From contig NZ_SDWS01000001.1 of the NCBI RefSeq assembly GCF_004137245.1, positions 744,001 through 808,000 of the forward strand: a stretch of DNA of 64,000 nt, read 5' to 3'. A program made the position numbers and the translations under genes. How positions within the stretch are numbered: position 1 is the first letter of the stretch; the number at the start of each line of letters is the position of its first letter. Under the pieces are notes generated by a model, which ran no database searches, was not told where the DNA came from, and worked only from the letters and a program-made list of their open reading frames with translations. Shown here piece after piece: positions 1 through 64,000 of this stretch. Source of the stretch: Nocardioides glacieisoli. GTDB lineage: Bacteria; Actinomycetota; Actinomycetes; Propionibacteriales; Nocardioidaceae.

Positions 1-56
1 GTCTCGACCCGGTAGTCGGGGCCCAGGACGTCGTCCCGGAACGGCACTGCAGGCAT
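1..56 (-). CDS. 5' tip of a gene running off the left edge (possible alpha/beta hydrolase)
   Basis: Only the first 18-19 codons of this minus-strand gene are inside the window, starting at an ATG and reading MPAVPFRDDVLGPDYR. A TAGGCT box at 63-68 (minus strand) sits 6 nt before the ATG, the leaderless arrangement seen at many other genes here, and this is the main support for a real gene. The N-terminal wording resembles some actinobacterial alpha/beta hydrolases, but that is a weak impression from very few residues and the function should be treated as unknown. Confidence 0.5.
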   Translation of the reverse strand, partial: MPAVPFRDDVLGPDYRVE

Positions 57-137
57 GTGCCGAGCCTATCGAGCAGGGGCGACGTGGGTTTCGTTGTTCG
101 GCCTCCCGCGCCGGTGGGGCGGCTCTACCCTTCAGCG

Positions 138-1286
138 GTGTCGAACGCGTGGGGATCCCTGGTGCGCGGGATCTCGACGTACGTCCGCCAGCGCGTCGCC
201 GGCTGGCGCACGGGGTCTCGCGGCAGCCAGGCGTTCCTGCTCATCGTCCTGCTCGCCCTCGTGGCCGCCGCCGTGGCCGTCGGGGCGCTCGCCGAGAAGG
301 TCGTCCCGATCTCGCTGTGGTTCCTCCTCCTCATGCTCGGCACGGTGCTGCTGCGGTTCGTCCCGCTGCTGGTGCTCGGCGTCGTGATGATGGGCGTCGC
401 GTGGTGGACCTCGGTGCAGACCAGCTTCGCCACGGCGAGCCGGACGTCGGCCCTGGTGATCTTCGGGATCGGCCTGCTCCTGGCGCTCTACCAGGTGAGC
501 AAGCAGCGCTCGGGCCTTCCGATGGCGCTGAGCGAGGCCGTGCTGAGCCAGCTGCGCGACCGGCTCCAACGGCAGGGCGTCGTGCCGGAGCTCCCCGACG
601 GGTGGCGCTCGCAGTCGGCGACCATCACCGCCAACGGGCCGAGCTATGCCGGTGACTTCCTCGTCGCCGACCTCCGCGAGGGCCGCTGGCTGGAGATGGC
701 GCTCGTCGACGTGTGCGGCAAGGGCACGTCGGTCGGTCCGCAGGCGCTGCAGTTCGCCGGCGCACTCGGCGGCCTGATCGGGGCGCTCCCGCCGGCCGAG
801 CTGATGTCCGCGGCGAACCAGTTCCTCCTGCGACAGGAGTCCGACGAGTCACTCGCCACGGCGGTGCACATCAAGGTCGACCTGGTCACCGGCGACTACA
901 CGATCACCAGCGCCGGCCACCCGCCTGCGCTGCACTGGCACCTCGGCGAGCGCGGCTGGTCGATCGACAACGCTCGCGGGATGGCGCTCGGCGTGATCCC
1001 GGAGGCCGACTTCACCCCGAGCCGCGGCCGGCTGCGGGCGGGCGAGGCGCTCCTCTTCTACACCGACGGCGTCATCGAGACGACCGACCGCGACCTCGAC
1101 GCCGGGATCGACTGGCTGCGCGGGGTGGCGCTGCAGGCGGTCGACGCCCGCGGCTTCACCGGCCTGCCGCGACGCGTGCTCAAGCAGGTGAAGCGCGGTG
1201 ACGACGACCGCGCGATGCTGGTCCTCGAGCGTCAGCCCCTCACCTCGCCCGAGCGGCACTCCGAGGGGCACCGCGGCCTCAGCTGA
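138..1286 (+). CDS. Membrane-anchored SpoIIE/PP2C-type serine phosphatase
   Basis: The protein probably dephosphorylates serine/threonine residues of a regulatory partner such as an anti-sigma-factor antagonist. Three hydrophobic segments lie in the first ~120 residues (for example FLLIVLLALVAAA and LVIFGIGLLLALY). They are followed by a PP2C-like SpoIIE domain (about residues 165-365) with the metal-ligand motifs GDFLVADL, VDVCGKG, SAGHPPAL and FYTDGVIE. The GTG at 138 is chosen because TACCCT (126-131) lies 6 nt upstream, giving a leaderless mRNA. An in-frame ATG at 57 would add 27 low-complexity residues and overlap the divergent left-edge gene. No partner switch genes are adjacent, so the substrate is unknown. 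Its 3' end overlaps the end of the opposite-strand lipoprotein gene by a few bases. Confidence 0.85.
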   Translation: MSNAWGSLVRGISTYVRQRVAGWRTGSRGSQAFLLIVLLALVAAAVAVGALAEKVVPISLWFLLLMLGTVLLRFVPLLVLGVVMMGVAWWTSVQTSFATASRTSALVIFGIGLLLALYQVSKQRSGLPMALSEAVLSQLRDRLQRQGVVPELPDGWRSQSATITANGPSYAGDFLVADLREGRWLEMALVDVCGKGTSVGPQALQFAGALGGLIGALPPAELMSAANQFLLRQESDESLATAVHIKVDLVTGDYTITSAGHPPALHWHLGERGWSIDNARGMALGVIPEADFTPSRGRLRAGEALLFYTDGVIETTDRDLDAGIDWLRGVALQAVDARGFTGLPRRVLKQVKRGDDDRAMLVLERQPLTSPERHSEGHRGLS

Positions 1287-2173
1287 CCCGTCGGACCAGA
1301 ACCTCACCGGAGACCGACACGTTGAGGCCGTTGACCGGGGACGTCGCCACGCGCAGCACGCGTCCGCTCGCGACGTCCCACGACCAGAGGTCGCCCTCGA
1401 CCCAGTCGCTGACGAGGAGGTTCCGCTCCGTCAGCCAGGTCTGAGCTCCCAGGACGCACTGACCTCCGCGCCGTGGAGCGGCGAGCATCGCGAGCACCGC
1501 ACCGTCGGACGGGTCCACGACCACCACGCCGTCGGTGTCGCGTGACCTCCGGGCGCTCGGGCACTGGGCGAACGCTGGTCCCGTTCCTGTCCCTGAACAC
1601 GAGCGTGGCTCCGTCCGCAGACCGCTCCATGGCGACGGCGTGCTGCACGGGCAGGTCGAAGCGCTGGAAGGTGGTGTCGGACAGGTCGATCGTCACCACT
1701 CCGGACGGGTCCGCCAACGCCACCATCACGCCATCAGGCGAGATCGCCATCGACAGCTCGCTGTAGGCGACGGCGCCGAACCCGTAGCGCTCGAGGTCGA
1801 GCTGCCGCCATGCGCCTGACTGTGTCATCAGGTAGGGCTGGCCGGGCCGGATCGCCCCGTCCGTCCCTCGCGGCGCGAACAGGTTCTGCTGGGCCAGCAA
1901 CATTCCTCGTGAGACCGGCGCCTGCTCGACAGTGGGGGCCGTGAGGGCCTCCGTGAGATCGATCTCGAACCCGCCCCGGCTCGTGGTCCCGCCTGGCGGG
2001 AGGGTGCGACGCAGTCGGTCCGGGACGGGTGCGAGCGGCACAGCAGACGGAGTGGTGGCCACGGAGGCCAGCGGACGAGAGGCGGGTGTGTCGGTGTCCG
2101 GCGCCGGTCGGCCGGTGCAGGCCGACGCGCCCAGGGCCAGGCCGAGGCAGGCCACGACGACTCTCGCTCTCAC
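1279..2173 (-). pseudogene. Frameshifted secreted lipoprotein with propeller-like C-terminus
   Basis: A GTG start at 2173 follows TAGCCT by 6 nt. The N-terminus is a lipoprotein signal peptide ending in the lipobox LGASAC, so the product should be lipid-anchored outside the cytoplasmic membrane. A linker rich in Pro, Thr and Ala follows, then repeats such as MAISPDGVMVALADPSGVVTI that resemble WD40/TolB blades. The reading frame breaks near 1535-1550: downstream of there the sensible coding (DGVVVVDPSDGAVLAML through to a TGA at 1279) continues one base out of frame. One extra base would explain it, either a true mutation or a sequencing error. It begins 9 nt after the ABC exporter ATPase gene stops, so it may belong with that exporter. 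No specific function can be assigned. Confidence 0.7.
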
Positions 2174-2182
2174 CCCCGCAGG

Positions 2183-3160
2183 CTAGGCGCCGCGCGAGTA
2201 GAGGTCGCGGATGACGTCCTCGATGTCGGGCTCCTGGATCGAGAGGTCCGCGACGGCGTAGGACGCGGCGACCGCGGCCACGATCGGCGCAGCGCTCGCG
2301 TCGGAGGGGAAGGACAGCCACTGGCGCGGACCCTCGACCTTGCGCACCTCGGCACCGGGTACGTCGATGGGCGGGGCCTCGTCGACCAGGTCGACGACCA
2401 GTGTCCGCGTCGAGCCGCCCTGGGCGTGCAGCCCGGCCAGGGTGCCGTCGTACACCGAGGTGCCGTGGTCGATCACGATCACCCGGTCGCAGAGCGCCTC
2501 GATGTCCTGGAGGTCGTGAGTGGTGAGCAGCAGCGTCGTGCCGCGCTCGCGGTTGAGCGCCCGGAGGAACTCGCGCAGCCGGCCCTTGCTGACCACGTCG
2601 AGCCCGATGGTGGGCTCGTCGAGGTAGATCACCTCGGGGTCGTGCAGCAGCGCGGCGGTGATGTCGCCGCGCATCCGCTGTCCGAGGCTGAGCTGGCGCA
2701 CGGGCGTGTCGAGCTGGGCCCCGAGGTCGAGGAGGTCGACGAACCGGTCGAGGTTCTCGCGGTAGCGGGCCGGAGAGATCCGGTACATCTTCTGCAGCAG
2801 GTCGAACGAGTCGCGCAGCGGCAGGTCCCACCACAGCGTCGAGCGCTGGCCGAAGACGACGCCGATCCGCCGCGCGAGCTCGACCCGCTGCCGGCTGGGG
2901 TCGAGCCCGCGCACGCGCACCTCGCCACCGGTCGGGACCAGGATGCCGGTGAGCATCTTGATGGTCGTCGACTTCCCGGCGCCGTTGGGGCCGATGTAGC
3001 CGACCATCTCGCCGCCGTCGACGGAGAACGTGAGGTCGTGGACCGCGACCACCTGCTCGCGCGTGCGTCGGCGACGCCCCTCGACGCGACGGCGTACGTC
3101 GAAGGTGCGCTCGAGGTCGCGCACGTCGATCAACGGACCAGATGTGTGGTCTGCGGTCAT
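2183..3160 (-). CDS. ABC-2 exporter ATP-binding protein
   Basis: This is the nucleotide-binding subunit of a three-gene ABC-2 type exporter (325 aa). It has Walker A GPNGAGKST (about residues 57-65), a Q-loop in VVFGQRSTLWWDLP typical of the COG4586-like subfamily, signature LSLGQRMRGD, Walker B VIYLDEPTIGLD and switch histidine TTHD. A C-terminal accessory domain of about 100 residues follows. ATG 3160 is only 2 nt after the stop of the preceding permease gene, so translation is probably coupled. Substrates of this subfamily range from drugs to polysaccharides, and nothing in the sequence tells which is moved here. Confidence 0.92.
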   Translation of the reverse strand: MTADHTSGPLIDVRDLERTFDVRRRVEGRRRRTREQVVAVHDLTFSVDGGEMVGYIGPNGAGKSTTIKMLTGILVPTGGEVRVRGLDPSRQRVELARRIGVVFGQRSTLWWDLPLRDSFDLLQKMYRISPARYRENLDRFVDLLDLGAQLDTPVRQLSLGQRMRGDITAALLHDPEVIYLDEPTIGLDVVSKGRLREFLRALNRERGTTLLLTTHDLQDIEALCDRVIVIDHGTSVYDGTLAGLHAQGGSTRTLVVDLVDEAPPIDVPGAEVRKVEGPRQWLSFPSDASAAPIVAAVAASYAVADLSIQEPDIEDVIRDLYSRGA

Positions 3161-3162
3161 CG

Positions 3163-3975
3163 TCAGCTCCCGGTGGAGGTGTAGTGGCGGACGCCGGTGC
3201 GCCACACCAGCAGGGCAGCGGCCATCGTGAGGATCCCGGCGACGGGGGAGGCGAACTGGAACGCGTCGGGCGTGCCGAACGGGTCCGAGCGGCCCAGGAG
3301 GTAGAGGCAGGGGTACCAGTTCACGAAGGCGACGGGGATGACGAAGGTCAGGCCGACCATCACCTCCCTCGGGAAGATGCTCAGCGGGTACTGCGTGACG
3401 GTCGCGCCGCCGTAGGTGAAGGCGTTGGCGAACTCGGTGGCGTCCGTCGTCCAGAACTGGATGCAGGAGAAGCCGACGAAGAGGCCGAAGAAGACGAGCG
3501 CCCCGCTGACGAGCATCGACACGGCGACGAGGACCCGCAGCGGGGTCCAGTCGACATAGGTGCAGGCCCAGCCGAAGACCACGGCCGCCTGGGTCAGCCG
3601 GCCGAGCCGGCGCAGCGTGAACTGGTCGGCGCAGACCTGCACGAGCAGCGGCACCGGCTTCGTCATCATCTGGTCGAGCCGGCCGGTGCGGATGTAGGTG
3701 CCGATCCGCTCGACGCTCCCGATCGCGGTGTCGGCGACGGCGAGGGCCAGCGACGCGCTGCCGTAGAGCAGCGCGACCTCGTGCAGCGTGAACCCGTCGA
3801 GGCGGCTCAGGTGGGAGAACATGATCCAGAGGCCGACGAAGTCGAGACCCGTGATCAGCCCGTTCCCGACGGCGAGCAGGACGAACGACGTCGGGTACTG
3901 CCAGGCGGCCCGGATCCACAGCCAGGCGATCTGGCCGTAGGTGCGCAGGTGCTGTGCCGGCCCTGGGCTAGCCAC
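3163..3975 (-). CDS. ABC-2 exporter permease subunit (COG3694-like)
   Basis: An integral membrane protein of 270 aa with about six hydrophobic segments, lacking any soluble domain, as usual for ABC-2 family permeases. The GTG start at 3975 overlaps the stop of the upstream permease gene by 8 nt (GTGGCTAG), showing tight coupling within one operon. Together with the second permease and the ATPase it should form a heterodimeric export channel in the cytoplasmic membrane. The paired-permease plus ATPase arrangement is the usual one for this exporter class. The transported compound is unknown. Confidence 0.88.
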   Translation of the reverse strand: MASPGPAQHLRTYGQIAWLWIRAAWQYPTSFVLLAVGNGLITGLDFVGLWIMFSHLSRLDGFTLHEVALLYGSASLALAVADTAIGSVERIGTYIRTGRLDQMMTKPVPLLVQVCADQFTLRRLGRLTQAAVVFGWACTYVDWTPLRVLVAVSMLVSGALVFFGLFVGFSCIQFWTTDATEFANAFTYGGATVTQYPLSIFPREVMVGLTFVIPVAFVNWYPCLYLLGRSDPFGTPDAFQFASPVAGILTMAAALLVWRTGVRHYTSTGS

Positions 3976-4765
3976 CCTGCACCACCACCTTGCGCGTCGC
4001 CAGCCGCAGCACCCCGTGGCAGGCGGCGATCAGCACGACGGCCCACATCACCTGGAAGCCGAGGGCCGCGAGCAGGTCGGTGCCCTGGCGCTTGCCGAGC
4101 CAGATGTCGGCCGGCACCTGGACGTAGGACGCCCACGGCAAGGCGTTGGCGAGCGTCCCGAGCCAGCCCGGGAACAGCACGAGCGGCAGCATCATGCCGC
4201 TGATGAAGATCGCGAACGCACCGCTCATCACCTTGACGCCGGACTGGTCGAGCAGCCAGAAGGCGGTGCTCGCCACGAGGAAGCGGATCGCAAAGCTCAC
4301 GATGACCGCGAGCACCAGCGAGACCGCGAACGCCCCGGCATCGAGCACCGACCCCGGGAGCGAGATGTCGAAGACGACCAGGCCGATGAGCGTGGGCCCG
4401 AAACCACGGGTGAGGAGGTGGTACGCCGCTCGGCCCAGGTCACTCGCGAGGTACCACCCGACCAGGCCGACGGGACGGTAGAGGTCGATCGCCACGTCGC
4501 CCGAGCGGATCCGCTCGGCGAGATCGTCTGTGGTGCCGCCGCCCCACAGCGCGATCGTCATCAGCAGCGCCTGCCCGAGCCAGACGTACGTCACCGCATC
4601 CTGGGAGTCGTAGCCACCGGCCGACGGGTTGGCGTCCCAGAGGGCGAGGTAGGCGTAGGAGTAGATGATGCCGAAGACCGAGTTGGTGAAGATGCCGGAG
4701 AGCGTGGCCGCCCGGTAGGTGGCGTAGCGGCGGAACGTGCGGGTCGCGACGGCGACGTGCAGCAT
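3968..4765 (-). CDS. ABC-2 exporter permease subunit (COG4587-like), first gene of operon
   Basis: A hydrophobic protein of 265 aa with about six membrane segments, the partner of the next permease. I chose ATG 4765 (MLHVAVATRTF) because AGAGGTG lies 5 nt upstream. An in-frame ATG at 4780 would add five residues (MRGGG) but would destroy that ribosome-binding site and has none of its own. It is the promoter-proximal gene of permease-permease-ATPase-lipoprotein, transcribed leftwards, and is insulated from the CAP-domain gene by a hairpin terminator. Confidence 0.87.
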   Translation of the reverse strand: MLHVAVATRTFRRYATYRAATLSGIFTNSVFGIIYSYAYLALWDANPSAGGYDSQDAVTYVWLGQALLMTIALWGGGTTDDLAERIRSGDVAIDLYRPVGLVGWYLASDLGRAAYHLLTRGFGPTLIGLVVFDISLPGSVLDAGAFAVSLVLAVIVSFAIRFLVASTAFWLLDQSGVKVMSGAFAIFISGMMLPLVLFPGWLGTLANALPWASYVQVPADIWLGKRQGTDLLAALGFQVMWAVVLIAACHGVLRLATRKVVVQGG

Positions 4766-4800
4766 GCCCCCACCTCTCATCGACAGGGGCGCTCACACAA

Positions 4801-4840
4801 GACGACCCCCGGCCCACCCACGAGGGGGTCGGGGATCGTC
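4801..4840 (-). terminator. Hairpin terminator after the CAP-domain gene
   Basis: On the minus strand an 11-bp stem forms between GACGATCCCCG and CGGGGGTCGTC (one U-G wobble), with an 18-nt loop and a T-rich 3' flank (TTGTGTG). It lies between the stop of the secreted CAP protein gene (4866) and the first ABC permease gene, so it should end the CAP transcript. Confidence 0.55.
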
Positions 4841-4865
4841 TCACACCTGTGGGGTGCGCCGCACC

Positions 4866-5444
4866 TCAGTAGCGGCGGACCAGGTTCACGACGCCGATCA
4901 CGCGACCCTGGGCGTCCTGCTCGACGGAGACGCCGGCGCGACGGGCGCGCGGGCTGAGGAGGATGTCCCGGTGGCCGGGGGAGTCGAGCCAGAGGTCGAC
5001 CATCACCTCAGGGGTGAGACCGACGCCGCGGACGAGCGTCTCGCCGGCCCACGAGTTGTCGCACCTGCGGATGACGTCGTTCTGGTCGCGGTGCTCGAAG
5101 AGGCCGGTGCGGGCGATGCGCTGGCCCCACTCCTCGGCGAGCTGGTCGGTGCACGGGTCGAAGCTCCAGATCTTGCGCAGGCCGTTGGCCGCGCGCGCTG
5201 CGTTGATCTCCGCCATCAGCGCGTCCTCGAGGACGTCGCTCGCCACGGTCTCCTCGTCGAGCTCCTCGCCGAGCTGGGCGCCGGCACCGACCGCGTGGGC
5301 CGAGGTGCGCGGGCCGGACCAGTTCGCCGTGCTCCGCGGGCCCGACCAGTCCTTCGCGTCGGCAGCCGACGGGACGGCGCACAGCGCGGCCGACGCGACG
5401 ACGAGCGTCGCGAGCCTGGCGAGGGTGCGGGTGGGGTGCGGCAC
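4866..5444 (-). CDS. Secreted CAP (SCP/PR-1)-domain protein
   Basis: A 192-aa exported protein. Residues 1-30 form a Sec signal peptide (LATLVVASAALCAVPSAADA, cleavage after ADA). Then a short region carries WSGPR twice, 12 residues apart. A CAP/SCP domain fills the rest: LMAEINAARAANGL, the GLFEHRDQND segment and the C-terminal SPGHRDILLSPRARRAGV motif are all typical. Bacterial CAP proteins are extracellular with poorly known roles, including cell-wall and lipid-binding ones. The GTG start has GGAGGA 7 nt upstream. A promoter and an inverted repeat lie just upstream. It is transcribed alone. Confidence 0.88.
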   Translation of the reverse strand: MPHPTRTLARLATLVVASAALCAVPSAADAKDWSGPRSTANWSGPRTSAHAVGAGAQLGEELDEETVASDVLEDALMAEINAARAANGLRKIWSFDPCTDQLAEEWGQRIARTGLFEHRDQNDVIRRCDNSWAGETLVRGVGLTPEVMVDLWLDSPGHRDILLSPRARRAGVSVEQDAQGRVIGVVNLVRRY

Positions 5445-5462
5445 GGTCGTTCCTCCGGGGCG

Positions 5463-5489
5463 GATCCACGAAAGCGGGGGGAGTGGATC
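5463..5489 (-). promoter_or_regulatory. Inverted repeat in the 5' leader of the CAP gene
   Basis: Perfect 7-bp arms GATCCAC and GTGGATC flank a 13-nt purine-rich centre, ending a few bases before the GGAGGA ribosome-binding site of the CAP-domain gene. If transcription starts near 5490 the hairpin would form at the 5' end of the mRNA. It could act as an operator, a stability element or a translation control. Which one is not decidable from sequence. Confidence 0.4.
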
Positions 5490-5496
5490 TTGAGAG

Positions 5497-5524
5497 AATC
5501 TGGTAATAACGGGCTCTACGTCAA
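5497..5524 (-). promoter_or_regulatory. Candidate sigma-70-type promoter of the CAP gene
   Basis: On the minus strand TTGACG (5524-5519) and CAGATT (5502-5497) are separated by 16 nt, predicting a start near 5490 and a 5' leader of about 46 nt. The stretch is notably less GC-rich than the rest of the window, as expected for a promoter region. The rest of the 5525-5605 gap shows no other clear element. Confidence 0.45.
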
Positions 5525-5605
5525 GTTTCGCGCTATGTAGAGGTGAGAAATACCTCGGTCCAGATCAAAGCAACCGGGCCTTGTCCCAGGGTCCGAACGC
5601 GCAAA

Positions 5606-5652
5606 AGGGGCCCGGTGGTCTGGACCATCAGGTCCTCGACCGCCGGGCCCCT
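5606..5652 (-). terminator. Intrinsic terminator after the PEBP gene
   Basis: Two 15-nt arms, AGGGGCCCGG-GGTC and its complement with a single mismatch, flank a 17-nt loop, and on the minus strand they are followed by TTTTGC. It starts about 20 nt after the stop codon of the PEBP-family gene, a classic position for a Rho-independent terminator. Confidence 0.75.
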
Positions 5653-5671
5653 GCGGGCCGGAGGGTGGGGC

Positions 5672-6193
5672 TCAGTGCTGGTAGGTGCCGTGGAGGATCG
5701 CGCGGCCCAGGGTCTTGAAGGCCAGGTTGAACGACACCACGGCCGGGGACGCGTCGGCGTCGACCCCGAGCGTCTCCTCGCCCACCGCGTGGACGACGAA
5801 GTAGTAGCGGTGCACCTGGTCGCCCTGCGGGGGTGCGGCCCCCATGAAGCCCGCCTCGCCCCCGTCGTTGCGCACGTGGAACGACGCGCCGGGCAGGTCT
5901 CCAGCGGCTGCGCCGGTGTCGAGGGACGTCACGTCGGCGGGCAGGTCGACCAGGACCCAGTGCCAGAAGCCGCTCGGGGTCGGCGCGTCCGGGTCGAAGC
6001 AGGTGACGACGTAGGACTTGGTGCCCTCGGGCGCCCCCGACCAGCTCAGCTGGGGCGAGGTGTTGCCGAGGTCGGCCACCTGGTCGTCCTTCAGCGGTGC
6101 GCCGTCGGTGACGTCGTCGCTGGTGACCGTGAAGGACGCGGTCGCCGGGAGGAGGTCGTAGGGGTCGGGGGACACGGGTCGCTCGATGCTCAT
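5672..6193 (-). CDS. YbhB/YbcL-type PEBP family protein
   Basis: A 173-aa cytoplasmic protein of the phosphatidylethanolamine-binding/Raf-kinase-inhibitor fold. The bacterial signature is clear: [25 protein letters not shown] early, [11 protein letters not shown] in the middle and RYYFVVHAV near the end. Family members bind small anionic ligands, and the in vivo role of most bacterial ones is unknown. ATG 6193 lies 6 nt after TAGGTT, so the mRNA is probably leaderless. It is divergent from the siroheme synthase gene, and a strong terminator follows. Confidence 0.9.
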
Positions 6194-6243
6194 TCCTCGA
6201 ACCTAGTCACGTGGTCCACGCGCCGGAAAGGGACAATGGGGCC

Positions 6244-7467
6244 ATGCCCGACCCCCATCCCTACCTGGCCGGCCTCGTGCTGGCCGGTCGCAAGGTGGTC
6301 GTCGTCGGTGGCGGTCACGTCGCCCAGCGCCGGGTGCCGACCTTCCTCGCCGCGGGCGCCGAGGTCACCCTCGTCAGCCCCGAGGTGACTCCCGCGCTCG
6401 AGGGTCTCGCGGGCGAGCTGACGCTCCACCTCCGCGACTTCACCGAGTCGGACCTCGACGGCGCGTGGTACGTCGTCGCGGTCACCGACGACCCCGAGGT
6501 CAATGCCCGCGTCGCCGCCGCCGCCGAGGCGCGCCACACGTTCTGCGTGCGCGCGGACGACGCCCTCGGCGGGTCGGCGTGGACGCCCGCGGTCGGCCAC
6601 CACGGGAGCGTGACGGTCGGCGTGCTCGGCAACCGCGAGCCCCGCAAGTCCGCGGCGCTGCGCGACGACATCGTCACGGCGCTGCGCGACGGCCACCTGA
6701 GCGCGGCCGACGCCCACGACCGCACCCCAGGCGTCGTGCTGGTCGGCGGCGGACCGGGCGATCCCGACTTCGTCACCGTCGCCGCCCGGCACGCGCTCGC
6801 CTCGGCCGACGTGGTCGTCGCCGACCGCCTCGCGCCCCGCGAGCTGCTCGACGAGCTCGGCCCCCACGTCGAGCTGATCGACGTCGCCAAGCTGCCGCGC
6901 GGGCGCTCGGCGACCCAGGAGGCGATCAACCAGGTGATCGTCGACCGGGCACGCGCCGGCAAGCGGGTGGTCCGCTTCAAGGGCGGCGACAACTTCGTCT
7001 TCGGCCGCGGCTTCGAGGAGCTGCTCGCCTGCGCCGCCGCGGACGTGCCGGTGACCGTCGTGCCAGGGCTCACCTCCGCGATCTCGGTCCCGGCCCGCCT
7101 CGGCATCCCGGTGACCCACCGCGGGGTGGCCCACGAGTTCACCGTGATCTCCGGCCACCTCCCGCCCGGCCACCCGGGCTCGCTGGTCGCGTGGGACGCC
7201 GTGGCGCGGATGCGCGGGACCGTCGTCCTCCTGATGGCGGTCGACAACGCCCCGGCGATCGCGACCGCGCTGGTCGACGGCGGCCGGTCGGCGTCCACGC
7301 CGGTGGCGGTCATCGTGGACGGCACGATGCCGACCGAGCGCACCGTGCTCACCACGCTCGGCTCGCTGGCGGACGACCTCGTCGCGAACGGCGTACGCCC
7401 TCCGGCGATCATCGTGATCGGTGAGGTGGTCGCGGTGGCGCGTCCGGCACACTTCCCCCGTGGCTGA
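6244..7467 (+). CDS. cysG: Siroheme synthase: precorrin-2 dehydrogenase/uroporphyrinogen-III C-methyltransferase
   Basis: A bifunctional 407-aa enzyme making siroheme precursors for sulfite and nitrite reductases. The N-terminal half (about 1-160) is a Rossmann dehydrogenase with VVVVGGGHVAQRR, oxidising precorrin-2. The C-terminal half (about 170-400) is a SAM-dependent methyltransferase with VVLVGGGPGDPDFVT, RFKGGDNFVFGRG and VPGLTSAISVPA. It resembles E. coli CysG but is about 50 residues shorter. ATG 6244 lies 6 nt after GACAAT (6232-6237), so leaderless; the in-frame ATG at 6211 would place the promoter inside the gene. It overlaps the next gene by 8 nt. Whether ferrochelation is done by the first domain, as in CysG, is not certain. 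Confidence 0.92.
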   Translation: MPDPHPYLAGLVLAGRKVVVVGGGHVAQRRVPTFLAAGAEVTLVSPEVTPALEGLAGELTLHLRDFTESDLDGAWYVVAVTDDPEVNARVAAAAEARHTFCVRADDALGGSAWTPAVGHHGSVTVGVLGNREPRKSAALRDDIVTALRDGHLSAADAHDRTPGVVLVGGGPGDPDFVTVAARHALASADVVVADRLAPRELLDELGPHVELIDVAKLPRGRSATQEAINQVIVDRARAGKRVVRFKGGDNFVFGRGFEELLACAAADVPVTVVPGLTSAISVPARLGIPVTHRGVAHEFTVISGHLPPGHPGSLVAWDAVARMRGTVVLLMAVDNAPAIATALVDGGRSASTPVAVIVDGTMPTERTVLTTLGSLADDLVANGVRPPAIIVIGEVVAVARPAHFPRG

Positions 7468-8281
7468 CGCAGACCCCTCTGGCCAGATCGTCGAGATCTC
7501 CGACCCCGGCGACCCGCGCCTGGCCGACTACCGCGACCTGCGCGACGTCGAGCTCCGCAAGAGCCTCGAGGCCGAGCACGGCCTCTTCCTCGCCGAGGGG
7601 GAGAAGGTCGTGCGCCGCTCGGTGGAGGCGGGCTACGCGCCGCGGTCGTTCCTGATGGCGCCGCGCTGGCTCGACGGCCTCGGCGACCTCCTCGCCACCA
7701 CCGACGCCCCCTGCTACGTCCTCTCCGAGGCGCTGATCGAGCAGGTCACCGGCTTCCACGTGCACCGCGGTGCACTCGCGTCGCTGCACCGGCGCCCGCT
7801 GGCCTCGGTCGAGGAGGTGCTGGCCGGTGCGCGCTCGGTGCTCGTGCTCGAGGACCTGGTCGACCACACCAACGTCGGCGCGATCTTCCGCTCGGGCGCG
7901 GCCCTGGGGTTCGATGCCGTCCTGCTGGCGCCGCGCTGCGCCGATCCGCTCTACCGGCGCTCGATCAAGGTCGGCATGGGCGCCGTGTTCACCACGCCCT
8001 GGACCCGCCTGCCGGACTGGTACGACGCCCTGCCGGACCTCGCCCGCCGCGGCTTCACGACCGTCGCCCTGACCCTCTCCGCGGACTCGGTGCCCATCGA
8101 GGAGGCCGTCGACGGCGTCGACCGGCTCGCCCTGGTGCTCGGCTCGGAGGGCCACGGCCTCTCCTCGCGCTGGGAGGCCTCCTCCGAGCGTCGCGCCATC
8201 ATTCCCATGCGCGCCGGCATTGACTCCCTCAACGTCGCCGCGGCCACCGCGGTCGCCTGCTACGTCGCGACCCGGCGCTAG
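7460..8281 (+). CDS. SpoU/TrmH-family RNA 2'-O-methyltransferase (first of three in the window)
   Basis: A 273-aa SPOUT methyltransferase, SAM-dependent, acting on rRNA or tRNA. The three SpoU motifs are present: VDHTNVGAIFRSGAALGFD, LALVLGSEGHGLS and SLNVAAATAVACY. An N-terminal substrate-binding domain (LFLAEGEKVVRRSVEAGYAP) is typical of the TsnR/RlmB-like group. The GTG start at 7460 overlaps the siroheme synthase stop (GTGGCTGA), so the two are co-translated. It converges on dedA with only 7 nt between stops. The target nucleotide cannot be told from sequence. Confidence 0.88.
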   Translation: MADADPSGQIVEISDPGDPRLADYRDLRDVELRKSLEAEHGLFLAEGEKVVRRSVEAGYAPRSFLMAPRWLDGLGDLLATTDAPCYVLSEALIEQVTGFHVHRGALASLHRRPLASVEEVLAGARSVLVLEDLVDHTNVGAIFRSGAALGFDAVLLAPRCADPLYRRSIKVGMGAVFTTPWTRLPDWYDALPDLARRGFTTVALTLSADSVPIEEAVDGVDRLALVLGSEGHGLSSRWEASSERRAIIPMRAGIDSLNVAAATAVACYVATRR

Positions 8282-8288
8282 GCCGCCA

Positions 8289-8906
8289 CTACGTCCCGTC
8301 GGATCGCAGCCGGTGCCGCAGCCGCCGTGCTGCGACGACGACGAGCACCACGGCGAGGAGGACGTAGACGACGTTGCTCGCCGGGCCGACGTAGCCCTCC
8401 ACGACGTGCCACTGCGCGCCGAGCTCGTAGCCGGCGAGGATGAGGGCCGAGTTCCAGACGAGGCTGCCTGCCGTGGTGAAGACGCAGAAGCGCACGAGCG
8501 GCATCCGGTCGATCCCGGCCGGGATCGAGATCAGGCTGCGCACGCCGGGCACGAGCCTGCCGACGAACACCGCGGTGCGCCCGTGGCGGCCGAACCACGC
8601 GACCGCGCGGCGCACGTCGGAGGCGTGCATCAGCGGGATCCGGTCGGCGAGCGCGCAGATCCGCTCCAGCCCCCACGCCGCTCCCAGCCAGTAGAGCAGC
8701 AGCGCGCCGAGCAGAGAACCGACGGTCGCCCAGGCGATCGCGGCGGTGAGGCCGTAGTAGCCCTGGCTGGCGGTGTAGCCCGCCAGCGGCAGCACCAGCT
8801 CGCTCGGCACCGGCGGGAAGACGGTCTCCAGGGCGGTGGCCAGGCCGACGCCCGGCGAGCCCACGGTGCGCATGACGAGGACGACCCAGTCGAGGAGTGC
8901 CTCCAT
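8289..8906 (-). CDS. DedA family membrane protein
   Basis: A 205-aa inner-membrane protein of the DedA/VTT family, thought to flip or transport lipids such as undecaprenyl phosphate and to support membrane homeostasis. The family core is visible: FPPVPSELVLPLAG near the N-terminus, and FVGRLVPGVRSLISIPAG, whose Arg residues and proline are conserved, in the second half. Four to five hydrophobic segments are present. It starts 3 nt after the stop of the upstream trmH-like gene and is the last gene of a def-trmH-dedA operon. Confidence 0.92.
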   Translation of the reverse strand: MEALLDWVVLVMRTVGSPGVGLATALETVFPPVPSELVLPLAGYTASQGYYGLTAAIAWATVGSLLGALLLYWLGAAWGLERICALADRIPLMHASDVRRAVAWFGRHGRTAVFVGRLVPGVRSLISIPAGIDRMPLVRFCVFTTAGSLVWNSALILAGYELGAQWHVVEGYVGPASNVVYVLLAVVLVVVAARRLRHRLRSDGT

Positions 8907-8909
8907 CGG

Positions 8910-9719
8910 TCAGCCGTGAGCGCGGGTCGACTGCCGCAGCGCCTCGTGGAGCACGATCGACCCGGCGACGGCCGCGTTGAGCGAGGACGCCGTGCCCACC
9001 ATCGGGATGCTCGCGACGTCGTCGCACACCGCGCGCCACTGCGAGGACAGCCCGTGGGTCTCGTTGCCGACGACGACCACCACCCGTCCGCCGAGGTCGA
9101 CGTCCGCGAGCACGCTGCCGTCCTCGTCCGTGCCGACGATCCGGTAGCCGTGGGCGTGGGCGTGCTCGACGACCGGTCCGGGTCCGGGCACGCGCAGCAC
9201 GGTCAGCGCGAAGAGCGAGCCGGTGCTGGCGCGGACGGCCTGCGGGTCGTAGGGGTCGGCCGCGTGACCGGTGACCACGAGCGCGGAGGCGCCGAAGGCG
9301 TCGGCGGACCGGGCGAGCGTGCCGATGTTGCCGGGGCTGGTCGGTCGGTCGAGGACGACGATCGGACCGTGCGGTCGAGACGTCTCCTCGAGCCGCGCGA
9401 CGCCGTCGTCGGGCATCTCGACGACCGCGACGAGCTCGGCTCCCTCCTCCCGGCCGCTGAGGCGGGCGTGCAGCTCGGGGGAGACCCAGACGCGCTCGCC
9501 GTCGGGGGTCGACCAGAGGTCGTCGGCCCAGGCGGACGACGTGTCGTCTGCGCGGAGCAGGGCCCGCACGGTCCAGCCCTCCTCGACGGCCCGCGTGATC
9601 GGCCGGACACCCTGCACCAGGAACTCACGGCTCCGATGGCGCTTGGAGCGGTTCGTCAGCAGGGCCTCCCACTGCTGGAAGCGGGCGTTCTCGCGAGTGA
9701 CCCGGAGCTCGGCGCTCAC
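8910..9719 (-). CDS. SpoU/TrmH-family RNA 2'-O-methyltransferase (second)
   Basis: A 269-aa SPOUT methyltransferase with SpoU motifs SPGNIGTLARSADAFGA, VVVVVGNETHGLS and SSLNAAVAGSIVLHEAL. The N-terminal domain (REFLVQGVRPITRAVEEGW) is the substrate-recognition lobe. The GTG start overlaps the def stop codon by 4 nt (GTGA), and dedA follows 3 nt after its own stop. Pairing with peptide deformylase suggests a role in translation. The modified RNA position is unknown. Confidence 0.88.
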   Translation of the reverse strand: MSAELRVTRENARFQQWEALLTNRSKRHRSREFLVQGVRPITRAVEEGWTVRALLRADDTSSAWADDLWSTPDGERVWVSPELHARLSGREEGAELVAVVEMPDDGVARLEETSRPHGPIVVLDRPTSPGNIGTLARSADAFGASALVVTGHAADPYDPQAVRASTGSLFALTVLRVPGPGPVVEHAHAHGYRIVGTDEDGSVLADVDLGGRVVVVVGNETHGLSSQWRAVCDDVASIPMVGTASSLNAAVAGSIVLHEALRQSTRAHG

Positions 9720-10312
9720 AGGGCGGGCCAGGTGGGCGGGTAGTCCTCGGCCGCGGCGTCGTGCTTCTTGCCGAGCTTCTTGCGCGACTTGGCCGAGAGC
9801 CGGTCGCCGAAGACGGTGCCGAGGGTGTGGTCGGTCTCGTGCTGGAGGCAGCGGGCGAGCAGGCCGTCGCCCTCGAAGCTCACCGGCTCCCCGTCGAGGC
9901 CGGTGCCGTCGACCCTGGCCCAGTCGGGGCGCGCGCACGGCTCGAAGGAGCCGGGGTAGGACAGGCAGCCCTCCTCGTCGGAGTCGAGCTGGCGGTCCTT
10001 GCCCTCGGGCAGCGTCAGCACCGGGTTGCAGACCACGCCGACCGTGCGCTCGCCCTCGTCGTCGGGGCAGTCGAAGACGAACATCGCCACGTCCTCGCCG
10101 ACCTGGCAGGCAGCGAGGCCCACCCCGTCGGCGGCGTACATCGTCGCCACCATGTCGGCGGCCAGCGTCGCGAGCGCGTCGTCGTACGACGTCACCTGCT
10201 GCTGGGCGCGGTGCATCACCGGCGTGCCCCAGCGGGTGATCGCGCGGGGCGTCCCGCCCGTCGGGAGTGGCCCGTGCGGCGCGCGGGGCTCGGTCGTGTC
10301 GTCGTCGGGCAT
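9716..10312 (-). CDS. def: Peptide deformylase
   Basis: It removes the formyl group from the N-terminal methionine of new proteins using a metal ion. All three family motifs are intact in the 198-aa protein: GVGLAACQVG, EGCLSYP (metal-binding Cys) and QHETDH (two metal-binding His and the catalytic Glu). The ATG at 10312 follows TAGGAT by 7 nt, so the message is leaderless; 14 further residues from an upstream ATG would run across the promoter. The C-terminal extension rich in lysine (SAKSRKKLGKKHD) is typical of actinobacterial enzymes. First gene of the def-trmH-dedA operon. Confidence 0.95.
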   Translation of the reverse strand: MPDDDTTEPRAPHGPLPTGGTPRAITRWGTPVMHRAQQQVTSYDDALATLAADMVATMYAADGVGLAACQVGEDVAMFVFDCPDDEGERTVGVVCNPVLTLPEGKDRQLDSDEEGCLSYPGSFEPCARPDWARVDGTGLDGEPVSFEGDGLLARCLQHETDHTLGTVFGDRLSAKSRKKLGKKHDAAAEDYPPTWPAL

Positions 10313-10361
10313 GCGGAGGATCCTAACGACCATGGGACAGGTGACCGGCACCACGGGCGGA

Positions 10362-10392
10362 CCTCTGGTCAGAGGTGTAACTCGCAGTTACA
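10362..10392 (+). promoter_or_regulatory. Two abutting palindromes over the fadE promoter
   Basis: CCTCTGGTCAGAGG (10362-10375) is a perfect 6+2+6 palindrome, directly followed by TGTAACTCGCAGTTACA (10376-10392), a perfect 7+3+7 palindrome. The second overlaps TTACAT (10388-10393), which lies 7 nt before the fadE ATG and should be the -10 box of a leaderless transcript. Binding of a dimeric repressor such as a TetR-family fatty-acid regulator would block the promoter. No such regulator is encoded next door. Confidence 0.7.
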
Positions 10393-10400
10393 TTTGGGTC

Positions 10401-11762
10401 ATGTCCCTTCTCAACAGCCTCCGGCCCGGAGGTCGCCACGGGTTGTCGTCCCGCGAGGTGCGCGACCCCATCGGGCTCGCCGTCGCGGCCGTCAACCGGC
10501 TGGCCCAGAGCGACCTGATCGACCGCGTCGGCCTGCGCAAGCAGAGCGAGCAGGTCGTCTACTCCACGACCCGCAACGGCTTCCGGGTCGCCACCGCCGC
10601 CGGCCGCACCTTCGCCCGCGCCGGTCGACGGACCAGCGGGGAGCGGCCCGCACGCGCCGAGTCCCGCGGGGTCTTCGACCTGAACCCCACCGAGGACGAG
10701 GCGATGCTCGTCGCCGTCGTGGAGGAGCTCGCCGCCGACCTGCTGCGGCCGAGTGCTGCCGCGGCCGACGACGCCTGCGCCGCCCCGGACGAGGTCCTCG
10801 CGGCGGTCCAGGAGCTCGGCCTGCCCGGGCTCGGGGTGCCCGAGTCGCTCGGCGGCATCATGGAGGAGCGCTCGGCGATGGCTGGCGCCCTCGTCGCCGA
10901 GGCCCTCGCGAAGGGCGACATGGGGCTCGCCGTCGCGGCGCTCGCACCCGGCGCCGTCGCCACCGCGCTCGGCCTCTGGGGCACCGAGGAGCAGCAGCAG
11001 ACCTACCTGCCGGCCTTCACCGGCGCCGACGTCCCGGCCGCGGCCCTGACGATCGCCGAGCCGACGGTGCTCTTCGACCCGTTCGAGCTCTCCACCACCG
11101 CGCTGCGCGACGGTGACGGCTTCGTGCTCGACGGCGTGAAGTCGGCCGTCGTCCGCGGCGCCGACGCCGAGCTGTTCGTCGTCGCCGCGCAGCTCGACGG
11201 CACCCCGGCCCTCTTCCTCGTCGAGTCCGGCGCCGCCGGCCTCGAGGTGGAGGCCGACCCGTCGATGGGCCTCCGCGCGGCCGCTCTCTCGCGGCTGCAC
11301 CTCACCGGCGTACGCGTCGGGGTGGACGCGCTGCTCGGCGACACCGACGGCGAGGCCTACCGCGAGTGCGTACGCCTCTCGCGCCTCGCGTGGTGCGCCC
11401 TCGCGGTGGGCACCGGCCAGGCGGTCCTCGACTACGTCAAGGACTACGTCAACGAGCGGCAGGCCTTCGGTGAGCCGATCAGCCACCGCCAGTCGGTGGC
11501 GTTCATGGTCGCCGACATCGCGATCGAGCTGCAGGCCATGCGGCTGCTGACGTGGAAGGCCGCCTCGCGTGCGACGCGCGGGCAGGACTTCGCCCGGGAG
11601 GTCGGGCTGGCTCGCCAGCTCTGCGCCGAGAAGGGCATGAGGATCGGCCTCGACGGCGTGCAGCTGCTCGGTGGGCACGGCTTCGTCAAGGAGCACCCGG
11701 TCGAACGGTGGTACCGCGACCTGCGGGCCGTCGGTCTGATGGAAGGCGTGGTGATGGTATGA
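10401..11762 (+). CDS. Acyl-CoA dehydrogenase (FadE24-like)
   Basis: An FAD-dependent dehydrogenase-fold protein of 453 aa. The first ~95 residues are an unusual Arg- and Ser-rich extension, then the acyl-CoA dehydrogenase fold follows with LGLPGLGVPESLGG, TALRDGDGFVLDGVKS and the C-terminal LLGGHGFVKEHPVERWYRDLRAVG. The canonical catalytic Glu position is not obvious in this divergent subfamily. The ATG at 10401 is 7 nt after TTACAT. It pairs with a second dehydrogenase gene 52 nt downstream, matching the mycobacterial fadE24-fadE23 pair. It probably acts as a heteromer in fatty-acid or lipid breakdown, but the substrate is not known. Confidence 0.85.
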   Translation: MSLLNSLRPGGRHGLSSREVRDPIGLAVAAVNRLAQSDLIDRVGLRKQSEQVVYSTTRNGFRVATAAGRTFARAGRRTSGERPARAESRGVFDLNPTEDEAMLVAVVEELAADLLRPSAAAADDACAAPDEVLAAVQELGLPGLGVPESLGGIMEERSAMAGALVAEALAKGDMGLAVAALAPGAVATALGLWGTEEQQQTYLPAFTGADVPAAALTIAEPTVLFDPFELSTTALRDGDGFVLDGVKSAVVRGADAELFVVAAQLDGTPALFLVESGAAGLEVEADPSMGLRAAALSRLHLTGVRVGVDALLGDTDGEAYRECVRLSRLAWCALAVGTGQAVLDYVKDYVNERQAFGEPISHRQSVAFMVADIAIELQAMRLLTWKAASRATRGQDFAREVGLARQLCAEKGMRIGLDGVQLLGGHGFVKEHPVERWYRDLRAVGLMEGVVMV

Positions 11763-11814
11763 ACCACCCCATTCGAATGCTCACTTCGTTCCGCTTCGAA
11801 CAGGGACCCCGGCG

Positions 11815-13032
11815 ATGATCAACCTCGAGACCCCCAAGAAGCAGGCGGCCCTGATCGACCAGGCCCACCAGCTGGCGATGAACATGCTGCGCCCGATCTC
11901 GCGCAAGTACGACCGCGCCGAGCACGAGTACCCCAAGGAGCTCGACATGCTCGCCGCGCTGATCGACGGCGTGAGCGAGACCGGCGCCACCGGCGGCGCC
12001 GGCGCGGGCGGCGTACGACGTGACGAGAAGCCCGACAAGGACCCCGGCAAGGTGCGCAACGGCGCCAACCTCGCCTCGGTGCTGTCCGTCGCCGAGATGT
12101 GCTGGGGCGACACCGCGCTGCTGCTGTCGATGCCGCGGCAGGGCCTGGGCAACTCCGCGATCGCGTCGGTCGCCAACGAGGAGCAGCTCGAGCGCTACCA
12201 GGGCACGTGGGCCGCGATGGCGATCACCGAGCCCGGCATCGGCTCGGACTCGGCCAACCTCACGACCACGGCGGTCAAGGACGGCGACGAGTACGTCATC
12301 AACGGCGAGAAGATCTACGTCACCTCGGGCGACCGGGCGGACAGCGTCGTCGTGTGGGCGACGCTCGACAAGGAGCTCGGCCGGGCGGCGATCAAGTCGT
12401 TCCTGGTCCGCAAGGACAACCCGGGCCTCAAGGTCGAGCGGCTCGAGCACAAGCTCGGCATCCGCGCCTCCGACACGGCGGCGATCACCTTCACCGGCTG
12501 CCGGGTGCCGGCCGAGGACCTGCTCGGCTCGCCGGAGATCGACACCAAGTCCGGCTTCGCCGGCGCCATGGCGACCTTCGACAACACCCGCCCGCTGGTG
12601 GCGGCGATGGCGATCGGCTGCGCCCGCGCGTCGCTCGACCTGACCCGCGACCTGCTGGAGCAGGCTGGCGTCACCATCGACTACGACCGGCCGGCCGAGC
12701 GGCAGAGCGCGGCGGCCGCGAAGTTCCTGCAGCTCGAGGCCGACTGGGAGGGCGCCAAGCTGCTGATGATGCAGGCGGCGTGGATGGCCGACAACCGCAG
12801 GCCGAACTCGCTCGAGGCATCGATGGCCAAGGCGAAGGCGGGCCGGGTCGGCTCCGACGTGACGCTGTCGTGCGTCCAGCTCTGCGGCACCCTCGGCTAC
12901 AGCGAGGGCGAGCTGCTGGAGAAGTGGTCGCGCGACTCGAAGATCCTCGACATCTTCGAGGGCACCCAGCAGATCCAGCAGCTGATCGTGGCCCGCCGGA
13001 TCCTGGGGCTGACCAGCTCCGAGCTCAAGTAG
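11815..13032 (+). CDS. Acyl-CoA dehydrogenase (FadE23-like)
   Basis: A 405-aa acyl-CoA dehydrogenase, with MAITEPGIGSDSANLTTTA (FAD/substrate loop), GEKIYVTSGDRADSVVVWA, and the C-terminal signature KWSRDSKILDIFEGTQQIQQLIVARR. EGTQQIQ normally carries FAD contacts. It follows the FadE24-like gene after 52 nt containing two TTCGAA sites, and shares its operator-controlled promoter by inference. Together the two probably form an alpha2-beta2-type enzyme, as reported for several actinobacterial FadE pairs. A very strong terminator follows. Confidence 0.9.
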   Translation: MINLETPKKQAALIDQAHQLAMNMLRPISRKYDRAEHEYPKELDMLAALIDGVSETGATGGAGAGGVRRDEKPDKDPGKVRNGANLASVLSVAEMCWGDTALLLSMPRQGLGNSAIASVANEEQLERYQGTWAAMAITEPGIGSDSANLTTTAVKDGDEYVINGEKIYVTSGDRADSVVVWATLDKELGRAAIKSFLVRKDNPGLKVERLEHKLGIRASDTAAITFTGCRVPAEDLLGSPEIDTKSGFAGAMATFDNTRPLVAAMAIGCARASLDLTRDLLEQAGVTIDYDRPAERQSAAAAKFLQLEADWEGAKLLMMQAAWMADNRRPNSLEASMAKAKAGRVGSDVTLSCVQLCGTLGYSEGELLEKWSRDSKILDIFEGTQQIQQLIVARRILGLTSSELK

Positions 13033-13058
13033 CACCGCACGACCCCGAGTCCCCGCAC

Positions 13059-13103
13059 GCAGAAGAAGCCCCTCCCGGACGATCCGGGAGGGGCTTCTTC
13101 TGC
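13059..13103. terminator. Bidirectional terminator with a 21-bp perfect stem
   Basis: Perfect 21-nt arms (13059-13079 and 13083-13103), beginning GCAGAAGAAGCCCC, enclose a 3-nt loop. The outer stem is A/T-richer on both sides, giving TTCTTCTGC on the + strand and TTCTTCTGC on the - strand. It lies exactly between the convergent fadE operon and the YiaA-like gene and should serve both. Confidence 0.85.
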
Positions 13104-13106
13104 GGC

Positions 13107-13400
13107 TCAGGAGACGGCCTTGAAGGGGTCGTGCTCGGCGAGGATCTTGTCGACGCGGGCCTGGTCGATGCGGTGGAAGACCCGCTGGTCCTCCTGCTGG
13201 TCGCGGATGACCTTGGCGAGAGTGAAGGCCGAGGTCGTGAGGTAGAGGGTGCCGAGGGCGAGGAACCCCTTGATCCAGGGGTCGGCCTCCATGAAGTAGA
13301 CGGCGACGAGCATCGCGAAGAGCGAGGCGCCGAAGGAGATCGCGGCCTGGGCGGCGAAGGCGGTGGTGTTCTTGGCGGTGGAATCGGTCTTGGAGGTCAT
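13107..13400 (-). CDS. YiaA/YiaB two-helix domain membrane protein
   Basis: A small 97-aa protein with two hydrophobic helices, AAISFGASLFAMLVAVYF and FLALGTLYLTTSAFTLA, separated by a short loop (MEADPWIKG), as in the YiaAB domain family of unknown function. The C-terminus is charged and soluble (VIRDQQEDQRVFHRIDQ). ATG 13400 begins MTSKTDST; only a weak GGCTCC-like ribosome-binding site precedes it. It is transcribed alone, towards the shared terminator. Confidence 0.85.
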   Translation of the reverse strand: MTSKTDSTAKNTTAFAAQAAISFGASLFAMLVAVYFMEADPWIKGFLALGTLYLTTSAFTLAKVIRDQQEDQRVFHRIDQARVDKILAEHDPFKAVS

Positions 13401-13496
13401 GGCAGGAGCCTGCTCTCCCACAGGACCGACCGGACCTGTCGAACTACCCGATCCCTGCTGAGTACTCCGGCTCAACCGCCCCGGTACGTTCGGGCC

Positions 13497-14948
13497 ATGC
13501 CGGATCACACGCCACCGTCGGGCGAGCACATGTCGCCCGAGGAGTTCCGCCGCCACGGGCACGCTGCCATCGACTGGATCGCCGACTACTGGGCCTCCCT
13601 CGACGAGCTGCCGGTGCGCGCCCAGGTCGCGCCCGGCGACGTACGACGACAGCTTCCGGCGTCGGCACCCGAGACCCCCGAGCCGTTCGACGCCGTGCTC
13701 GCGGACCTCGACCGCATCGTGGTGCCGGGCCTCACGCACTGGCAGCACCCGCGCTTCTTCGCCTACTTCCCGGCCAACTCCTCGCCGGCCGCCATCCTCG
13801 GCGACCTCATCTCCAGCGGCATCGGCGCGCAGGGGATGATCTGGGCGACCAGCCCGGCCGTCACGGAGGTCGAGCAGGTGGTGCTCGACTGGTTCGCCGA
13901 GGCACTCGGGCTGCCGGAGGCGTTCCGCAGCGACGGTCCCGGCGGTGGCGTCATCCAGGACACCGCCTCGACCGCGACCTTCACGGCACTTCTGGCCGCG
14001 CTCCACCGTGCGAGCGGGGGAGAGGCCCGCGTCTCGGGCGTCGGCGACGTCGGGTGGCGGGTCTACGGCTCCACGCAGGCGCACTCGTCGCTGGTGAAGG
14101 CCGCGATGATGGCCGGTCTCGGCGAGGAGGCCGTGCACGCCGTCGCCATCGACCCGGAGACGCAGGCGATGGACGTCGACGCCCTGCGCGACGCGATCGT
14201 CGAGGACGTCGAGGCGGGCCTGCGTCCGGTGATGGTGCACGTCGCGGCGGGCAGCACGTCGACGGGCGCGATGGACGACATCGCCGCCGCGGCCGAGGTG
14301 GTCCGCGAGTGGGGCGTGTGGCTGCACGTGGATGCCGCGTGGGCCGGCGTCGCCGCCGTCTGCCCCGAGCACCGCGAGCACCTCGCCGGTGTCGAGGCCG
14401 CCGACTCGTTCGTCACCAACCCGCACAAGTGGCTGCTGACGACCTTCGACTGCAGCACGTTCTGGGTGCGTGACCGGGCCGCGCTGACCGGCGCCCTCTC
14501 GATCCTCCCGGAGTACCTCCGCAACGCAGCCACCGAGTCCGGCGAGGTGGTCGACTACCGCGACTGGCACCCCCAGCTCGGCCGGCGCTTCCGGGCGATC
14601 AAGCTCTGGACGGTGCTGCGCACGTACGGCCTCGAGGGCGTGCGCGCGCACGTCCGCAGCGGGGTGGCCCTCGCGGAGCGCGTCGCGGACCTCGTGGCCG
14701 CCGACGACCGCTTCGAGATGGTCACCGACCCGGCGCTGTCGCTCGTGGTGTTCCGGCTGACGTCGGGGGACGAGCAGACGCTCGCGGCGATGGAGGCGGT
14801 CAACGCCTCGGGCGAGGCCTACCTCAGCCACACCACCGTCAACGGCCGCGCCGCGATCCGGCTCGCCGTCGGCAGCTGGCGTACGACCGAGGCCGACGTC
14901 GACCGCACGTGGGCCGCGCTGCAGGAGGCGGCCGCGGTTCAGGGCTGA
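13497..14948 (+). CDS. PLP-dependent aromatic L-amino-acid decarboxylase family protein
   Basis: A group II pyridoxal-phosphate decarboxylase (483 aa), probably converting an aromatic amino acid to its amine. The N-terminal RRHGHAAIDWIADYW, the substrate loop HPRFFAYFPANSSPAAILGD, the PLP-binding HVDAAWAG and the Schiff-base lysine in FVTNPHKWLLTTFDCS are all intact. ATG 13497 lies 6 nt after TACGTT, so leaderless. The exact substrate (Trp, Phe, DOPA or tyrosine) is not readable from the sequence. It is monocistronic or followed by guaB1 33 nt later, which has its own promoter. Confidence 0.9.
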   Translation: MPDHTPPSGEHMSPEEFRRHGHAAIDWIADYWASLDELPVRAQVAPGDVRRQLPASAPETPEPFDAVLADLDRIVVPGLTHWQHPRFFAYFPANSSPAAILGDLISSGIGAQGMIWATSPAVTEVEQVVLDWFAEALGLPEAFRSDGPGGGVIQDTASTATFTALLAALHRASGGEARVSGVGDVGWRVYGSTQAHSSLVKAAMMAGLGEEAVHAVAIDPETQAMDVDALRDAIVEDVEAGLRPVMVHVAAGSTSTGAMDDIAAAAEVVREWGVWLHVDAAWAGVAAVCPEHREHLAGVEAADSFVTNPHKWLLTTFDCSTFWVRDRAALTGALSILPEYLRNAATESGEVVDYRDWHPQLGRRFRAIKLWTVLRTYGLEGVRAHVRSGVALAERVADLVAADDRFEMVTDPALSLVVFRLTSGDEQTLAAMEAVNASGEAYLSHTTVNGRAAIRLAVGSWRTTEADVDRTWAALQEAAAVQG

Positions 14949-17092
<2,144 letters not shown>

Positions 17093-17133
17093 CGAGCCGA
17101 GCTAGGAGCGGGTCCGGTCCGCGCGCACGCGTG

Positions 17134-18195
17134 TCACGATGCCCGCCGACTGCTGACGGGACCCTGGCGGAGTGCCCTTGCCAGCGACGCGCCCACCGTC
17201 CGCGGACGCAGGACCGGCGAACGCCCGGAGGCGCCGTCCTGCATGCCCCCGATGGTCTCGTCCAGCACCGCGACGGCGTCGTGCGACGGTGCCCAGCCGA
17301 GCTCTGCCTCGGCCCGTGAGCAGTCGAGCAGGGGCACGGCGAAGGCCATGTCGATCCATCCGGGGTCGAGCGGCTGCAGCCGGGCGTGCCAGCTCGCCGA
17401 CACCGCGGCCCGGAGGGCTGCGGACGGCACGTGGACGAGCCGGGCGCCGAGGGCGACGGCGATCAGGTCGGCCGTGACAGCGGGGTCGGCAGCGAGGTTG
17501 AAGGCGCCGGGCACGCGGGCCTCGAGCGCACGCGCCACCGCCTCGGCGACGTCGTCGGCGTGCACCATCGGGATGGCGAGCCCGCGATCGAGGGGCAGCA
17601 CCGGCACGTGGGCCAGGGCCGCGCGCGGGACGAGAGCCGGCAGCCCGTAGCGCAGCAGGGCGCTGGCCGCGCTGCGCTGCCCGACGATGCCCGGCCGCAT
17701 CCGGGTGACCACCAGGTCAGGTCCGCGTCCGAGGTCCTGGTCGAGGAGCTGCTCGGCGGCCGACTTGTGACGGCTGTACATCGAGGTGCGCACGCCACCC
17801 GTGGGCCAGGTCTCGTCGACGGGCTCGTCGTCCTGCTTGGGGGAGTAGGCGCCCACGGACGACATGTGCACGAGGTGCGAGACGCCGGTGGCGGTCGCCG
17901 CCTCGACGACGCGGCTGGTGCCACCGACGCCGAGCTCGCGGAGGTAGCCCTCGCGGTGCGACGGCTGGAAGCCCCAGGCGAGGTGCACGACAGCGTCGGC
18001 ACCGCGGAAGGCGGCGCTCAGCGCCGGATCGTCGCGGCTGAGGTCGACGCTCCTCCACTCCACTTCCTCGGGTGCGGCCGAGGGTGCCGGAGGACGCCGG
18101 ACGACCCCGACCAGGTCGTGGGAGCCGTCGGCCGCCAGCCTGCGCAGGACGGCCGAGCCGACGTTGCCGCTTGCTCCGGTGATCACGATTCGCAT
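17134..18195 (-). CDS. NAD-dependent epimerase/dehydratase family (extended SDR)
   Basis: A 353-aa extended short-chain dehydrogenase. The N-terminal dinucleotide motif ITGASGNVGSAVLRRL is followed by HLVHMSSVGAYSP and the catalytic YSRHKSAAE. The C-terminal half resembles the sugar-epimerase substrate domain and lacks a transmembrane anchor. It may act on a nucleotide sugar or a sterol-like substrate; the sequence does not decide. ATG 18195 has a weak TACGGG at the leaderless distance. It is convergent with the sulfotransferase gene and lies 48 nt from the LysR-like gene. Confidence 0.85.
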   Translation of the reverse strand: MRIVITGASGNVGSAVLRRLAADGSHDLVGVVRRPPAPSAAPEEVEWRSVDLSRDDPALSAAFRGADAVVHLAWGFQPSHREGYLRELGVGGTSRVVEAATATGVSHLVHMSSVGAYSPKQDDEPVDETWPTGGVRTSMYSRHKSAAEQLLDQDLGRGPDLVVTRMRPGIVGQRSAASALLRYGLPALVPRAALAHVPVLPLDRGLAIPMVHADDVAEAVARALEARVPGAFNLAADPAVTADLIAVALGARLVHVPSAALRAAVSASWHARLQPLDPGWIDMAFAVPLLDCSRAEAELGWAPSHDAVAVLDETIGGMQDGASGRSPVLRPRTVGASLARALRQGPVSSRRAS

Positions 18196-18243
18196 GCCGG
18201 ACCCGTACCCCGTCCGTCCCGTCCCAGACGGCCTCGCCCACCG

Positions 18244-18825
18244 TCAGCGCGAGGTGTTGGGCGTCCGACCCTTGGTGACGCCGACGAAGGCCTGCGTGAC
18301 GTCGTCGTCGCGCTCGGTCCTCCACACCAGCGCGATCGTCGTGGGGTCGAGGTCGGACACGACCCGCCTGACGACGTCCTTGCGCTGGTGGAGCCGCGCG
18401 ACCGACATCGGGAGGATCACCACGCCCGTCCCGGCGGCGACCGTCTCGATCGCGTCCTGCTCGCTCATCGGCGGCCACTCGAGCTGCTCGGCCGTCGGTC
18501 GCCACCCGCTGCTGTGGGGGCGTACGAGCTGCTCGTCCACCAGGTCGGCCGTCGTGACCTCCTCGTCGGCGGCCGCCAGCAGGTGCTCGCGGGAGGCGAC
18601 CGCGACCTGCACCTCGTCGTAGAGCCGGACGCAGTGCAGGCCGTCGCGGTCGACGGGCAGCCGGACGATCGCCATGTCGAGGCTGCCGTCGCGCACGCCG
18701 TCGAGCTGGTCGGCCTCGGTCACCGGGACGAGGTGGAGGCTCTCGCGGCGGCCGGCTCGCCAGCTCCGCGCCCACTTGTCGGGGGTCGCGCCAGTGACGA
18801 AGCCGACGCGGAGGGGGGCGATCAT
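18244..18825 (-). CDS. LysR-type substrate-binding domain protein without HTH
   Basis: The 193-aa product starts directly with the periplasmic-binding-like effector domain of LysR regulators (APLRVGFVTG, LDGVRDGSLDMAIVRLP, VVILPMSVARLH) and has no DNA-binding wHTH. The length fits a complete LysR effector domain, and the C-terminus KGRTPNTSR is conserved among such actinobacterial orphans as far as I recall. The ATG follows TAGGCT by 7 nt, so the missing HTH is not just a misplaced start: the promoter sits where the HTH would be encoded. It may bind a metabolite and modulate another regulator. Confidence 0.8.
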   Translation of the reverse strand: MIAPLRVGFVTGATPDKWARSWRAGRRESLHLVPVTEADQLDGVRDGSLDMAIVRLPVDRDGLHCVRLYDEVQVAVASREHLLAAADEEVTTADLVDEQLVRPHSSGWRPTAEQLEWPPMSEQDAIETVAAGTGVVILPMSVARLHQRKDVVRRVVSDLDPTTIALVWRTERDDDVTQAFVGVTKGRTPNTSR

Positions 18826-18835
18826 GGGCCCGAGC

Positions 18836-20530
18836 CTAGGCGCTGGGGTCCTTCTCGACCGCCAGGACGAAGTCGTCCCCGTGCTCGGTCACGCCGGTGA
18901 CGACCGCCGCCTCGACCGCGTCGATGGCGTACTGGCGGCGTACGACGAGGGGGTCGGCGGACAGGTCCTTCACCAGCGCCACGGCCAGGGCGACCATCAC
19001 GAGCACGAAGGGGAGCGCGGCGATGATCGTGATCGTCTGGAGGCCGCTCAGCGCGTCCGACCCGCCGGCGAGCAGCATCACCATCGCGACGAGGCCGGTG
19101 GCGACGCCCCAGAACACGACGGTCGGCTTCCGCGGCTCGAGCGTGCCGTGCTCGGAGAGCGAACCCATCACGATCGAGGCGGCGTCGGCGCCGGACACGA
19201 AGAAGATCGCGACGAGCACCATCACCAGGATGCTGGACACGGTGGCCAGGGGGAACTGGTCGAGCACCGTGAAGAGCTGCGTCTCGATGCCGCCCGCGCC
19301 GGCGATGTCGACCCCGTCCTGCTGGAGCCTGATCGCGGCGCCACCGAAGATCGCGAACCAGACCAGGCTCACCAGGCTCGGGACGAGCAGCACGCCGGTG
19401 ACGAACTGGCGGATCGTGCGACCGCGCGAGATGCGCGCGATGAACATGCCGACGAACGGCGTCCACGAGAGCCACCAGGCCCAGTAGAAGACGGTCCAGC
19501 CGGCGAGCCACTCGCTGACGTCGGACCCTTCGGCGCCGGTGCGCGCCGCCATCTCGGGGAGCTGGCCGACGTAGCTGCCGAGGGCGGTCGGCAGCAGGTT
19601 GAGCATGAAGACGGTCGGGCCGACGACGAAGACGAAGAGGGCCAGCGCGAGCGCCAGCACCATGTTGATGTTGGACAGCCACTGGATGCCCTTCGCGACG
19701 CCGGACACGGCGGAGAGCACGAACGCCGCCGTGAGGACGGCGATGATGCCGACGAGGAGGCGGTTGCCGGTCACGCCGATGCCGCCGACGATCTCGAGGC
19801 CGCTCCTGATCTGCAGCGCGCCGAGCCCGAGCGAGGCAGCGGAGCCGAAGAGCGTCGCGAAGATCGCGAGCATGTCGATCACCTTGCCGGCCGGTCCGTG
19901 GGCACGCGTGCCGAGGAGCGGCTCGAAGGCGGCGCTGATGAGCTGGACGCGGCCCTTGCGGTAGGTGCCGTAGGCGATCGCGAGGCCGACGACGGCGTAG
20001 ATCGCCCACGGGTGCAGGGTCCAGTGGAAGAGCGTGGTGGCCATCGCCGTCTCCGCGCTCCCGGTCGCACCGGTCCCGGGCGGGGGTGTGGCGAAGTGGC
20101 TCACGGGCTCGCTGACGCCGTAGAACATCAGGCCGATGCCCATCCCGGCGCTGAACATCATCGCGATCCACGAGACGGTCCGGAACTCCGGCTGCTCGTC
20201 GTCGCGGCCCAGCGGGATGTTGCCGAAGCGGCCCACCGCCAGCCAGATCACGAACACCACGAAGGCCGACGCGGTCAGCACGAACAGCCAGCCGGTGTTG
20301 GTGATGGTCCAGGCCAACCCCCGCTCGGAGGCACTGCTGAGGGACGCGGTGCTGACCAGGCCCCAGACGAGGAAGCCGACCGCGATCAGGGCGGTGACGC
20401 CGAAGACGGCCTTGTCGAGGCCCGAGCCGCGGGGCTCCAGGGGCTCGATCGAGGCGTCGAGCGCGGGATGCGTGTCGTCGGACGGGTCGGTGGGTGGCAT
20501 GGTCGGGGGCGCTGCGATGCGAGTGGCCAT
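18836..20530 (-). CDS. BCCT family betaine/carnitine/choline transporter
   Basis: A secondary transporter (564 aa) with 12 predicted membrane segments. The family motif FYWAWWLSWTPFVGMFIARIS, with its conserved tryptophans, and the Gly-rich segment AGMGIGLMFYGVSEP (Na+/substrate site) are both present. BCCT carriers import quaternary ammonium osmolytes with sodium or protons. The short N-terminus (about 35 residues before the first helix) and a modest C-tail argue for a plain transporter; a large osmosensing tail, as in BetP, is absent. It ends 10 nt upstream of the LysR-like gene's start, so read-through is possible. Confidence 0.93.
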   Translation of the reverse strand: MATRIAAPPTMPPTDPSDDTHPALDASIEPLEPRGSGLDKAVFGVTALIAVGFLVWGLVSTASLSSASERGLAWTITNTGWLFVLTASAFVVFVIWLAVGRFGNIPLGRDDEQPEFRTVSWIAMMFSAGMGIGLMFYGVSEPVSHFATPPPGTGATGSAETAMATTLFHWTLHPWAIYAVVGLAIAYGTYRKGRVQLISAAFEPLLGTRAHGPAGKVIDMLAIFATLFGSAASLGLGALQIRSGLEIVGGIGVTGNRLLVGIIAVLTAAFVLSAVSGVAKGIQWLSNINMVLALALALFVFVVGPTVFMLNLLPTALGSYVGQLPEMAARTGAEGSDVSEWLAGWTVFYWAWWLSWTPFVGMFIARISRGRTIRQFVTGVLLVPSLVSLVWFAIFGGAAIRLQQDGVDIAGAGGIETQLFTVLDQFPLATVSSILVMVLVAIFFVSGADAASIVMGSLSEHGTLEPRKPTVVFWGVATGLVAMVMLLAGGSDALSGLQTITIIAALPFVLVMVALAVALVKDLSADPLVVRRQYAIDAVEAAVVTGVTEHGDDFVLAVEKDPSA

Positions 20531-20603
20531 CCGGCGACGAGACCAAGAATCACGAGGTCAGGCAAACCGGCGGTATGTGGCCACGCTCAGGCAGAGAGAA
20601 GGC

Positions 20604-22277
20604 TCACACGTCGACCGGTGCCGTTCCGCCCGGCTTGCCCGCATCGGCGTAGGACCGGACCACCGAGACGTTGAGCGGGAAGTCCACGGGCAGCTCGCGG
20701 AACAGCAGCCACCCGGCGGCGGAGGCCGCCGCGGTGATCTCTGCGACCACTTGGTCGGCCAGGGAGGCGGGCGCGTGCACCACCACCTCGTCGTGCAGGA
20801 AGAGCACGAGGTGGGGCCGGACGTCGATCCGGGGCCCAGCCGCACCGTCGCCCCCCATCCGCCAGAGGCGGTTGCGCAGGTCGGCCAGCCAGCAGGCCGC
20901 CCACTCGGCCGCGGTGCCCTGGACGACGAAGTTGCGGGTGAAGCGGCCGTAGGCACGGCGGCGGCGGTCCTGGTCGTCGAGGTCGGCCGGCGGGGCGTCG
21001 GGCGACTCGTCCCATGAGGTGCCGCCCAGGGCCGGACACCCCCGGCCCAGCAGGGTCCGCACGACCTGGCCGCGCTCTCCGGCTCGGGCCGCCTCCTCGA
21101 CCAGCCCGAACGCAGCGGGGTAGCGCCGGGTGAGCCCGGCGACCATCCGGCCGCTCTCGCCGCTGGTGGCGCCGTACATCGCACCGAGGAGGCCGAGCTT
21201 GGCGTCCTGCCGGGTGGCGACCGCCCCGTCGTCGACCATGCCCTGGTAGAGGTCGGCGCCACGAGCGGCCCGGGCCAGCGCGCGGTCGCCGCTCATCCCG
21301 GCGAGCACCCGCGGCTCGAGCTGGGCGACGTCGGCGACGACGAGCACCCAGTCGTCGTCGGCGACTGCGGCCGAGCGCACCTGCGCGGGGAAGGAGAGCG
21401 CTCCTCCGCCGTTGGACGACCAGCGACCGGTGGCCGAGCCGGCCGGCTGGTAGACCGGGCGGAACCGGCCGTCGCCGACCCACTGGTCGATCCAGGCCCA
21501 GCCGTTGGTCGAGAAGAGGTGGCCGAGCTGCTTGTAGCGCACGAGCGGCTCGACGACGGGGTGCTCGATCCGCTGCAGGGTCGAGCGACGGGTGTCGGCG
21601 ACCTCGATGCCGGCGCGCCGTAGCGCGGACATCAGGTGCGGGTGTGAGTCGGGGTTGAGGTCGGGCGCGCCGAGGATCCGACGGACCTCGGCGGCCAGCT
21701 CCTCCAGCAGTCGCGGCCGGGCACCGCGCGGCGGCCGCGGCCCGAGCAGGTCGGTGAGCAGCCGGTCGTGGACGTCGACCCGCCACGGCACGCCGGCGTG
21801 GGTCATCTCAGCGGCGACGAGGGCGCTCGCGGACTCGGCCGCGAGCAGGAGACCGAGCCGCGCGGACTCGGGCGAGGCCGCCACCGACGCGAGCTGACGC
21901 GCGTCCTCGAGGTCTGCGCGCAGGTGCTCGGTGGCGTCGTCGGCACTGAAGAGCGCCGGGTCGGTCGGCTCGGCCGGGCGCAGCCGGTCCCACAGGTCCG
22001 ACTGCTCGCCGTCGAGCAGGGACGCCGCGGCGGCCGGGGCGCGCCGCAGCACGCGGTGGCACAGCCGCAGGTCGTGGCACCGCTCGACCCGGACGCCGGC
22101 GGCGAGCAGCGGGGCGTACCACCGGGCCGTGTCGTCCCACACCCAGCGCGGTGGGTCGACCGCCTCCCGCCCCGAGACGTACGACGGCAGCGCGGTGATG
22201 TCGAGCACGTCGTAGTGCTCGCCCTCGACCACCTGCACGCGGTCACCCGGCAGCCGGGAGAGGTGGACGCGTGCCAT
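20604..22277 (-). CDS. Family A DNA polymerase lacking the 5' nuclease (polA-like)
   Basis: A 557-aa polymerase I-type protein. The C-terminal polymerase domain keeps motif A as VVADVAQLEPRVLA, motif B as RQDAKLGLLGAMYG and motif C as LFLHDEVVVH with the catalytic Asp-Glu. The N-terminal ~200 residues occupy the place of the 3'-5' exonuclease, but I cannot find the acidic DxE metal motif, so proofreading may be lost. A 5' nuclease is absent. Similar short polA-like proteins occur across actinobacteria and are probably for repair or lesion bypass. The ATG has GAGGGTG 6 nt upstream. It is divergent from the PLD-like gene. Confidence 0.85.
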   Translation of the reverse strand: MARVHLSRLPGDRVQVVEGEHYDVLDITALPSYVSGREAVDPPRWVWDDTARWYAPLLAAGVRVERCHDLRLCHRVLRRAPAAAASLLDGEQSDLWDRLRPAEPTDPALFSADDATEHLRADLEDARQLASVAASPESARLGLLLAAESASALVAAEMTHAGVPWRVDVHDRLLTDLLGPRPPRGARPRLLEELAAEVRRILGAPDLNPDSHPHLMSALRRAGIEVADTRRSTLQRIEHPVVEPLVRYKQLGHLFSTNGWAWIDQWVGDGRFRPVYQPAGSATGRWSSNGGGALSFPAQVRSAAVADDDWVLVVADVAQLEPRVLAGMSGDRALARAARGADLYQGMVDDGAVATRQDAKLGLLGAMYGATSGESGRMVAGLTRRYPAAFGLVEEAARAGERGQVVRTLLGRGCPALGGTSWDESPDAPPADLDDQDRRRRAYGRFTRNFVVQGTAAEWAACWLADLRNRLWRMGGDGAAGPRIDVRPHLVLFLHDEVVVHAPASLADQVVAEITAAASAAGWLLFRELPVDFPLNVSVVRSYADAGKPGGTAPVDV

Positions 22278-22405
22278 GGGAACACCCTCGCGCAGGCCAC
22301 CGACGACGCGCCGGGCGAGGTCGAGGTTTTGACCTGCGTGCCCTTCATGTCGTCCTCTAGTACTACGGGGTGCGGCCGGCGCACGTTCCGGGAAGGTGTG
22401 TGCTC

Positions 22406-23866
22406 GTGTCTAGGTTCTCGCCCTTGGTGGTGGCTCTGTCCCTGGTGCTCGGCGTCTCGGTGCTGGCCGGGGTGCCCGCCTCGGCGTCGCTCACGGCCCA
22501 GGTCGCCACGAGCCAGCTGCCCGGCACCGTCGCGCCCGCGGCGGCCGGCACGGACGGCAGGAAGGCTGCGCTCAAGCGCAGGTGGAAGGCTCCCAACGGG
22601 CCCTTCTTCAACGACCCGCGCCGCAAGAAGGGCTACTTCACCATCGAGCGGGAGGTCATCAAGACCATCCGCCACACCCCGCGCAAGGGGGTCATCCGGA
22701 TCGCGGTCTACTCCTTCGACCGGATGCCGGTGGCCAACGCGCTGATCGCCGCGCACAAGCGTGGCGTCAAGGTGCAGATGCTGCTCAACGACCACCAGGA
22801 CACCCGGGCCATGCAGGCGATCCGGGCGGAGATCGGCACGAACCGCAACAAGAACAGCTTCATCTACAAGTGCGTGGCCAGCTGCCGGAGCACGCAGAAC
22901 GAGTACAACAACATGCACACGAAGTTCTACTCGTTCAGCCAGTCCGGCCGGTCCAAGGACGTGATGGCGATCGGCTCCGCCAACATGATGCTGAACGCCG
23001 CGCTGCACCAGTGGAACGACCTCTACTTCACCTCGGGCGACCACGAGCTGTTCCGCCAGTTCGTGTCCCTCTTCAACAACATGAAGAAGGACTGGGACAA
23101 GCGTCGCCCGCCCCGGTTCTTCTGCGGGACGCCGACCGGCGCCACGTGCGACGACTCGATCGACAAGTCCACCGTGTGGGCGCTGCCCAAGCTGTCCGGC
23201 CCGAAGAACGACCTCGTGCTCGACATGCTCAACCGCATCCAGTGCGTGACGACGGACGCCGCGGGCAACCCTGCCCGCACCAGGCTCGCGCTGTCGATGC
23301 ACACCATGCGCGGCCGTCGCGGCGACTACCTCGCTGCCGCGATCCGCAACAAGTTCGCCGAGGGGTGCGACTTCCGGGTCAGCTACGGGCTCATCGGCTA
23401 CCGCACGAAGCAGATCCTCGGCGCGCCCACCGCCCGCGGTCGGATCCCGCTCCGCTCGACCGGCCTGGACTACAACACCGAGGACGACTTCGACCTCAAC
23501 AAGGACGGCGAGGACGACCTGATCCTCGACTACTACAGCCACCAGAAGTACTTCGTCATCCAGGGCCAGTACAACGGGGTCCCCGGCACCGAGATGGTGC
23601 TCACCGGGTCGTCGAACTGGGCAAGCCTCAGCACGGCCAACGACGAGCTCTGGCTGACCGTTCGTGGCGCCCGCGTCGCCAAGAAGTACATCCGGAACTT
23701 CAACTACCAGTGGGACAACGAGCGCAACTCGCGTGACGCCTACACCACGACGTACTCCACCTTCCGGGTGAAGGGCGACGATGGTCGCTGGGTCACCGAG
23801 CGCCGCCCCGTCACCACGATCGAGCGCGACAACTACCGCAAGGGTCCCTACTGGGAGTCCGACTGA
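22406..23866 (+). CDS. Secreted phospholipase D-like protein
   Basis: A 486-aa exported protein with a Sec signal peptide (LVVALSLVLGVSVLAGVPASAS) and two PLD half-domains. The active-site HxK motifs are NMHTKFYSF (His ~171) and SHQKYFVIQG (His ~379), each followed by the GSANMM or GSSNWA strand. The usual aspartate of HxKxxxxD is replaced in both. A Ca2+-like DFDLNKDGEDD stretch precedes the second motif. It may hydrolyse phosphodiesters outside the cell. The GTG at 22406 is chosen because GGAAGG ends 9 nt upstream; the GTG at 22400 is only 3 nt from it. Confidence 0.85.
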   Translation: MSRFSPLVVALSLVLGVSVLAGVPASASLTAQVATSQLPGTVAPAAAGTDGRKAALKRRWKAPNGPFFNDPRRKKGYFTIEREVIKTIRHTPRKGVIRIAVYSFDRMPVANALIAAHKRGVKVQMLLNDHQDTRAMQAIRAEIGTNRNKNSFIYKCVASCRSTQNEYNNMHTKFYSFSQSGRSKDVMAIGSANMMLNAALHQWNDLYFTSGDHELFRQFVSLFNNMKKDWDKRRPPRFFCGTPTGATCDDSIDKSTVWALPKLSGPKNDLVLDMLNRIQCVTTDAAGNPARTRLALSMHTMRGRRGDYLAAAIRNKFAEGCDFRVSYGLIGYRTKQILGAPTARGRIPLRSTGLDYNTEDDFDLNKDGEDDLILDYYSHQKYFVIQGQYNGVPGTEMVLTGSSNWASLSTANDELWLTVRGARVAKKYIRNFNYQWDNERNSRDAYTTTYSTFRVKGDDGRWVTERRPVTTIERDNYRKGPYWESD

Positions 23867-23907
23867 TCGGCACGCCGGCCCGCGAGGGCGGGTCCTAGGC
23901 TGCGGCC

Positions 23908-25329
23908 ATGCCGACCGACCCGCGCGGGCTGCGCGCTGACGCGCCGCTGCTCGACGCGTGGCTGCGGTTCCAGGAGGCGGCACCGACCCCGTTCACCATC
24001 CCGGGCCACAAGCAGCGGCACGACCTCGTCGGCGACGTGATCGCCGGTGACGTCCCGCTCTACGCCGGTCTCGACACGATGAAGCTGAGTGCGGGCCTGC
24101 TCGCCGAGGCGGAGTCGCGGGCCGCGCGGCTGTGGGGCGCGGACGTCTGCCGGTTCTCGACCGGTGGCGCCACCCACGCCAACCAGGCCGTCGCGCTCGC
24201 GGTCGCCGACGACGGCGACACGGTCGTCGTGAGCCGTACGCTCCACCGCTCGATGCTGCTCGGCCTGGTGCTTGCCGGCCTCACGCCGGTGTGGGTGCGG
24301 CCCGAGGTCGACCCCGCGACCGGGCTGCCGCTCGGCGTCGCCCCGGACGTCGTACGACGTGCGCTCGACGCCCACCCGCACGCCCGGGCCGTCTTCGTGG
24401 GCGATCCGTCCTACGTCGGCACCGTCGGCGACGTGGCTGGTCTCGCCGAGGCCGCCCACGAGCACGACGTACCCTTGGTCGTCGACGCCGCGTGGGCCGC
24501 GCACTTCGGCTTCCACCCCGACCTGCCGCAGCACGCGCTCCAGCTCGGCGCGGACGTGATGGTGACCAGCGCGCACAAGACCCTGCCGGCCTGGAGCCAG
24601 GCCGCGATCGTGCTGGCCCGCACCGAGCGGGTCGACCCCGCCCGGCTCGAGGCCGGCGTCGAGGCGACCGCGACCACGAGCCCGGCCGGCGCGATCCTCG
24701 CCAGCACGGACGCCGCTCGTGCCCTGCTCGAGCGTGACGGCGCCGACCTGCTGGGCTCGGCGATCGCAGCGACGCGCGGGGCCCGCGAGCGGCTGCACGC
24801 AGTGGACGGCCTCACCGTGCTCGACGGCCCGGGCGTCGACCCGCTCAAGCTCACCGTCGTGCTGTCCGCCGCCGGGGTCGACGGCAACGCGGTCGAGCAG
24901 GACCTGCTCGCGCGGGGGCTGCCCGTCGAGTCGGCGGACCGCGACGTCCTCGTGGCGGTCGTCTCGCTCGCCGACACCGGCGAGACGCTCGGCGCGCTCA
25001 CCGAGGCGATCGTCGGTGCGGTCGAGCGGCACCGCGGCCCGGCGCGCGCCGTCGTCGGCCCCGCGGCGTACGGCGTCGAGCCGCAGGCCGTGGTGCCCCC
25101 GCGACAGGCGTTCTTCGCCCGCGCGGAGAGCGTGCCGATCGAGCACGCGGTCGGCCGCACCAGCGCCGAGCTCGTCGCGCCCTACCCGCCCGGCATCCCG
25201 GTCCTCGCGCCCGGCGAGCGAATCACCGCCGGCACCCTGCGGGCGCTCGAGCATGCGCGTGACGCCGGTGTCCGGATCGCCTACGCCGCCGACCCGACGC
25301 TCGCCACGCTCCGGGTCGTCGTCGACTGA
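23908..25329 (+). CDS. Orn/Lys/Arg decarboxylase-like PLP enzyme (aminotransferase fold I)
   Basis: A 473-aa fold-type I enzyme. FTIPGHKQRHDL at the N-terminus is the hallmark of the basic amino-acid decarboxylase group. RFSTGGATHANQA, VVDAAWAAHFGF and the lysine in VTSAHKTLPAWSQ form the PLP site. A C-terminal decarboxylase-type domain ends the protein (VAPYPPGIPVLAPGE). It may make cadaverine, putrescine or agmatine. ATG 23908 lies 6 nt after TAGGCT. The amine-utilisation locus begins only 0.6 kb further on, on the opposite strand, so a link between amine production and consumption is possible but unproven. Confidence 0.88.
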   Translation: MPTDPRGLRADAPLLDAWLRFQEAAPTPFTIPGHKQRHDLVGDVIAGDVPLYAGLDTMKLSAGLLAEAESRAARLWGADVCRFSTGGATHANQAVALAVADDGDTVVVSRTLHRSMLLGLVLAGLTPVWVRPEVDPATGLPLGVAPDVVRRALDAHPHARAVFVGDPSYVGTVGDVAGLAEAAHEHDVPLVVDAAWAAHFGFHPDLPQHALQLGADVMVTSAHKTLPAWSQAAIVLARTERVDPARLEAGVEATATTSPAGAILASTDAARALLERDGADLLGSAIAATRGARERLHAVDGLTVLDGPGVDPLKLTVVLSAAGVDGNAVEQDLLARGLPVESADRDVLVAVVSLADTGETLGALTEAIVGAVERHRGPARAVVGPAAYGVEPQAVVPPRQAFFARAESVPIEHAVGRTSAELVAPYPPGIPVLAPGERITAGTLRALEHARDAGVRIAYAADPTLATLRVVVD

Positions 25330-25446
25330 CGGGTCAGGTCACCGGCGTCTTGCCCGCGGCGTGCAGCCGACGACGCGACGCGGCTGTGGGACGTCTCCGA
25401 GCGGCTGACGGGAGTGGCGTACCACTGAGTCGTTGGTCCGACCCGG

Positions 25447-25908
25447 ATGATGGGTGGGGTGCTGCACCGACATCCGTTCCTGGGCCTGCTGACCCTGCTC
25501 TACGCGGGCTTCGTCGGCCTCGTCACCCTGACACCCGGGTCGGACACGCCGGACTACTACAACCTCGCCACCCGCGTCCTCGCGCGCCTCCAGCGTTACC
25601 CCGAGCTCGACCCGCTGACCAGCCGGCTCTCGATCGAGCGGATCGAGTTCCTCGCCAACATCGGCCTCTTCGTGCCGCTCGGGATGTTCGTGCTGCTCCT
25701 CGTCGGGACGCGGCTGTGGTGGGTGGCGCTGGCCGGCGGGATCGTGCTCACGTCGATGATCGAGGCCGTCCAGAAGGAGATCCCGGGCCGGGTGTCGGAC
25801 CCGCGCGACGTCGCGGCGAATGCCATCGGGATGTTCCTCGGGATCTTCCTCGCGATCGTGCTGACCCTGCCGACGACGCTGCGCCGCAACCGGCAGCGAC
25901 AGGGCTAA
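25447..25908 (+). CDS. VanZ-like membrane protein
   Basis: A 153-aa membrane protein with four hydrophobic segments and the VanZ-family pattern: first helix FLGLLTLLYAGFVGLVTLTP, then FLANIGLFVPLGMFVLLL and the terminal SDPRDVAANAIGMFLGI. VanZ relatives are linked to low-level glycopeptide resistance or cell-envelope processes, though most have no assigned role. Two adjacent ATG codons (25447 and 25450) are possible starts without a clear ribosome-binding site. Its TAA overlaps the stop codon of the convergent amidotransferase gene. Confidence 0.8.
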   Translation: MMGGVLHRHPFLGLLTLLYAGFVGLVTLTPGSDTPDYYNLATRVLARLQRYPELDPLTSRLSIERIEFLANIGLFVPLGMFVLLLVGTRLWWVALAGGIVLTSMIEAVQKEIPGRVSDPRDVAANAIGMFLGIFLAIVLTLPTTLRRNRQRQG

Positions 25909-26618
25909 CGGGCGGCGTGCTCCCGGGCCGCTGCGACGAGCCCCGCCATCAGGCCGATCTCGACGCGCGTCTCCGGGTGCCACTGCACGGCCAGCCGGAA
26001 GCGGTCGCCGGCGGCCTCCATCGCCTCCACCGTCCCGTCGGTGGCGCGGGCCACCGCCGTGAACCCGGGGTGGGTGGCCACGGACTGGTGGTGGTGGCAG
26101 CCCACCTCGACCCGAGCGCCGACGAGCGTCGCCAGCCGGGAGCCGGTCGCGGTCTCGACCTCCACGTCGCCATAGGCGTCACCCCCGGGGGAGTGCTCGT
26201 CGTGGCCGACCAGGTCGGGCGTGTGCTGGTCGAGCGTCCCGCCGGCGTGCACCGCCATCAGCTGCATGCCGCGGCAGATGCCCAGCACCGGGAGTCCTGC
26301 CTCGTCGGCAGCCGTGAGGAGCGCGAGCTCCCAGGCGTCGCGGTCAGGCCGCCAGCCCGCGGTCCGCTCGTGCGGCTCGGCGCCGTAGCGCGCCGGGTCG
26401 ACGTCCGCGCCTCCGGAGATCACCAGTGCGTCGATCCGCGAGACGATCCGCGCGGCGGCGCCCGGCGCCGCGACCGGTGGCAGGAGCAGCGGTACGCCGC
26501 CCGCGGTCTCCACCGCGACGGCGTACTCCGTGGGCAAGAGGTCGGCGCGGGTGTTCCAGACACCCCACGCAGCCTCCTGGCGGTACGTCGTCAGGCCGAC
26601 GACGGGTGCGTCCGTCAT
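25905..26618 (-). CDS. Class I glutamine amidotransferase-like gamma-glutamyl hydrolase (PuuD-like)
   Basis: Peptidase C26 family, 237 aa. The catalytic Cys sits in LGICRGMQLMAV, and the His-Glu pair in AVQWHPE. LVISGGADVDPARYG completes the family pattern. PuuD-type enzymes release the free acid from a gamma-glutamyl amino acid, the last step of the gamma-glutamylation route. It is the distal gene of a four- or five-gene leftward operon with the SDR, aldehyde dehydrogenase and glutamine synthetase-like genes, 7 nt after the SDR stop. This context, more than sequence alone, supports the role. Confidence 0.88.
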   Translation of the reverse strand: MTDAPVVGLTTYRQEAAWGVWNTRADLLPTEYAVAVETAGGVPLLLPPVAAPGAAARIVSRIDALVISGGADVDPARYGAEPHERTAGWRPDRDAWELALLTAADEAGLPVLGICRGMQLMAVHAGGTLDQHTPDLVGHDEHSPGGDAYGDVEVETATGSRLATLVGARVEVGCHHHQSVATHPGFTAVARATDGTVEAMEAAGDRFRLAVQWHPETRVEIGLMAGLVAAAREHAAR

Positions 26619-26625
26619 CGCGTGC

Positions 26626-27405
26626 TCAGAGGGGCGTCACGTAGGCGCCCGAGATGCCGCCGTCGACGAGGAACGTGTTGGCCGTCATGAAGCTGGACTC
26701 GTCCGAGGCCAGGAACAGCACGGCGTTGGCCATCTCCTCGGGCTCGGCGAAACGACCCATCGGGACGTGCACGAGCCGACGTGCGGCCCGTTCGGCGTCG
26801 CTTGCGAACAGCTCCTTCAGCAGCGGGGTGTTGACCGGGCCGGGGCACAGCGCGTTGACCCGCACGCCCTCGCGGGCGAACTGCACGCCGAGCTCGCGCG
26901 ACATCGACAGCACGCCGCCCTTGGAGGCGGAGTAGGAGATCTGCGACGTCGCGGCGCCCATCACGGCGACGAACGACGCGGTGTTGATGATCGAGCCGCG
27001 CTTCTGCTCGAGCATGTAGGGCAGGGCCGCCTTGCAGCACAGGTAGACGCTGGTGAGGTTGACCTCCTGCACCTTGCGCCACGCGTCGAGGTCGGTGTCG
27101 AGGATCGAGTCGTCCTCCGGCGGCGAGATGCCGGCGTTGTTGAAGGCGATGTCGACCGAGCCGTAGGTGTCCTTCGCGGTCCTGAAGAGCGCGTCGACCT
27201 CGTCCTTGGAGGTGACGTCGACGTGGACGTACGTCGCCACCTCGGGGCCGCCGAGCTCGGCGACCAGCGCCTCGCCACCGGCGTCGTCGATGTCGCCGAT
27301 CACGACCCGCGCGCCCTCCTCGACGAAGCGGCGTACGGTTGCGAGGCCGATGCCGCTGCAACCACCGGTGACGACGGCCGTCCGGCCCTCGATGCGTCCT
27401 GCCAT
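26626..27405 (-). CDS. Short-chain dehydrogenase/reductase in the amine operon
   Basis: A classical SDR of 259 aa: cofactor motif VVTGGCSGIGLATVRRF, an acidic VIGDIDD pocket after strand 2 favouring NAD(H), NNAG, the active-site Ser in NTASFVAVMG and YSASKGG. An extra oxidoreductase between the aldehyde dehydrogenase and the hydrolase is not part of the textbook Puu pathway. It could oxidise an alcohol intermediate, for example from an amino-alcohol substrate. The ATG has GAGGAA 8 nt upstream. Spacing is 31 nt from the dehydrogenase gene and 7 nt to the hydrolase gene. Confidence 0.87.
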   Translation of the reverse strand: MAGRIEGRTAVVTGGCSGIGLATVRRFVEEGARVVIGDIDDAGGEALVAELGGPEVATYVHVDVTSKDEVDALFRTAKDTYGSVDIAFNNAGISPPEDDSILDTDLDAWRKVQEVNLTSVYLCCKAALPYMLEQKRGSIINTASFVAVMGAATSQISYSASKGGVLSMSRELGVQFAREGVRVNALCPGPVNTPLLKELFASDAERAARRLVHVPMGRFAEPEEMANAVLFLASDESSFMTANTFLVDGGISGAYVTPL

Positions 27406-27436
27406 GGGTCTGTTCCTCGACTCTCGTGCTCAGTGA

Positions 27437-28789
27437 TCAGTGGGCGATGAAGACGTTCTTCTCCTCGGTGAACGCGTTCGGCGCGTCGGGGCCGAGCTCG
27501 CGGCCGAGGCCGGACTGCTTGTAGCCGCCGAAGGGCGTCCAGTAGCGCACCGAGGAGTGGCTGTTGACCGACAGGTTGCCGGCCTCGACGCGGCGCGCGA
27601 CCCGCAGCGCACGGCCCACGTCGGAGGTGAAGATCGAGCCGGACAGGCCGTAGTCGGAGTCGTTGGCGAGCGCCACGGCCTCGTCCTCGTCGTCGAAGGC
27701 CATCACGGCCACGACGGGGCCGAAGACCTCCTCGCGCCACACCGCCTCGCTGGTGTCGCGCGACTCGACGACGGTCGGCGGCAACCACCAGCCCGGGCCG
27801 TCGGGGGCGCTGCCGGTGAAGGCGATGCTCGCGTCGTCGAGGTAGGCCTGCACCGCGTCGCGCTGTCCCGACGACACCATCGGGCCCATCTGGCTCTGCT
27901 CGTCGGCGGGGTCGATGACCCTGAACGACCGGACCGCGGTCTCGAGCCGCCCCACGAACTCGTCGTACGCCGATCGCTGCACGAGGATCCGCGACCGCGC
28001 GCAGCAGTCCTGGCCGGCGTTGTCGAAGACGGCGCCGGGCGCGCTGGCGGCCGCCGCGGCGACGTCGGTGTCGGCGAAGACGATGTTGGCGCTCTTGCCG
28101 CCGAGCTCGAGGGTCACCCGCTTCACCTGGTCGGCGCAGCCGGCCATGATCCGCTTGCCCACGCCGGTGGAGCCGGTGAAGCAGACCTTGCGGACCAGTG
28201 GGTGGGTGACGAAGCGCTCGCCGACGACGGACCCCTTGCCGGGGATGATCGTGAGGACGCCCTCGGGCAGCCCGGCCTCGACCGCGAGCTCGCCGATCCG
28301 GATCGCCGTGAGGGGAGTGAGCTCGGCGGGCTTGAGGACGACGGTGTTGCCGGCCGCGAGCGCCGGGGCAAAGCCCCACGCGGCGATCGGCATCGGGAAG
28401 TTCCAGGGGACGATGATCCCCACCACGCCGAGCGGCTCGTGGAACGTCACGTCGGTGCCGCCGGCCACCGGGATCTGCCGTCCGAAGAGCCGCTCGGGTG
28501 CCGCCGAGTAGTAGTTCAGGCAGTCGCGGACGTTGCCGGCCTCCCAGCGGGCGTTGCCGATCGTGTGGCCGGCGTTGAGCACCTCCAGCTGCGCGAGCTC
28601 CTCGAGGTGGTCGTCCACGATCGCCGCGAACGCCCGCAGCAGGCGGGCGCGCTCGCCGGGGGCCACGTCACGCCACGCAGGGAACGCGTCGTGGGCCCGC
28701 GCGATGGCGGCGTCGGCCTCCTCCAGCGTCGCTGAGGCGGGGGAGTGGTCGAGCTCCTCGCCGGTGGTCGGGTTGATCAGGATGCTCAT
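27437..28789 (-). CDS. Aldehyde dehydrogenase, likely gamma-glutamyl-aminoaldehyde dehydrogenase (PuuC-like)
   Basis: A 450-aa NAD(P)-dependent aldehyde dehydrogenase. The catalytic cysteine region reads DNAGQDCCARSR; the general base Glu is in TLELGGKSANIVF; the cofactor site is FTGSTGVGKRI; VPWNFPMP is also present. In the operon it would oxidise the gamma-glutamyl-aminoaldehyde to the acid before the PuuD-like enzyme releases glutamate. The slightly short length (family norm ~480-495) reflects a compact N-terminus. It starts after GAGGAAGGG and lies 12 nt after the glutamine synthetase-like gene. Confidence 0.9.
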   Translation of the reverse strand: MSILINPTTGEELDHSPASATLEEADAAIARAHDAFPAWRDVAPGERARLLRAFAAIVDDHLEELAQLEVLNAGHTIGNARWEAGNVRDCLNYYSAAPERLFGRQIPVAGGTDVTFHEPLGVVGIIVPWNFPMPIAAWGFAPALAAGNTVVLKPAELTPLTAIRIGELAVEAGLPEGVLTIIPGKGSVVGERFVTHPLVRKVCFTGSTGVGKRIMAGCADQVKRVTLELGGKSANIVFADTDVAAAAASAPGAVFDNAGQDCCARSRILVQRSAYDEFVGRLETAVRSFRVIDPADEQSQMGPMVSSGQRDAVQAYLDDASIAFTGSAPDGPGWWLPPTVVESRDTSEAVWREEVFGPVVAVMAFDDEDEAVALANDSDYGLSGSIFTSDVGRALRVARRVEAGNLSVNSHSSVRYWTPFGGYKQSGLGRELGPDAPNAFTEEKNVFIAH

Positions 28790-28801
28790 GCTTGCCCTTC
28801 C

Positions 28802-30169
28802 TCAGAGCCTCTCGAAGCCGCGTCGCAGCTCCCAGTCGGTGACCGTCGAGTTGTACGCCGCCAGCTCGACGTCGGCCATGTTGGCGTAGTGCTCGACGAC
28901 ATCGTCACCCAGGGCGGCGCGCACCAGCGCGGACGTGTGGAACCTCTCGCGCGCCGCTCCCATCGTGCTCGGGACCCGCGGCTTGTCGGAGGCGTACGCG
29001 TTGCCCGTGAGCTCGGGTTCGAGCTCGAGCTCCTCGTCGATGCCGTGCAGGCCACCGGCGATCATCGCGGCCAGCGCGAGGTAGGGGTTGGCGTCGGCGC
29101 CGGGGATCCGGTTCTCCATCCGGGCGCCGGCGCCGCGGCCGACCAGGCGCATCGCGCAGGTGCGGTTGTCCAGGCCCCAGCCGAGCGTGGTCGGGGCGAA
29201 GGAGCCGTCGGCGAACCGCTTGTAGGAGTTGATGTTGGGCGCGAAGAACAGCGTGAAGTCCGCCGCGGTCGCCAGCACGCCGGCGATGAACCTGTCGTAG
29301 AGCGGCGTACGCGCGTCCTTGTCCTCGTCCCAGAAGACCAGCTCGCCGTCCGCGCCTCGGAACGACATGTGGATGTGGCACGAGTTGCCCTCGCGCTGGT
29401 TGGGCTTGGCCATGAAGGTGACCGACTTGCCGTGCTGGGCGGCGATCTCCTTGGCGGCGTTCTTGTAGACGGCGTGGTTGTCGGCGGTGGTGAGGGCGTC
29501 GCTGAAGAGGAAGCCGATCTCGTGCTGGCCGAAGTTGCACTCGCCCTTGGCGCCCTCGACGTCGAGCCCCGCGGCGTACATGTGGTTGCGGATGTCGCGC
29601 AGCAGTGGCTCGACGCGGGTCGTGCCGAGGATCGAGTAGTCGATGTTGTACTGGTTGGCAGGCGTGAGGCCCGTGTAGCCCTTCAGCGCCGCCTCCTCGT
29701 AGGTGTCGTCGTAGATCACCAGCTCGAGCTCGGTGCCGGCGAGGGCGACCATCCCGCGCTCCTCGAGCCGCTCGAGCTGGGCCTTGAGGATTGCGCGCGG
29801 GCTGGCGGTCACGGGGCGGTGGTCGGCCCACTCGAGGTCGCACTGGACCATCGCGGTCGCGGGCAGCCACGGCAGCAGCCGGATGGTGCGCTCGTCCATC
29901 ACGAACTCCATGTCGCCGTAGCCCTGCTCCCACGACGTCATGGCGTAGCCGTCGACGGTGTTCATGTCGACGTCGACGGCGAGGAGGTAGTTGCAGCCCT
30001 CGGTGCCGTGGCCGACCACGTGGTCGAGGAAGTAGCGCCCGTGGAGCCGCTTGCCCTGGAGGCGCCCCTGCATGTCGGTGAAGGCGAGCACGACGGTGTC
30101 GACGTCGCCCGTCTCGATGCGTTGGCGCAGCCCCTCCATGGTCAGGTGCCGGTCATTGCGTGTGGTCAC
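28802..30169 (-). CDS. Glutamine synthetase-like gamma-glutamyl-amine synthetase (GlnA3/GlnA4-type)
   Basis: A 455-aa member of the glutamine synthetase family. FTDMQGRLQGKRL marks the divergent, non-nitrogen-assimilating branch. ELELVIYDDTYE and NQREGNSCHIHMS give the metal and glutamate sites, and NRTCAMRLVGRG the ATP site. Streptomyces GlnA3 and GlnA4 join glutamate to polyamines and ethanolamine respectively, starting their breakdown, and the neighbouring aldehyde dehydrogenase and hydrolase fit that route. Which amine is used cannot be read here. The GTG start has AGGGAG upstream; an in-frame ATG lies ten codons later. Confidence 0.9.
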   Translation of the reverse strand: MTTRNDRHLTMEGLRQRIETGDVDTVVLAFTDMQGRLQGKRLHGRYFLDHVVGHGTEGCNYLLAVDVDMNTVDGYAMTSWEQGYGDMEFVMDERTIRLLPWLPATAMVQCDLEWADHRPVTASPRAILKAQLERLEERGMVALAGTELELVIYDDTYEEAALKGYTGLTPANQYNIDYSILGTTRVEPLLRDIRNHMYAAGLDVEGAKGECNFGQHEIGFLFSDALTTADNHAVYKNAAKEIAAQHGKSVTFMAKPNQREGNSCHIHMSFRGADGELVFWDEDKDARTPLYDRFIAGVLATAADFTLFFAPNINSYKRFADGSFAPTTLGWGLDNRTCAMRLVGRGAGARMENRIPGADANPYLALAAMIAGGLHGIDEELELEPELTGNAYASDKPRVPSTMGAARERFHTSALVRAALGDDVVEHYANMADVELAAYNSTVTDWELRRGFERL

Positions 30170-30203
30170 GAGATCTCCCTGTCGGCGGTGCGGTGTGTGG
30201 ACT

Positions 30204-30236
30204 TCATCCCAGCCTCATCCCAGCCTCATCCCAGCA
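30204..30236. repeat. 11-bp direct repeat at the end of the GntR gene
   Basis: CATCCCAGCCT occurs two and a half times in tandem here. On the minus strand each unit contains GATGA, and because the period is 11 (not a multiple of three) the repeated TGA falls in all three frames. The first of these TGAs ends the GntR-family gene. The array lies between that gene's stop and the glutamine synthetase-like gene. Confidence 0.7.
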
Positions 30237-30960
30237 AGCCTCGGAGGAGTGCGGCGGTGTCGTCGCAGTGGTCCTCCATCACCTTGCGGGCGCGGTCGGC
30301 GTGACCGTCGACGATGGCTCGGCAGATCTGTCGGTGCTGGCGGTGCGAGTGGCCGATGTTGGGCTCGAGCGAGGGGATGGCACCGAGCATCGAGTCGAGG
30401 GTCGACTGGACCGATGTCACCGCCTGCTGGAGCAGCGCCGACCCGCTCAGCGAGGCGATGGTGAGGTGCAGCCGGGAGTCGGCCTGCCGGTGGGCACGCT
30501 TCCCGGTGGCGTCGTGGACGGCCGCTTCCGACGCGGTGAGGCGCTCGCGGTCTGGACCGGTGAGGTCGTGGCTGGCCGCCATGTGGGCGGCTCCCGGTTC
30601 GACCACGCGCCGGAACTCGAGCGCGTCGAGCCACTCCGACTTCGTCGCGGACGAGATCTTGGTGAGACCGCCGGGGAGGCGGCCCCGCGCCTGGGACGTC
30701 ACGGTCGACCCGCCGCCGCGACCGCGGCGGGTCTCGACCAGCCCGGCCTGGCGCAGCGCGGCGATCGCCTCGCGCAGCGTGGCCCGGCTGACCGCCAGCC
30801 GCTCGGCCAGCTCGCGCTCGGGCGGCAGCAGGGTCCCGACGGGGTAGACCCCCAGCCGGATCGCGGTCGCGAGCTGCTCGACGCACCCCTCGAACGCATG
30901 ATGGCCACGCACGGGCCGGAGCACCGCAGCGGTGAGGTGCTCGTGCGGCTGGGCAGTCAT
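30226..30960 (-). CDS. FadR-type GntR regulator of the amine locus
   Basis: A 244-aa transcription factor. The N-terminal winged helix has YPVGTLLPPERELAERLAVSRATLREAIAALRQAG, written here in two pieces: YPVGTLLPPERELAERL and AVSRATLREAIAALRQAG. The C-terminal FCD effector domain (about 100-240) has EFRRVVEPGAAHMAA and DSRLHLTIASLSGS with the metal/ligand His. ATG 30960 lies 7 nt after GAGACT, itself 18 nt after TTGACG, so a leaderless start; the upstream ATG at 30990 is within the promoter. It is divergent from the permease and 56 nt ahead of the glutamine synthetase-like gene, so it probably controls both and may be the operon's first gene. Confidence 0.88.
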   Translation of the reverse strand: MTAQPHEHLTAAVLRPVRGHHAFEGCVEQLATAIRLGVYPVGTLLPPERELAERLAVSRATLREAIAALRQAGLVETRRGRGGGSTVTSQARGRLPGGLTKISSATKSEWLDALEFRRVVEPGAAHMAASHDLTGPDRERLTASEAAVHDATGKRAHRQADSRLHLTIASLSGSALLQQAVTSVQSTLDSMLGAIPSLEPNIGHSHRQHRQICRAIVDGHADRARKVMEDHCDDTAALLRGLLG

Positions 30961-30967
30961 GCGCGCC

Positions 30968-31071
30968 AGTCTCGGCGTGACGACCTGCACACGTCAATGG
31001 TCGGAGTTCATACCAATTTCTCGGAGTTCTGGTCCGGGGTATTCACAAGCGGGCAAGCGCGGGTCTAGGTT
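30968..31071. promoter_or_regulatory. Divergent amine-locus promoters with phased direct repeats
   Basis: The regulator promoter reads TTGACG (30997-30992) and GAGACT (30973-30968) on the minus strand, spacer 18. The permease promoter reads TTCACA (31042-31047) and TAGGTT (31066-31071), spacer 18. Between the two -35 boxes TCGGAGTTC occurs at 31001-31009 and 31021-31029, exactly 20 bp apart (about two helical turns), with TGGT/ACCA arms around the first copy. These are good operator candidates for the GntR protein. Confidence 0.6.
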
Positions 31072-31106
31072 GCCGACGACCCACTTGACGCCCGAGAGGT
31101 GTGCAC

Positions 31107-32690
31107 ATGTCTGCTGAGTCCGCTTCCGAGACACCTGCCCAGCGCAGCCTGACCGAGGACGAGGAGCACCTCGCCAGGCTCGGCTACAAGCAGGAGCTCT
31201 CCCGCTCCTGGTCCGGCTTCTCGAACTTCGCGATCTCGTTCTCCATCATCTCGATCCTCGCCGGCTGCCTGACCACCTACGGGGCAGGCATCGCGAACGG
31301 CGGCCCAGTCTCGATCTCGTGGTCGTGGCCGATCATCTCGATCTTCATCCTGATCATCGGCTTCACGATGTCCGAGCTGGTTTCGGCGATGCCGACCTCG
31401 GGCGGCATCTACTACTGGGCGTCCAAGCTCGGCGGTCCCGCGGCCGGGTTCTTCACCGGCTGGCTCAACCTCATCGGCCTCATCGCAGTCACGGCGTCGG
31501 TGGCCTACGGGTGCGCGACCTTCTTCCACCTGACGTTCCTGGCGTGGGGCTGGCAGGACGAGTTCTCGCTCAACGTCGTGTTCGTGTTCTTCCTGGTGAT
31601 CCTGACCTTCATCACTGTCGTGAACATCTTCTCGAGCCACCTGCTCGCCGTGATCAACAACATCTCGGTGTGGTGGCACGTCGCCGGCGCCGCGTTCCTG
31701 GTGGGCGTGCTGATCATCGTCCCGGACCAGCACCTCAGCGTCTCCCAGGTCTTCACCGACAAGTTCAACGGCTCCGGGTGGGCCGACGGGTCGACGAGCA
31801 GCCTCGTCTACTTCTTCGCGATCATCCCGTTCGGCTTCATCCTCACGCAGTACACGATCACCGGGTTCGACGCCTCGGTGCACCTCTCCGAGGAGACCCA
31901 GGGCGCCGCGAAGACGGCAGCCAGGGCCATCTGGCAGTCGATCTTCTACTCGGCCGTCGGTGGCTACATCCTGCTGCTCGCGGTGACCTTCGCGATCCCG
32001 CAGGTCGACGGTGTGCCGGACTACGCGAGCATCCCGGCGGGTGGTGTGGCCTACATCTTCGACACGGCCCTCGGGTCGACGTGGGGTGGCCTGCTGCTCT
32101 TCGTCTCCTCGTGCGCCCAGCTGTTCTGCGCGACGGCCTGCCTGACGTCGACGTCGCGGATGATGTTCGCCTTCAGCCGCGACCGGGCCGTCCCCGGCTC
32201 GCGCTACTGGTCGAAGGTCAACGCCAGTCGCACGCCGGCCAACGCGGTGATCTTCGCGGCCGTCCTCGGCGCGATCATCACGCTCCCCGCCCTGAAGTCG
32301 GTCAACGGCATCCCGACCGCGTTCTACGCGGTCACCTCGGTCTCGGTGATCGGCCTCTACGTCTCGTTCGCGATCCCGATCTACCTGCGCTGGCGGGCCG
32401 GCGACTCGTTCGAGGTCGGCAGCTGGAACAACGGCAGCAAGTACAAGTGGATGAACCTCGTCGCCGTGATCGAGATCGTCGTCGTCAGCTTCATGCTGAT
32501 GATGCCCACGTCGCCGTTCGGTGCGCCGTGGCGTGACGAGTTCGACTGGGCGGCGGTCAACTACGCGCCGATCATGGTGCTCGCCGTCCTGCTCCTCCTC
32601 GCGCTGTGGTGGACGACCTCGGCGAAGAAGTGGTTCACCGGACCGGTCAAGACGATCGACGAGGACGTCGTCCGGGCCTTCGAGAACTGA
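31107..32690 (+). CDS. APC superfamily amino acid/amine permease
   Basis: A 527-aa transporter with 12 predicted membrane helices. The N-terminal block LGYKQELSRSWSGFSNFAISFSI and the following MPTSGGIYYWASKLGGPAAGFFTGW are typical of the amino acid/choline/GABA transporter branch (BAT1/UgaP-like). Placed divergently from the GntR regulator, it is the likely uptake system for the amine consumed by the leftward operon. The ATG at 31107 is preceded by AGAGGTG at good spacing; the GTG two codons earlier is less well placed. A hairpin terminator follows. Confidence 0.9.
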   Translation: MSAESASETPAQRSLTEDEEHLARLGYKQELSRSWSGFSNFAISFSIISILAGCLTTYGAGIANGGPVSISWSWPIISIFILIIGFTMSELVSAMPTSGGIYYWASKLGGPAAGFFTGWLNLIGLIAVTASVAYGCATFFHLTFLAWGWQDEFSLNVVFVFFLVILTFITVVNIFSSHLLAVINNISVWWHVAGAAFLVGVLIIVPDQHLSVSQVFTDKFNGSGWADGSTSSLVYFFAIIPFGFILTQYTITGFDASVHLSEETQGAAKTAARAIWQSIFYSAVGGYILLLAVTFAIPQVDGVPDYASIPAGGVAYIFDTALGSTWGGLLLFVSSCAQLFCATACLTSTSRMMFAFSRDRAVPGSRYWSKVNASRTPANAVIFAAVLGAIITLPALKSVNGIPTAFYAVTSVSVIGLYVSFAIPIYLRWRAGDSFEVGSWNNGSKYKWMNLVAVIEIVVVSFMLMMPTSPFGAPWRDEFDWAAVNYAPIMVLAVLLLLALWWTTSAKKWFTGPVKTIDEDVVRAFEN

Positions 32691-32710
32691 TCCACGAAAC
32701 CCCCAAGCGG

Positions 32711-32739
32711 AGGACCCCTGGTCGACGACCGGGGGTCCT
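32711..32739 (+). terminator. Terminator after the APC permease
   Basis: A 13-bp stem (AGGACCCCTGGTC with its complement, one T-G wobble) with a 3-nt loop starts 21 nt after the permease stop and is followed by TTCGTCT. It lies between the permease and the convergent membrane-protein gene. Confidence 0.65.
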
Positions 32740-32751
32740 TCGTCTCCCGGA

Positions 32752-33417
32752 TCAGCGCCGTCGCAGCATCACGACGGCGAATGCCAGCGCCATCAGCAGC
32801 GAGGCGACCGCGGGCATGACGTGGATGCCGAGCGCGAGGCCGCCCATCCGCACGACCGGGCTCAGGACGAGCGCGATGCCGGCCCACGCCGGGTAGTGGT
32901 CGCGCTGGCGCAGCATCGCGATGCCCAGGACGAGGGGACCGAGGAGCCCGCCGATCCCGAAGACGACGTAGATCGCGAGCTGGACCAGGCTGCCGTGGTT
33001 GTCCATCGCGTCGACGTACGTGCCGGGGTCCCCGCCGGCCTCGACGACGGCCAGCGCGACCTGTCCCTCGATGACCAGCACCATGAAGCCGACGTAGCCG
33101 GACGCGGCCAGCCACCCGCCGATGCCGGCTAGGACGGGGGTGCGCTCGCGCAGCACCTGGGTGACGGCCCAGATGCCGGGCACGAGCAGGAGCGCGGCCA
33201 GGAACCCGAGCCCGTCGGCGACCAGCATCACGGTGCGGTTCGCAGCGATCATCTCGAGCATGTCGTCAGTGGTCTCGTACGTCTGCTGGCTCAGCACCCA
33301 GTTGGTGAGGGCGTTGCAGGCAGCGAGCGCCAGGGCACCCCCGATGGCAGCCGATGCGCCGAAGGGCACCGTGTCGCGAGCGGCGACCGGTGCCGGGGCG
33401 AGTGTCTCTGTGGTCAT
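32752..33417 (-). CDS. Six-helix membrane protein, DUF4386-like
   Basis: A 221-aa hydrophobic protein with about six membrane segments (IGGALALAACNALTNWVL, LGFLAALLLVPGIW, LAIYVVFGIGGLLGPLVLG and others) and no recognisable catalytic motif. The layout fits the DUF4386-type family, of unknown function. ATG 33417 (MTTETLAP) is supported by GGAGGA 7 nt upstream; an earlier in-frame start at 33483 would skip it. It is divergent from the NarL-type sensor kinase, so the pair may be co-regulated, for instance with the membrane protein as a target. Confidence 0.75.
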   Translation of the reverse strand: MTTETLAPAPVAARDTVPFGASAAIGGALALAACNALTNWVLSQQTYETTDDMLEMIAANRTVMLVADGLGFLAALLLVPGIWAVTQVLRERTPVLAGIGGWLAASGYVGFMVLVIEGQVALAVVEAGGDPGTYVDAMDNHGSLVQLAIYVVFGIGGLLGPLVLGIAMLRQRDHYPAWAGIALVLSPVVRMGGLALGIHVMPAVASLLMALAFAVVMLRRR

Positions 33418-33534
33418 GGTGGATTCCTCCGGAGTCGATCGGCGGGTTGCCTCGACGCTAGGAGCGCGGATGCCGCCACACATCGGCGTTCTCGCCTATT
33501 CCCCGAGCGGCTCGCGGGCGGGAGCATGGTCGGC

Positions 33535-35445
33535 ATGAGCGCCGCCACGACCGCTGCGACACCCTGGCGGGTGACGTACGCAGTCACCGCGGCCGCGGGT
33601 GTCGTGGCACTCGCGGCGGTGCAGCACCTGCCGTGGCTCGAGACCGAGTTCCGGGTGGGCCCGGGTGTGCGCTGGACGATGGTCGTGGCCGGGCTGCTCG
33701 TTCTCGTCGCGGCCGCGCGTGCAGGCACCTCGGGGGGCGTGGCGGCCGCGCTGCTCGTCCTCGGTGGCAGCGTGCTCGCCTACCCGACCCTCCTGACGCT
33801 GGCGGCTGCCGACGTCGGCGGCCCCGTCGTCGCCACGCTCGGCGCTGCCGGTCACGTCGTGCCGCTGACGATGGTGCAGCTGGTGCCGGTGCTGGTCAGC
33901 GGGCGGGTGACGGGCAGGTCGCGACGCGGCTGGGCCACCACGATCCTCGCCGTGGCGGCGGTCGGTGCGCTCGTCACGGGTCTCGGGCTGGCGCTCGGCG
34001 ATCGTGGTCTGCCGTTGGCCGCGGTGGGCACCATCCTGTGGTTCGTCTCGTTCGCGTTCCCGCCGATCGCGTGCTGGACGGCCGTGCGCCGGACCATCGG
34101 CCAGGCCCGTCGTCGCGGCATCGTGGCCGGGCTCGCCGCGCTCGTGCCGGTGCTGGTCATCGTGTGGTGCGTGACGCTCGGTGGCCTCGGCTCGGCCCTC
34201 GGCCTGGCGGACGATCCCACGACGCAGGCGCTGTTCCTCGGCTTCTCCGGGGCAACGGCCGGGTGCGCCCTGCTCGCGGTCGCCGCGCTCGGCGACGGGA
34301 GCTCGTCCGTGCTTCGCCGGTCCGCGGTCGTGCTGCTGCTGCGGGCGATGGTGGTCGGTGTGGTCGTGCTCGTCGCCTCAGGTGTGGCCCTGGCCAGTGC
34401 CACGCTGCTGCCGACCCGCGAAGCCGCCGTCCTCGTCGCGGTGGGCCTCACGGTCCTGCTGGGCTGGGGCGCCACGCGCCTGCTCGGATGGGCAGCCATG
34501 GTGGTCGACCCGGCGGTCGAGCTCCGGCTCGAGCTCGAGCGGGCCGCCGAGCTGGTGGATGGGCGGCACCGGCAGGTCGCCGAGAGCGTGGTGCGCAGGC
34601 TCGCGGAGGACGGTGCGCTCGAGCTGGCGTACGCCGTCGACCGCCACACGTGGGTCGGCTCCTCGGGCAGGGTGGCGAGCCCGTCGGACCCGGTGGTGCT
34701 GGGCAGTGAGGAGGGCCGCGGCGTCGTCGTGCTCCTCACCGACGACCCCGTGGCGCGCAGGCACGCCCGGGCGTGGGGGGACTGCAGCACCGTCTTCCAG
34801 CCGGCCCTGATGGAGGCCCGCGAGGCGTGGCAGGCCGGACGCGCCGCTCTCGCGGCTGACGACGAACGCAGCCGCCTCCAGCAGGACCTCCACGACGGGC
34901 TGCAAGGACGCCTGATCGGGCTCGCCCTCAACCTGCAGCTGAGCCAGTCCGGCACCGAGGACCCGGTGGCCCGGCTGGCCATCGAGGAGACGGTGACCGG
35001 GCTCCGCAGCGCCGTGCAGGACGTCCGGGCGATGGCGGACGGCCGACTGCCGCAGATCCTCGTCGACGACGGGCTCGAGGCCGCCGTGCGCGCCCTGCTC
35101 CAGCCCGTGCGAGCCCGCATCGGCATTCTCGAGCTCGCTGCCGACCCGTCCGGCCGCCGCCCGCTGCCCACGGTCGAGGCCTGTGCCTACTACGTCGTCG
35201 GTGAGGCGGTCGGCAATGCGATCAAGCACGCGGCGTGCGACCGGATCGACGTCAGCCTCGGGATGCGCGACGGCTCGGTGGTGGTGCGGGTGCGCGACGA
35301 CGGCGACGGGGGCGCGGACGCGCGCCTCGGCTCCGGCCTCCGCGGGCTCGCCGAGCGCGTGGAGGCCCACGGCGGGCTGCTCGTCGTGTCGAACGGCGAG
35401 GACAGCGGCACGCTCGTCGAGGCGGTGCTCCCGTGCGGCTGGTGA
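33535..35445 (+). CDS. Membrane sensor histidine kinase, NarL/LuxR-partner type (HisKA_3)
   Basis: A 636-aa sensor kinase. Residues 1-~320 contain about nine hydrophobic segments. A linker follows, then the dimerisation helix with the phospho-acceptor His in QQDLHDGLQGRLIGLALNL, and a HATPase domain with EAVGNAIKHA (N box) and GSGLRGLAERVEAHGG (G box). The sensor part resembles no domain I can name. The ATG at 33535 lies 7 nt after GAGCAT; ATG 33526 is three codons earlier. Its partner response-regulator gene overlaps the last 13 nt but is frameshifted. Confidence 0.87.
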   Translation: MSAATTAATPWRVTYAVTAAAGVVALAAVQHLPWLETEFRVGPGVRWTMVVAGLLVLVAAARAGTSGGVAAALLVLGGSVLAYPTLLTLAAADVGGPVVATLGAAGHVVPLTMVQLVPVLVSGRVTGRSRRGWATTILAVAAVGALVTGLGLALGDRGLPLAAVGTILWFVSFAFPPIACWTAVRRTIGQARRRGIVAGLAALVPVLVIVWCVTLGGLGSALGLADDPTTQALFLGFSGATAGCALLAVAALGDGSSSVLRRSAVVLLLRAMVVGVVVLVASGVALASATLLPTREAAVLVAVGLTVLLGWGATRLLGWAAMVVDPAVELRLELERAAELVDGRHRQVAESVVRRLAEDGALELAYAVDRHTWVGSSGRVASPSDPVVLGSEEGRGVVVLLTDDPVARRHARAWGDCSTVFQPALMEAREAWQAGRAALAADDERSRLQQDLHDGLQGRLIGLALNLQLSQSGTEDPVARLAIEETVTGLRSAVQDVRAMADGRLPQILVDDGLEAAVRALLQPVRARIGILELAADPSGRRPLPTVEACAYYVVGEAVGNAIKHAACDRIDVSLGMRDGSVVVRVRDDGDGGADARLGSGLRGLAERVEAHGGLLVVSNGEDSGTLVEAVLPCGW

Positions 35446-36073
35446 TCGCCGAGGACCAGGTGCTGCTGCGCGACGGTCTGGCGCGACTGCTGCGATCCGC
35501 CGGGCACGACGTGGTGGCCGAGGTGGGCGATGGCCGCAGCCTGGTCTCCGAGACGGCTCGCCTGCGCCCCGACCTCGTGGTCGCCGACATCCGGATGCCA
35601 CCGACCTATGCCGACGAGGGCAGCCGCGCGGTCGTGCTCCTGCGCGAGAGGTACCCGGAGCTGGCGGTGATGCTCCTGTCGCAGGCCGTCGACCCGTTGG
35701 TCGTCGCACGCGCCACCCGCGGCCGCTCCGCCGGCTTCGGCTACCTGCTCAAGGACCGGGTGCTCGACCCCGACACGTTCCTGCGCCAGATCGAGGAGGT
35801 CGCCAGCGGCGCGACCGTCATCGATCCCGGAGTGCTGCCCGACGCGTTGCGCGGATCGGGCCGGCTGAAGTGCCTCACCCATCGCGAGATCGAGGTGCTG
35901 GGCCGGTCGCGTCCGGCCGCAGCAACCCCGGCATCGCGGCCGACCTCGTGATCAGCCGCCGCACGGTCGACGCACACCTGCGCTCGATCTTCGCCAAGCT
36001 CGGCCTCGAGTCGGACCCGGACGGCAACCAGCGCGTGCTTGCGGTGCTCAACTGGATCGGCGGACCAGGTTGA
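35433..36073 (+). pseudogene. NarL/FixJ-type response regulator, frameshifted in the HTH
   Basis: The receiver domain is intact: phospho-acceptor Asp in LVVADIRMPPTYADEG, and LLKDRV with the conserved Lys. The LuxR helix-turn-helix starts in this frame (CLTHREIEVLG) and then breaks near 35902. One base further on, the sequence VASGRSNPGIAADLVISRRTVDAHLRSIF is instead readable in another frame (VASGRSNPGIAADL, then VISRRTVDAHLRSIFAKLGL) to a TGA at 36071. One missing base, probably a T giving GLVASG, would restore it. The GTG start overlaps the kinase stop by 13 nt. It may be a real inactivation or a sequencing error in a GC-run. Confidence 0.8.
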
Positions 36074-36095
36074 CCCTCCGGGCCGAAATGAAGAA

Positions 36096-36119
36096 AAGGC
36101 TCCGTGGAGCCGGAGCCTT
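36096..36119 (-). terminator. Terminator of tRNA-Leu
   Basis: A perfect 9-bp stem AAGGCTCCG/CGGAGCCTT with a 6-nt loop lies just downstream of the tRNA on the minus strand and runs into TTCTTCATTTC. It can also end the response-regulator transcript on the other strand. Confidence 0.7.
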
Positions 36120-36124
36120 CTCAG

Positions 36125-36210
36125 TGTCCGAGGGGGGACTTGAACCCCCACGCCCTAATACGGGCACTAGCACCTCAAGCTAGCGCGTCTGCCAATTCCG
36201 CCACCCGGAC
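36125..36210 (-). tRNA. tRNA-Leu (anticodon GAG)
   Basis: The minus strand folds into a class II tRNA. The acceptor arm is GTCCGGG/CTCGGAC with discriminator A, and D-loop GGCAGACGC follows. The anticodon stem-loop CTAGC-TTGAGGT-GCTAG places GAG at positions 34-36, reading CUC and CUU. A long variable arm (TGCCCGTATTAGGGCGT) and the T-arm GGGGGTTCAAGTCCCCC complete it. The 3' CCA is not encoded and must be added post-transcriptionally. Confidence 0.95.
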
Positions 36211-36291
36211 GAGTGCTGGAGAACAGTAGCAAAGGGATTCGCTGCACATCGCATCGGGGAAGACGTGCACAACTGGTGCAGGATGGACGGC

Positions 36292-37623
36292 ATGGATGCC
36301 GCCTCCGCACAGCCTTCCCGGGACCTCTCCTACGACCCCGCGGCGGAGGTCGTGCAGCTCTGCCAGGAGCTCATCCGCATCGACACGTCCAACTACGGGA
36401 CCGATGACGGCCCCGGCGAGCGCAAGGCCGCAGAGCACGTCGCGACGCTGCTCGACGAGGTCGGGATCGAGAGCCGGGTCATCGAGGGCAGCCCGGGCCG
36501 GGCCAACGTCGTCGCCCGATGGGGTGGCGGTGACGGCCGGGCTCCGCTGCTGCTGCACGGGCACCTCGACGTCGTACCCGCCGAGGCGTCGGACTGGCAG
36601 GTCGACCCCTTCAGCGGCGAGATCAAGGACGGGTACGTCTGGGGCCGCGGCGCCGTCGACATGAAGGACTTCGACGCGATGCTGCTCAGCGTCGTCCGGG
36701 CCCGGGCCAACGCGGGTGCGGCGCCCGAGCGCGAGGTCGTGCTCTGCTTCACCGCCGACGAGGAGGCCGGTGGTCACGACGGTGCCGAGATCCTCGTCGA
36801 GGAGCACGCCGACCTGCTCGCCGACTGCACGGAGGCCGTCGGCGAGGTCGGTGGCTTCTCCGCCACCGTGCGTGGCCGCCGCGTGTACCTGATCGAGGCC
36901 GCGGAGAAGGGGATGGCGTGGATGCGCCTCACCGCCCGTGGCCGCGCGGGCCACGGCTCGATGATCAACCAGGACAACGCGGTGACGCGGCTCGCCGGCG
37001 CCGTCCACCGCATCGGGGCCCACCAGTGGCCGGTCCGCCTCACGCCGGCGATGGAGGTGCTGCTCGCGACGATCGGCGACCTCGCCGGCACCGAGGCCAC
37101 CCCGGAGAACGCCGAGGCCCTGGTCGAGGAGTTCGGCGACGCCGCCAAGATGCTCGGCGCCGTCATCCGCAACACCGCCAACCCGACCACGCTGCGCGCC
37201 GGCTACAAGACCAACGTCATCCCCACCGACGCCCACGCCACCGTCGACGGACGCTTCCTCCCCGGCTACGAGGACGAGTTCTTCGCGACCCTCCACGAGC
37301 TCGCCGGCGACGGCATCGACATCGAGTTCGAGTCGCACCAGCAGCCGTGGGAGACGCCGTACGACGGTGACCTGGTCGACGCGATGACGCGCAGCCTGAT
37401 GGCCGAGGACCCGGATGCCCTCGTCGCGCCCTTCCTGATGAGCGGCGGCACCGACGCCAAGCACTTCCGCAAGCTCGACATGAGGTCCTACGGCTTCGCA
37501 CCGCTGCGCCTGCCCGCGGACCTCGACTTCACCGCGCTCTTCCACGGTGTCGACGAGCGGGTGCCGGTCGACGCGCTGGAGTTCGGCGCGCGCGTCTTCG
37601 ACCGGTTCCTCGACGACATCTGA
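36292..37623 (+). CDS. M20 family metallopeptidase (ArgE/DapE/ACY1-type)
   Basis: A 443-aa zinc hydrolase. LLLHGHLDVVPAE gives the first zinc His and Asp, WGRGAVDMKD the bridging Asp, and FTADEEAGGHDGAE the catalytic Glu and zinc-binding Glu. MSGGTDAKHFRK near the C-terminus supplies the last Asp/His ligands. The central dimerisation domain (about 185-330, RAGHGSMIN) is present. Family members cut amides or dipeptides such as N-acyl amino acids; this one has no diagnostic context. ATG 36292 lies 7 nt after CAGGAT; an alternative GTG at 36265 lies upstream of that box. Confidence 0.88.
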   Translation: MDAASAQPSRDLSYDPAAEVVQLCQELIRIDTSNYGTDDGPGERKAAEHVATLLDEVGIESRVIEGSPGRANVVARWGGGDGRAPLLLHGHLDVVPAEASDWQVDPFSGEIKDGYVWGRGAVDMKDFDAMLLSVVRARANAGAAPEREVVLCFTADEEAGGHDGAEILVEEHADLLADCTEAVGEVGGFSATVRGRRVYLIEAAEKGMAWMRLTARGRAGHGSMINQDNAVTRLAGAVHRIGAHQWPVRLTPAMEVLLATIGDLAGTEATPENAEALVEEFGDAAKMLGAVIRNTANPTTLRAGYKTNVIPTDAHATVDGRFLPGYEDEFFATLHELAGDGIDIEFESHQQPWETPYDGDLVDAMTRSLMAEDPDALVAPFLMSGGTDAKHFRKLDMRSYGFAPLRLPADLDFTALFHGVDERVPVDALEFGARVFDRFLDDI

Positions 37624-37713
37624 GTCCCGGGCCGGACCCGGTGATCCACGTCACGGCCGGACACCCGCGAGGGAATGCGTCGCGCTGTGGCAGAGTTCCG
37701 TCCACAAGAGCTT

Positions 37714-37839
37714 GCGTGCTCTGGGGGCGGTGGAACTCCGCACCGGCGGTCACAGTCCGCGACCCGACCACAGCCAGTGGCCGGTTGACCAGGTGGAAAT
37801 CCTGGACCGACGGTCACAGTCCGGATGAGAAGTGCACGC
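37714..37839 (+). ncRNA. FMN riboswitch (RFN element)
   Basis: The conserved core is clearly readable: GGGGGCGGTGGAACTCC, CACCGGCGGTCACAGTCCGCGACCC (in two pieces: CACCGGCGGTCACAG, TCCGCGACCC), then AGGTGGAAATCCTGGACCG and ACGGTCACAGTCCGGATGAGA. The outer helix P1 pairs GCGTGC (37714-37719) with GCACGC (37834-37839). It heads the riboflavin operon and should reduce its expression when FMN is plentiful. The 90 nt between the M20 gene and this element show no clear promoter. Confidence 0.95.
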
Positions 37840-37849
37840 TGACGGCTCC

Positions 37850-37874
37850 GCGCACGCCCCTGTCGGGGCTGCGC
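37850..37874 (+). promoter_or_regulatory. Hairpin in the riboswitch expression platform
   Basis: GCGCA-c-GCCCC pairs with GGGGC-TGCGC around a TGTC loop, 10 bp with one bulge, 11 nt downstream of the riboswitch P1. No T-run follows, so a standard terminator is unlikely. It may alternate with the P1 3' strand (GCACGC, 37834-37839), acting on Rho access or RNA folding. The remaining 50 nt to ribD hold only its GAGGCGGAG ribosome-binding region. Confidence 0.45.
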
Positions 37875-37923
37875 CCACCGTCGCCCGCCCCCCGGAGTCC
37901 CGACCAGAGGACCCGAGGCGGAG

Positions 37924-38976
37924 ATGACGACCAGCGAGGCAGAGCGCAGCGCCATGCGGCGCGCCCTGGTGCTCGCTGCCACGCCGGGCGTCCCGCTCGG
38001 TCCGAACCCGCGCGTCGGCTGCGTGCTCCTCGACGACGCCGGAGCCACGGTCGCCGAGGGCTTCCACCGGGGTGCCGGCCACCCCCACGCCGAGGTCGAG
38101 GCCCTACGCGCGGCCGGCGATGCCGCGCGCGGCACGACCGCCGTGGTCACCCTCGAGCCCTGCAACCACACCGGCCGGACCGGTCCCTGCTCGGAGGCCC
38201 TCATCGCCGCCGGCGTACGTCGTGTCGTCTTCGCCCAGACCGACACCAACCCGGTCGCCGAGGGCGGTGCCACCCGGCTGCGCGAGGTCGGGATCGACGT
38301 GGAGGCCGGCCTGATGGCCGACGAGGCGCGTGCGGTCAACCGCACGTGGACCTTCGCGCTCGAGCACGGGCGACCGTTCGTCACCTGGAAGTTCGCCACC
38401 ACACTCGACGGTCGCAGCGCCGCCGCTGACGGCACCAGCCGCTGGGTCTCCAGCCGCGCCGCGCGCCTCGACACCCACCGGCTCCGCGGGCTGTGCGACA
38501 CGATGCTCGTCGGCACGCACACGGTCGAGGTCGACGACCCCGAGCTGACCGTCCGCGACGAGGTCGACGAGCCGGTCGCGCACCAGCCGCTGCGTGCCGT
38601 GATGGGGCTGCGCGACCTCGCGCCGGACCGGCGGATCCTCAACGACCGTGCGGAGACGGTGCACCTGCGCACCCGCGACCCGCACGAGGCGCTCGCGACG
38701 CTCTTCGCCCGCGACCGCCAGCACGTCTTCCTCGAGGGCGGTCCGACCATCGCCCGTGCGTTCCTCGAGGCCGGGCTCGTCGACGAGGTCGTCGCCTACG
38801 TCGCGCCGATGCTGCTCGGCGCCGGCAGCAGCGCGGTCGCCGACCTCGGGGTCACCACCATCGCCGACGCCCTCCACCTCCACGTGTCCGACGTGACGGT
38901 GCTCCAGGGCCACGACGGCGAGGACACCAACGTGCGACTGACCATGACCCCCACCCAGACCCAGAGGAGCAGCTGA
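37924..38976 (+). CDS. ribD: Bifunctional diaminohydroxyphosphoribosylaminopyrimidine deaminase/reductase
   Basis: The second and third steps of riboflavin synthesis in one 350-aa protein. The N-terminal deaminase domain (1-~145) has the zinc ligands GHPHAEVEAL and TLEPCNHTGRTGPC. The C-terminal reductase domain (~150-345) has FATTLDGRSAA, MLVGTHTVEVDDP and FLEGGPTIARAFL. First gene of the FMN-riboswitch operon. Its ATG has GAGGCGGAG just upstream, and its TGA shares one base with the ribE ATG. Confidence 0.96.
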   Translation: MTTSEAERSAMRRALVLAATPGVPLGPNPRVGCVLLDDAGATVAEGFHRGAGHPHAEVEALRAAGDAARGTTAVVTLEPCNHTGRTGPCSEALIAAGVRRVVFAQTDTNPVAEGGATRLREVGIDVEAGLMADEARAVNRTWTFALEHGRPFVTWKFATTLDGRSAAADGTSRWVSSRAARLDTHRLRGLCDTMLVGTHTVEVDDPELTVRDEVDEPVAHQPLRAVMGLRDLAPDRRILNDRAETVHLRTRDPHEALATLFARDRQHVFLEGGPTIARAFLEAGLVDEVVAYVAPMLLGAGSSAVADLGVTTIADALHLHVSDVTVLQGHDGEDTNVRLTMTPTQTQRSS

Positions 38977-39620
38977 TGTTCACCGGCATCGTCGAGGAGC
39001 TCGGCACCATCGCCGAGGTCACCGACCAGGGCGACGCCATCCGCCTGACCGTCGAGGCGACCACCGTGCTCGAGGGCACCGGCCTCGGGGACTCGATCTC
39101 CGTCAACGGCTGCTGCCTCACCGTCTCCGAGCTCGGCGACGGCCACTGGACCGCCGACCTGATGCAGGAGACGCTCGACAAGACCTCGCTGCGCGGCGTC
39201 ACCCCGGGCGACCGCGTCAACCTCGAGCGCGCCGTCACCGTCGACAAGCGGCTCGGCGGCCACATCGTCCAGGGCCACGTCGACGGCGTCGGCGAGATCG
39301 TCTCCCGCTCACCCAGCGAGCACTGGGACGTCGTCGAGATCTCCCTGCCCGCCCACCTCGCGCGCTACCTCGTCGACAAGGGCTCGATCACCGTCGACGG
39401 CGTCAGCCTCACCGTGGTCGAGGCCCGTGATACCAGCTTCACCGTCAGCCTCATCCCCGAGACCCTCGCTCGCACGACGCTCGGCTCCCGCCGCGTCGGC
39501 GACCTCGTCAACCTGGAGGCCGACGTCATCGCCAAGCACGTCGAGAAGCTCCTCGGCGGATACCTCCCCACCCCCGCATCCACCCCCGCGCACGACCCCC
39601 GGAACGAGGACCCCTCATGA
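38976..39620 (+). CDS. ribE: Riboflavin synthase, alpha subunit
   Basis: It dismutates two lumazines to riboflavin. The 214-aa protein is the internally duplicated lumazine-binding fold: MFTGIVEELGTI with SVNGCCLTV in the first barrel and GHIVQGHVDGVG with TVDGVSLTV in the second. GAGGAG precedes the ATG, which overlaps the ribD stop (TGATG). The last ~15 residues ([16 protein letters not shown]) are a loose tail. Its stop overlaps the ribM start by 4 nt. Confidence 0.95.
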   Translation: MFTGIVEELGTIAEVTDQGDAIRLTVEATTVLEGTGLGDSISVNGCCLTVSELGDGHWTADLMQETLDKTSLRGVTPGDRVNLERAVTVDKRLGGHIVQGHVDGVGEIVSRSPSEHWDVVEISLPAHLARYLVDKGSITVDGVSLTVVEARDTSFTVSLIPETLARTTLGSRRVGDLVNLEADVIAKHVEKLLGGYLPTPASTPAHDPRNEDPS

Positions 39621-40312
39621 ACGACCTGCTCGAATGGCTCGTCCACGGCACCATCCCTGTGCCCGGCGGCGAGCTCGGCGCCCGCGAGGTGATCGGCAAC
39701 CTCTTCGGCCTCGCCAGCGCGATCCTCGGCATGAAGCGCTTCGTCTGGGCGTGGCCCGTCGGCCTCGTCGGCAACGTGCTCCTCTTCACCGTTTTCGCGA
39801 CCGGTGAGCTCTCCGGCCAGATCGACGACCCGCTGTGGGGCCAGGCCGGTCGCCAGGTCTTCTTCATCGTGGTCTCGATCTACGGCTGGTGGCGCTGGTC
39901 CCAGATCCGCAAGGCCGGGGGAGCTTCGGACGGCGGCGCCCTCGCTCCCCGCTGGGCCACCACCGCCGAGCGGCTGCAGCTGGTCGCGCTCGGCGGCGTC
40001 GGATACGGGGCGGCGTACGTGCTGCTCCTGCAGATCGGCTCCTACGGTCCCACCACCGAGGCGTGGATCCTGGCCGGCTCGATGCTGGCGACCTACGGGA
40101 TGGCGCGCGGCTGGGTGGAGTTCTGGCTGGTCTGGATCCTCGTCGACGTCGTCGGCGTGACCACGCTGGTGCAGGCGGGCTACTACCCCACGGCCGGGAT
40201 GTACCTCTTCTACGCCGTGTTCGTCGTCATCGGCTTCGTGGTGTGGCTGCGTGACGCACGCACCGTGACCGACACGAGCACCGTCGACGAGAAGGAGTCG
40301 ATCCCGGCATGA
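39617..40312 (+). CDS. ribM: PnuC-family transporter, probable riboflavin importer RibM (PnuX)
   Basis: A 231-aa membrane protein with about seven helices in the PnuC fold. [24 protein letters not shown] and [15 protein letters not shown] are typical. PnuC proteins normally move nicotinamide riboside, but the branch found in FMN-riboswitch operons of Corynebacterium and Streptomyces (RibM/PnuX) takes up riboflavin. Here it is embedded between ribE and ribBA with 4-nt ATGA overlaps on both sides, so riboflavin is by far the best guess. This allows salvage and synthesis to be shut off together by FMN. Confidence 0.9.
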
Positions 40313-41541
40313 GCGGGACAGTGCGACTGGACTCCGTCGAGCGGGCCATCGAGGACATCGCCGCCGGCAAGGCCGTCGTGGTCGTCGACGACGAGGACCG
40401 CGAGAACGAGGGCGACATCATCTTCGCCGCCGCCAGGGCGACGCCGGAGCTGATGGCCTTCACGATCCGCCACTCCAGCGGCGTGATCTGCGTGCCGATG
40501 CCGGGCGACATGCTCGAGCGCCTCGAGATCCCGCTGATGACCCCGCACAACAAGGACAAGCTGCGCACGGCGTACACGATCTCGGTGGACGCCCGCGACG
40601 GCGTGAGCACCGGCATCAGCGCGGCCGACCGCGCCCACACCGCGCGCACGCTGGCCGACTCGGCGACCGAGCCGTGGGACCTGACCCGTCCCGGCCACGT
40701 GTTCCCGCTGCGCTACCGCGAGGGCGGCGTGCTGGTGCGTCGCGGCCACACCGAGGCAGCAGTCGACCTCGCCCGCCTGGCCGGGCTGACCCCCGCAGGC
40801 GTGCTCGTCGAGGTCGTCAACGACGACGGCACGATGAAGCGCGGTCCGGAGCTGCGCGAGTTCGCCGACGAGCACGGCCTGGCGATGATCTCGATCGAGG
40901 ACCTCGTCCGCTACCGCCGCCGGCACGGACGCCACGTCGTGCGGGTCGCCGAGACGCGGCTGCCCACCAGGCACGGCGAGTTCACGGCCTTCGGCTACCG
41001 CATCACCATCGACGGCAGCGAGCACATCGCCCTGGTGCACGGCGACATCTCCGGCGACGAGCCGGTGCTGACCCGGGTGCACAGCGAGTGCCTCACCGGC
41101 GACGTCTTCGGCAGCGAGCGCTGCGACTGCGGCCCACAGCTCGACGAGGCCCTGGCCCGCATCGTGGCCGAGGGCAGGGGAGTGGTGGTCTACCTCCGCG
41201 GCCACGAGGGTCGCGGCATCGGCCTGCTCGCCAAGCTCCAGGCCTACGAGCTGCAGGACGGCGGCCGCGACACGGTCGACGCCAACCTCGACCTCGGCCT
41301 GCCGGCCGACGCGCGCCACTACGGCACGGCGACGCAGGTGTTGCGCGACCTCGGGGTCTCCTCGGTGCGCCTGATGACCAACAACCCCGACAAGTCCACG
41401 AGCCTGGCCGACTTCGGGATCCACGTGGCCGAGCGGGTGCCGCTGACACCGCACCCCAACGACCACAACCTCACCTACCTGCTGACCAAGCGCGACCGGA
41501 TGGGCCACGACCTGCCCGACCTGACAGGAGAGTCCTCATGA
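40309..41541 (+). CDS. ribBA: Bifunctional 3,4-dihydroxy-2-butanone 4-phosphate synthase/GTP cyclohydrolase II
   Basis: Supplies both early precursors of riboflavin (410 aa). The N-terminal DHBP synthase (1-~205) has [33 protein letters not shown] and [11 protein letters not shown]. The C-terminal GTP cyclohydrolase II (~210-405) has the zinc cysteines in [17 protein letters not shown], plus [10 protein letters not shown] and [11 protein letters not shown]. Both halves look catalytically complete. ATG overlaps the ribM stop (ATGA) and its own stop overlaps the ribH start in the same way. Confidence 0.96.
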
Positions 41542-42020
41542 GCGGTGCTGGTGCACCTACGTCCCAGCCCTTCGACGCCAGCGGCCTGAGGGTCGCCGTC
41601 GTCGCCGCGAGCTGGCACACCCAGGTGATGGACGGCCTCGTCGACGGCGCGACCCGCGCCCTGACGGCGTACGGCATCAGCGAGCCGGAGGTGATCCGCG
41701 TCCCCGGCACCTTCGAGCTGCCGGTGGTCGCCTCCGCCCTGGCCAAGGCCGGGTACGACGCCGTGGTGGCGCTCGGCGTCGTCATCCGGGGAGGTACGCC
41801 GCACTTCGACTACGTCTGCTCGGCCGCGACGGACGGTCTGACCCAGGTCAGCGTCGCCCACGCGATGCCGGTCGGCTTCGGCGTGCTGACGTGCGACACC
41901 GAGGAGCAGGCCCTCGACCGTGCGGGGCTCGAGGGCTCCGCGGAGGACAAGGGCTGGGAGGCGACGGCAGCAGCGCTGGACACGGCCCGCGTCGTCGCTC
42001 CTCTGCGCCAGCCGCGCTAG
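41538..42020 (+). CDS. ribH: 6,7-dimethyl-8-ribityllumazine synthase
   Basis: A 160-aa lumazine synthase catalysing the penultimate step. [49 protein letters not shown] and [20 protein letters not shown] are the family motifs, and the catalytic His lies in [14 protein letters not shown] precedes the ATG, which overlaps the ribBA stop. The stop TAG overlaps that of the convergent acetyltransferase gene in a shared CTAG. Last gene of the riboflavin operon. Confidence 0.95.
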
Positions 42021-42598
42021 CGGGCCCGCCACTCCTCGGCGAGGAGCGCGTAGGTGAAGCCGTCGTACCACCCGCCGTCGCGGTGGAGGTTGTCCCGCAC
42101 GTGGTGTGCCTCGCGTCGCATCCCGACCCGCTCCATCAGTCGCCACGAGGCTTCGTTGTCCGCGAAGCAGATGGCGGTGACGCGACGCAGGCCGAGTCCG
42201 TCGAAGGCGATGGCAAGGAGCTCGCGGACGGCTTCGGTGGCGTAGCCCCGCCCCTCGTGGGCGGGAGCCAGGCACCACCCGATCTCGGCGTGCACACCCG
42301 CGCCCCGGTCGCGGACCTCGGCCTGCGCCCACGCGTCCTCGACCTTGAGGAACAGGTCGCCGACCGGGGCGCCGTCGAGATGGATCATCAGGGTGTACGG
42401 GTTGCGCGTGGCGGAGTCGGTGCGCCACTGCTCAGGGTCGGTCGGCTGCCGGGTCATCCACCGGGCCACCGGATCCAGCGAGCGGTAGGCGTACATCGCG
42501 TCGGCGTCCTCCGACGTGGCAGGCCGCACCGTGAGTCGTTCGGTGGCCCGCGGCCAGTCGAGTCGCGCCCAGTCGGGCGCTCCCGTGATCTCGTCCAT
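42017..42598 (-). CDS. GNAT family N-acetyltransferase (RimJ/RimL-like)
   Basis: A 193-aa acetyltransferase with the acetyl-CoA loop [15 protein letters not shown] and the downstream [24 protein letters not shown] typical of the ribosomal-protein/antibiotic acetyltransferase branch. N-terminal [17 protein letters not shown] is also standard. The acceptor is unknown. ATG 42598 (MDEITGAPD) follows CAGACT by 6 nt, a leaderless start; the ATG 15 codons upstream would override that box. Convergent with ribH. Confidence 0.87.
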
Positions 42599-42647
42599 GC
42601 CGCCAGTCTGACCGACGCCGGCCGTCGGCGACGGGTAGGTCATCGGG

Positions 42648-42908
42648 TCACGACGTGCGGTCGTTGCCTGCCCTGAGCCGCTCGATGTGCTCGGACGCCT
42701 CCGCCTTGGTGAGGTCGGCCGAGATCTCCTCGCCGGCCTCGCGGGCGAGGGTGTCGAGGTAGCTGCGCTGCGCGCCGGTCATGGGCTCGTCGCCGGTGAC
42801 CCACTCCTCGGGGTCCTTGCGGGTGGTGTCACCCTGGGGACCGCCGAGGGTCTCGCCGGTGGCGTCGGTGGTGGTCGCGTTGTCCGAATGCATGTTCGAA
42901 TCAGTCAT
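42648..42908 (-). CDS. DUF3072 domain small protein
   Basis: An 86-aa acidic protein. The first ~30 residues look disordered (Asp, Thr and Ser rich), then comes the DUF3072 core DPEEWVTGDEPMTGAQRSYLDTL and TKAEASEHIERLR, a short helical domain common in actinobacteria and of unknown function. The ATG follows TACTGT by 6 nt. Monocistronic and divergent from hisE. Confidence 0.85.
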   Translation of the reverse strand: MTDSNMHSDNATTTDATGETLGGPQGDTTRKDPEEWVTGDEPMTGAQRSYLDTLAREAGEEISADLTKAEASEHIERLRAGNDRTS

Positions 42909-43014
42909 GGCTCGACAGTAGCCCGGCCCGCCGACACCACAACCGCCCATCCGGGTGGTCCGCGCGTGGGACCGACGACCGGTGCCCGCACGCAGCGCCG
43001 TAGGCTTGACCCTC

Positions 43015-43278
43015 GTGAAGACGTTCGAGGACCTGTGGGCAGAGCTGTCCACCAAGGCCGCGGAGCGCCCCGAGGGGTCCGGCACCGTGCAGCAGCTCGA
43101 TGCCGGCGTCCATGCCATCGGCAAGAAGCTCCTGGAGGAGGCCGCCGAGTCGTGGATGGCCGCCGAGCACGAGGGCAAGGACGCAACGGCGCTGGAGATC
43201 AGCCAGCTGCTCTACCACGCGCAGGTGCTCATGCTCGCCTCCGGCCTGACCCTCGACGACGTCTACGCACACCTGTGA
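43015..43278 (+). CDS. hisE: Phosphoribosyl-ATP diphosphatase
   Basis: It hydrolyses phosphoribosyl-ATP to phosphoribosyl-AMP, step two of histidine synthesis. The 87-aa protein is a MazG-like all-alpha fold with [18 protein letters not shown] supplying the metal-binding acidic residues and [15 protein letters not shown]. The GTG at 43015 lies 8 nt after TAGGCT. A longer in-frame GTG start upstream would cross this promoter. hisG follows 24 nt later, so the two are co-transcribed. Confidence 0.94.
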
Positions 43279-43302
43279 GAGTGAACGCGAAGTGAGTTCA
43301 GA

Positions 43303-44148
43303 ATGACCCTCCGCATCGCCGTCCCCAACAAGGGGTCGCTGTCCCTCGCCGCCACCGAGATCCTGCGCGAGTCGGGCTACCGCCAGCGCAGCGACTCCAA
43401 GGAGCTCGCGCTCGTCGACCACGAGAACGACGTCGAGTTCTTCTACCTCCGCCCGCGCGACATCGCGCTCTATGTCGGCGAGGGCACGCTCGACGCCGGG
43501 ATCACCGGTCGCGACCTGCTCCTCGACTCCGGCGCCAAGGCGCAGGAGGTGATGAACCTCGGCTTCGGCCGCTCGCGCTTTCACTTCGCCGGCCCCGTCG
43601 GACGCTACTCGTCGCTGGACGACATCAAGGGTCTGCGGATCGCGACGTCGTACGTCGGCGTGGTCGAGGACCACCTCTTCCGCAACGGGATCGACGCGAC
43701 CGTCACCCGCCTCGACGGCGCGGTCGAGACCAGCATCCAGCTCGGGGTGGCCGACGTCATCGCCGACGTCGTCGAGACCGGGTCGACCCTGCGCGCGGCC
43801 GGCCTCGAGACCTTCGGCGAGGTCATCCTCGACTCACAGGCGGTGCTCATCACCCGCGGCGGCGAGGTGCCGGAGGACTTCGAGATCTTCCGGCGCCGCG
43901 TCGAGGGCGTCCTGGTCGCGCGCAGCTTCGTGATGATGGACTACGACATCGAGCAGGCGAACCTCCCCGCCGCGACCGAGCTCGCGCCGGGCCGCGAGGG
44001 TCCGACCATCTCGCCGCTGGGCACCGAGGGCTGGGTGGCGGTCCGCGTGATGGTGCCGCGCGCCGGGTCGCAGCGGCTGATGGACGACCTCTGGTCCGTC
44101 GGCGCCCGCGCCATCCTGCTCACGGACATCCATGCCTGCCGGCTCTGA
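43303..44148 (+). CDS. hisG: ATP phosphoribosyltransferase, long form
   Basis: First enzyme of histidine synthesis (281 aa). RIAVPNKGSLS at the N-terminus, DAGITGRDLLLDSG, and the PRPP-binding segment in ADVIADVVETGSTLRAAGL are present. The C-terminal ~75 residues form the histidine-binding regulatory domain of long-form enzymes, so no HisZ partner is needed and feedback inhibition is expected. The last 17 nt overlap the PH-domain gene. Adjacent to hisE and the rib operon, as is usual in actinobacteria. Confidence 0.95.
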   Translation: MTLRIAVPNKGSLSLAATEILRESGYRQRSDSKELALVDHENDVEFFYLRPRDIALYVGEGTLDAGITGRDLLLDSGAKAQEVMNLGFGRSRFHFAGPVGRYSSLDDIKGLRIATSYVGVVEDHLFRNGIDATVTRLDGAVETSIQLGVADVIADVVETGSTLRAAGLETFGEVILDSQAVLITRGGEVPEDFEIFRRRVEGVLVARSFVMMDYDIEQANLPAATELAPGREGPTISPLGTEGWVAVRVMVPRAGSQRLMDDLWSVGARAILLTDIHACRL

Positions 44149-44602
44149 GCCCCGGGCGCTGCCGTCGCCCCCACGCACCTGGCGCCCGTTCGGTGTGCGC
44201 ATCGCGGTGATCGGGTTCGGCCTGATGCTCTTCGCCGTCTGCGCCGCCGCGTGGTTCGGCTTCGACGACTCGGTGCGTGACCGGTTCAACGTCCTCCAGC
44301 GGATCACCCTCCTGGTGATGGGTGCCGGGTTCGTGGCCGTCGGCTGGGCGCTCGGTCGCGCCCGGGTGACCGCCGAGATCGAGGCGCTCGTCGTCGTCAA
44401 CGGCTTCCGCACGCGCCAGCTCGACTGGAAGGAGGTCGTCGCGATCCACCTGCCCGACGGCGCGCCGTGGGCGACCCTCGACCTCGCCGACGGCACGACG
44501 ATCTCCGCGATGGCGTTCCAGGGCTCCGACGGCAGGCGCGCCCGCGACGGTGTCCGTCAGGTGCGGGCGCTCATCGACCGCGAGGGCTCACCCGACAGCT
44601 AG
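44132..44602 (+). CDS. Two-helix membrane protein with bacterial PH domain
   Basis: A 156-aa protein with helices FGVRIAVIGFGLMLFAVCAAAW and RITLLVMGAGFVAVGWAL, then a bacterial pleckstrin-like domain (ALVVVNGFRTRQLDWKEVVAI, ATLDLADGTTISAMAF). Family members are widespread next to hisG in actinobacteria, and the role is unknown. The start overlaps hisG by 17 nt. The end overlaps the convergent aldose-epimerase gene by 15 nt. Confidence 0.83.
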   Translation: MPAGSEPRALPSPPRTWRPFGVRIAVIGFGLMLFAVCAAAWFGFDDSVRDRFNVLQRITLLVMGAGFVAVGWALGRARVTAEIEALVVVNGFRTRQLDWKEVVAIHLPDGAPWATLDLADGTTISAMAFQGSDGRRARDGVRQVRALIDREGSPDS

Positions 44603-45511
44603 GGCCAGGTCGTGGATGCCCCACGACACCGACAGCTCGTCACCCGGGCTGCCCGCGGCCGCGAGGGTGACCAGGTCGGTGCCGGAGTTGAACGCGTCGG
44701 CGGGCGCCGTCATCGGCTCGACCGCCAGCCCGGGACGTACGCCGTCCACCGCAGGTGGTGTGAACAGCTGGAGCCACCTGTGGTGCTCGTCGACCCAGAG
44801 CGCGACGCCGCGTCCGGAGGCCGGGTCGGTCAGGGTCACGGTGCAGCGGCCGTCGTCGTGCACGAGGTCGCCGTACGCGTCGTCGAGCACGGCGTCCCCG
44901 AGGCGGCGTGCCGAGGTGTAGTCGTGCGCACCCGACGCCGGTTCGGTGCCGACCGGGAGCTGGCGGTCGTCGACCAGCAGCCGGGTACGTGCGGGCACCT
45001 GCAGCTCGAGGTCCTCGATGCCCGAGCCGACCGAGAGGTAGGGGTGCGCGCCGCTGGCGCAGGGCGCGGGTTCGGGGGAGAGGTTGGTGGCGGTCTGGGT
45101 GACGACGAGCCCGTCGGCCGAGAGGTCGTAGAGCACGTGCAGGTCGAGGGTCCACGGGTAGCCGGTCTGCGCCATCACGCGGTAGACGAGCGAGACCGAC
45201 GTGTCGGTGTGCTCCTCGAGCGTCCACGCCGCCCACCGCGCGAGCCCGTGCGAGGCGTTGCCCTTCGAGGGATCGGTGAGCCCGAGCTGGAGGTCGCGGC
45301 CCCCGAAGGAGTAGCGACCGTCGCGGATCCGGTTCGGCCACGGCATCAGCAGCTGGCCGCGACCGCCGCTCGACATCTCGGCCTCCGCGAACCCGTGCAC
45401 CAGGTGACGTCCGTGGTGCTGCAGCACGCGCAGCGCGGCACCGCTCTCGGTGACCACGGCGGCGTAGCCCGCCGCCGAGATCTCGAACTGGTCGCCGCTG
45501 GGAAACACCAT
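44588..45511 (-). CDS. Aldose 1-epimerase family protein
   Basis: A 307-aa beta-sandwich protein of the galactose mutarotase family. LLMPWPNRIRDGRYSFGG is the sugar-binding start, HGLARWAAWTLEE carries a catalytic-type His, and SGAHPYLSVG the second; the acidic residue lies in LAVEPMTAPADAFNSG. It should interconvert alpha and beta anomers or handle hexose-6-phosphates. ATG 45511 follows TAGGGT by 7 nt. A tandem hairpin repeat lies upstream, between this gene and the kinase gene. Confidence 0.88.
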   Translation of the reverse strand: MVFPSGDQFEISAAGYAAVVTESGAALRVLQHHGRHLVHGFAEAEMSSGGRGQLLMPWPNRIRDGRYSFGGRDLQLGLTDPSKGNASHGLARWAAWTLEEHTDTSVSLVYRVMAQTGYPWTLDLHVLYDLSADGLVVTQTATNLSPEPAPCASGAHPYLSVGSGIEDLELQVPARTRLLVDDRQLPVGTEPASGAHDYTSARRLGDAVLDDAYGDLVHDDGRCTVTLTDPASGRGVALWVDEHHRWLQLFTPPAVDGVRPGLAVEPMTAPADAFNSGTDLVTLAAAGSPGDELSVSWGIHDLALAVG

Positions 45512-45540
45512 GCCGGCCACCCTAGACAGCGCTGGCGTCG

Positions 45541-45672
45541 GGGGTGGCGGCACATCGCAGGTCCGCGGCCGGCTCTCGTGCAACCTGCCGCCACCCCAAC
45601 AGGGTCGGGGCTGGGGGGTGGCGGCACATCGCAGGTTCGCGGCCCGTTCTCGTACGACCTGCCGCCACCCCC
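45541..45672. repeat. Two tandem copies of a 57-bp hairpin repeat
   Basis: Copy 1 spans 45541-45597 and copy 2 about 45615-45671, at a 74-bp period and with only about five differences. Each has perfect 12-13-bp outer arms (GGGGTGGCGGCA / TGCCGCCACCCC) and an alternative inner pairing GCAGGT/ACCTGC. Both lie between the uridine-kinase-like gene's stop and the epimerase promoter. It could be a REP-like element or a strong terminator for the kinase operon. There is no coding in the 45512-45693 gap. Confidence 0.8.
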
Positions 45673-45693
45673 ACCGGGGGCAGGGTGGGGTGG

Positions 45694-46251
45694 TCAGCCG
45701 TCCGTCGACACCACGAGGTCGGCGTGCTCGCGGGTGCGGAAGGTGGCGTGGAGCTCCTGCTCGTCGACCTGCCAGCGCAACCAGTGCTCGCGCATCGCCT
45801 CGCCGTCACGGGCGATGCCACGGTCGAGCCGCAGGTCGGGGCCGGCCTCGACCCACACGAGCATCCCGACCAGGTCGGCGATCGCCGGCGACCACGAGCC
45901 GACGCCCTCGAGCACGAGCAGGCCGCCCGGCTCGACGGGGTGGTCCTCGGCCCAGCCGTCCGCCAGCCAGTCCCACCGCGTCCAGTGGCTGGTGCGACCG
46001 GCCGCCAGCGGGGCCAGGAGGGCCTCCACGGTCGCCGCCAGGCCGGGCAGTCCGGCCCAGCCCTGCAGCAGCTCGTCGCAGTGGATGACGACCACGTCGT
46101 CGGCGGCCGCCTCCAGCGCGTCCGCGAGGGTCGTCTTGCCCGACCCGGCCGGGCCGTCGATGCAGACGAGTCGCCCCGGACCCAGCGTCGGCGGCTCCGT
46201 CAGGACCTGCCGGGCAACGCTCGCGGCGACCTGCGACGGGTCAGAAGGCAA
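45694..46251 (-). CDS. Uridine kinase-like P-loop NTPase
   Basis: A 185-aa nucleoside/nucleotide-kinase fold protein: Walker A IDGPAGSGKTTLADAL, an acidic VVVIHCDELLQGW after strand 2, and RTSHWTRWDW with lid-like arginines later. VLVLEGVGSW is written as LLVLEGVGSWS in the sequence and provides the Walker B-like Glu. The only start before the P-loop appears to be TTG 46251, which overlaps the upstream gene by 11 nt. The substrate is unknown. It is the terminal gene of the three-gene leftward operon. Confidence 0.78.
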   Translation of the reverse strand: MPSDPSQVAASVARQVLTEPPTLGPGRLVCIDGPAGSGKTTLADALEAAADDVVVIHCDELLQGWAGLPGLAATVEALLAPLAAGRTSHWTRWDWLADGWAEDHPVEPGGLLVLEGVGSWSPAIADLVGMLVWVEAGPDLRLDRGIARDGEAMREHWLRWQVDEQELHATFRTREHADLVVSTDG

Positions 46252-47470
46252 GGTCGCAGCCGCGGTAGGACGGGACCACCTCGGTGACCGCCTCGCCGGT
46301 GACGAGGTGGACGTCGCGGACGTGCTCGAACAGCTCGCCCGACTTGGCGTGCCGGAACCACACGAGGTCGCCGATCCTCAGCAGCGCTGCGGGGTGGCCG
46401 GTCAGCGGGGTCTGCACCTCACCGGCGCCCTCGAGCCCCGTGAGGTGCAGTCCGGGCGGCGCCCACGGGACGGGGGAGCGGTCCTCACCGGTCGCGCCGC
46501 TGGCGATGAGGCCACCGCCGTGGACGGTCGCCATCGCCGGCGTGGGCTTGCGGGTCACCCGGAGCCCGAAGTACGCCGCCGGGCGCGGCTCGAAGGACGC
46601 GTAGTGGTCGAAGATCCCGGGCACCAGCAACCCCGACCCGGCGGCGATCTCGGTGACGGCCGGGTCGGCGGCGGTCACCTCGACGGAACCCGAGCCGCCG
46701 CCGTTCCAGAACTCGAGCCCGGTGACCTGCGAGAGGGCCTCGGAGATCTCGCGGCGACGCACCTCGAGCTGTGCCATCGACGCCTGCTTGAGGCGTCGTA
46801 CGAGCAACGACCTGGTCCGCTGGTCCGGCACGTCGTCCTGGACGCCGGCCACCTGGCCCTCGTAGGTCATCACGCCGACCAGCCGCACACCATCGCGCTC
46901 GTGGACCAGGCGTGCGAGGGCGACCACGTCGGCGGTGTCGAAGAGGGGGGAGCGCTTGGGGCCGATGTGCTGGCCGCCGAGGCGCAGCCCGGCATCGAGG
47001 TCGAGTGCGACCCTGATCTCGGCCCCGCCCGCGACGGCGCCGCCCGGGCGCGCGTCGTCGATCACTGCGAGGTGCGCGGGGTCGTCGACCATCACCGTGA
47101 TCGCGGCCGCCGCCTCGGGGGAGGCCGTCAGCCGACGCAGCGCGCTCACGTCGACCGTCGGGTAGGCGACGACGATGTCGTTGCTCACGCCGGTCTCGTG
47201 GAGCCAGAGCGCCTCAGCGAGCGCGTACGCCAGGACACCCTCGAAGCCGTCGTGCGCCAGTGCGCGGGCGATCAGCGCCGGCACGCGGATCGACTTCGAC
47301 GCGACCCGCACGGGTTTGCCGCCGGCCCGGCGCACCAGGTCGGCGGCGTTGGCGTCGAAGGCGTCGAGGTCGACGACGGCGATCGGCGTGGCGGGTGGAT
47401 CGGGGAGCGCGGCGACCGCAGCGTCGAGCCGCGACCACAGGCGGTTGCGGGCGACGAAGTCGTGGCTCAC
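46241..47470 (-). CDS. Alanine racemase-fold PLP protein (amino acid deaminase/aldolase family)
   Basis: A 409-aa fold-type III PLP enzyme. The N-terminal TIM barrel binds PLP through the Lys in PVRVASKSIRVPALI. YEGQVAG and WNGGGSGSVEVT follow, and the C-terminal beta domain has VHGGGLIASG and DLVWFRHAKSGELFEH, with likely metal ligands. It resembles D-threonine aldolase and D-serine dehydratase more than alanine racemase. A D-amino acid or beta-hydroxy amino acid substrate is plausible but unproven. The GTG start overlaps the membrane-protein gene stop by 4 nt (GTGA). Confidence 0.85.
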   Translation of the reverse strand: MSHDFVARNRLWSRLDAAVAALPDPPATPIAVVDLDAFDANAADLVRRAGGKPVRVASKSIRVPALIARALAHDGFEGVLAYALAEALWLHETGVSNDIVVAYPTVDVSALRRLTASPEAAAAITVMVDDPAHLAVIDDARPGGAVAGGAEIRVALDLDAGLRLGGQHIGPKRSPLFDTADVVALARLVHERDGVRLVGVMTYEGQVAGVQDDVPDQRTRSLLVRRLKQASMAQLEVRRREISEALSQVTGLEFWNGGGSGSVEVTAADPAVTEIAAGSGLLVPGIFDHYASFEPRPAAYFGLRVTRKPTPAMATVHGGGLIASGATGEDRSPVPWAPPGLHLTGLEGAGEVQTPLTGHPAALLRIGDLVWFRHAKSGELFEHVRDVHLVTGEAVTEVVPSYRGCDLAF

Positions 47471-47931
47471 TCGATGCCGCGCTTCTTCAGCAGCGCCTCG
47501 ATGTCGGCCATCTCGTCGTCGACGGGCGATCCCCCCTTCGAGCGCGCGGAGGCCGACGGCAGCTCGCGGCGTGCCGACGGGGCCGCATCGGCGGGAGCCT
47601 TGCCGCTTCCGCCGGCGGCCTGGCCGCGGGCGAGCTGGCGGTCCCGGATGAAGCCGCTGACCACGAAGAGCAGCAGGGCGAGCCCGGCGAGGCCGACCCC
47701 GCTCCACGTCAGGACGTTGAAGACCAGGCTCGTCGCCCAGTCGGTGATCGAGCCCGCGATCTCGACGACCACCTCGAGGGTCCCGGTGAGCCAGGCAGCT
47801 GCCGGGAGCAGCGTGAAGCCCAGGGCGCGCAGCCCGTTGGCCGCTCCCCGGCGGCGGAACGCGATCCATGTCCAGATCGCCCCCGCGACGGTCAGTGCGG
47901 CGGTCAGTGCAGCCCAGGTAGTCCCTTCCAC
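47467..47931 (-). CDS. Hypothetical membrane protein with C-terminal coiled tail
   Basis: A 154-aa protein: three hydrophobic segments (LTAALTVAGAIWTWIAF, LGFTLLPAAAWLTG, GVGLAGLALLLFVVSGFI) then a soluble tail rich in Ala, Arg and Ser ending DDEMADIEALLKKRGIE, a pattern found at the end of many actinobacterial proteins. I do not recognise a family. GTG 47931 lies 6 nt after GACTCT. It leads the operon with the PLP protein and the kinase, and is divergent from SseB. Confidence 0.72.
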   Translation of the reverse strand: MEGTTWAALTAALTVAGAIWTWIAFRRRGAANGLRALGFTLLPAAAWLTGTLEVVVEIAGSITDWATSLVFNVLTWSGVGLAGLALLLFVVSGFIRDRQLARGQAAGGSGKAPADAAPSARRELPSASARSKGGSPVDDEMADIEALLKKRGIE

Positions 47932-47977
47932 AGGGCCAGAGTCCCACAACGGTCCACGTCTCCGGGACAATGGCGCG

Positions 47978-48544
47978 GTGGACCCCTTCACTCCAGAGGC
48001 CGATGCCCGGCCCGACAGCGAGCACCTGGTGAGGACCATCCCCGACCCCGGCTTCGCCGACGACGCCGGTGCCGGCGATCCCGTCCTCGGCGGGTTGCTG
48101 GCCGCGCACCGCGACGGTGAGGCGTCGTCCGGCGCGGTGCTGGCGGTCTTGCAGGACGCGCGCCTCCTGGTCCCGGTCGTCGCGGTCCTCGGGGAGGTCG
48201 AGCTCGACGCGCAGGGGCTGGCCCACGACAAGTCGTCCGACATGGCGGCGGTGCTCGTCCGGGCGGCCGACGGGGGCACCGGCCTGCTGGCCTTCACCTC
48301 CCTCGAGACGATGGCGCGCTGGGACCCGCAGGCCCGCCCTGTCCCGGTGACCGCGGCCACCGCGGCCACGGCTGCCGTCCAGGATGGTGCCGAGGCGCTG
48401 CTGGTCGACCTCGCCGGCCCCACGTCGTACGTCGTCGACGGCGACGACCTCACCCGGCTGGCCTCCGGGTGGCGGCTGGTGGCACTGGGCGAGGGGCAGG
48501 GACACGGCTGGGTCGGCCCCCAGATTGGCTCCGGACCGGAATGA
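47978..48544 (+). CDS. SseB-family protein
   Basis: A 188-aa protein with the SseB N-terminal domain fold: LVPVVAVLGEVELDAQG, VLVRAADGGTGLLAFTSLETMARWDP and AEALLVDLAGPTSYVV. SseB proteins have a loosely described role linked to serine sensitivity, and actinobacterial ones are typically found upstream of infC, as here. GTG 47978 follows GACAAT by 6 nt. The infC promoter begins inside its 3' end. Confidence 0.86.
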   Translation: MDPFTPEADARPDSEHLVRTIPDPGFADDAGAGDPVLGGLLAAHRDGEASSGAVLAVLQDARLLVPVVAVLGEVELDAQGLAHDKSSDMAAVLVRAADGGTGLLAFTSLETMARWDPQARPVPVTAATAATAAVQDGAEALLVDLAGPTSYVVDGDDLTRLASGWRLVALGEGQGHGWVGPQIGSGPE

Positions 48545-48555
48545 TCCGCTAACCT
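48525..48555 (+). promoter_or_regulatory. Candidate promoter of the infC-rpmI-rplT operon
   Basis: TTGGCT (48525-48530) and TAACCT (48550-48555) are 19 nt apart, overlapping the end of SseB, and would start RNA near 48562. A second TTGACC at 48562 has no convincing -10 partner. Confidence 0.35.
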
Positions 48556-48850
48556 TCCGTGTTGACCGATCAGTGCCGTAGAACCCTTTGCGACACCGAT
48601 CCCGCCAAGCGGAGGCAGCACCACCCGTCTCCCACCCGCACCGATCGTCCTGCACCACAGATCGTCGGGTCCCGGTCCAGTGCCACAGCTGCGTACGTCG
48701 CAGGTGTGGGACAGCAGTTTCCCCGAGAGGGGAGACGTGTGACGACTGGCTCCCGCTTGGCACACAGCGGGAGCCTTCTGCATTTCCCCACCGGTTCGTC
48801 AGGTGAGGAGCCAGGAGCGGCTCCCACCCACCCGAACCACTGGAGGAAGT
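48556..48850 (+). promoter_or_regulatory. Long infC leader with attenuator-like hairpins
   Basis: About 290 nt separate the putative transcription start from infC. It holds TCCCC-GAGA-GGGGA (48719-48733 region) and a strong hairpin, GGCTCCCGCT/AGCGGGAGCC (48748-48775), followed by TTCTGCATTT, which looks like a terminator placed 75 nt before the start codon. Autoregulation of infC-rpmI-rplT by leader attenuation is known in other bacteria; the same logic may apply. No convincing structural gene lies in this stretch. Confidence 0.55.
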
Positions 48851-49534
48851 ATCAGCACCGAGCTGCGCATCAACGAGCGGATCCGCGTACCCGAGGTCCG
48901 GCTCGTCGGACCCAACGGTGAGACCGTTGGGATCGTGCCGACCGATCAGGCACTCAAGCTGGCCCAGGAGGCCGACCTCGACCTCGTCGAGATCGCCCCG
49001 CAGGGACGCCCCCCGGTCTGCAAGCTCATGGACTACGGCAAGTTCAAGTACGAGAACGCCCAGAAGGCGCGCGAGGCCCGTCGCAACCAGACGAACGTGA
49101 TCATCAAGGAGATGAAGCTTCGTCCCAAGATCGACTCGCACGACTACGAGACCAAGAAGGGTCACGTCGTGCGGTTCCTCGGCGCGGGCGACAAGGTCAA
49201 GATCACGATCATGTTCCGCGGCCGTGAGCAGCACCGTCCCGAGCTGGGCTTCCGCCTGCTGCAGAAGCTCGCCGAGGACGTGCAGGAGCTCGGCTTCGTC
49301 GAGTCCTCGCCCAAGCAGGACGGGCGCAACATGACCATGGTCATCGGCCCGCACAAGAAGAAGGCCGACGCCAAGATCGACGCCGACGCAGCCCGCGCCA
49401 CGAGGGCCCAGGCCCGCGCCGACGCGAAGGCGGAGGAGGACGCGGAGCGCGAGGCAGCACACCTCGCCGGCCCCGTGGCCCAGAAGAAGGAGCGCGGTCG
49501 CTCCGAGAACCTCGATCCCGAGATCGAGGCCTGA
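48851..49534 (+). CDS. infC: Translation initiation factor IF-3, AUC start
   Basis: IF-3 binds the 30S subunit and enforces start-codon fidelity. The protein (227 aa) has the N-domain [19 protein letters not shown] and [26 protein letters not shown], linker and C-domain [23 protein letters not shown] and [17 protein letters not shown]. About 45 extra Ala/Glu/Arg-rich residues extend the C-terminus. I place the start at ATC 48851 because GGAGG lies 4 nt upstream and the sequence ISTELRIN matches the usual N-terminus; ATG 48803 would add 16 unrelated residues and cover the ribosome-binding site. A rare AUU/AUC start lets IF-3 repress its own synthesis. Confidence 0.9.
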
Positions 49535-49643
49535 GCGAAGCGAAGGGCTCGATCGAAGCGGGTGGCGACGAAGTCGTCACATCACGCACCTCGATCGGCG
49601 CCACCACCCAGAACCCAGTACGCAGAAGGAAGTTGAGGCAGAC

Positions 49644-49856
49644 ATGCCGAAGAACAAGACCCACTCGGGCGCGAAGAAGCGCTTCAAGGTGACCGGCTCG
49701 GGCAAGATCATGCGTCTGCAGGCCGGCCGCAAGTCCGGTGCTGCGTTCGCGTCCGCGCCGACCACGGGCAGCCGCAAGAAGCACCGTCGCAACGCCGGCA
49801 TGGTCGAGCTCGAGAAGAGCGACGTCGCCCGCGCCAAGAAGATGCTCGGCATCTGA
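49644..49856 (+). CDS. rpmI: 50S ribosomal protein L35
   Basis: A 70-aa, very basic ribosomal protein; [21 protein letters not shown] and [18 protein letters not shown] are diagnostic. It sits 109 nt after infC and 65 nt before rplT in the standard order. The infC-rpmI gap carries only a short GAAGCGAAGG stretch and no clear promoter, so the three are probably co-transcribed. Confidence 0.97.
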
Positions 49857-49921
49857 GCCTCATCACCTGGTGGCCCGGCCGCCGTCCCCGTCTTCAACCC
49901 CATTGCATCAAGGAGTAACCC

Positions 49922-50308
49922 ATGGCACGCGTGAAGCGCGCAGTGAACGCCCAGAAGAAGCGTCGTACCACCCTCGAGCGGGCCAGCGGCTACCGCGGCC
50001 AGCGCTCGCGCCTGTACCGCAAGGCCAAGGAGCAGGTCACCCACTCCCTCGTCTACAGCTACAACGACCGGCGCAAGAACAAGGGCAACTTCCGCAAGCT
50101 CTGGATCCAGCGCATCAACGCCGCGGCCCGCGCCAACGGCATGACCTACAACCGGTTCATCCAGGGCCTCGGCCTCGCCGGTATCGAGGTCGACCGCAAG
50201 ATCCTCGCCGAGCTCGCCGTCAACGACGCCCCGGCCTTCGCCACGCTGGTCGAGGCTGCCAAGGCCGCGCTGCCCGAGGACGTCAACGCGCCCAAGGTCA
50301 GTGCCTGA
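49922..50308 (+). CDS. rplT: 50S ribosomal protein L20
   Basis: A 128-aa L20. [38 protein letters not shown] and [19 protein letters not shown] are diagnostic, and AAGGAG lies 7 nt before ATG. L20 is an early assembly protein of the large subunit and, in several bacteria, the repressor of its own operon through the leader mRNA. Its stop overlaps or abuts the possible early start of the following methyltransferase. Confidence 0.97.
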
Positions 50309-50327
50309 TCAAGCGGGCCTGATCCAC

Positions 50328-51107
50328 ATGAGCACTCCTCTCGTCGCGACGAACAGCCGCGTCAAGGAGGCTCGCAAGCTGAGCCGCCGTTCGGTACGCA
50401 CCGAGCGGCGGCTCTTCCTTGCCGACGGCCCGAAGGCCGTCGAGGGCGCACTGTCGATCGAGGGTTGCGTGGTCGAGGTCTTCGCCACGCCCGCGGCGCT
50501 CGAGCACCACGCCGACCTGCTGGCCGGCGCCACCGTCACGCTCGTCGACGAGCGTGCCCTCGCCTCGCTCTCCGACTCGGTCTCCCCGGCGGGGGTGGTG
50601 GCACTGTGCCACCACATCGACGCGCCGCTCGCGGACGTCGTCACCGCCTCGACTCGCCTGCTGGCGATCTGCGCCGACGTGCGCGACCCGGGCAACGCAG
50701 GCAACGTGATCCGTACGGCGGATGCCGCCGGCGCCGACGCCGTGGTGCTCGCCGGCCAGTCCGTGGACGCCTACAACCCCAAGACGGTGCGCAGCACCGT
50801 CGGCAGCCTGTTCCACCTGCCCTTCGCAGTCGAGGCCGACCCGGCCACCGCGGTCCGGGCCGCCCAGGCGCGTGGCCTGACCGTGCTCGCCGCCGACGGC
50901 TCGGGCGAGGTCGACCTGTTCGGGGCCGACCTGGCGGGCCCGACGGCGTGGCTCTTCGGCAACGAGGCGTGGGGCCTGCCGGCGGAGCTCGCGGCACTGG
51001 CCGACCACCGCGTCGCCATCCCGATCCACGGTCGCGCCGAGAGCCTCAACCTCTCCACCGCCGCGGCCGTGTGCCTCTACGCCAGCGCCCGGGCGCAGCG
51101 CACCTGA
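50328..51107 (+). CDS. SpoU/TrmH-family rRNA 2'-O-methyltransferase (third)
   Basis: A 259-aa methyltransferase following rplT, as is conserved in actinobacteria. SpoU motifs: RDPGNAGNVIRTADAAGAD, WLFGNEAWGLPAEL and ESLNLSTAAAVCLYASA. The N-terminal domain (RRLFLADGPKAVEGAL) matches TsnR/RlmB relatives. ATG 50328 gives the usual N-terminus MSTPLVATNSRVKEARKLS; a GTG at 50301, inside rplT, is a possible alternative. Target position unknown. Converges with the WYL gene, 4 nt between stops. Confidence 0.88.
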   Translation: MSTPLVATNSRVKEARKLSRRSVRTERRLFLADGPKAVEGALSIEGCVVEVFATPAALEHHADLLAGATVTLVDERALASLSDSVSPAGVVALCHHIDAPLADVVTASTRLLAICADVRDPGNAGNVIRTADAAGADAVVLAGQSVDAYNPKTVRSTVGSLFHLPFAVEADPATAVRAAQARGLTVLAADGSGEVDLFGADLAGPTAWLFGNEAWGLPAELAALADHRVAIPIHGRAESLNLSTAAAVCLYASARAQRT

Positions 51108-51111
51108 CGCC

Positions 51112-52092
51112 TCACGCGGAGGGCACGGCCCCGGCGTACCTCCGGGCAAGGGCAGCCACGTGCGCGACGAGCTCCGGCGGCTCGTCGACGTGGAAGTCGA
51201 GGCCGAGCATGCCGATCCACACGGCGACCATCTCGACGCTGTCGGCCCCGGTGACCAGGACGCTGTGCGCCTCGTCGACCGTCTCCACCACGCCGACGGT
51301 GGGGTTGATCCGGCGCAGCACCTCCTCGGCGGGGGCGTCGACGGCGATGCGGCAGTGCACCGACCAGCCAGAGAACGCCACCTGCCGCAGCACGAAAGCC
51401 GAGTAGTCCCCGCCCTCCATCGGGTCGGGCACGAAACGTCCGGCACCGGGTGTCCGGAGCTCGATCCAGTCCGCGCGGTAGGCCTGCCAGCTGCGGTCGT
51501 CGCGGCGGCGGGCGACGACGTACCACCGCTCCTGCCAGCTCACGAGGCGGTAGGGGTCGGCCTCGACGCGCTCCTCGGCGTCGGCCGCTCCAGGGTGGTG
51601 GTGCCGCATCCGCAGGCCCTCGTGGTCGCGGATCGCCGCGGCCAGGTCGGCGAGCAGGCCCACATCGACCACCGGCGCCGGCACGTTGGTGGCGGTGTTC
51701 GTCGGACCGATGTCGGTGCTCTCGTGGAGCGCCCGCACCCGGCGCCGCAGGCGGTCGGGCAGCACCTGCTCGAGCTTGGCCACGGCGAGGGCGCTGGGCT
51801 CCTCGAGCCCGCGGACCGTGGCTGCCGAGCCCAGCCCGACGGCGACCGCCACCGCCTCGTCGGGCTCGAGCAGCAGGGGAGGCAGCCGACCGTGGTCGCC
51901 GAAGCGGTAGCCGCCGGACGGTCCGCGCACCGAGTCGATCGGGTAGCCGAGCTCGCGGAGCCGCTCGACGTCCTTGCGGACCGTCCGCTCGCCGACGCCG
52001 AGCCGGGCCGACAGGTCGGACGCTGCGACCACCTCCCGCGCCTGCAGCAGGCTGAGCAGCGCGAGGAGCCTGGACGACGTCTGGAGCGGCAT
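51112..52092 (-). CDS. WYL-domain transcriptional regulator (HTH_11 type)
   Basis: A 326-aa regulator. An N-terminal DeoR-like winged helix (LSARLGVGERTVRKDVERLRELG) is followed by a WYL domain (about 140-320), with DPYRLVSWQERWYVVARR and the ligand-type arginines in WQAYRADWIELRT. WYL domains bind small ligands or nucleic acid and control nearby genes. GAGAGGGTG precedes the ATG. The divergent neighbour is an epoxide hydrolase, a likely target; CTCC-caaaatagc-GGAG at about 52132-52148 lies between them. Confidence 0.87.
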   Translation of the reverse strand: MPLQTSSRLLALLSLLQAREVVAASDLSARLGVGERTVRKDVERLRELGYPIDSVRGPSGGYRFGDHGRLPPLLLEPDEAVAVAVGLGSAATVRGLEEPSALAVAKLEQVLPDRLRRRVRALHESTDIGPTNTATNVPAPVVDVGLLADLAAAIRDHEGLRMRHHHPGAADAEERVEADPYRLVSWQERWYVVARRRDDRSWQAYRADWIELRTPGAGRFVPDPMEGGDYSAFVLRQVAFSGWSVHCRIAVDAPAEEVLRRINPTVGVVETVDEAHSVLVTGADSVEMVAVWIGMLGLDFHVDEPPELVAHVAALARRYAGAVPSA

Positions 52093-52183
52093 CGAGCACC
52101 CTCTCGGGAGCAGCGCGAGGAAGTGGATGGAGCTCCCAAAATAGCGGAGTGATCCGTGCCGGAACCCTTCCTACCGTACCTCC

Positions 52184-53302
52184 ATGACCACTCACCAGAG
52201 CCAGACCCAGCCCCTCGACCTCCGCCCCTTCACGGTCGCCGTCCCGCAGGACGCCATCGACGACCTCCACGCCCGCCTCGCCCGCACCCGCTACGCCGCC
52301 GAGCCGGTCGACACCGCCGGCACCGACGACTGGTCGGCCGGAGCCCCCGTCGCCTACCTCCGCGAGATGGTGGAGCACTGGAGCACCGGTTTCGACTGGC
52401 GCGCCCAGGAGGAGCGGATGAACGCGTACCCGCAGTTCCTCACCGAGATCGACGGCCAGACCATCCACTTCGTGCACGTCCGGTCGGCCAACGAGGACGC
52501 CACGCCGCTCCTGCTCCTGCACACCTACCCGGGCTCGTTCGTGGACTTCCTCGACCTGGTGCCGCACCTGAGCGACGACTTCCACCTCGTGATCCCGTCG
52601 ATCCCGGGCGTCGGCCACAGCCAGCCGCTCACCGACGGCGCGTGGGACTCCACCCGCACCGCCCGCACCTGGGACGCGCTGATGCGCGGCCTCGGCTACG
52701 AGTCCTACGGCGCGCACGGCTCCGACAACGGCGCGATCGTCTCGCGTGAGCTCGCGATGCTGGCCCCCGAGGGCTTCCTCGGCGCGCACGTGCTCCAGCT
52801 GTTCTCGTTCCCGTCGGGCGACCCCGCCGAGTTCGAGAAGATGACGCCGTCCGACTACGCCGCGCTGGAGTTCGCCGGGTGGTTCCAGACCGTCAACGGG
52901 TACGCCGCGATGAACGCGTCGCGGCCGCGCACCATCGCCGCCGCCCTCAGCGACTCCCCGGTGGGCCAGCTCGCCTACAACGAGCTCTTCGAGAGCTTCG
53001 GCAACGGCACCTCGCGCCTCACGCGGGACCAGGTGCTGACCCAGGTCAGCCTGTACTGGTTCACCAACAGCAGCGGCGGTGCGGTGCAGACCTACCGCGC
53101 GGAGCAGGCGGTCGAGGCGCGGGTCAACGAGGGCCGGATCGGTGTCGCGGTCTTCGCCGACGACTTCCAGACGTTGCGCCCCTTCGCCGAGCGCGACAAC
53201 ACCGACATCGTGTCCTGGACCGAGCACCCGGAGGGCGGTCACTTCGCCTCGATGGAGGTCCCCGAGGAGCTCGCGTCCGCGATCCGCGCCTTCTATCGGT
53301 GA
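52184..53302 (+). CDS. Epoxide hydrolase (EHN-type alpha/beta hydrolase)
   Basis: A 372-aa enzyme of the microsomal-like epoxide hydrolase group. The N-terminal EHN domain (PFTVAVPQDAIDDLHARLARTRY) is followed by the alpha/beta hydrolase core: oxyanion motif HTYPGSFVDF, nucleophile Asp in GAHGSDNGAIVSREL, and C-terminal catalytic His in EHPEGGHFASMEVPEELA. ATG 52184 follows TACCGT by 6 nt. It is divergent from the WYL regulator, and the pair looks like a small detoxification module inserted between conserved translation genes. Confidence 0.9.
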   Translation: MTTHQSQTQPLDLRPFTVAVPQDAIDDLHARLARTRYAAEPVDTAGTDDWSAGAPVAYLREMVEHWSTGFDWRAQEERMNAYPQFLTEIDGQTIHFVHVRSANEDATPLLLLHTYPGSFVDFLDLVPHLSDDFHLVIPSIPGVGHSQPLTDGAWDSTRTARTWDALMRGLGYESYGAHGSDNGAIVSRELAMLAPEGFLGAHVLQLFSFPSGDPAEFEKMTPSDYAALEFAGWFQTVNGYAAMNASRPRTIAAALSDSPVGQLAYNELFESFGNGTSRLTRDQVLTQVSLYWFTNSSGGAVQTYRAEQAVEARVNEGRIGVAVFADDFQTLRPFAERDNTDIVSWTEHPEGGHFASMEVPEELASAIRAFYR

Positions 53303-53347
53303 TCGCACGCGTGAGCGGGAGCCGGGCGACCGGCTAGCCTCGCGGCG

Positions 53348-53614
53348 ATGATCCTCATCGATCCACCTGCCGTGGCCAGGTGGGACCGGCTCTGGTCCCA
53401 CCTGGCCAGCGACACGTCGTACGACGAGGCGCACGAGTTCGCGGCCGCCCACGGCATCCCGGCCCGGGGCTGGGACCGCGACCACTACGACGTGCCCGAC
53501 GACTACTACGACGCGATGGTCGCCGCCGGCGCCGTGCCGGTCTCCTCGCGCGAGCTGGTGTCGGCCCTGCGCGCCGCGGGCCTGCGACGGCCGAAGCCGC
53601 AGTCCCGGCCCTGA
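53348..53614 (+). CDS. DUF4031 protein
   Basis: An 88-aa protein with the DUF4031 pattern: WSHLASDTSYDEAHEFAAAHGIPARGW and DHYDVPDDYYDAMVAAGAVPVSSRELV (shown as DHYDVPDDYYDAMVA). Family function is unknown. The ATG follows TAGCCT by 7 nt, and the sensor kinase follows 21 nt after its stop but has its own -10 box. Confidence 0.85.
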   Translation: MILIDPPAVARWDRLWSHLASDTSYDEAHEFAAAHGIPARGWDRDHYDVPDDYYDAMVAAGAVPVSSRELVSALRAAGLRRPKPQSRP

Positions 53615-53635
53615 ATCTGCCCTAGGGTGACCGAC

Positions 53636-54706
53636 GTGTCCGGGGAGAGGAAGGTCGAGAGCACGCCCACCCGGCTGCGTTCGCTTGCCGACTACTACCC
53701 CGACGGCGTCCTCGGCGCCACCCGCGACGGTGTCGTCACGATCATCAACTCCCAGGCTGCCGCGCTGCTCGGCATCGACGCGCAGGAGGCCGCGACCCTG
53801 CCGCTGTCCGAGCTGTTGCGGCTCCTCGACCAGGACGGGCGCACCTGGCTCGACGTCAACCGGCCCTTCGACAGCATCTCGATCGTCCGTGCCGTCCCCG
53901 AGCAGTCGTGGCTCAACGCCTCCGGCGAGGAGGTGCTCACCACTGCCAGGCTCGTCCGCGACGAGCCACTCGGTCCCGTCGTCGGCATCGCTGTCGGGCT
54001 CCGCAGCGGACGGGGCCGTGCCCGGCTCGACCGCGAGCGCTCCGACCTCGTCGCCACCGTCGCCCACGAGCTCCGGTCCCCGTTGACCGGTGTGAAGGGC
54101 TTCGTGCAGGCCCTGCTCAACCGATGGGACAAGCTGACCGACGACCAGCGCAAGCTGATGCTCAACACCGTCAACGCCGACGCCGACCGCTTGGCCCGGC
54201 TGATCGCCGAGCTCCTCGACGTCGCCCGCATCGACACCGGCCGGCTCCAGCTCTACCCGCGCGAGTCGTCGGCCGAGGTCCTGGTGCGCCGGGTCGTCGA
54301 GTCGATCGAGGCCGGCACGTCGCGCGAGATCCTCCTCGAGGTCGAGGACGACCTTCCGGAGGTCTTCGCCGACCCCGACAAGTTCACCCAGGTCGTGACG
54401 AACCTGGTCGAGAACGCCATCCGCCACGGGCAGGGCCAGGTGAGCGTCCGGCTGGCCCGCACCCCCGACCGCACCGGTGTGCGCACCACGGTCGACGACG
54501 AGGGCGACGGCATCCCCGTCGAGCTGCGCCGGCGGGTCTTCACCAAGTTCTGGACCACCGGTGACTCCGGCGGCAGCGGGCTCGGGATGTACATCGTCGG
54601 CGGCCTGGCCCGTGCGCACGGCGGCTGGGTCACCATCGACGACGCCCCGGGCGGCGGAGCGCGCGTGATGGTCGACTGGCCGAGCGACGACCAGCGCCCG
54701 GAGTGA
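53636..54706 (+). CDS. Soluble PAS-domain sensor histidine kinase
   Basis: A 356-aa cytoplasmic kinase without transmembrane segments: PAS domain about 20-115 (YYPDGVLGATRDGVVTIINSQ), HisKA with the phospho-His in VATVAHELRSPLTGVKGF, and HATPase with VVTNLVENAIRHG (N box) and GSGLGMYIVGGLARAHGG. A kinase at this place, just before pheS, is conserved in Streptomyces and relatives, and its partner is not established. GTG 53636 lies 7 nt after TAGGGT. The OmpR-type regulator gene downstream has its own promoter and a cognate kinase, so it is not the obvious partner. Confidence 0.88.
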   Translation: MSGERKVESTPTRLRSLADYYPDGVLGATRDGVVTIINSQAAALLGIDAQEAATLPLSELLRLLDQDGRTWLDVNRPFDSISIVRAVPEQSWLNASGEEVLTTARLVRDEPLGPVVGIAVGLRSGRGRARLDRERSDLVATVAHELRSPLTGVKGFVQALLNRWDKLTDDQRKLMLNTVNADADRLARLIAELLDVARIDTGRLQLYPRESSAEVLVRRVVESIEAGTSREILLEVEDDLPEVFADPDKFTQVVTNLVENAIRHGQGQVSVRLARTPDRTGVRTTVDDEGDGIPVELRRRVFTKFWTTGDSGGSGLGMYIVGGLARAHGGWVTIDDAPGGGARVMVDWPSDDQRPE

Positions 54707-54785
54707 CCCGGCCCGACGACCACCTCCACACAACCTTCACGAGTCGTCCCCGCCTCCCGCGCGCCCGGGCTCCTAGGGTCGGAGC

Positions 54786-55496
54786 ATGACGTCGAGCATG
54801 CCCGTGCGGACCGCCCTGGTGGTCGAGGACGAGCGCACCATCAACGATGCGCTGGCCCAGCGGCTGCGCGCCGAGGGCTACACGGTGGAGCAGGCCTTCG
54901 ACGGTCCGTCCGCGGTCGAGGTCGCGGCAGCCGTGCGACCCGACGTGGTGCTCCTCGACGTGATGCTGCCCGGCTTCGACGGCCTGGAGGTCTGCCGCCG
55001 GATCCAGGCCGAGCGCCCCGTCCCGGTGCTGATGCTGACCGCGCGCGACGACGAGGCCGACGTGCTCGTGGGCCTCGGGGTCGGCGCCGACGACTACCTC
55101 ACCAAGCCGTTCTCGATGCGCGAGGTCGTCGCCCGCGTCGCCGCCCTGCTGCGGCGCGTCGAGCGTGCCGAGGCTCTCGCCGCCGAACGGCCCGCCGCCC
55201 TCGAGGTCGGTGCGATCAGCATCGACCCCGGCACCCGGCGTACGACCGTGGCGGGCGAGCCGGTCCACCTGACGCCGACGGAGTTCGACCTGCTGCTGTG
55301 CCTGGCCCGCGAGGCCGGCCAGGTCCTCGGCCGCGACCGGCTGCTCCGCGAGGTCTGGGACTGGGGCGACGCCTGGGGGAGCCCCGGCGCCGCACGCACC
55401 GTCGACAGCCACGTCAAGGCGCTGCGCGCCAAGGTCGGTGCCGAGCGGATCCGCACGGTCCACGGCGTCGGCTACTCCCTCGAGGACCTGACATGA
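54786..55496 (+). CDS. OmpR/PhoB-family response regulator
   Basis: A 236-aa regulator: receiver domain with acidic VVEDERT, phospho-acceptor Asp in VVLLDVMLPGFDGLEV, and TKPFSMREVVARV with the conserved Lys. The C-terminal winged helix has LTPTEFDLLLCLAREAG and RTVDSHVKALRAKVG. ATG 54786 lies 6 nt after TAGGGT. Its stop overlaps the ATG of the fused kinase by 4 nt, so they are a coupled pair. Confidence 0.92.
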   Translation: MTSSMPVRTALVVEDERTINDALAQRLRAEGYTVEQAFDGPSAVEVAAAVRPDVVLLDVMLPGFDGLEVCRRIQAERPVPVLMLTARDDEADVLVGLGVGADDYLTKPFSMREVVARVAALLRRVERAEALAAERPAALEVGAISIDPGTRRTTVAGEPVHLTPTEFDLLLCLAREAGQVLGRDRLLREVWDWGDAWGSPGAARTVDSHVKALRAKVGAERIRTVHGVGYSLEDLT

Positions 55497-58081
55497 CTCC
55501 GCGCACGCCGACGCCGCTCGACACGGTGTCCAGCCTCAAGGTGAAGCTCGGGCTGCTCGTCGCCGCGTCCGTCGTGGTGGCCGTGCTCCTGAGCCTCCTC
55601 GGCTCGGCGGCCGACGTCCCGCCGCTCCTCGTGCTCCCCGTCAGCGTGGCGCTCGCCCTCGGCGTCACCCAGCTGCTCGCGGCCGGGATGGTGGCGCCGC
55701 TGCGCCGGATGACGGAGGTCTCGCGCGCCATGGCGCGCGGCGACTACTCCGGCCGGGTCCGCACGACCGCCACCGACGAGGTCGGCCAGCTCGCCGCCGC
55801 CTTCAACCGGATGGCCGAGGACCTCGCGACCGTCGACCGCGAGCGACGCGACCTGATCGCCACGGTCTCCCACGAGCTGCGTACGCCGCTCACGGCGATG
55901 ACGGCACTGCTCGAGAACCTCGCCGACGGCGTCGTGCCCGCGGACTCCGAGCACCTCGGCGCCGCGCTCGAGGAGGCCCAGCGGCTGGGGCGCCTCGTCG
56001 ACGACCTGCTCCAGCTCTCGCGCCTGGAGGCGGGCGTGGTGGAGCTGGACCGCGAGCAGGTCGCCCTGCGATCGCTGGTCGAGGAGTCCGTCGCCCAGGT
56101 GGCCGCGGCCGGTCGCACGGGTGCGTTCGACGTGACGGTCCCGGCCGACCTGGAGGTCGAGGGGGACCCGGCCCGGCTGCGACAGCTGCTCGTCAACGTG
56201 CTCGACAACGCGGGGCGGCACGCGCCGACCGGCACCACCGTCCACGTGTCCGGGGGAGCAGGTCCCGGTGGCGGCGGTCGGTGGTGGCTCGAGGTCGCCG
56301 ACGAGGGCGGGGGAGTCGCCCCCGAGGACCGCGAGCGGGTCTTCGAGCGGTTCGGCACCGACGGCGGCGGCGGGACCGGCCTCGGCCTCGCCGTGGCCCG
56401 GTGGGTGGCGCAGCTCCACGGCGGCACCCTGCGCTTCCTCGACCCAGCGTCCGGGCGGGGAGCCCGGCTGCGGCTCGAGGTCGACGGTCCCGGCCCCGCG
56501 TCCCCCGCACCTTCCGTTCCTTCCCTCACCCAGGAGCCAGCCGTGAGCACGTCCACGCCCACCCGCCCGACTCCCGCCCGCCCCGCCACGGGCGTGGACG
56601 CCCTGTTCGGCCGGTTCTGGCCCGAGTCGGGGAAGGCGTCGGGATGGCGCACGGTCCTGGCCGCCGCGATCGCCGGCATCATCGCCGGCGCGGCCCTGTC
56701 CTTCCACGGCCCCGGCATCAGCTGGACGTTGGTCGGCCTGTGCTGCGGCGCGGCTGCGTTCCTCACCGCCCGCCACCGTCGCGACCCGTGGACGCTGACG
56801 TGCACCGGGCTGGCCGTGCTGCTGGTGCTCCCCATGACCCTGCTCGCCGCAGAGTGGGTGCAGCTGTTGTGCCTGCTCGCCGCGACCGCCGTGTTCCTGT
56901 GCGGCGTGACGGGCGCGCGCTCGCTGCCCGGTTTCCTGCTGTCCGGGATCGCCTGGCCGATGTCGTCGCTGCGCGGACTGCCCTGGTTCGGCCGGTCGCT
57001 GCGCTTCGGGCGGGCCGGTTCGCAGACGCCGGCCGTGGTGCGTACGGCGCTGTGGTCGCTGCTGGGGCTCGGGGTGTTCGGCACGATCTTCGCCACCGCC
57101 AACCCGGTCTTCGGCTCGTGGGTCGACCAGCTCGTCCCCAGCCTCACGTTCAACGAGATCGTCGGCCGGGCGTTCCTGGCGTGCTTCGTCTTCGCCGTCA
57201 CCCTCGGTGCCGCCTACCTCGCCCTCAACCCGGCGCAGGTGGAGATGTACGGCGACCGGCGGCCGACGCCGCTGGCCAACCGCTTCGAGTGGCTCGTCCC
57301 GGTGCTGGTCGTCGACGGGGTGTTCCTCGCCTTCATGGCCGCGCAGGCGCGGGCCCTGGTCGGCGGGGAGGACTACATCCGGCAGACCACCGGGCTGACG
57401 TACGCCGAGTTCGTGCACCAGGGCTTCGGCCAGCTCACCCTCGCCACGGCGCTCACCGTGCTCGTCGTGTGGGTGGCCTCCAGGCGTGCCGGCGAGACGC
57501 CGGACGACCGGCGCTGGCTCCTCGGGTCGCTCGGCCTGCTGTGCGTGCTCACGCTCCTCGTGGTCGCGTCGGCGCTCCGCGGCATGAGCGTCTACCAGGA
57601 CGCCTACGGCTTCACCACGCTGCGGCTCTTCGTCGACGTCTTCGAGGGCTGGCTCGGGTTCGTCGTGCTCGCGATCATGGTCGCCGGTGTCGCCGGCTGG
57701 GGCCGGTGGCTCCCGCGGATCGCCCTCGCCTCCGGTGCGCTCGCGCTGGTCGGCCTCGCCGCGATCAACCCGGACGCCTGGGTCGCCGGACGCAACCTCG
57801 ACCGCTACGACGCCACCGGCAAGCTCGACGTGCCATACCTGATGTCCTTGTCCCCGGACGCCGCCCCGGTGATCGCCGACCGGCTCGGACCGGAGGCGGC
57901 GAGGTGCGTGCTCCGGCTGCTGCCCCTGACCAGCATGGACGAGGAGACGCTGGAAGACGCCCGCGCCTGGAACCTCGGCCGATCGCGTGCCGCGACCGTG
58001 CTCGAGGACGTCGACGTGGCCTCGATGCCCACCACGGCCACCGACGAATGCAGTGGCGTCTTCGCGTCCTTCAACGGGTAG
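55493..58081 (+). CDS. Histidine kinase fused to a DUF4153/DUF4173 membrane domain
   Basis: An 862-aa product in two parts. Residues 1-~345: two helices, a HAMP domain (GDYSGRVRTTATDEVGQLAAAFNRM), HisKA with LIATVSHELRTPLTAM, and HATPase with NVLDNAGRHAPTG and GGTGLGLAVARWVAQLHGG. Residues ~375-860: a DUF4153/4173 integral membrane domain with about ten helices and IFATANPVFGSWVDQL. The linker is Pro/Thr/Ala rich. AGGAG (56532-56536) followed 6 nt later by an in-frame GTG (56543) within the linker could initiate the membrane part alone. It overlaps the response-regulator gene by ATGA. Confidence 0.88.
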   Translation: MTPRTPTPLDTVSSLKVKLGLLVAASVVVAVLLSLLGSAADVPPLLVLPVSVALALGVTQLLAAGMVAPLRRMTEVSRAMARGDYSGRVRTTATDEVGQLAAAFNRMAEDLATVDRERRDLIATVSHELRTPLTAMTALLENLADGVVPADSEHLGAALEEAQRLGRLVDDLLQLSRLEAGVVELDREQVALRSLVEESVAQVAAAGRTGAFDVTVPADLEVEGDPARLRQLLVNVLDNAGRHAPTGTTVHVSGGAGPGGGGRWWLEVADEGGGVAPEDRERVFERFGTDGGGGTGLGLAVARWVAQLHGGTLRFLDPASGRGARLRLEVDGPGPASPAPSVPSLTQEPAVSTSTPTRPTPARPATGVDALFGRFWPESGKASGWRTVLAAAIAGIIAGAALSFHGPGISWTLVGLCCGAAAFLTARHRRDPWTLTCTGLAVLLVLPMTLLAAEWVQLLCLLAATAVFLCGVTGARSLPGFLLSGIAWPMSSLRGLPWFGRSLRFGRAGSQTPAVVRTALWSLLGLGVFGTIFATANPVFGSWVDQLVPSLTFNEIVGRAFLACFVFAVTLGAAYLALNPAQVEMYGDRRPTPLANRFEWLVPVLVVDGVFLAFMAAQARALVGGEDYIRQTTGLTYAEFVHQGFGQLTLATALTVLVVWVASRRAGETPDDRRWLLGSLGLLCVLTLLVVASALRGMSVYQDAYGFTTLRLFVDVFEGWLGFVVLAIMVAGVAGWGRWLPRIALASGALALVGLAAINPDAWVAGRNLDRYDATGKLDVPYLMSLSPDAAPVIADRLGPEAARCVLRLLPLTSMDEETLEDARAWNLGRSRAATVLEDVDVASMPTTATDECSGVFASFNG
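56530..56545 (+). promoter_or_regulatory. Internal ribosome-binding site and GTG in the kinase-DUF4153 linker
   Basis: CAGGAGCCAGCCGTG at the linker forms a textbook Shine-Dalgarno site plus start codon, in frame with the DUF4153 domain. It would give a 512-aa stand-alone membrane protein beginning VSTSTPTRPTP. Confidence 0.5.
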
Positions 58082-58237
58082 CATCACGGTCGTGGACACG
58101 AGCTTGCGATTTCTGCGCCCCGGACCTGGTCCGTCGGGCAGCTGACGTCATCCGGGTCCGGGGAGTCCCCGTCCGACCCGACGCTCACCCACTTCTAGAC
58201 TCAGCGGCGACCTGATGAAGCCATGCGAAAGGGAGCC
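58079..58237 (+). promoter_or_regulatory. pheS leader with leaderless 17-codon ORF and hairpins
   Basis: TAGCAT (58079-58084), which includes the stop codon of the upstream gene, lies 7 nt before GTG 58092. From there a short ORF encodes VDTSLRFLRPGPGPSGS and stops at 58145. Downstream, CGTCGGG and CCCGACG arms bracket an inner GGGGAGTCCCC hairpin, and a second box TAGACT lies near 58195. It could be a leader-peptide attenuator or a simple promoter region. Only one Phe codon is present, so Phe-based attenuation as in E. coli pheM is not obvious. Confidence 0.35.
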
Positions 58238-59335
58238 ATGTCCGGCCCCAACACCGACTACGACCCTGTCGAAGTGACCCCGCTCAAGGCCGAGCAGGTC
58301 GACGAGATGCGCGAGGCGGCCCTGGCCGCGATCGCCGCCGCCGCCGACCTCGACGCCCTCAAGCAGGTCCGCATCGACCACACCGGCGACCGGTCCCCGC
58401 TCGCCCTCGCCAACCGCGAGATCGGCGCGCTGCCGCCCCAGGCCCGCAAGGACGCCGGCCAGCGCATCGGCCAGACCCGCGGGGCCGTCAACCAGGCGCT
58501 CGCCGCCCGGCAGGTGGTCCTCGAGGCCGAGCACGAGGAGCGGATGCTGGTCGAGGAGACCGTCGACGTCTCCCTGCCCACCACCCGCGCCCGTCGCGGT
58601 GGTCGGCACCCGCTCACGCTGCAGTCCGAGCTCATCGCCGACCTCTTCGTGGCGATGGGCTACGAGGTCGCCGAGGGCCCGGTGGTGGAGGCCGAGTGGC
58701 TCAACTTCGACGCCCTCAACCTCGGCCCCGACCACCCCGCGCGTTCCATGCAGGACACGTTCTGGACCGAGCCGGCCGAGAACCACGTCGTGCTGCGCAC
58801 CCAGACCTCGCCCGTGCAGGCGCGCACGATGCTCACGCGCAAGCCGCCGATCTACGTCGTCTGTCCGGGCCGGGTGTTCCGCACCGACGAGTACGACGCC
58901 ACGCACTCGCCGATGTTCCACCAGGTCGAGGGCCTCGTGGTCGACGAGGGCATCACGATGGCCCACCTCAAGGGCACGCTCGACCACTTCGCCTCCCAGC
59001 TCTTCGGTGACGGCATCACGACGCGGTTCCGGCCGTCGTACTTCCCCTTCACCGAGCCGTCCGCCGAGGTCGACGTGCTCTGCTTCGTGTGCCGCAACGT
59101 CGACCCTGCGTCGTGCCGGACCTGCCGCGGCGAGGGCTGGATCGAGTGGGGCGGCTGCGGCGTGGTCAACCCGCGCGTGCTCACCGCCTGCGGCGTGGAC
59201 CCGTCGGTCTACAGCGGCTTCGCCTTCGGCATGGGCATCGACCGCTCGTTCATGTTCCGCCACAACCTCGAGGACCTGCGTCCGCTGTTCGAGGGCGACG
59301 TGCGGTTCTCCTCCTCCTTCGGCAGCGAAATCTAA
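58238..59335 (+). CDS. pheS: Phenylalanine-tRNA ligase alpha subunit
   Basis: The catalytic subunit (365 aa) of the (alpha-beta)2 enzyme that charges tRNA-Phe. N-terminal coiled-coil (1-~85), then class II motifs: GPVVEAEWLNFDALNL, SPVQARTMLTRKPP, FHQVEGLVVDEGI, YFPFTEPSAEVDV and FGMGIDRSFMFRHN. Cysteines in CFVCRNVDPASCRTCRGEG may bind zinc. ATG 58238 (MSGPNTDYDP) is chosen because the GGGAG is directly upstream and the sequence aligns with Streptomyces PheS; ATG 58223 is five codons earlier. Confidence 0.96.
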   Translation: MSGPNTDYDPVEVTPLKAEQVDEMREAALAAIAAAADLDALKQVRIDHTGDRSPLALANREIGALPPQARKDAGQRIGQTRGAVNQALAARQVVLEAEHEERMLVEETVDVSLPTTRARRGGRHPLTLQSELIADLFVAMGYEVAEGPVVEAEWLNFDALNLGPDHPARSMQDTFWTEPAENHVVLRTQTSPVQARTMLTRKPPIYVVCPGRVFRTDEYDATHSPMFHQVEGLVVDEGITMAHLKGTLDHFASQLFGDGITTRFRPSYFPFTEPSAEVDVLCFVCRNVDPASCRTCRGEGWIEWGGCGVVNPRVLTACGVDPSVYSGFAFGMGIDRSFMFRHNLEDLRPLFEGDVRFSSSFGSEI

Positions 59336-59350
59336 GGGAGAGATCTGATC

Positions 59351-61837
59351 ATGAAGGCACCCCTCTCCTGGATCCTCGAGCACGTCGACGTGCCCGCCGG
59401 CACCACGACCGAGCACCTCACCGACCGGCTCACCCTGACCGGCCTCAAGCTCGAGGCGGTCGTGAGCCCCGGGCGCGACATCACCGGCCCGCTGGTGATC
59501 GGGCGCGTGCTGACGATGGAGCCCGAGCCGCAGAAGAACGGCAAGACCATCAACTGGTGCACCGTCGACGTCGGCGACGCCAACGGCACCGGCGAGCCAC
59601 AGGGCATCGTCTGCGGCGCACACAACTTCGCGCCCGGCGACCTCGTCGCGACGGTGCTGCCCGGCGGCGTGCTGCCCGGTGGCTTCGAGATCGGCGCCCG
59701 CAAGACCTACGGACACCTGTCGGCCGGGATGATCTGCTCCGCCCGCGAGCTGGGTCTCGGCGACGACCACGACGGCATCATCGTGCTGCCCGCCGACGCA
59801 GGCCAGCCCGGTGACGACGTACGCCCGGTGCTGGGGCTCGACGAGGAGACCATCGAGTTCGAGATCAACCCCGACCGTGCCTACGCGCTGTCGATCCGGG
59901 GCATCGCCCGCGAGGTGCTGGTCTCGGTCGACGGTGCGAGCAACTTCCGCGACCCTGCCGACCGCGACACGCCCGCGCCCAACGCCGACGGCCACCCGGT
60001 CGTCGTCGAGGACGCCGACGGCTGCCCGGTCTTCGTGGCGCGCAAGGTCACCGGCTTCGACCCGACCGCAGCCACGCCGGACCACATCGTCCAGCGGATC
60101 ACCGCGGCCGGGATGCGGCCGATCTCGCTGGCCGTCGACGTGACCAACTACGTGATGCTCGAGACCGGCCGGCCGATCCACGGCTACGACGCCGACAAGG
60201 TGCAGGGCGCGATCGTCGTACGCCGTGCGCGCGACGGGGAGCGGCTCACCACCCTCGACGGCACCGATCGTGCCCTCGACCCGGCCGACCTCGTCGTCAC
60301 CGACGACTCCGGGATCATCGGGCTCGGCGGCGTGATGGGCGGCGAGACCACCGAGATGTCGGGGACGACCACGTCGATCCTCGTCGAGGCTGCCCACTGG
60401 GACGCCGTGTCGATGTATCGCACCGGCCGCCGCCACAAGATCACCTCCGAGGCCGGCAAGCGCAACGAGCGCGGCGTCGACCCGACGATCTGCGAGGCCG
60501 CGGCCGACCGCGTCGTCGAGCTGCTCGTCGAGCACGGCGGCGGCACCGCGGACTCAGGGGTGACCGTGGTCGGGACGCCGCCGGCCATGCCCGTCATCGA
60601 GGTGGCCGGCGACCTGGCGGCCCGGGTGTCGGGCATGCCGATCACCGAGGAGCGCAGCATCGACTGCCTCCGCGCCGTCGGGTGCGAGGTCTCGGGCTCG
60701 GGGACGCTGACGGTGACGCCTCCGCCGTGGCGACCCGACCTGACCGACCCGCAGGACCTCACCGAGGAGGTCATCCGGCTCGTCGGCTACGACCACGTGC
60801 CGTCGATCCTGCCGACGCCTCCGTCGGGACGAGGCCTGACGCACTCCCAGCGGCTGCGCCGGCGCATCGGACGCACGCTGGCCGGCGACGGCTTCGTGGA
60901 GGTCGTGACCTTCCCGTTCGTGGGCACGAGCGACCTCGACGACCTCGGCCTCCCTGCCGACGACGCGCGCCGCGACCTGCTCCGGCTGTCGAACCCCCTC
61001 AGCGCGGAGGCGCCGTTCATGACCACGACGCTGCTCCCCGGCGTGCTGCGCACGGCCGGCAAGAACGTCGGCCACGGCAACGTCGACCTGGCGATCTTCG
61101 AGACCGGCGCCGTGACGCTGCCTCGCCACTCCGGTCCGGCGGCGATCCTCCCCGTGGACCGTCGCCCGACCGACGACGAGTTCGCCGCCCTCGACGCGGC
61201 GTTGCCCGCCCAGCCGCTCCACCTGGCCCTCGTCGCTGCAGGCGACGCGGTCTCCGGTGGTTGGTGGGGAGCCGCTCGTCCGGTCACCTGGTCCGACGCG
61301 ATCGAGGAAGTCCGGTCGGTCGCCGCCGCGCTCGGGCTCGACGTGACGGCGTCGTCGGCCGACCTGGCCCCGTGGCACCCCGGCCGGTGCGCCGAGCTGT
61401 CCGTGGACGGAGAGGTCGTCGGTCACGCCGGCGAGGTGCACCCGAGGGTCTGCCAGGCGTTCGGGCTGCCGAAGCGCACCGTCGCTGCCGAGGTCGACCT
61501 CGACCTCCTCATCGAGCGGGCCGTCCACCTGCGGCCCGCGCCGTCCTTCTCGTCGTACCCCGTCGCGAAGGAGGACGTCGCCCTTGTCGTCGACGCCTCC
61601 GTGCCGGCGGCCGACGTCGAGGCGGCGCTGCGCGAGGGCGCAGGCGAGCTGCTCGAGTCGATCCGGCTCTTCGACGTGTACACCGGCGACCAGGTCGGCG
61701 AGGGGAAGAAGTCGCTGGCGTACGCCCTGCGCTTCCGCGCTCCCGACCGGACCCTCAAGGAGGGCGAGGCGGCCGCCGCGCGCGATGCCGCCGTGGCCCT
61801 CGCCGTCGAGCGCACCGGCGCCGTCCAGCGCGCCTGA
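59351..61837 (+). CDS. pheT: Phenylalanine-tRNA ligase beta subunit
   Basis: The 828-aa beta subunit with the N-terminal tRNA-binding domain (INWCTVDVGDANG, CGAHNFAPGDLVATVLPGG), the editing B3/B4 domain (ISLAVDVTNYVMLETGRPIHGYDADK split as VDVTNYVMLETGRPIHGYD), B5 (LRLVGYDHVPS-like IRLVGYDHVPS), the catalytic-like core and the C-terminal anticodon-binding domain (FPVAKEDVALVVD-type, here YPVAKEDVALVVDAS). Full length for the family. AGGGAGAG precedes the ATG, 15 nt after pheS. A terminator hairpin follows. Confidence 0.96.
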   Translation: MKAPLSWILEHVDVPAGTTTEHLTDRLTLTGLKLEAVVSPGRDITGPLVIGRVLTMEPEPQKNGKTINWCTVDVGDANGTGEPQGIVCGAHNFAPGDLVATVLPGGVLPGGFEIGARKTYGHLSAGMICSARELGLGDDHDGIIVLPADAGQPGDDVRPVLGLDEETIEFEINPDRAYALSIRGIAREVLVSVDGASNFRDPADRDTPAPNADGHPVVVEDADGCPVFVARKVTGFDPTAATPDHIVQRITAAGMRPISLAVDVTNYVMLETGRPIHGYDADKVQGAIVVRRARDGERLTTLDGTDRALDPADLVVTDDSGIIGLGGVMGGETTEMSGTTTSILVEAAHWDAVSMYRTGRRHKITSEAGKRNERGVDPTICEAAADRVVELLVEHGGGTADSGVTVVGTPPAMPVIEVAGDLAARVSGMPITEERSIDCLRAVGCEVSGSGTLTVTPPPWRPDLTDPQDLTEEVIRLVGYDHVPSILPTPPSGRGLTHSQRLRRRIGRTLAGDGFVEVVTFPFVGTSDLDDLGLPADDARRDLLRLSNPLSAEAPFMTTTLLPGVLRTAGKNVGHGNVDLAIFETGAVTLPRHSGPAAILPVDRRPTDDEFAALDAALPAQPLHLALVAAGDAVSGGWWGAARPVTWSDAIEEVRSVAAALGLDVTASSADLAPWHPGRCAELSVDGEVVGHAGEVHPRVCQAFGLPKRTVAAEVDLDLLIERAVHLRPAPSFSSYPVAKEDVALVVDASVPAADVEAALREGAGELLESIRLFDVYTGDQVGEGKKSLAYALRFRAPDRTLKEGEAAAARDAAVALAVERTGAVQRA

Positions 61838-61857
61838 CTCCCGCACCTCACGCGCCG

Positions 61858-61892
61858 CTGGGCCTTGAGTCTCCGAGAGACTCAAGGCCCAG
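61858..61892 (+). terminator. Terminator after pheT, 16-bp stem
   Basis: Perfect 16-nt arms CTGGGCCTTGAGTCTC and its complement enclose a CGA loop, 21 nt after the pheT stop. No T-run follows on the + strand. The 61893-61961 stretch up to the convergent gene shows nothing else. Confidence 0.7.
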
Positions 61893-61961
61893 TGCTCGTG
61901 CTCAGCGCTCGCGCCGCTCTTCAACCAAGCAGCGGCAATCGATTCGGGCGTTCGCACCCGC

Positions 61962-63197
61962 TCATCGGGGCAGCTCGCAGCCGCGCTGCTCGGCGCCGGA
62001 GCACCGGTCCCGCCCGCTCCCGCCGTGGACCACCCCGTCGCGTCGGTGGGCGGCGAGGTCATCCGGACCGGCTCGGCCAAAGACGCGAGAACCCCTCCCG
62101 AGGGCGTGGATCGTGTCGGCCCGCCCGGTGCCGATCGCCGTGACGTCGGGGCTGAGCAGGAGGATCCTGTCGAGCCCCGACAGGTCGGTGCGCGCGCGCT
62201 CCGTTCCCTCCCAGCACGCCAGGTGCGATCCGAGGTCGACGCGCGTACGGTCACACGCACCTCCAAGCGCCAGTGAGTCGTGCCCGCCGCCCAGCCGGAT
62301 GCGACCCCGCAGCGCCCCGGCGAGCGAGACATAGTCGCCCCCACCGCGGGTCACGACGTCGACCGTCATCGGTGCACCGGGCGCGCCGAGCTGGTAGTCG
62401 CCGACCGCGAGGTGCTCCGGCGCCGGGCCGCCCACGAAGCGCAGCGCTGCAGGGCGTTCGTCGACGACGAACTGGCGCACGCTCGACCAGCGCAGCACCT
62501 CCGTGCCCGCCAGCTCGGCCCGGCCGGCGACGTTGTCGATCGACAGCTCACCCGGGCCCCACGACCCCACGAGGAACAGCAGGTCGCGGGACGACCCGTT
62601 GTCGAGCTCGCCGTCCGGGGTCATCCGGCCGGCGTAGAACACGCTGTCGAGGTCGACGTTGCTGCCACCGGTCGCGATGCGGTCGGGGTTGGCGGTGAAG
62701 CCCCCGGTGTCGCCGGAGTAGACCGAGTCGCGTCCCGCCCCGCCGAGGACGACGTCCGCCTCGGAGTCCGTCTGCCCGAAGTAGCCGACTCCGCCGGAGA
62801 TCGGCGCCGACGCCCCCGTGTAGACGTAGGCGCCGACGTCGTTGCCGATGAAGCGGTCGGACCCGGCGCCGAGGATCACGGACGCCGGGTAGGTCGCCTC
62901 GAAGACGACGACGTCGTCGCCCGGACCCGCGTCCGCGAAGAACTGCGGGTCGCGCGAGCCGGGCCTGCCGTCGACCGGGCAGATGGTGTCGTCGCCGCCC
63001 AGGCCCTCGACCCCCTCCCACGCGTCGAGCGGTGCCCGCATCACGTCATCGCCCTCGGTGCCGACAGCGCCCTCGACCGTCACCGGCACGCCGTGGCACG
63101 TGGTGGTGTTCGCGTCCGCTGTCGGCGCGAACGCGACACAGGCGGCACCGAGGACCGCGATCACGGCCGCGGCCGCTGCTCGTCGTGGGTGGCTCAT
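61962..63197 (-). CDS. Secreted protein with degenerate RTX-like repeats
   Basis: A 411-aa exported protein with signal peptide AAAAVIAVLGAACVAFAPTADA. The mature part contains scattered Asp/Gly nonapeptide-like units such as GLGGDDTIC, GAGSDRFIGND, GGAGRDSVYSGD, GGGHDSLALGG and GGSGRDRCSG, resembling calcium-binding hemolysin-type beta-roll repeats but irregular and interrupted. Four cysteines are mostly near the ends. GGAGGT lies 7 nt before the ATG. No type I secretion genes are nearby. A cell-surface structural or adhesive role is possible; function unknown. Confidence 0.75.
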   Translation of the reverse strand: MSHPRRAAAAAVIAVLGAACVAFAPTADANTTTCHGVPVTVEGAVGTEGDDVMRAPLDAWEGVEGLGGDDTICPVDGRPGSRDPQFFADAGPGDDVVVFEATYPASVILGAGSDRFIGNDVGAYVYTGASAPISGGVGYFGQTDSEADVVLGGAGRDSVYSGDTGGFTANPDRIATGGSNVDLDSVFYAGRMTPDGELDNGSSRDLLFLVGSWGPGELSIDNVAGRAELAGTEVLRWSSVRQFVVDERPAALRFVGGPAPEHLAVGDYQLGAPGAPMTVDVVTRGGGDYVSLAGALRGRIRLGGGHDSLALGGACDRTRVDLGSHLACWEGTERARTDLSGLDRILLLSPDVTAIGTGRADTIHALGRGSRVFGRAGPDDLAAHRRDGVVHGGSGRDRCSGAEQRGCELPR

Positions 63198-63268
63198 GGC
63201 GGGACCTCCGCGGTCGGGTGGTGGTGAGGTCGAGACGTCGTCCGGTCCGGAAAAGTTGCGGCGGCGCG

Positions 63269-64000
63269 TCAGTTGATCGGCGACCCCACGATCGCCCGGA
63301 ACCGGTCGAGGACCGCCTCGTCGCCGACCACCGACAGTTCCTCGTCGTCGCTCCGGCTCCAGAGCCAGAGGTCGAGCGCCGCGGCGGTGCCGTCGACGAC
63401 GACGTCGGGCTCGACCGCGTCGTCCTCGGGAGCGTCGACGACGTGGAAGTCCTCCTCGTCGGCGTACGTCGTCCCGCTCTCGGGATCCGTGCCGGAGAAG
63501 ATGCCGAATCGCACCCAGAACTCCTCGCCCGTGTCAGTCACGTCGACCCGCACGAGGTCCTCACCCGGCTCCCATCGCCCCCAGGGAGGGCAGCCGCCGT
63601 ACATCACGGCCAGGCACTCGTGCACGCCGTCGCTCGCCAGCAGCGGTTCGAGGTCGGTGCGATCGCCCGCCGCCAGCTCGGCGTCGACGCGGTGGATGAG
63701 TGCTTCGTGCGCCTGGCGGCGCAGGATGAAGCCCACGGTGTGGTCGTCGGACCAGTTCCACGCCTCCTCGGCCGGGTCCGCGGCCTCGAGCACCCGCGCG
63801 AGCTCGGCCGACCACTCGTCGAAGGTCGCCAGCAGCTCGTCGTACGACTCGGGGCGCGGGGGATCGACCTCCTCGGGACGGGTCGGGCGGGCGGCCACGA
63901 CCTCCGCCCACCACCGCTGCACCGTCGCGAGGTGCCACAGCAGGTCGGCGGCGCTCCAGTCGGGGCACGACGGCACGCGCGCCGCCGGGTCGCACGCGGT
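63269..64000 (-). CDS. Mycothiol-dependent maleylpyruvate isomerase family protein (5' end beyond window)
   Basis: The gene runs off the right edge; the coding frame continues upstream of the first in-window start at 63976 (residues ACDPAARVPSCPDWS), so the true start lies beyond 64000. The DinB-like N-terminal domain shows LLWHLATVQRWWAEV and QAHEALIHRVDAELA, whose His/Glu residues bind metal in the mycothiol-dependent MDMPI family. The C-terminal domain (about 150-235) is the sterol-carrier-like MDMPI_C part. Mycothiol use fits an actinomycete. Substrate unknown. Confidence 0.8.
   Translation of the reverse strand, partial: TACDPAARVPSCPDWSAADLLWHLATVQRWWAEVVAARPTRPEEVDPPRPESYDELLATFDEWSAELARVLEAADPAEEAWNWSDDHTVGFILRRQAHEALIHRVDAELAAGDRTDLEPLLASDGVHECLAVMYGGCPPWGRWEPGEDLVRVDVTDTGEEFWVRFGIFSGTDPESGTTYADEEDFHVVDAPEDDAVEPDVVVDGTAAALDLWLWSRSDDEELSVVGDEAVLDRFRAIVGSPIN

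Follow-up and report, generated by a model that had tools for sequence, protein, structure and literature searches.

A probable L20-type transcription attenuator of new architecture, and an AUC start codon, ahead of infC-rpmI-rplT in the class Actinomycetes

In the window, a stretch of 64,000 nucleotides from Nocardioides glacieisoli (contig NZ_SDWS01000001.1, positions 744,001 to 808,000), the genes infC, rpmI and rplT follow one another in that order behind a leader of roughly 290 nt. We consider it likely that this leader attenuates transcription autogenously in the manner of an L20 leader, accompanied by a probable autocontrol of IF3 via an AUC start codon. The computed support consists of the structure, its covariation, the mutual exclusion of terminator and antiterminator, the position, the class-wide conservation and the non-canonical start; the transcription start, L20 as the ligand, the direction of control and the IF3 autocontrol are what we infer. 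A first-pass annotation of the same DNA had placed the control in 48719-48853. The terminator-like hairpin is indeed there, but the probable site of the regulator lies further upstream, at 48564-48677. Judging by the sequence, the elements of the switch reach beyond the interval described earlier, and the terminator-like hairpin closes a conserved attenuator whose start lies upstream. The features are as follows.

48550..48555, + strand: -10 box TAACCT of the presumed infC promoter, from the enrichment of TAnnnT upstream of the element
48564..48568, + strand: P0 5' strand GACCG, presumed to be at or near the mRNA 5' end; it pairs with 48673-48677, with two-sided changes at all 5 P0 pairs
48568..48601, + strand: P1 hairpin, of variable sequence; 8/8 modelled pairs have two-sided changes, and it appears when the element is folded alone
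48605..48612, + strand: antiterminator 5' strand CCAAGCGG, complementary to 48753-48760; the mean complementarity profile peaks on this strand
48606..48611, + strand: junction CAAGCG containing AAG, which is present in 75/75 rows of alignment A3; part of the antiterminator
48611..48632, + strand: P2 hairpin GGAG ... CUCC, with two-sided changes in 4/5 pairs
48634..48670, + strand: P3, made of ACCCG 48634-48638 with CGGGT 48666-48670 and, inside, CGATC 48642-48646 with GATCG 48660-48664; two C-G pairs in 75/75 rows, two-sided changes in 6/10 pairs
48673..48677, + strand: P0 3' strand CGGTC, covarying with the P0 5' strand
48720..48733, + strand: UCCCC-GAGA-GGGGA hairpin, present in the sequence, no role detected
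48748..48785, + strand: intrinsic-terminator-like hairpin, GGCTCCCGCT 48748-48757 with AGCGGGAGCC 48766-48775 and tail TTCTGCATTT 48776-48785, from sequence, leader comparison and folding
48842..48846, + strand: Shine-Dalgarno stretch GGAGG, from the start codon comparison across infC loci
48851..49534, + strand: infC (IF3), with an AUC start from the start codon comparison; Pfam PF05198 and PF00707 (IF3_N, IF3_C)
49644..49856, + strand: rpmI (L35); rpmI match in 139/139 infC loci longer than 2300 bases
49922..50308, + strand: rplT (L20); rplT match in the same 139/139 loci longer than 2300 bases

The junction RNA (48564-48677) is composed of P0, P1, CAAGYG, P2 (GGAG/CUCC) and P3 (ACCYG/CGGGU) and starts 8 nt past the -10 box. 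Comparison of the leaders brought out a series of conserved blocks, i.e. the -10 box, GACCG, CAAGYGGAG, CUCCCACCYG, CGGGUC and GGUC, all of them well upstream of 48719-48853, and the core pattern AAGNGG...CCCAC, used loosely and relaxed where needed, is found in 218/219 leaders. Covariation, which the first-pass annotation had proposed to look for in its two hairpins, was found in this upstream junction RNA, where 23 of the 28 pairs changed on both sides in an alignment of 75 rows. In the same 75 rows, which were selected by the model, the covarying cells numbered 303, where shuffles gave 87 (sd 8) and sliding the strands no more than 62, and paired cells came to 93.8% vs 77.2% in shuffles; neither the shuffles nor the permutations make a correction for relatedness. 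This alignment, A3, holds 68 of the 71 sources at E <= 0.011 (L027, L096 and L097 were omitted) and 7 genus members. Within the range tested upstream of the element, TAnnnT occurs in 69/75 leaders vs 10.8 expected from base shuffles, and in 62 of the 69 leaders having it the motif ends 6-9 positions before the element. From this spacing it is likely that the mRNA begins with the element.

The hairpin seen at first reading about 75 nt before infC is present at 48748-48785, 76 nt ahead of the ATC, and its attenuator-like reading was supported by comparison, both of the terminator itself and of the complementarity of an antiterminator. A hairpin of <= -16 kcal/mol followed by a T-rich tail was found in 162/218 leaders vs 48/218 shuffles (one shuffle per leader), while 56/218 leaders had no strong terminator by the criteria used; the tail in the window, TTCTGCATTT, is T-poor. 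The terminator 5' arm has its complement in the strand CAAGYGGAG and the bases that follow, which makes terminator and antiterminator mutually exclusive, as in the pairing of GGAGGCUCC with GGAGCC in a Streptomyces leader (L158) or of GGAGACCC with GGGUCUUC in a leader from the same order as the window organism (L030). For the tests of this pairing, the 218 core-pattern leaders were narrowed to 170 with a hairpin of <= -14 (150 distinct; 86 distinct extensions), and the hairpin chosen by script is not the evident terminator in some of them, e.g. L039, L053 and L136. The mean duplex energy with the terminator 5' arm peaks at -13.8 at AAGYGG and is about -7 to -10 elsewhere. With permuted arms the value was -13.1, and that of the own arm, -13.8, was reached in 0/2000 permutations; the gain is just 0.65 kcal/mol, since the core hardly varies. 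The variable extension alone gave -3.8 vs -2.7 permuted (0/5000), and the own extension was within the best 10% of swapped arms in only 25/86. Among the 150 distinct leaders, AAGYGG ranked first for pairing in only 46% and among the top 5% of stretches in 59%.

Folding of the window element in isolation gives P0-P3 (-37.8). For the window transcript up to the terminator loop, the antiterminator is favoured (-93.4 vs -79.9 with P0, P2 and P3 forced), and for the full window leader it is the terminator (-106.3 vs -100.4 with the antiterminator forced). In the full-length fold another pairing displaces P0 and P2, and the terminator combined with forced P0, P2 and P3 (-99.7) gains nothing over the antiterminator (-100.4). 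The bare folding energies allow, and do not prove, a switch that would need a ligand to hold the junction. Because the junction and the antiterminator share the same bases, a ligand holding the junction would cause termination. Competition between terminator and antiterminator, as belongs to an L20-type leader, is seen by sequence and folding, and not in every leader. The other hairpin described at first reading, UCCCC-GAGA-GGGGA, is in place at 48720-48733, but one weak test gave it no signal over shuffles as a regulatory site: among the 32 of 40 genus loci carrying the terminator motif, to which the test was restricted, a hairpin just upstream of the terminator was present in 30/30 distinct leaders vs 27.8 expected from base shuffles, with low power in GC-rich DNA.

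The distribution of the element was followed with two covariance models. The first (R1) was trained on the genus, from a seed of 35/40 Nocardioides-type loci that omitted L011 (truncated), L015 (without start motif), L020 (without core pattern) and L140 and L146 (both identical to other loci). When R1 was applied to 100 of the 219 loci, with leader matches on the infC strand counted at E <= 1, it found the element in the leaders of 86/99 others tested, plus the window's own, and 3 more matches lay elsewhere. The class model (R2) gave 97 matches in 96/118 class genomes and no match in 22/118, and 96/97 matches were directly upstream of infC, 95 of them placed within 400 bases upstream by script and one (G135) by eye. 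The training alignment of R2 was A3, to which 53 of the 118 class genomes contribute a row; among the 65 genomes without a row, R2 matched 43. The single match elsewhere, in G107, was taken as spurious, as by eye the region is response-regulator-like and the motif is absent; a Pfam scan of one flank found no family. In a sample of the phylum, R2 with strict filters matched all 17 class members and 0/181 others.

The Rfam model of the L20 leader, RF00558, matches nothing at E <= 1 in the entire genome of the window organism and nothing in 40000-56000 of the window. Its gathering score (58.7 bits) was reached by 0/118 class genomes, so that, strictly, the element is not a member of RF00558; matches in 5/118 class genomes were weak, none of them at infC by coordinates, and were set aside. 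In other classes of the phylum, RF00558 does match infC leaders, once above gathering (65.6 bits, L248). A match adjoins infC in 26 of the 32 out-of-class genomes with a located infC and in 6 it does not; counted by match, 26/51 adjoin infC and 25 do not, and at E <= 0.1 the model also matches below its cut-off in two control genomes. With filters off, R2 matches 16/38 out-of-class leaders (40 were fetched, 38 searched, and a loose pattern finds the core in 28/40), all 16 on the infC strand over the AAG...CACC core, with scores that are individually weak (best E 0.0038). In 30 RF00558 loci, 13 of the 22 R2 matches, with individually weak E-values, fall on the RF00558 element with at least 40 nt of overlap on the same strand, and the displayed alignments set AAG on AAG and CACC on CACC. 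The core common to the class element and the RF00558 leaders is AAG, a hairpin, C and another hairpin, which opens with NCC/GGN. The complementarity of P2 and terminator is found outside the class as well, at -11.3 vs -8.2 permuted (0/5000, 29 distinct pairs, from 30 leaders many of which are close relatives). An AA dimer and two consecutive C-G pairs are each present in 75/75 model-selected class rows, and an AA dimer with two consecutive G-C pairs is among the features listed for L20 sites in the available text of PMC7247131.

The element lies immediately upstream of infC-rpmI-rplT, and in the bridging loci it is in the same register as the RF00558 elements. The link to L20 raised at first reading is supported by this comparison, and by analogy with the relatives we infer that L20 probably binds the element. 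No similarity was found between the whole element and the genome's own 23S rRNA, and mimicry of rRNA by the whole element was rejected, R2 scoring 6.9 bits on the rRNA strand of the 23S locus and 13.2 bits (E 0.13) on the other; stretches containing AAGUGG exist in 23S, and no tie of these to the L20 site was established.

Some observations were made in passing. In the 3' region of a 23S rRNA (L277 4462-4553), AAGCGGGAA...UUUCCCACC resembles the leader core at 6.9 bits, likely by chance. Four infC leaders of an out-of-class family (L237, L238, L242 and L251) have CCAAGAAGGG...CCCCUCACCUCCCGG with a hairpin further on, a further variant of the core to which RF00558 gives no match and R2 a weak one or none. 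In another out-of-class genome, the 3' end of a tmRNA gene lies about 450 bases upstream of infC on the infC strand (L257 552-600, minus strand; a truncated Rfam tmRNA match below gathering). Rfam matches near the window leader (2dG-II, S6-S18-Chlorobi, mir-486) were discarded, being below gathering and outside the leader; the 2dG-II riboswitch match at 44577-44659 on the minus strand has 27.1 bits vs a gathering score of 60 and is probably due to chance.

The window infC starts with ATC 48851-48853 behind GGAGG 48842-48846, as the first-pass annotation had stated; the upstream alternative it named as ATG at 48803 turned out to be GTG. The window infC has a start other than AUG, GUG or UUG, as would be expected for IF3 autorepression. 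Among the 219 infC loci of the class, which include a few duplicate genomes, the aligned start codon is ATC in 210, and when the codon was shifted by script 1-2 places where needed the counts became 216 ATC, 1 ATA, 1 ATT and 1 GTC, i.e. a non-canonical start in 219/219. An SD-like stretch precedes it in 219/219 loci by a loose pattern, and in 75/219 there is no in-frame ATG, GTG or TTG between the upstream stop and the aligned start (in 2/219 the reading frame leaves the locus before an upstream stop). The one GTC, where relatives have ATC, ATA or ATT behind the SD, belongs to L130, from a class genome of 1.4 Mb (G103); GTC is a non-canonical start reported for Streptomyces sigR in PMC5472188. 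The ATC start is the already known part of the finding, the same source stating it of Streptomyces infC. By analogy with relatives, IF3 probably limits its own synthesis via the AUC start.

Taken together, the description that suits the element best is that of an L20-type attenuator of new architecture, to which the AUC start would add a second control of a known kind. Transcription would begin immediately ahead of P0. At low levels of free L20, CAAGYGGAG, i.e. the junction with the 5' strand and loop of P2, would pair with the 5' arm of the terminator as an antiterminator, and the polymerase would read into the operon. L20 present beyond its 23S rRNA sites would bind the AAG/P2/P3 junction and hold CAAGYGGAG inside it, so that the terminator could form about 75 nt ahead of infC. 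The transcripts that read through would be translated from AUC, a codon against which IF3 discriminates, and IF3 would probably limit its own synthesis too.

The same RNA switch could answer to IF3 or L35 instead of L20, given its place before infC and the joint presence of all three genes in 139/139 loci; however, its core is in register with the RF00558 leaders, whose Bacillus subtilis member binds L20 (PMC6097659, from the available text), and we regard another ligand from the operon as unlikely. The invariant core of a junction RNA with an expression platform would also suit a riboswitch that senses a small molecule and controls infC by coincidence, but 96/97 class matches precede infC and the core matches that of L20 leaders, which leaves this reading scarcely credible. 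A ribosome-mediated attenuation via a leader peptide would find open frames in a leader of about 290 nt; yet the covarying RNA begins a few nt past the -10 box, with little room for an upstream ribosome site, and it is the paired bases that are conserved, making such a mechanism very improbable. Hairpins are common in GC-rich DNA (48/218 shuffles pass), and one might suppose that the terminator-like hairpin is constitutive, the start codon misread and regulation absent. The covariation, the antiterminator complementarity, the synteny and the non-canonical start in 219/219 loci all speak against this, and we give it very little weight.

If true, the L20-type attenuator with AUC would mean that in the class, to which Streptomyces belongs, an essential translation operon has a defined regulatory RNA, one that Rfam release 15, as searched, does not detect; no description of an actinobacterial infC or L20 leader was found in the open-licence literature. 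On the origin of the arrangement we are evenly divided: L20 attenuation of infC may be ancestral to Actinomycetota and common with Bacillota rather than peculiar to Firmicutes, the class Actinomycetes having rebuilt the mRNA 5' end as a four-way junction (P0/P1) that would alter when or how L20 is sensed and, with AUC, give two feedback loops on two gene products.

In Mycobacterium tuberculosis, the infC 5' UTR is 326 nt long with a UTR/CDS read ratio of 2.6 in exponential and 4.9 in stationary phase, in a study whose available text cites the Bacillus L20 system, aligns the infA and infC UTRs and names no structure class (PMC3207917). A UTR more abundant than the coding region is as premature termination would give, and the attenuator would explain it if that leader is of the same kind. 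Among the known systems, those with IF3 autorepression via AUU or AUC have the non-canonical infC start in common with the window. The Escherichia coli L20 operator shares L20 autocontrol and the gene cluster but targets translation of the two ribosomal-protein genes, infC not being controlled, according to the text available of PMC10931766. A deltaproteobacterial L20 leader candidate, compared by description only, has the AA dimer and two consecutive G-C pairs in common with the class element and differs in scaffold and lineage (PMC7247131, available text). The closest likeness is to the Bacillus subtilis L20 leader (RF00558), which also stands upstream of infC-rpmI-rplT and has AAG, a hairpin, a single C, a second hairpin with CC/GG pairs and a terminator, and in which L20 binding makes the terminator form (PMC6097659). 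To this layout the class Actinomycetes adds P0 and P1, and the distance from the -10 box to AAG is 32-72 nt (median 41) in 69 class leaders vs a median of 18 (range 9-95) in 27 out-of-class leaders. P2 in the class is GGAG/CUCC whereas the RF00558 consensus, with which the comparison was made, is GAAGC/GCUUC. In the available text of PMC6097659 the Bacillus leader is called narrowly distributed to Firmicutes; the present element would extend the L20 leader past those confines and, by providing a second scaffold, would allow L20 recognition to be tested in both.
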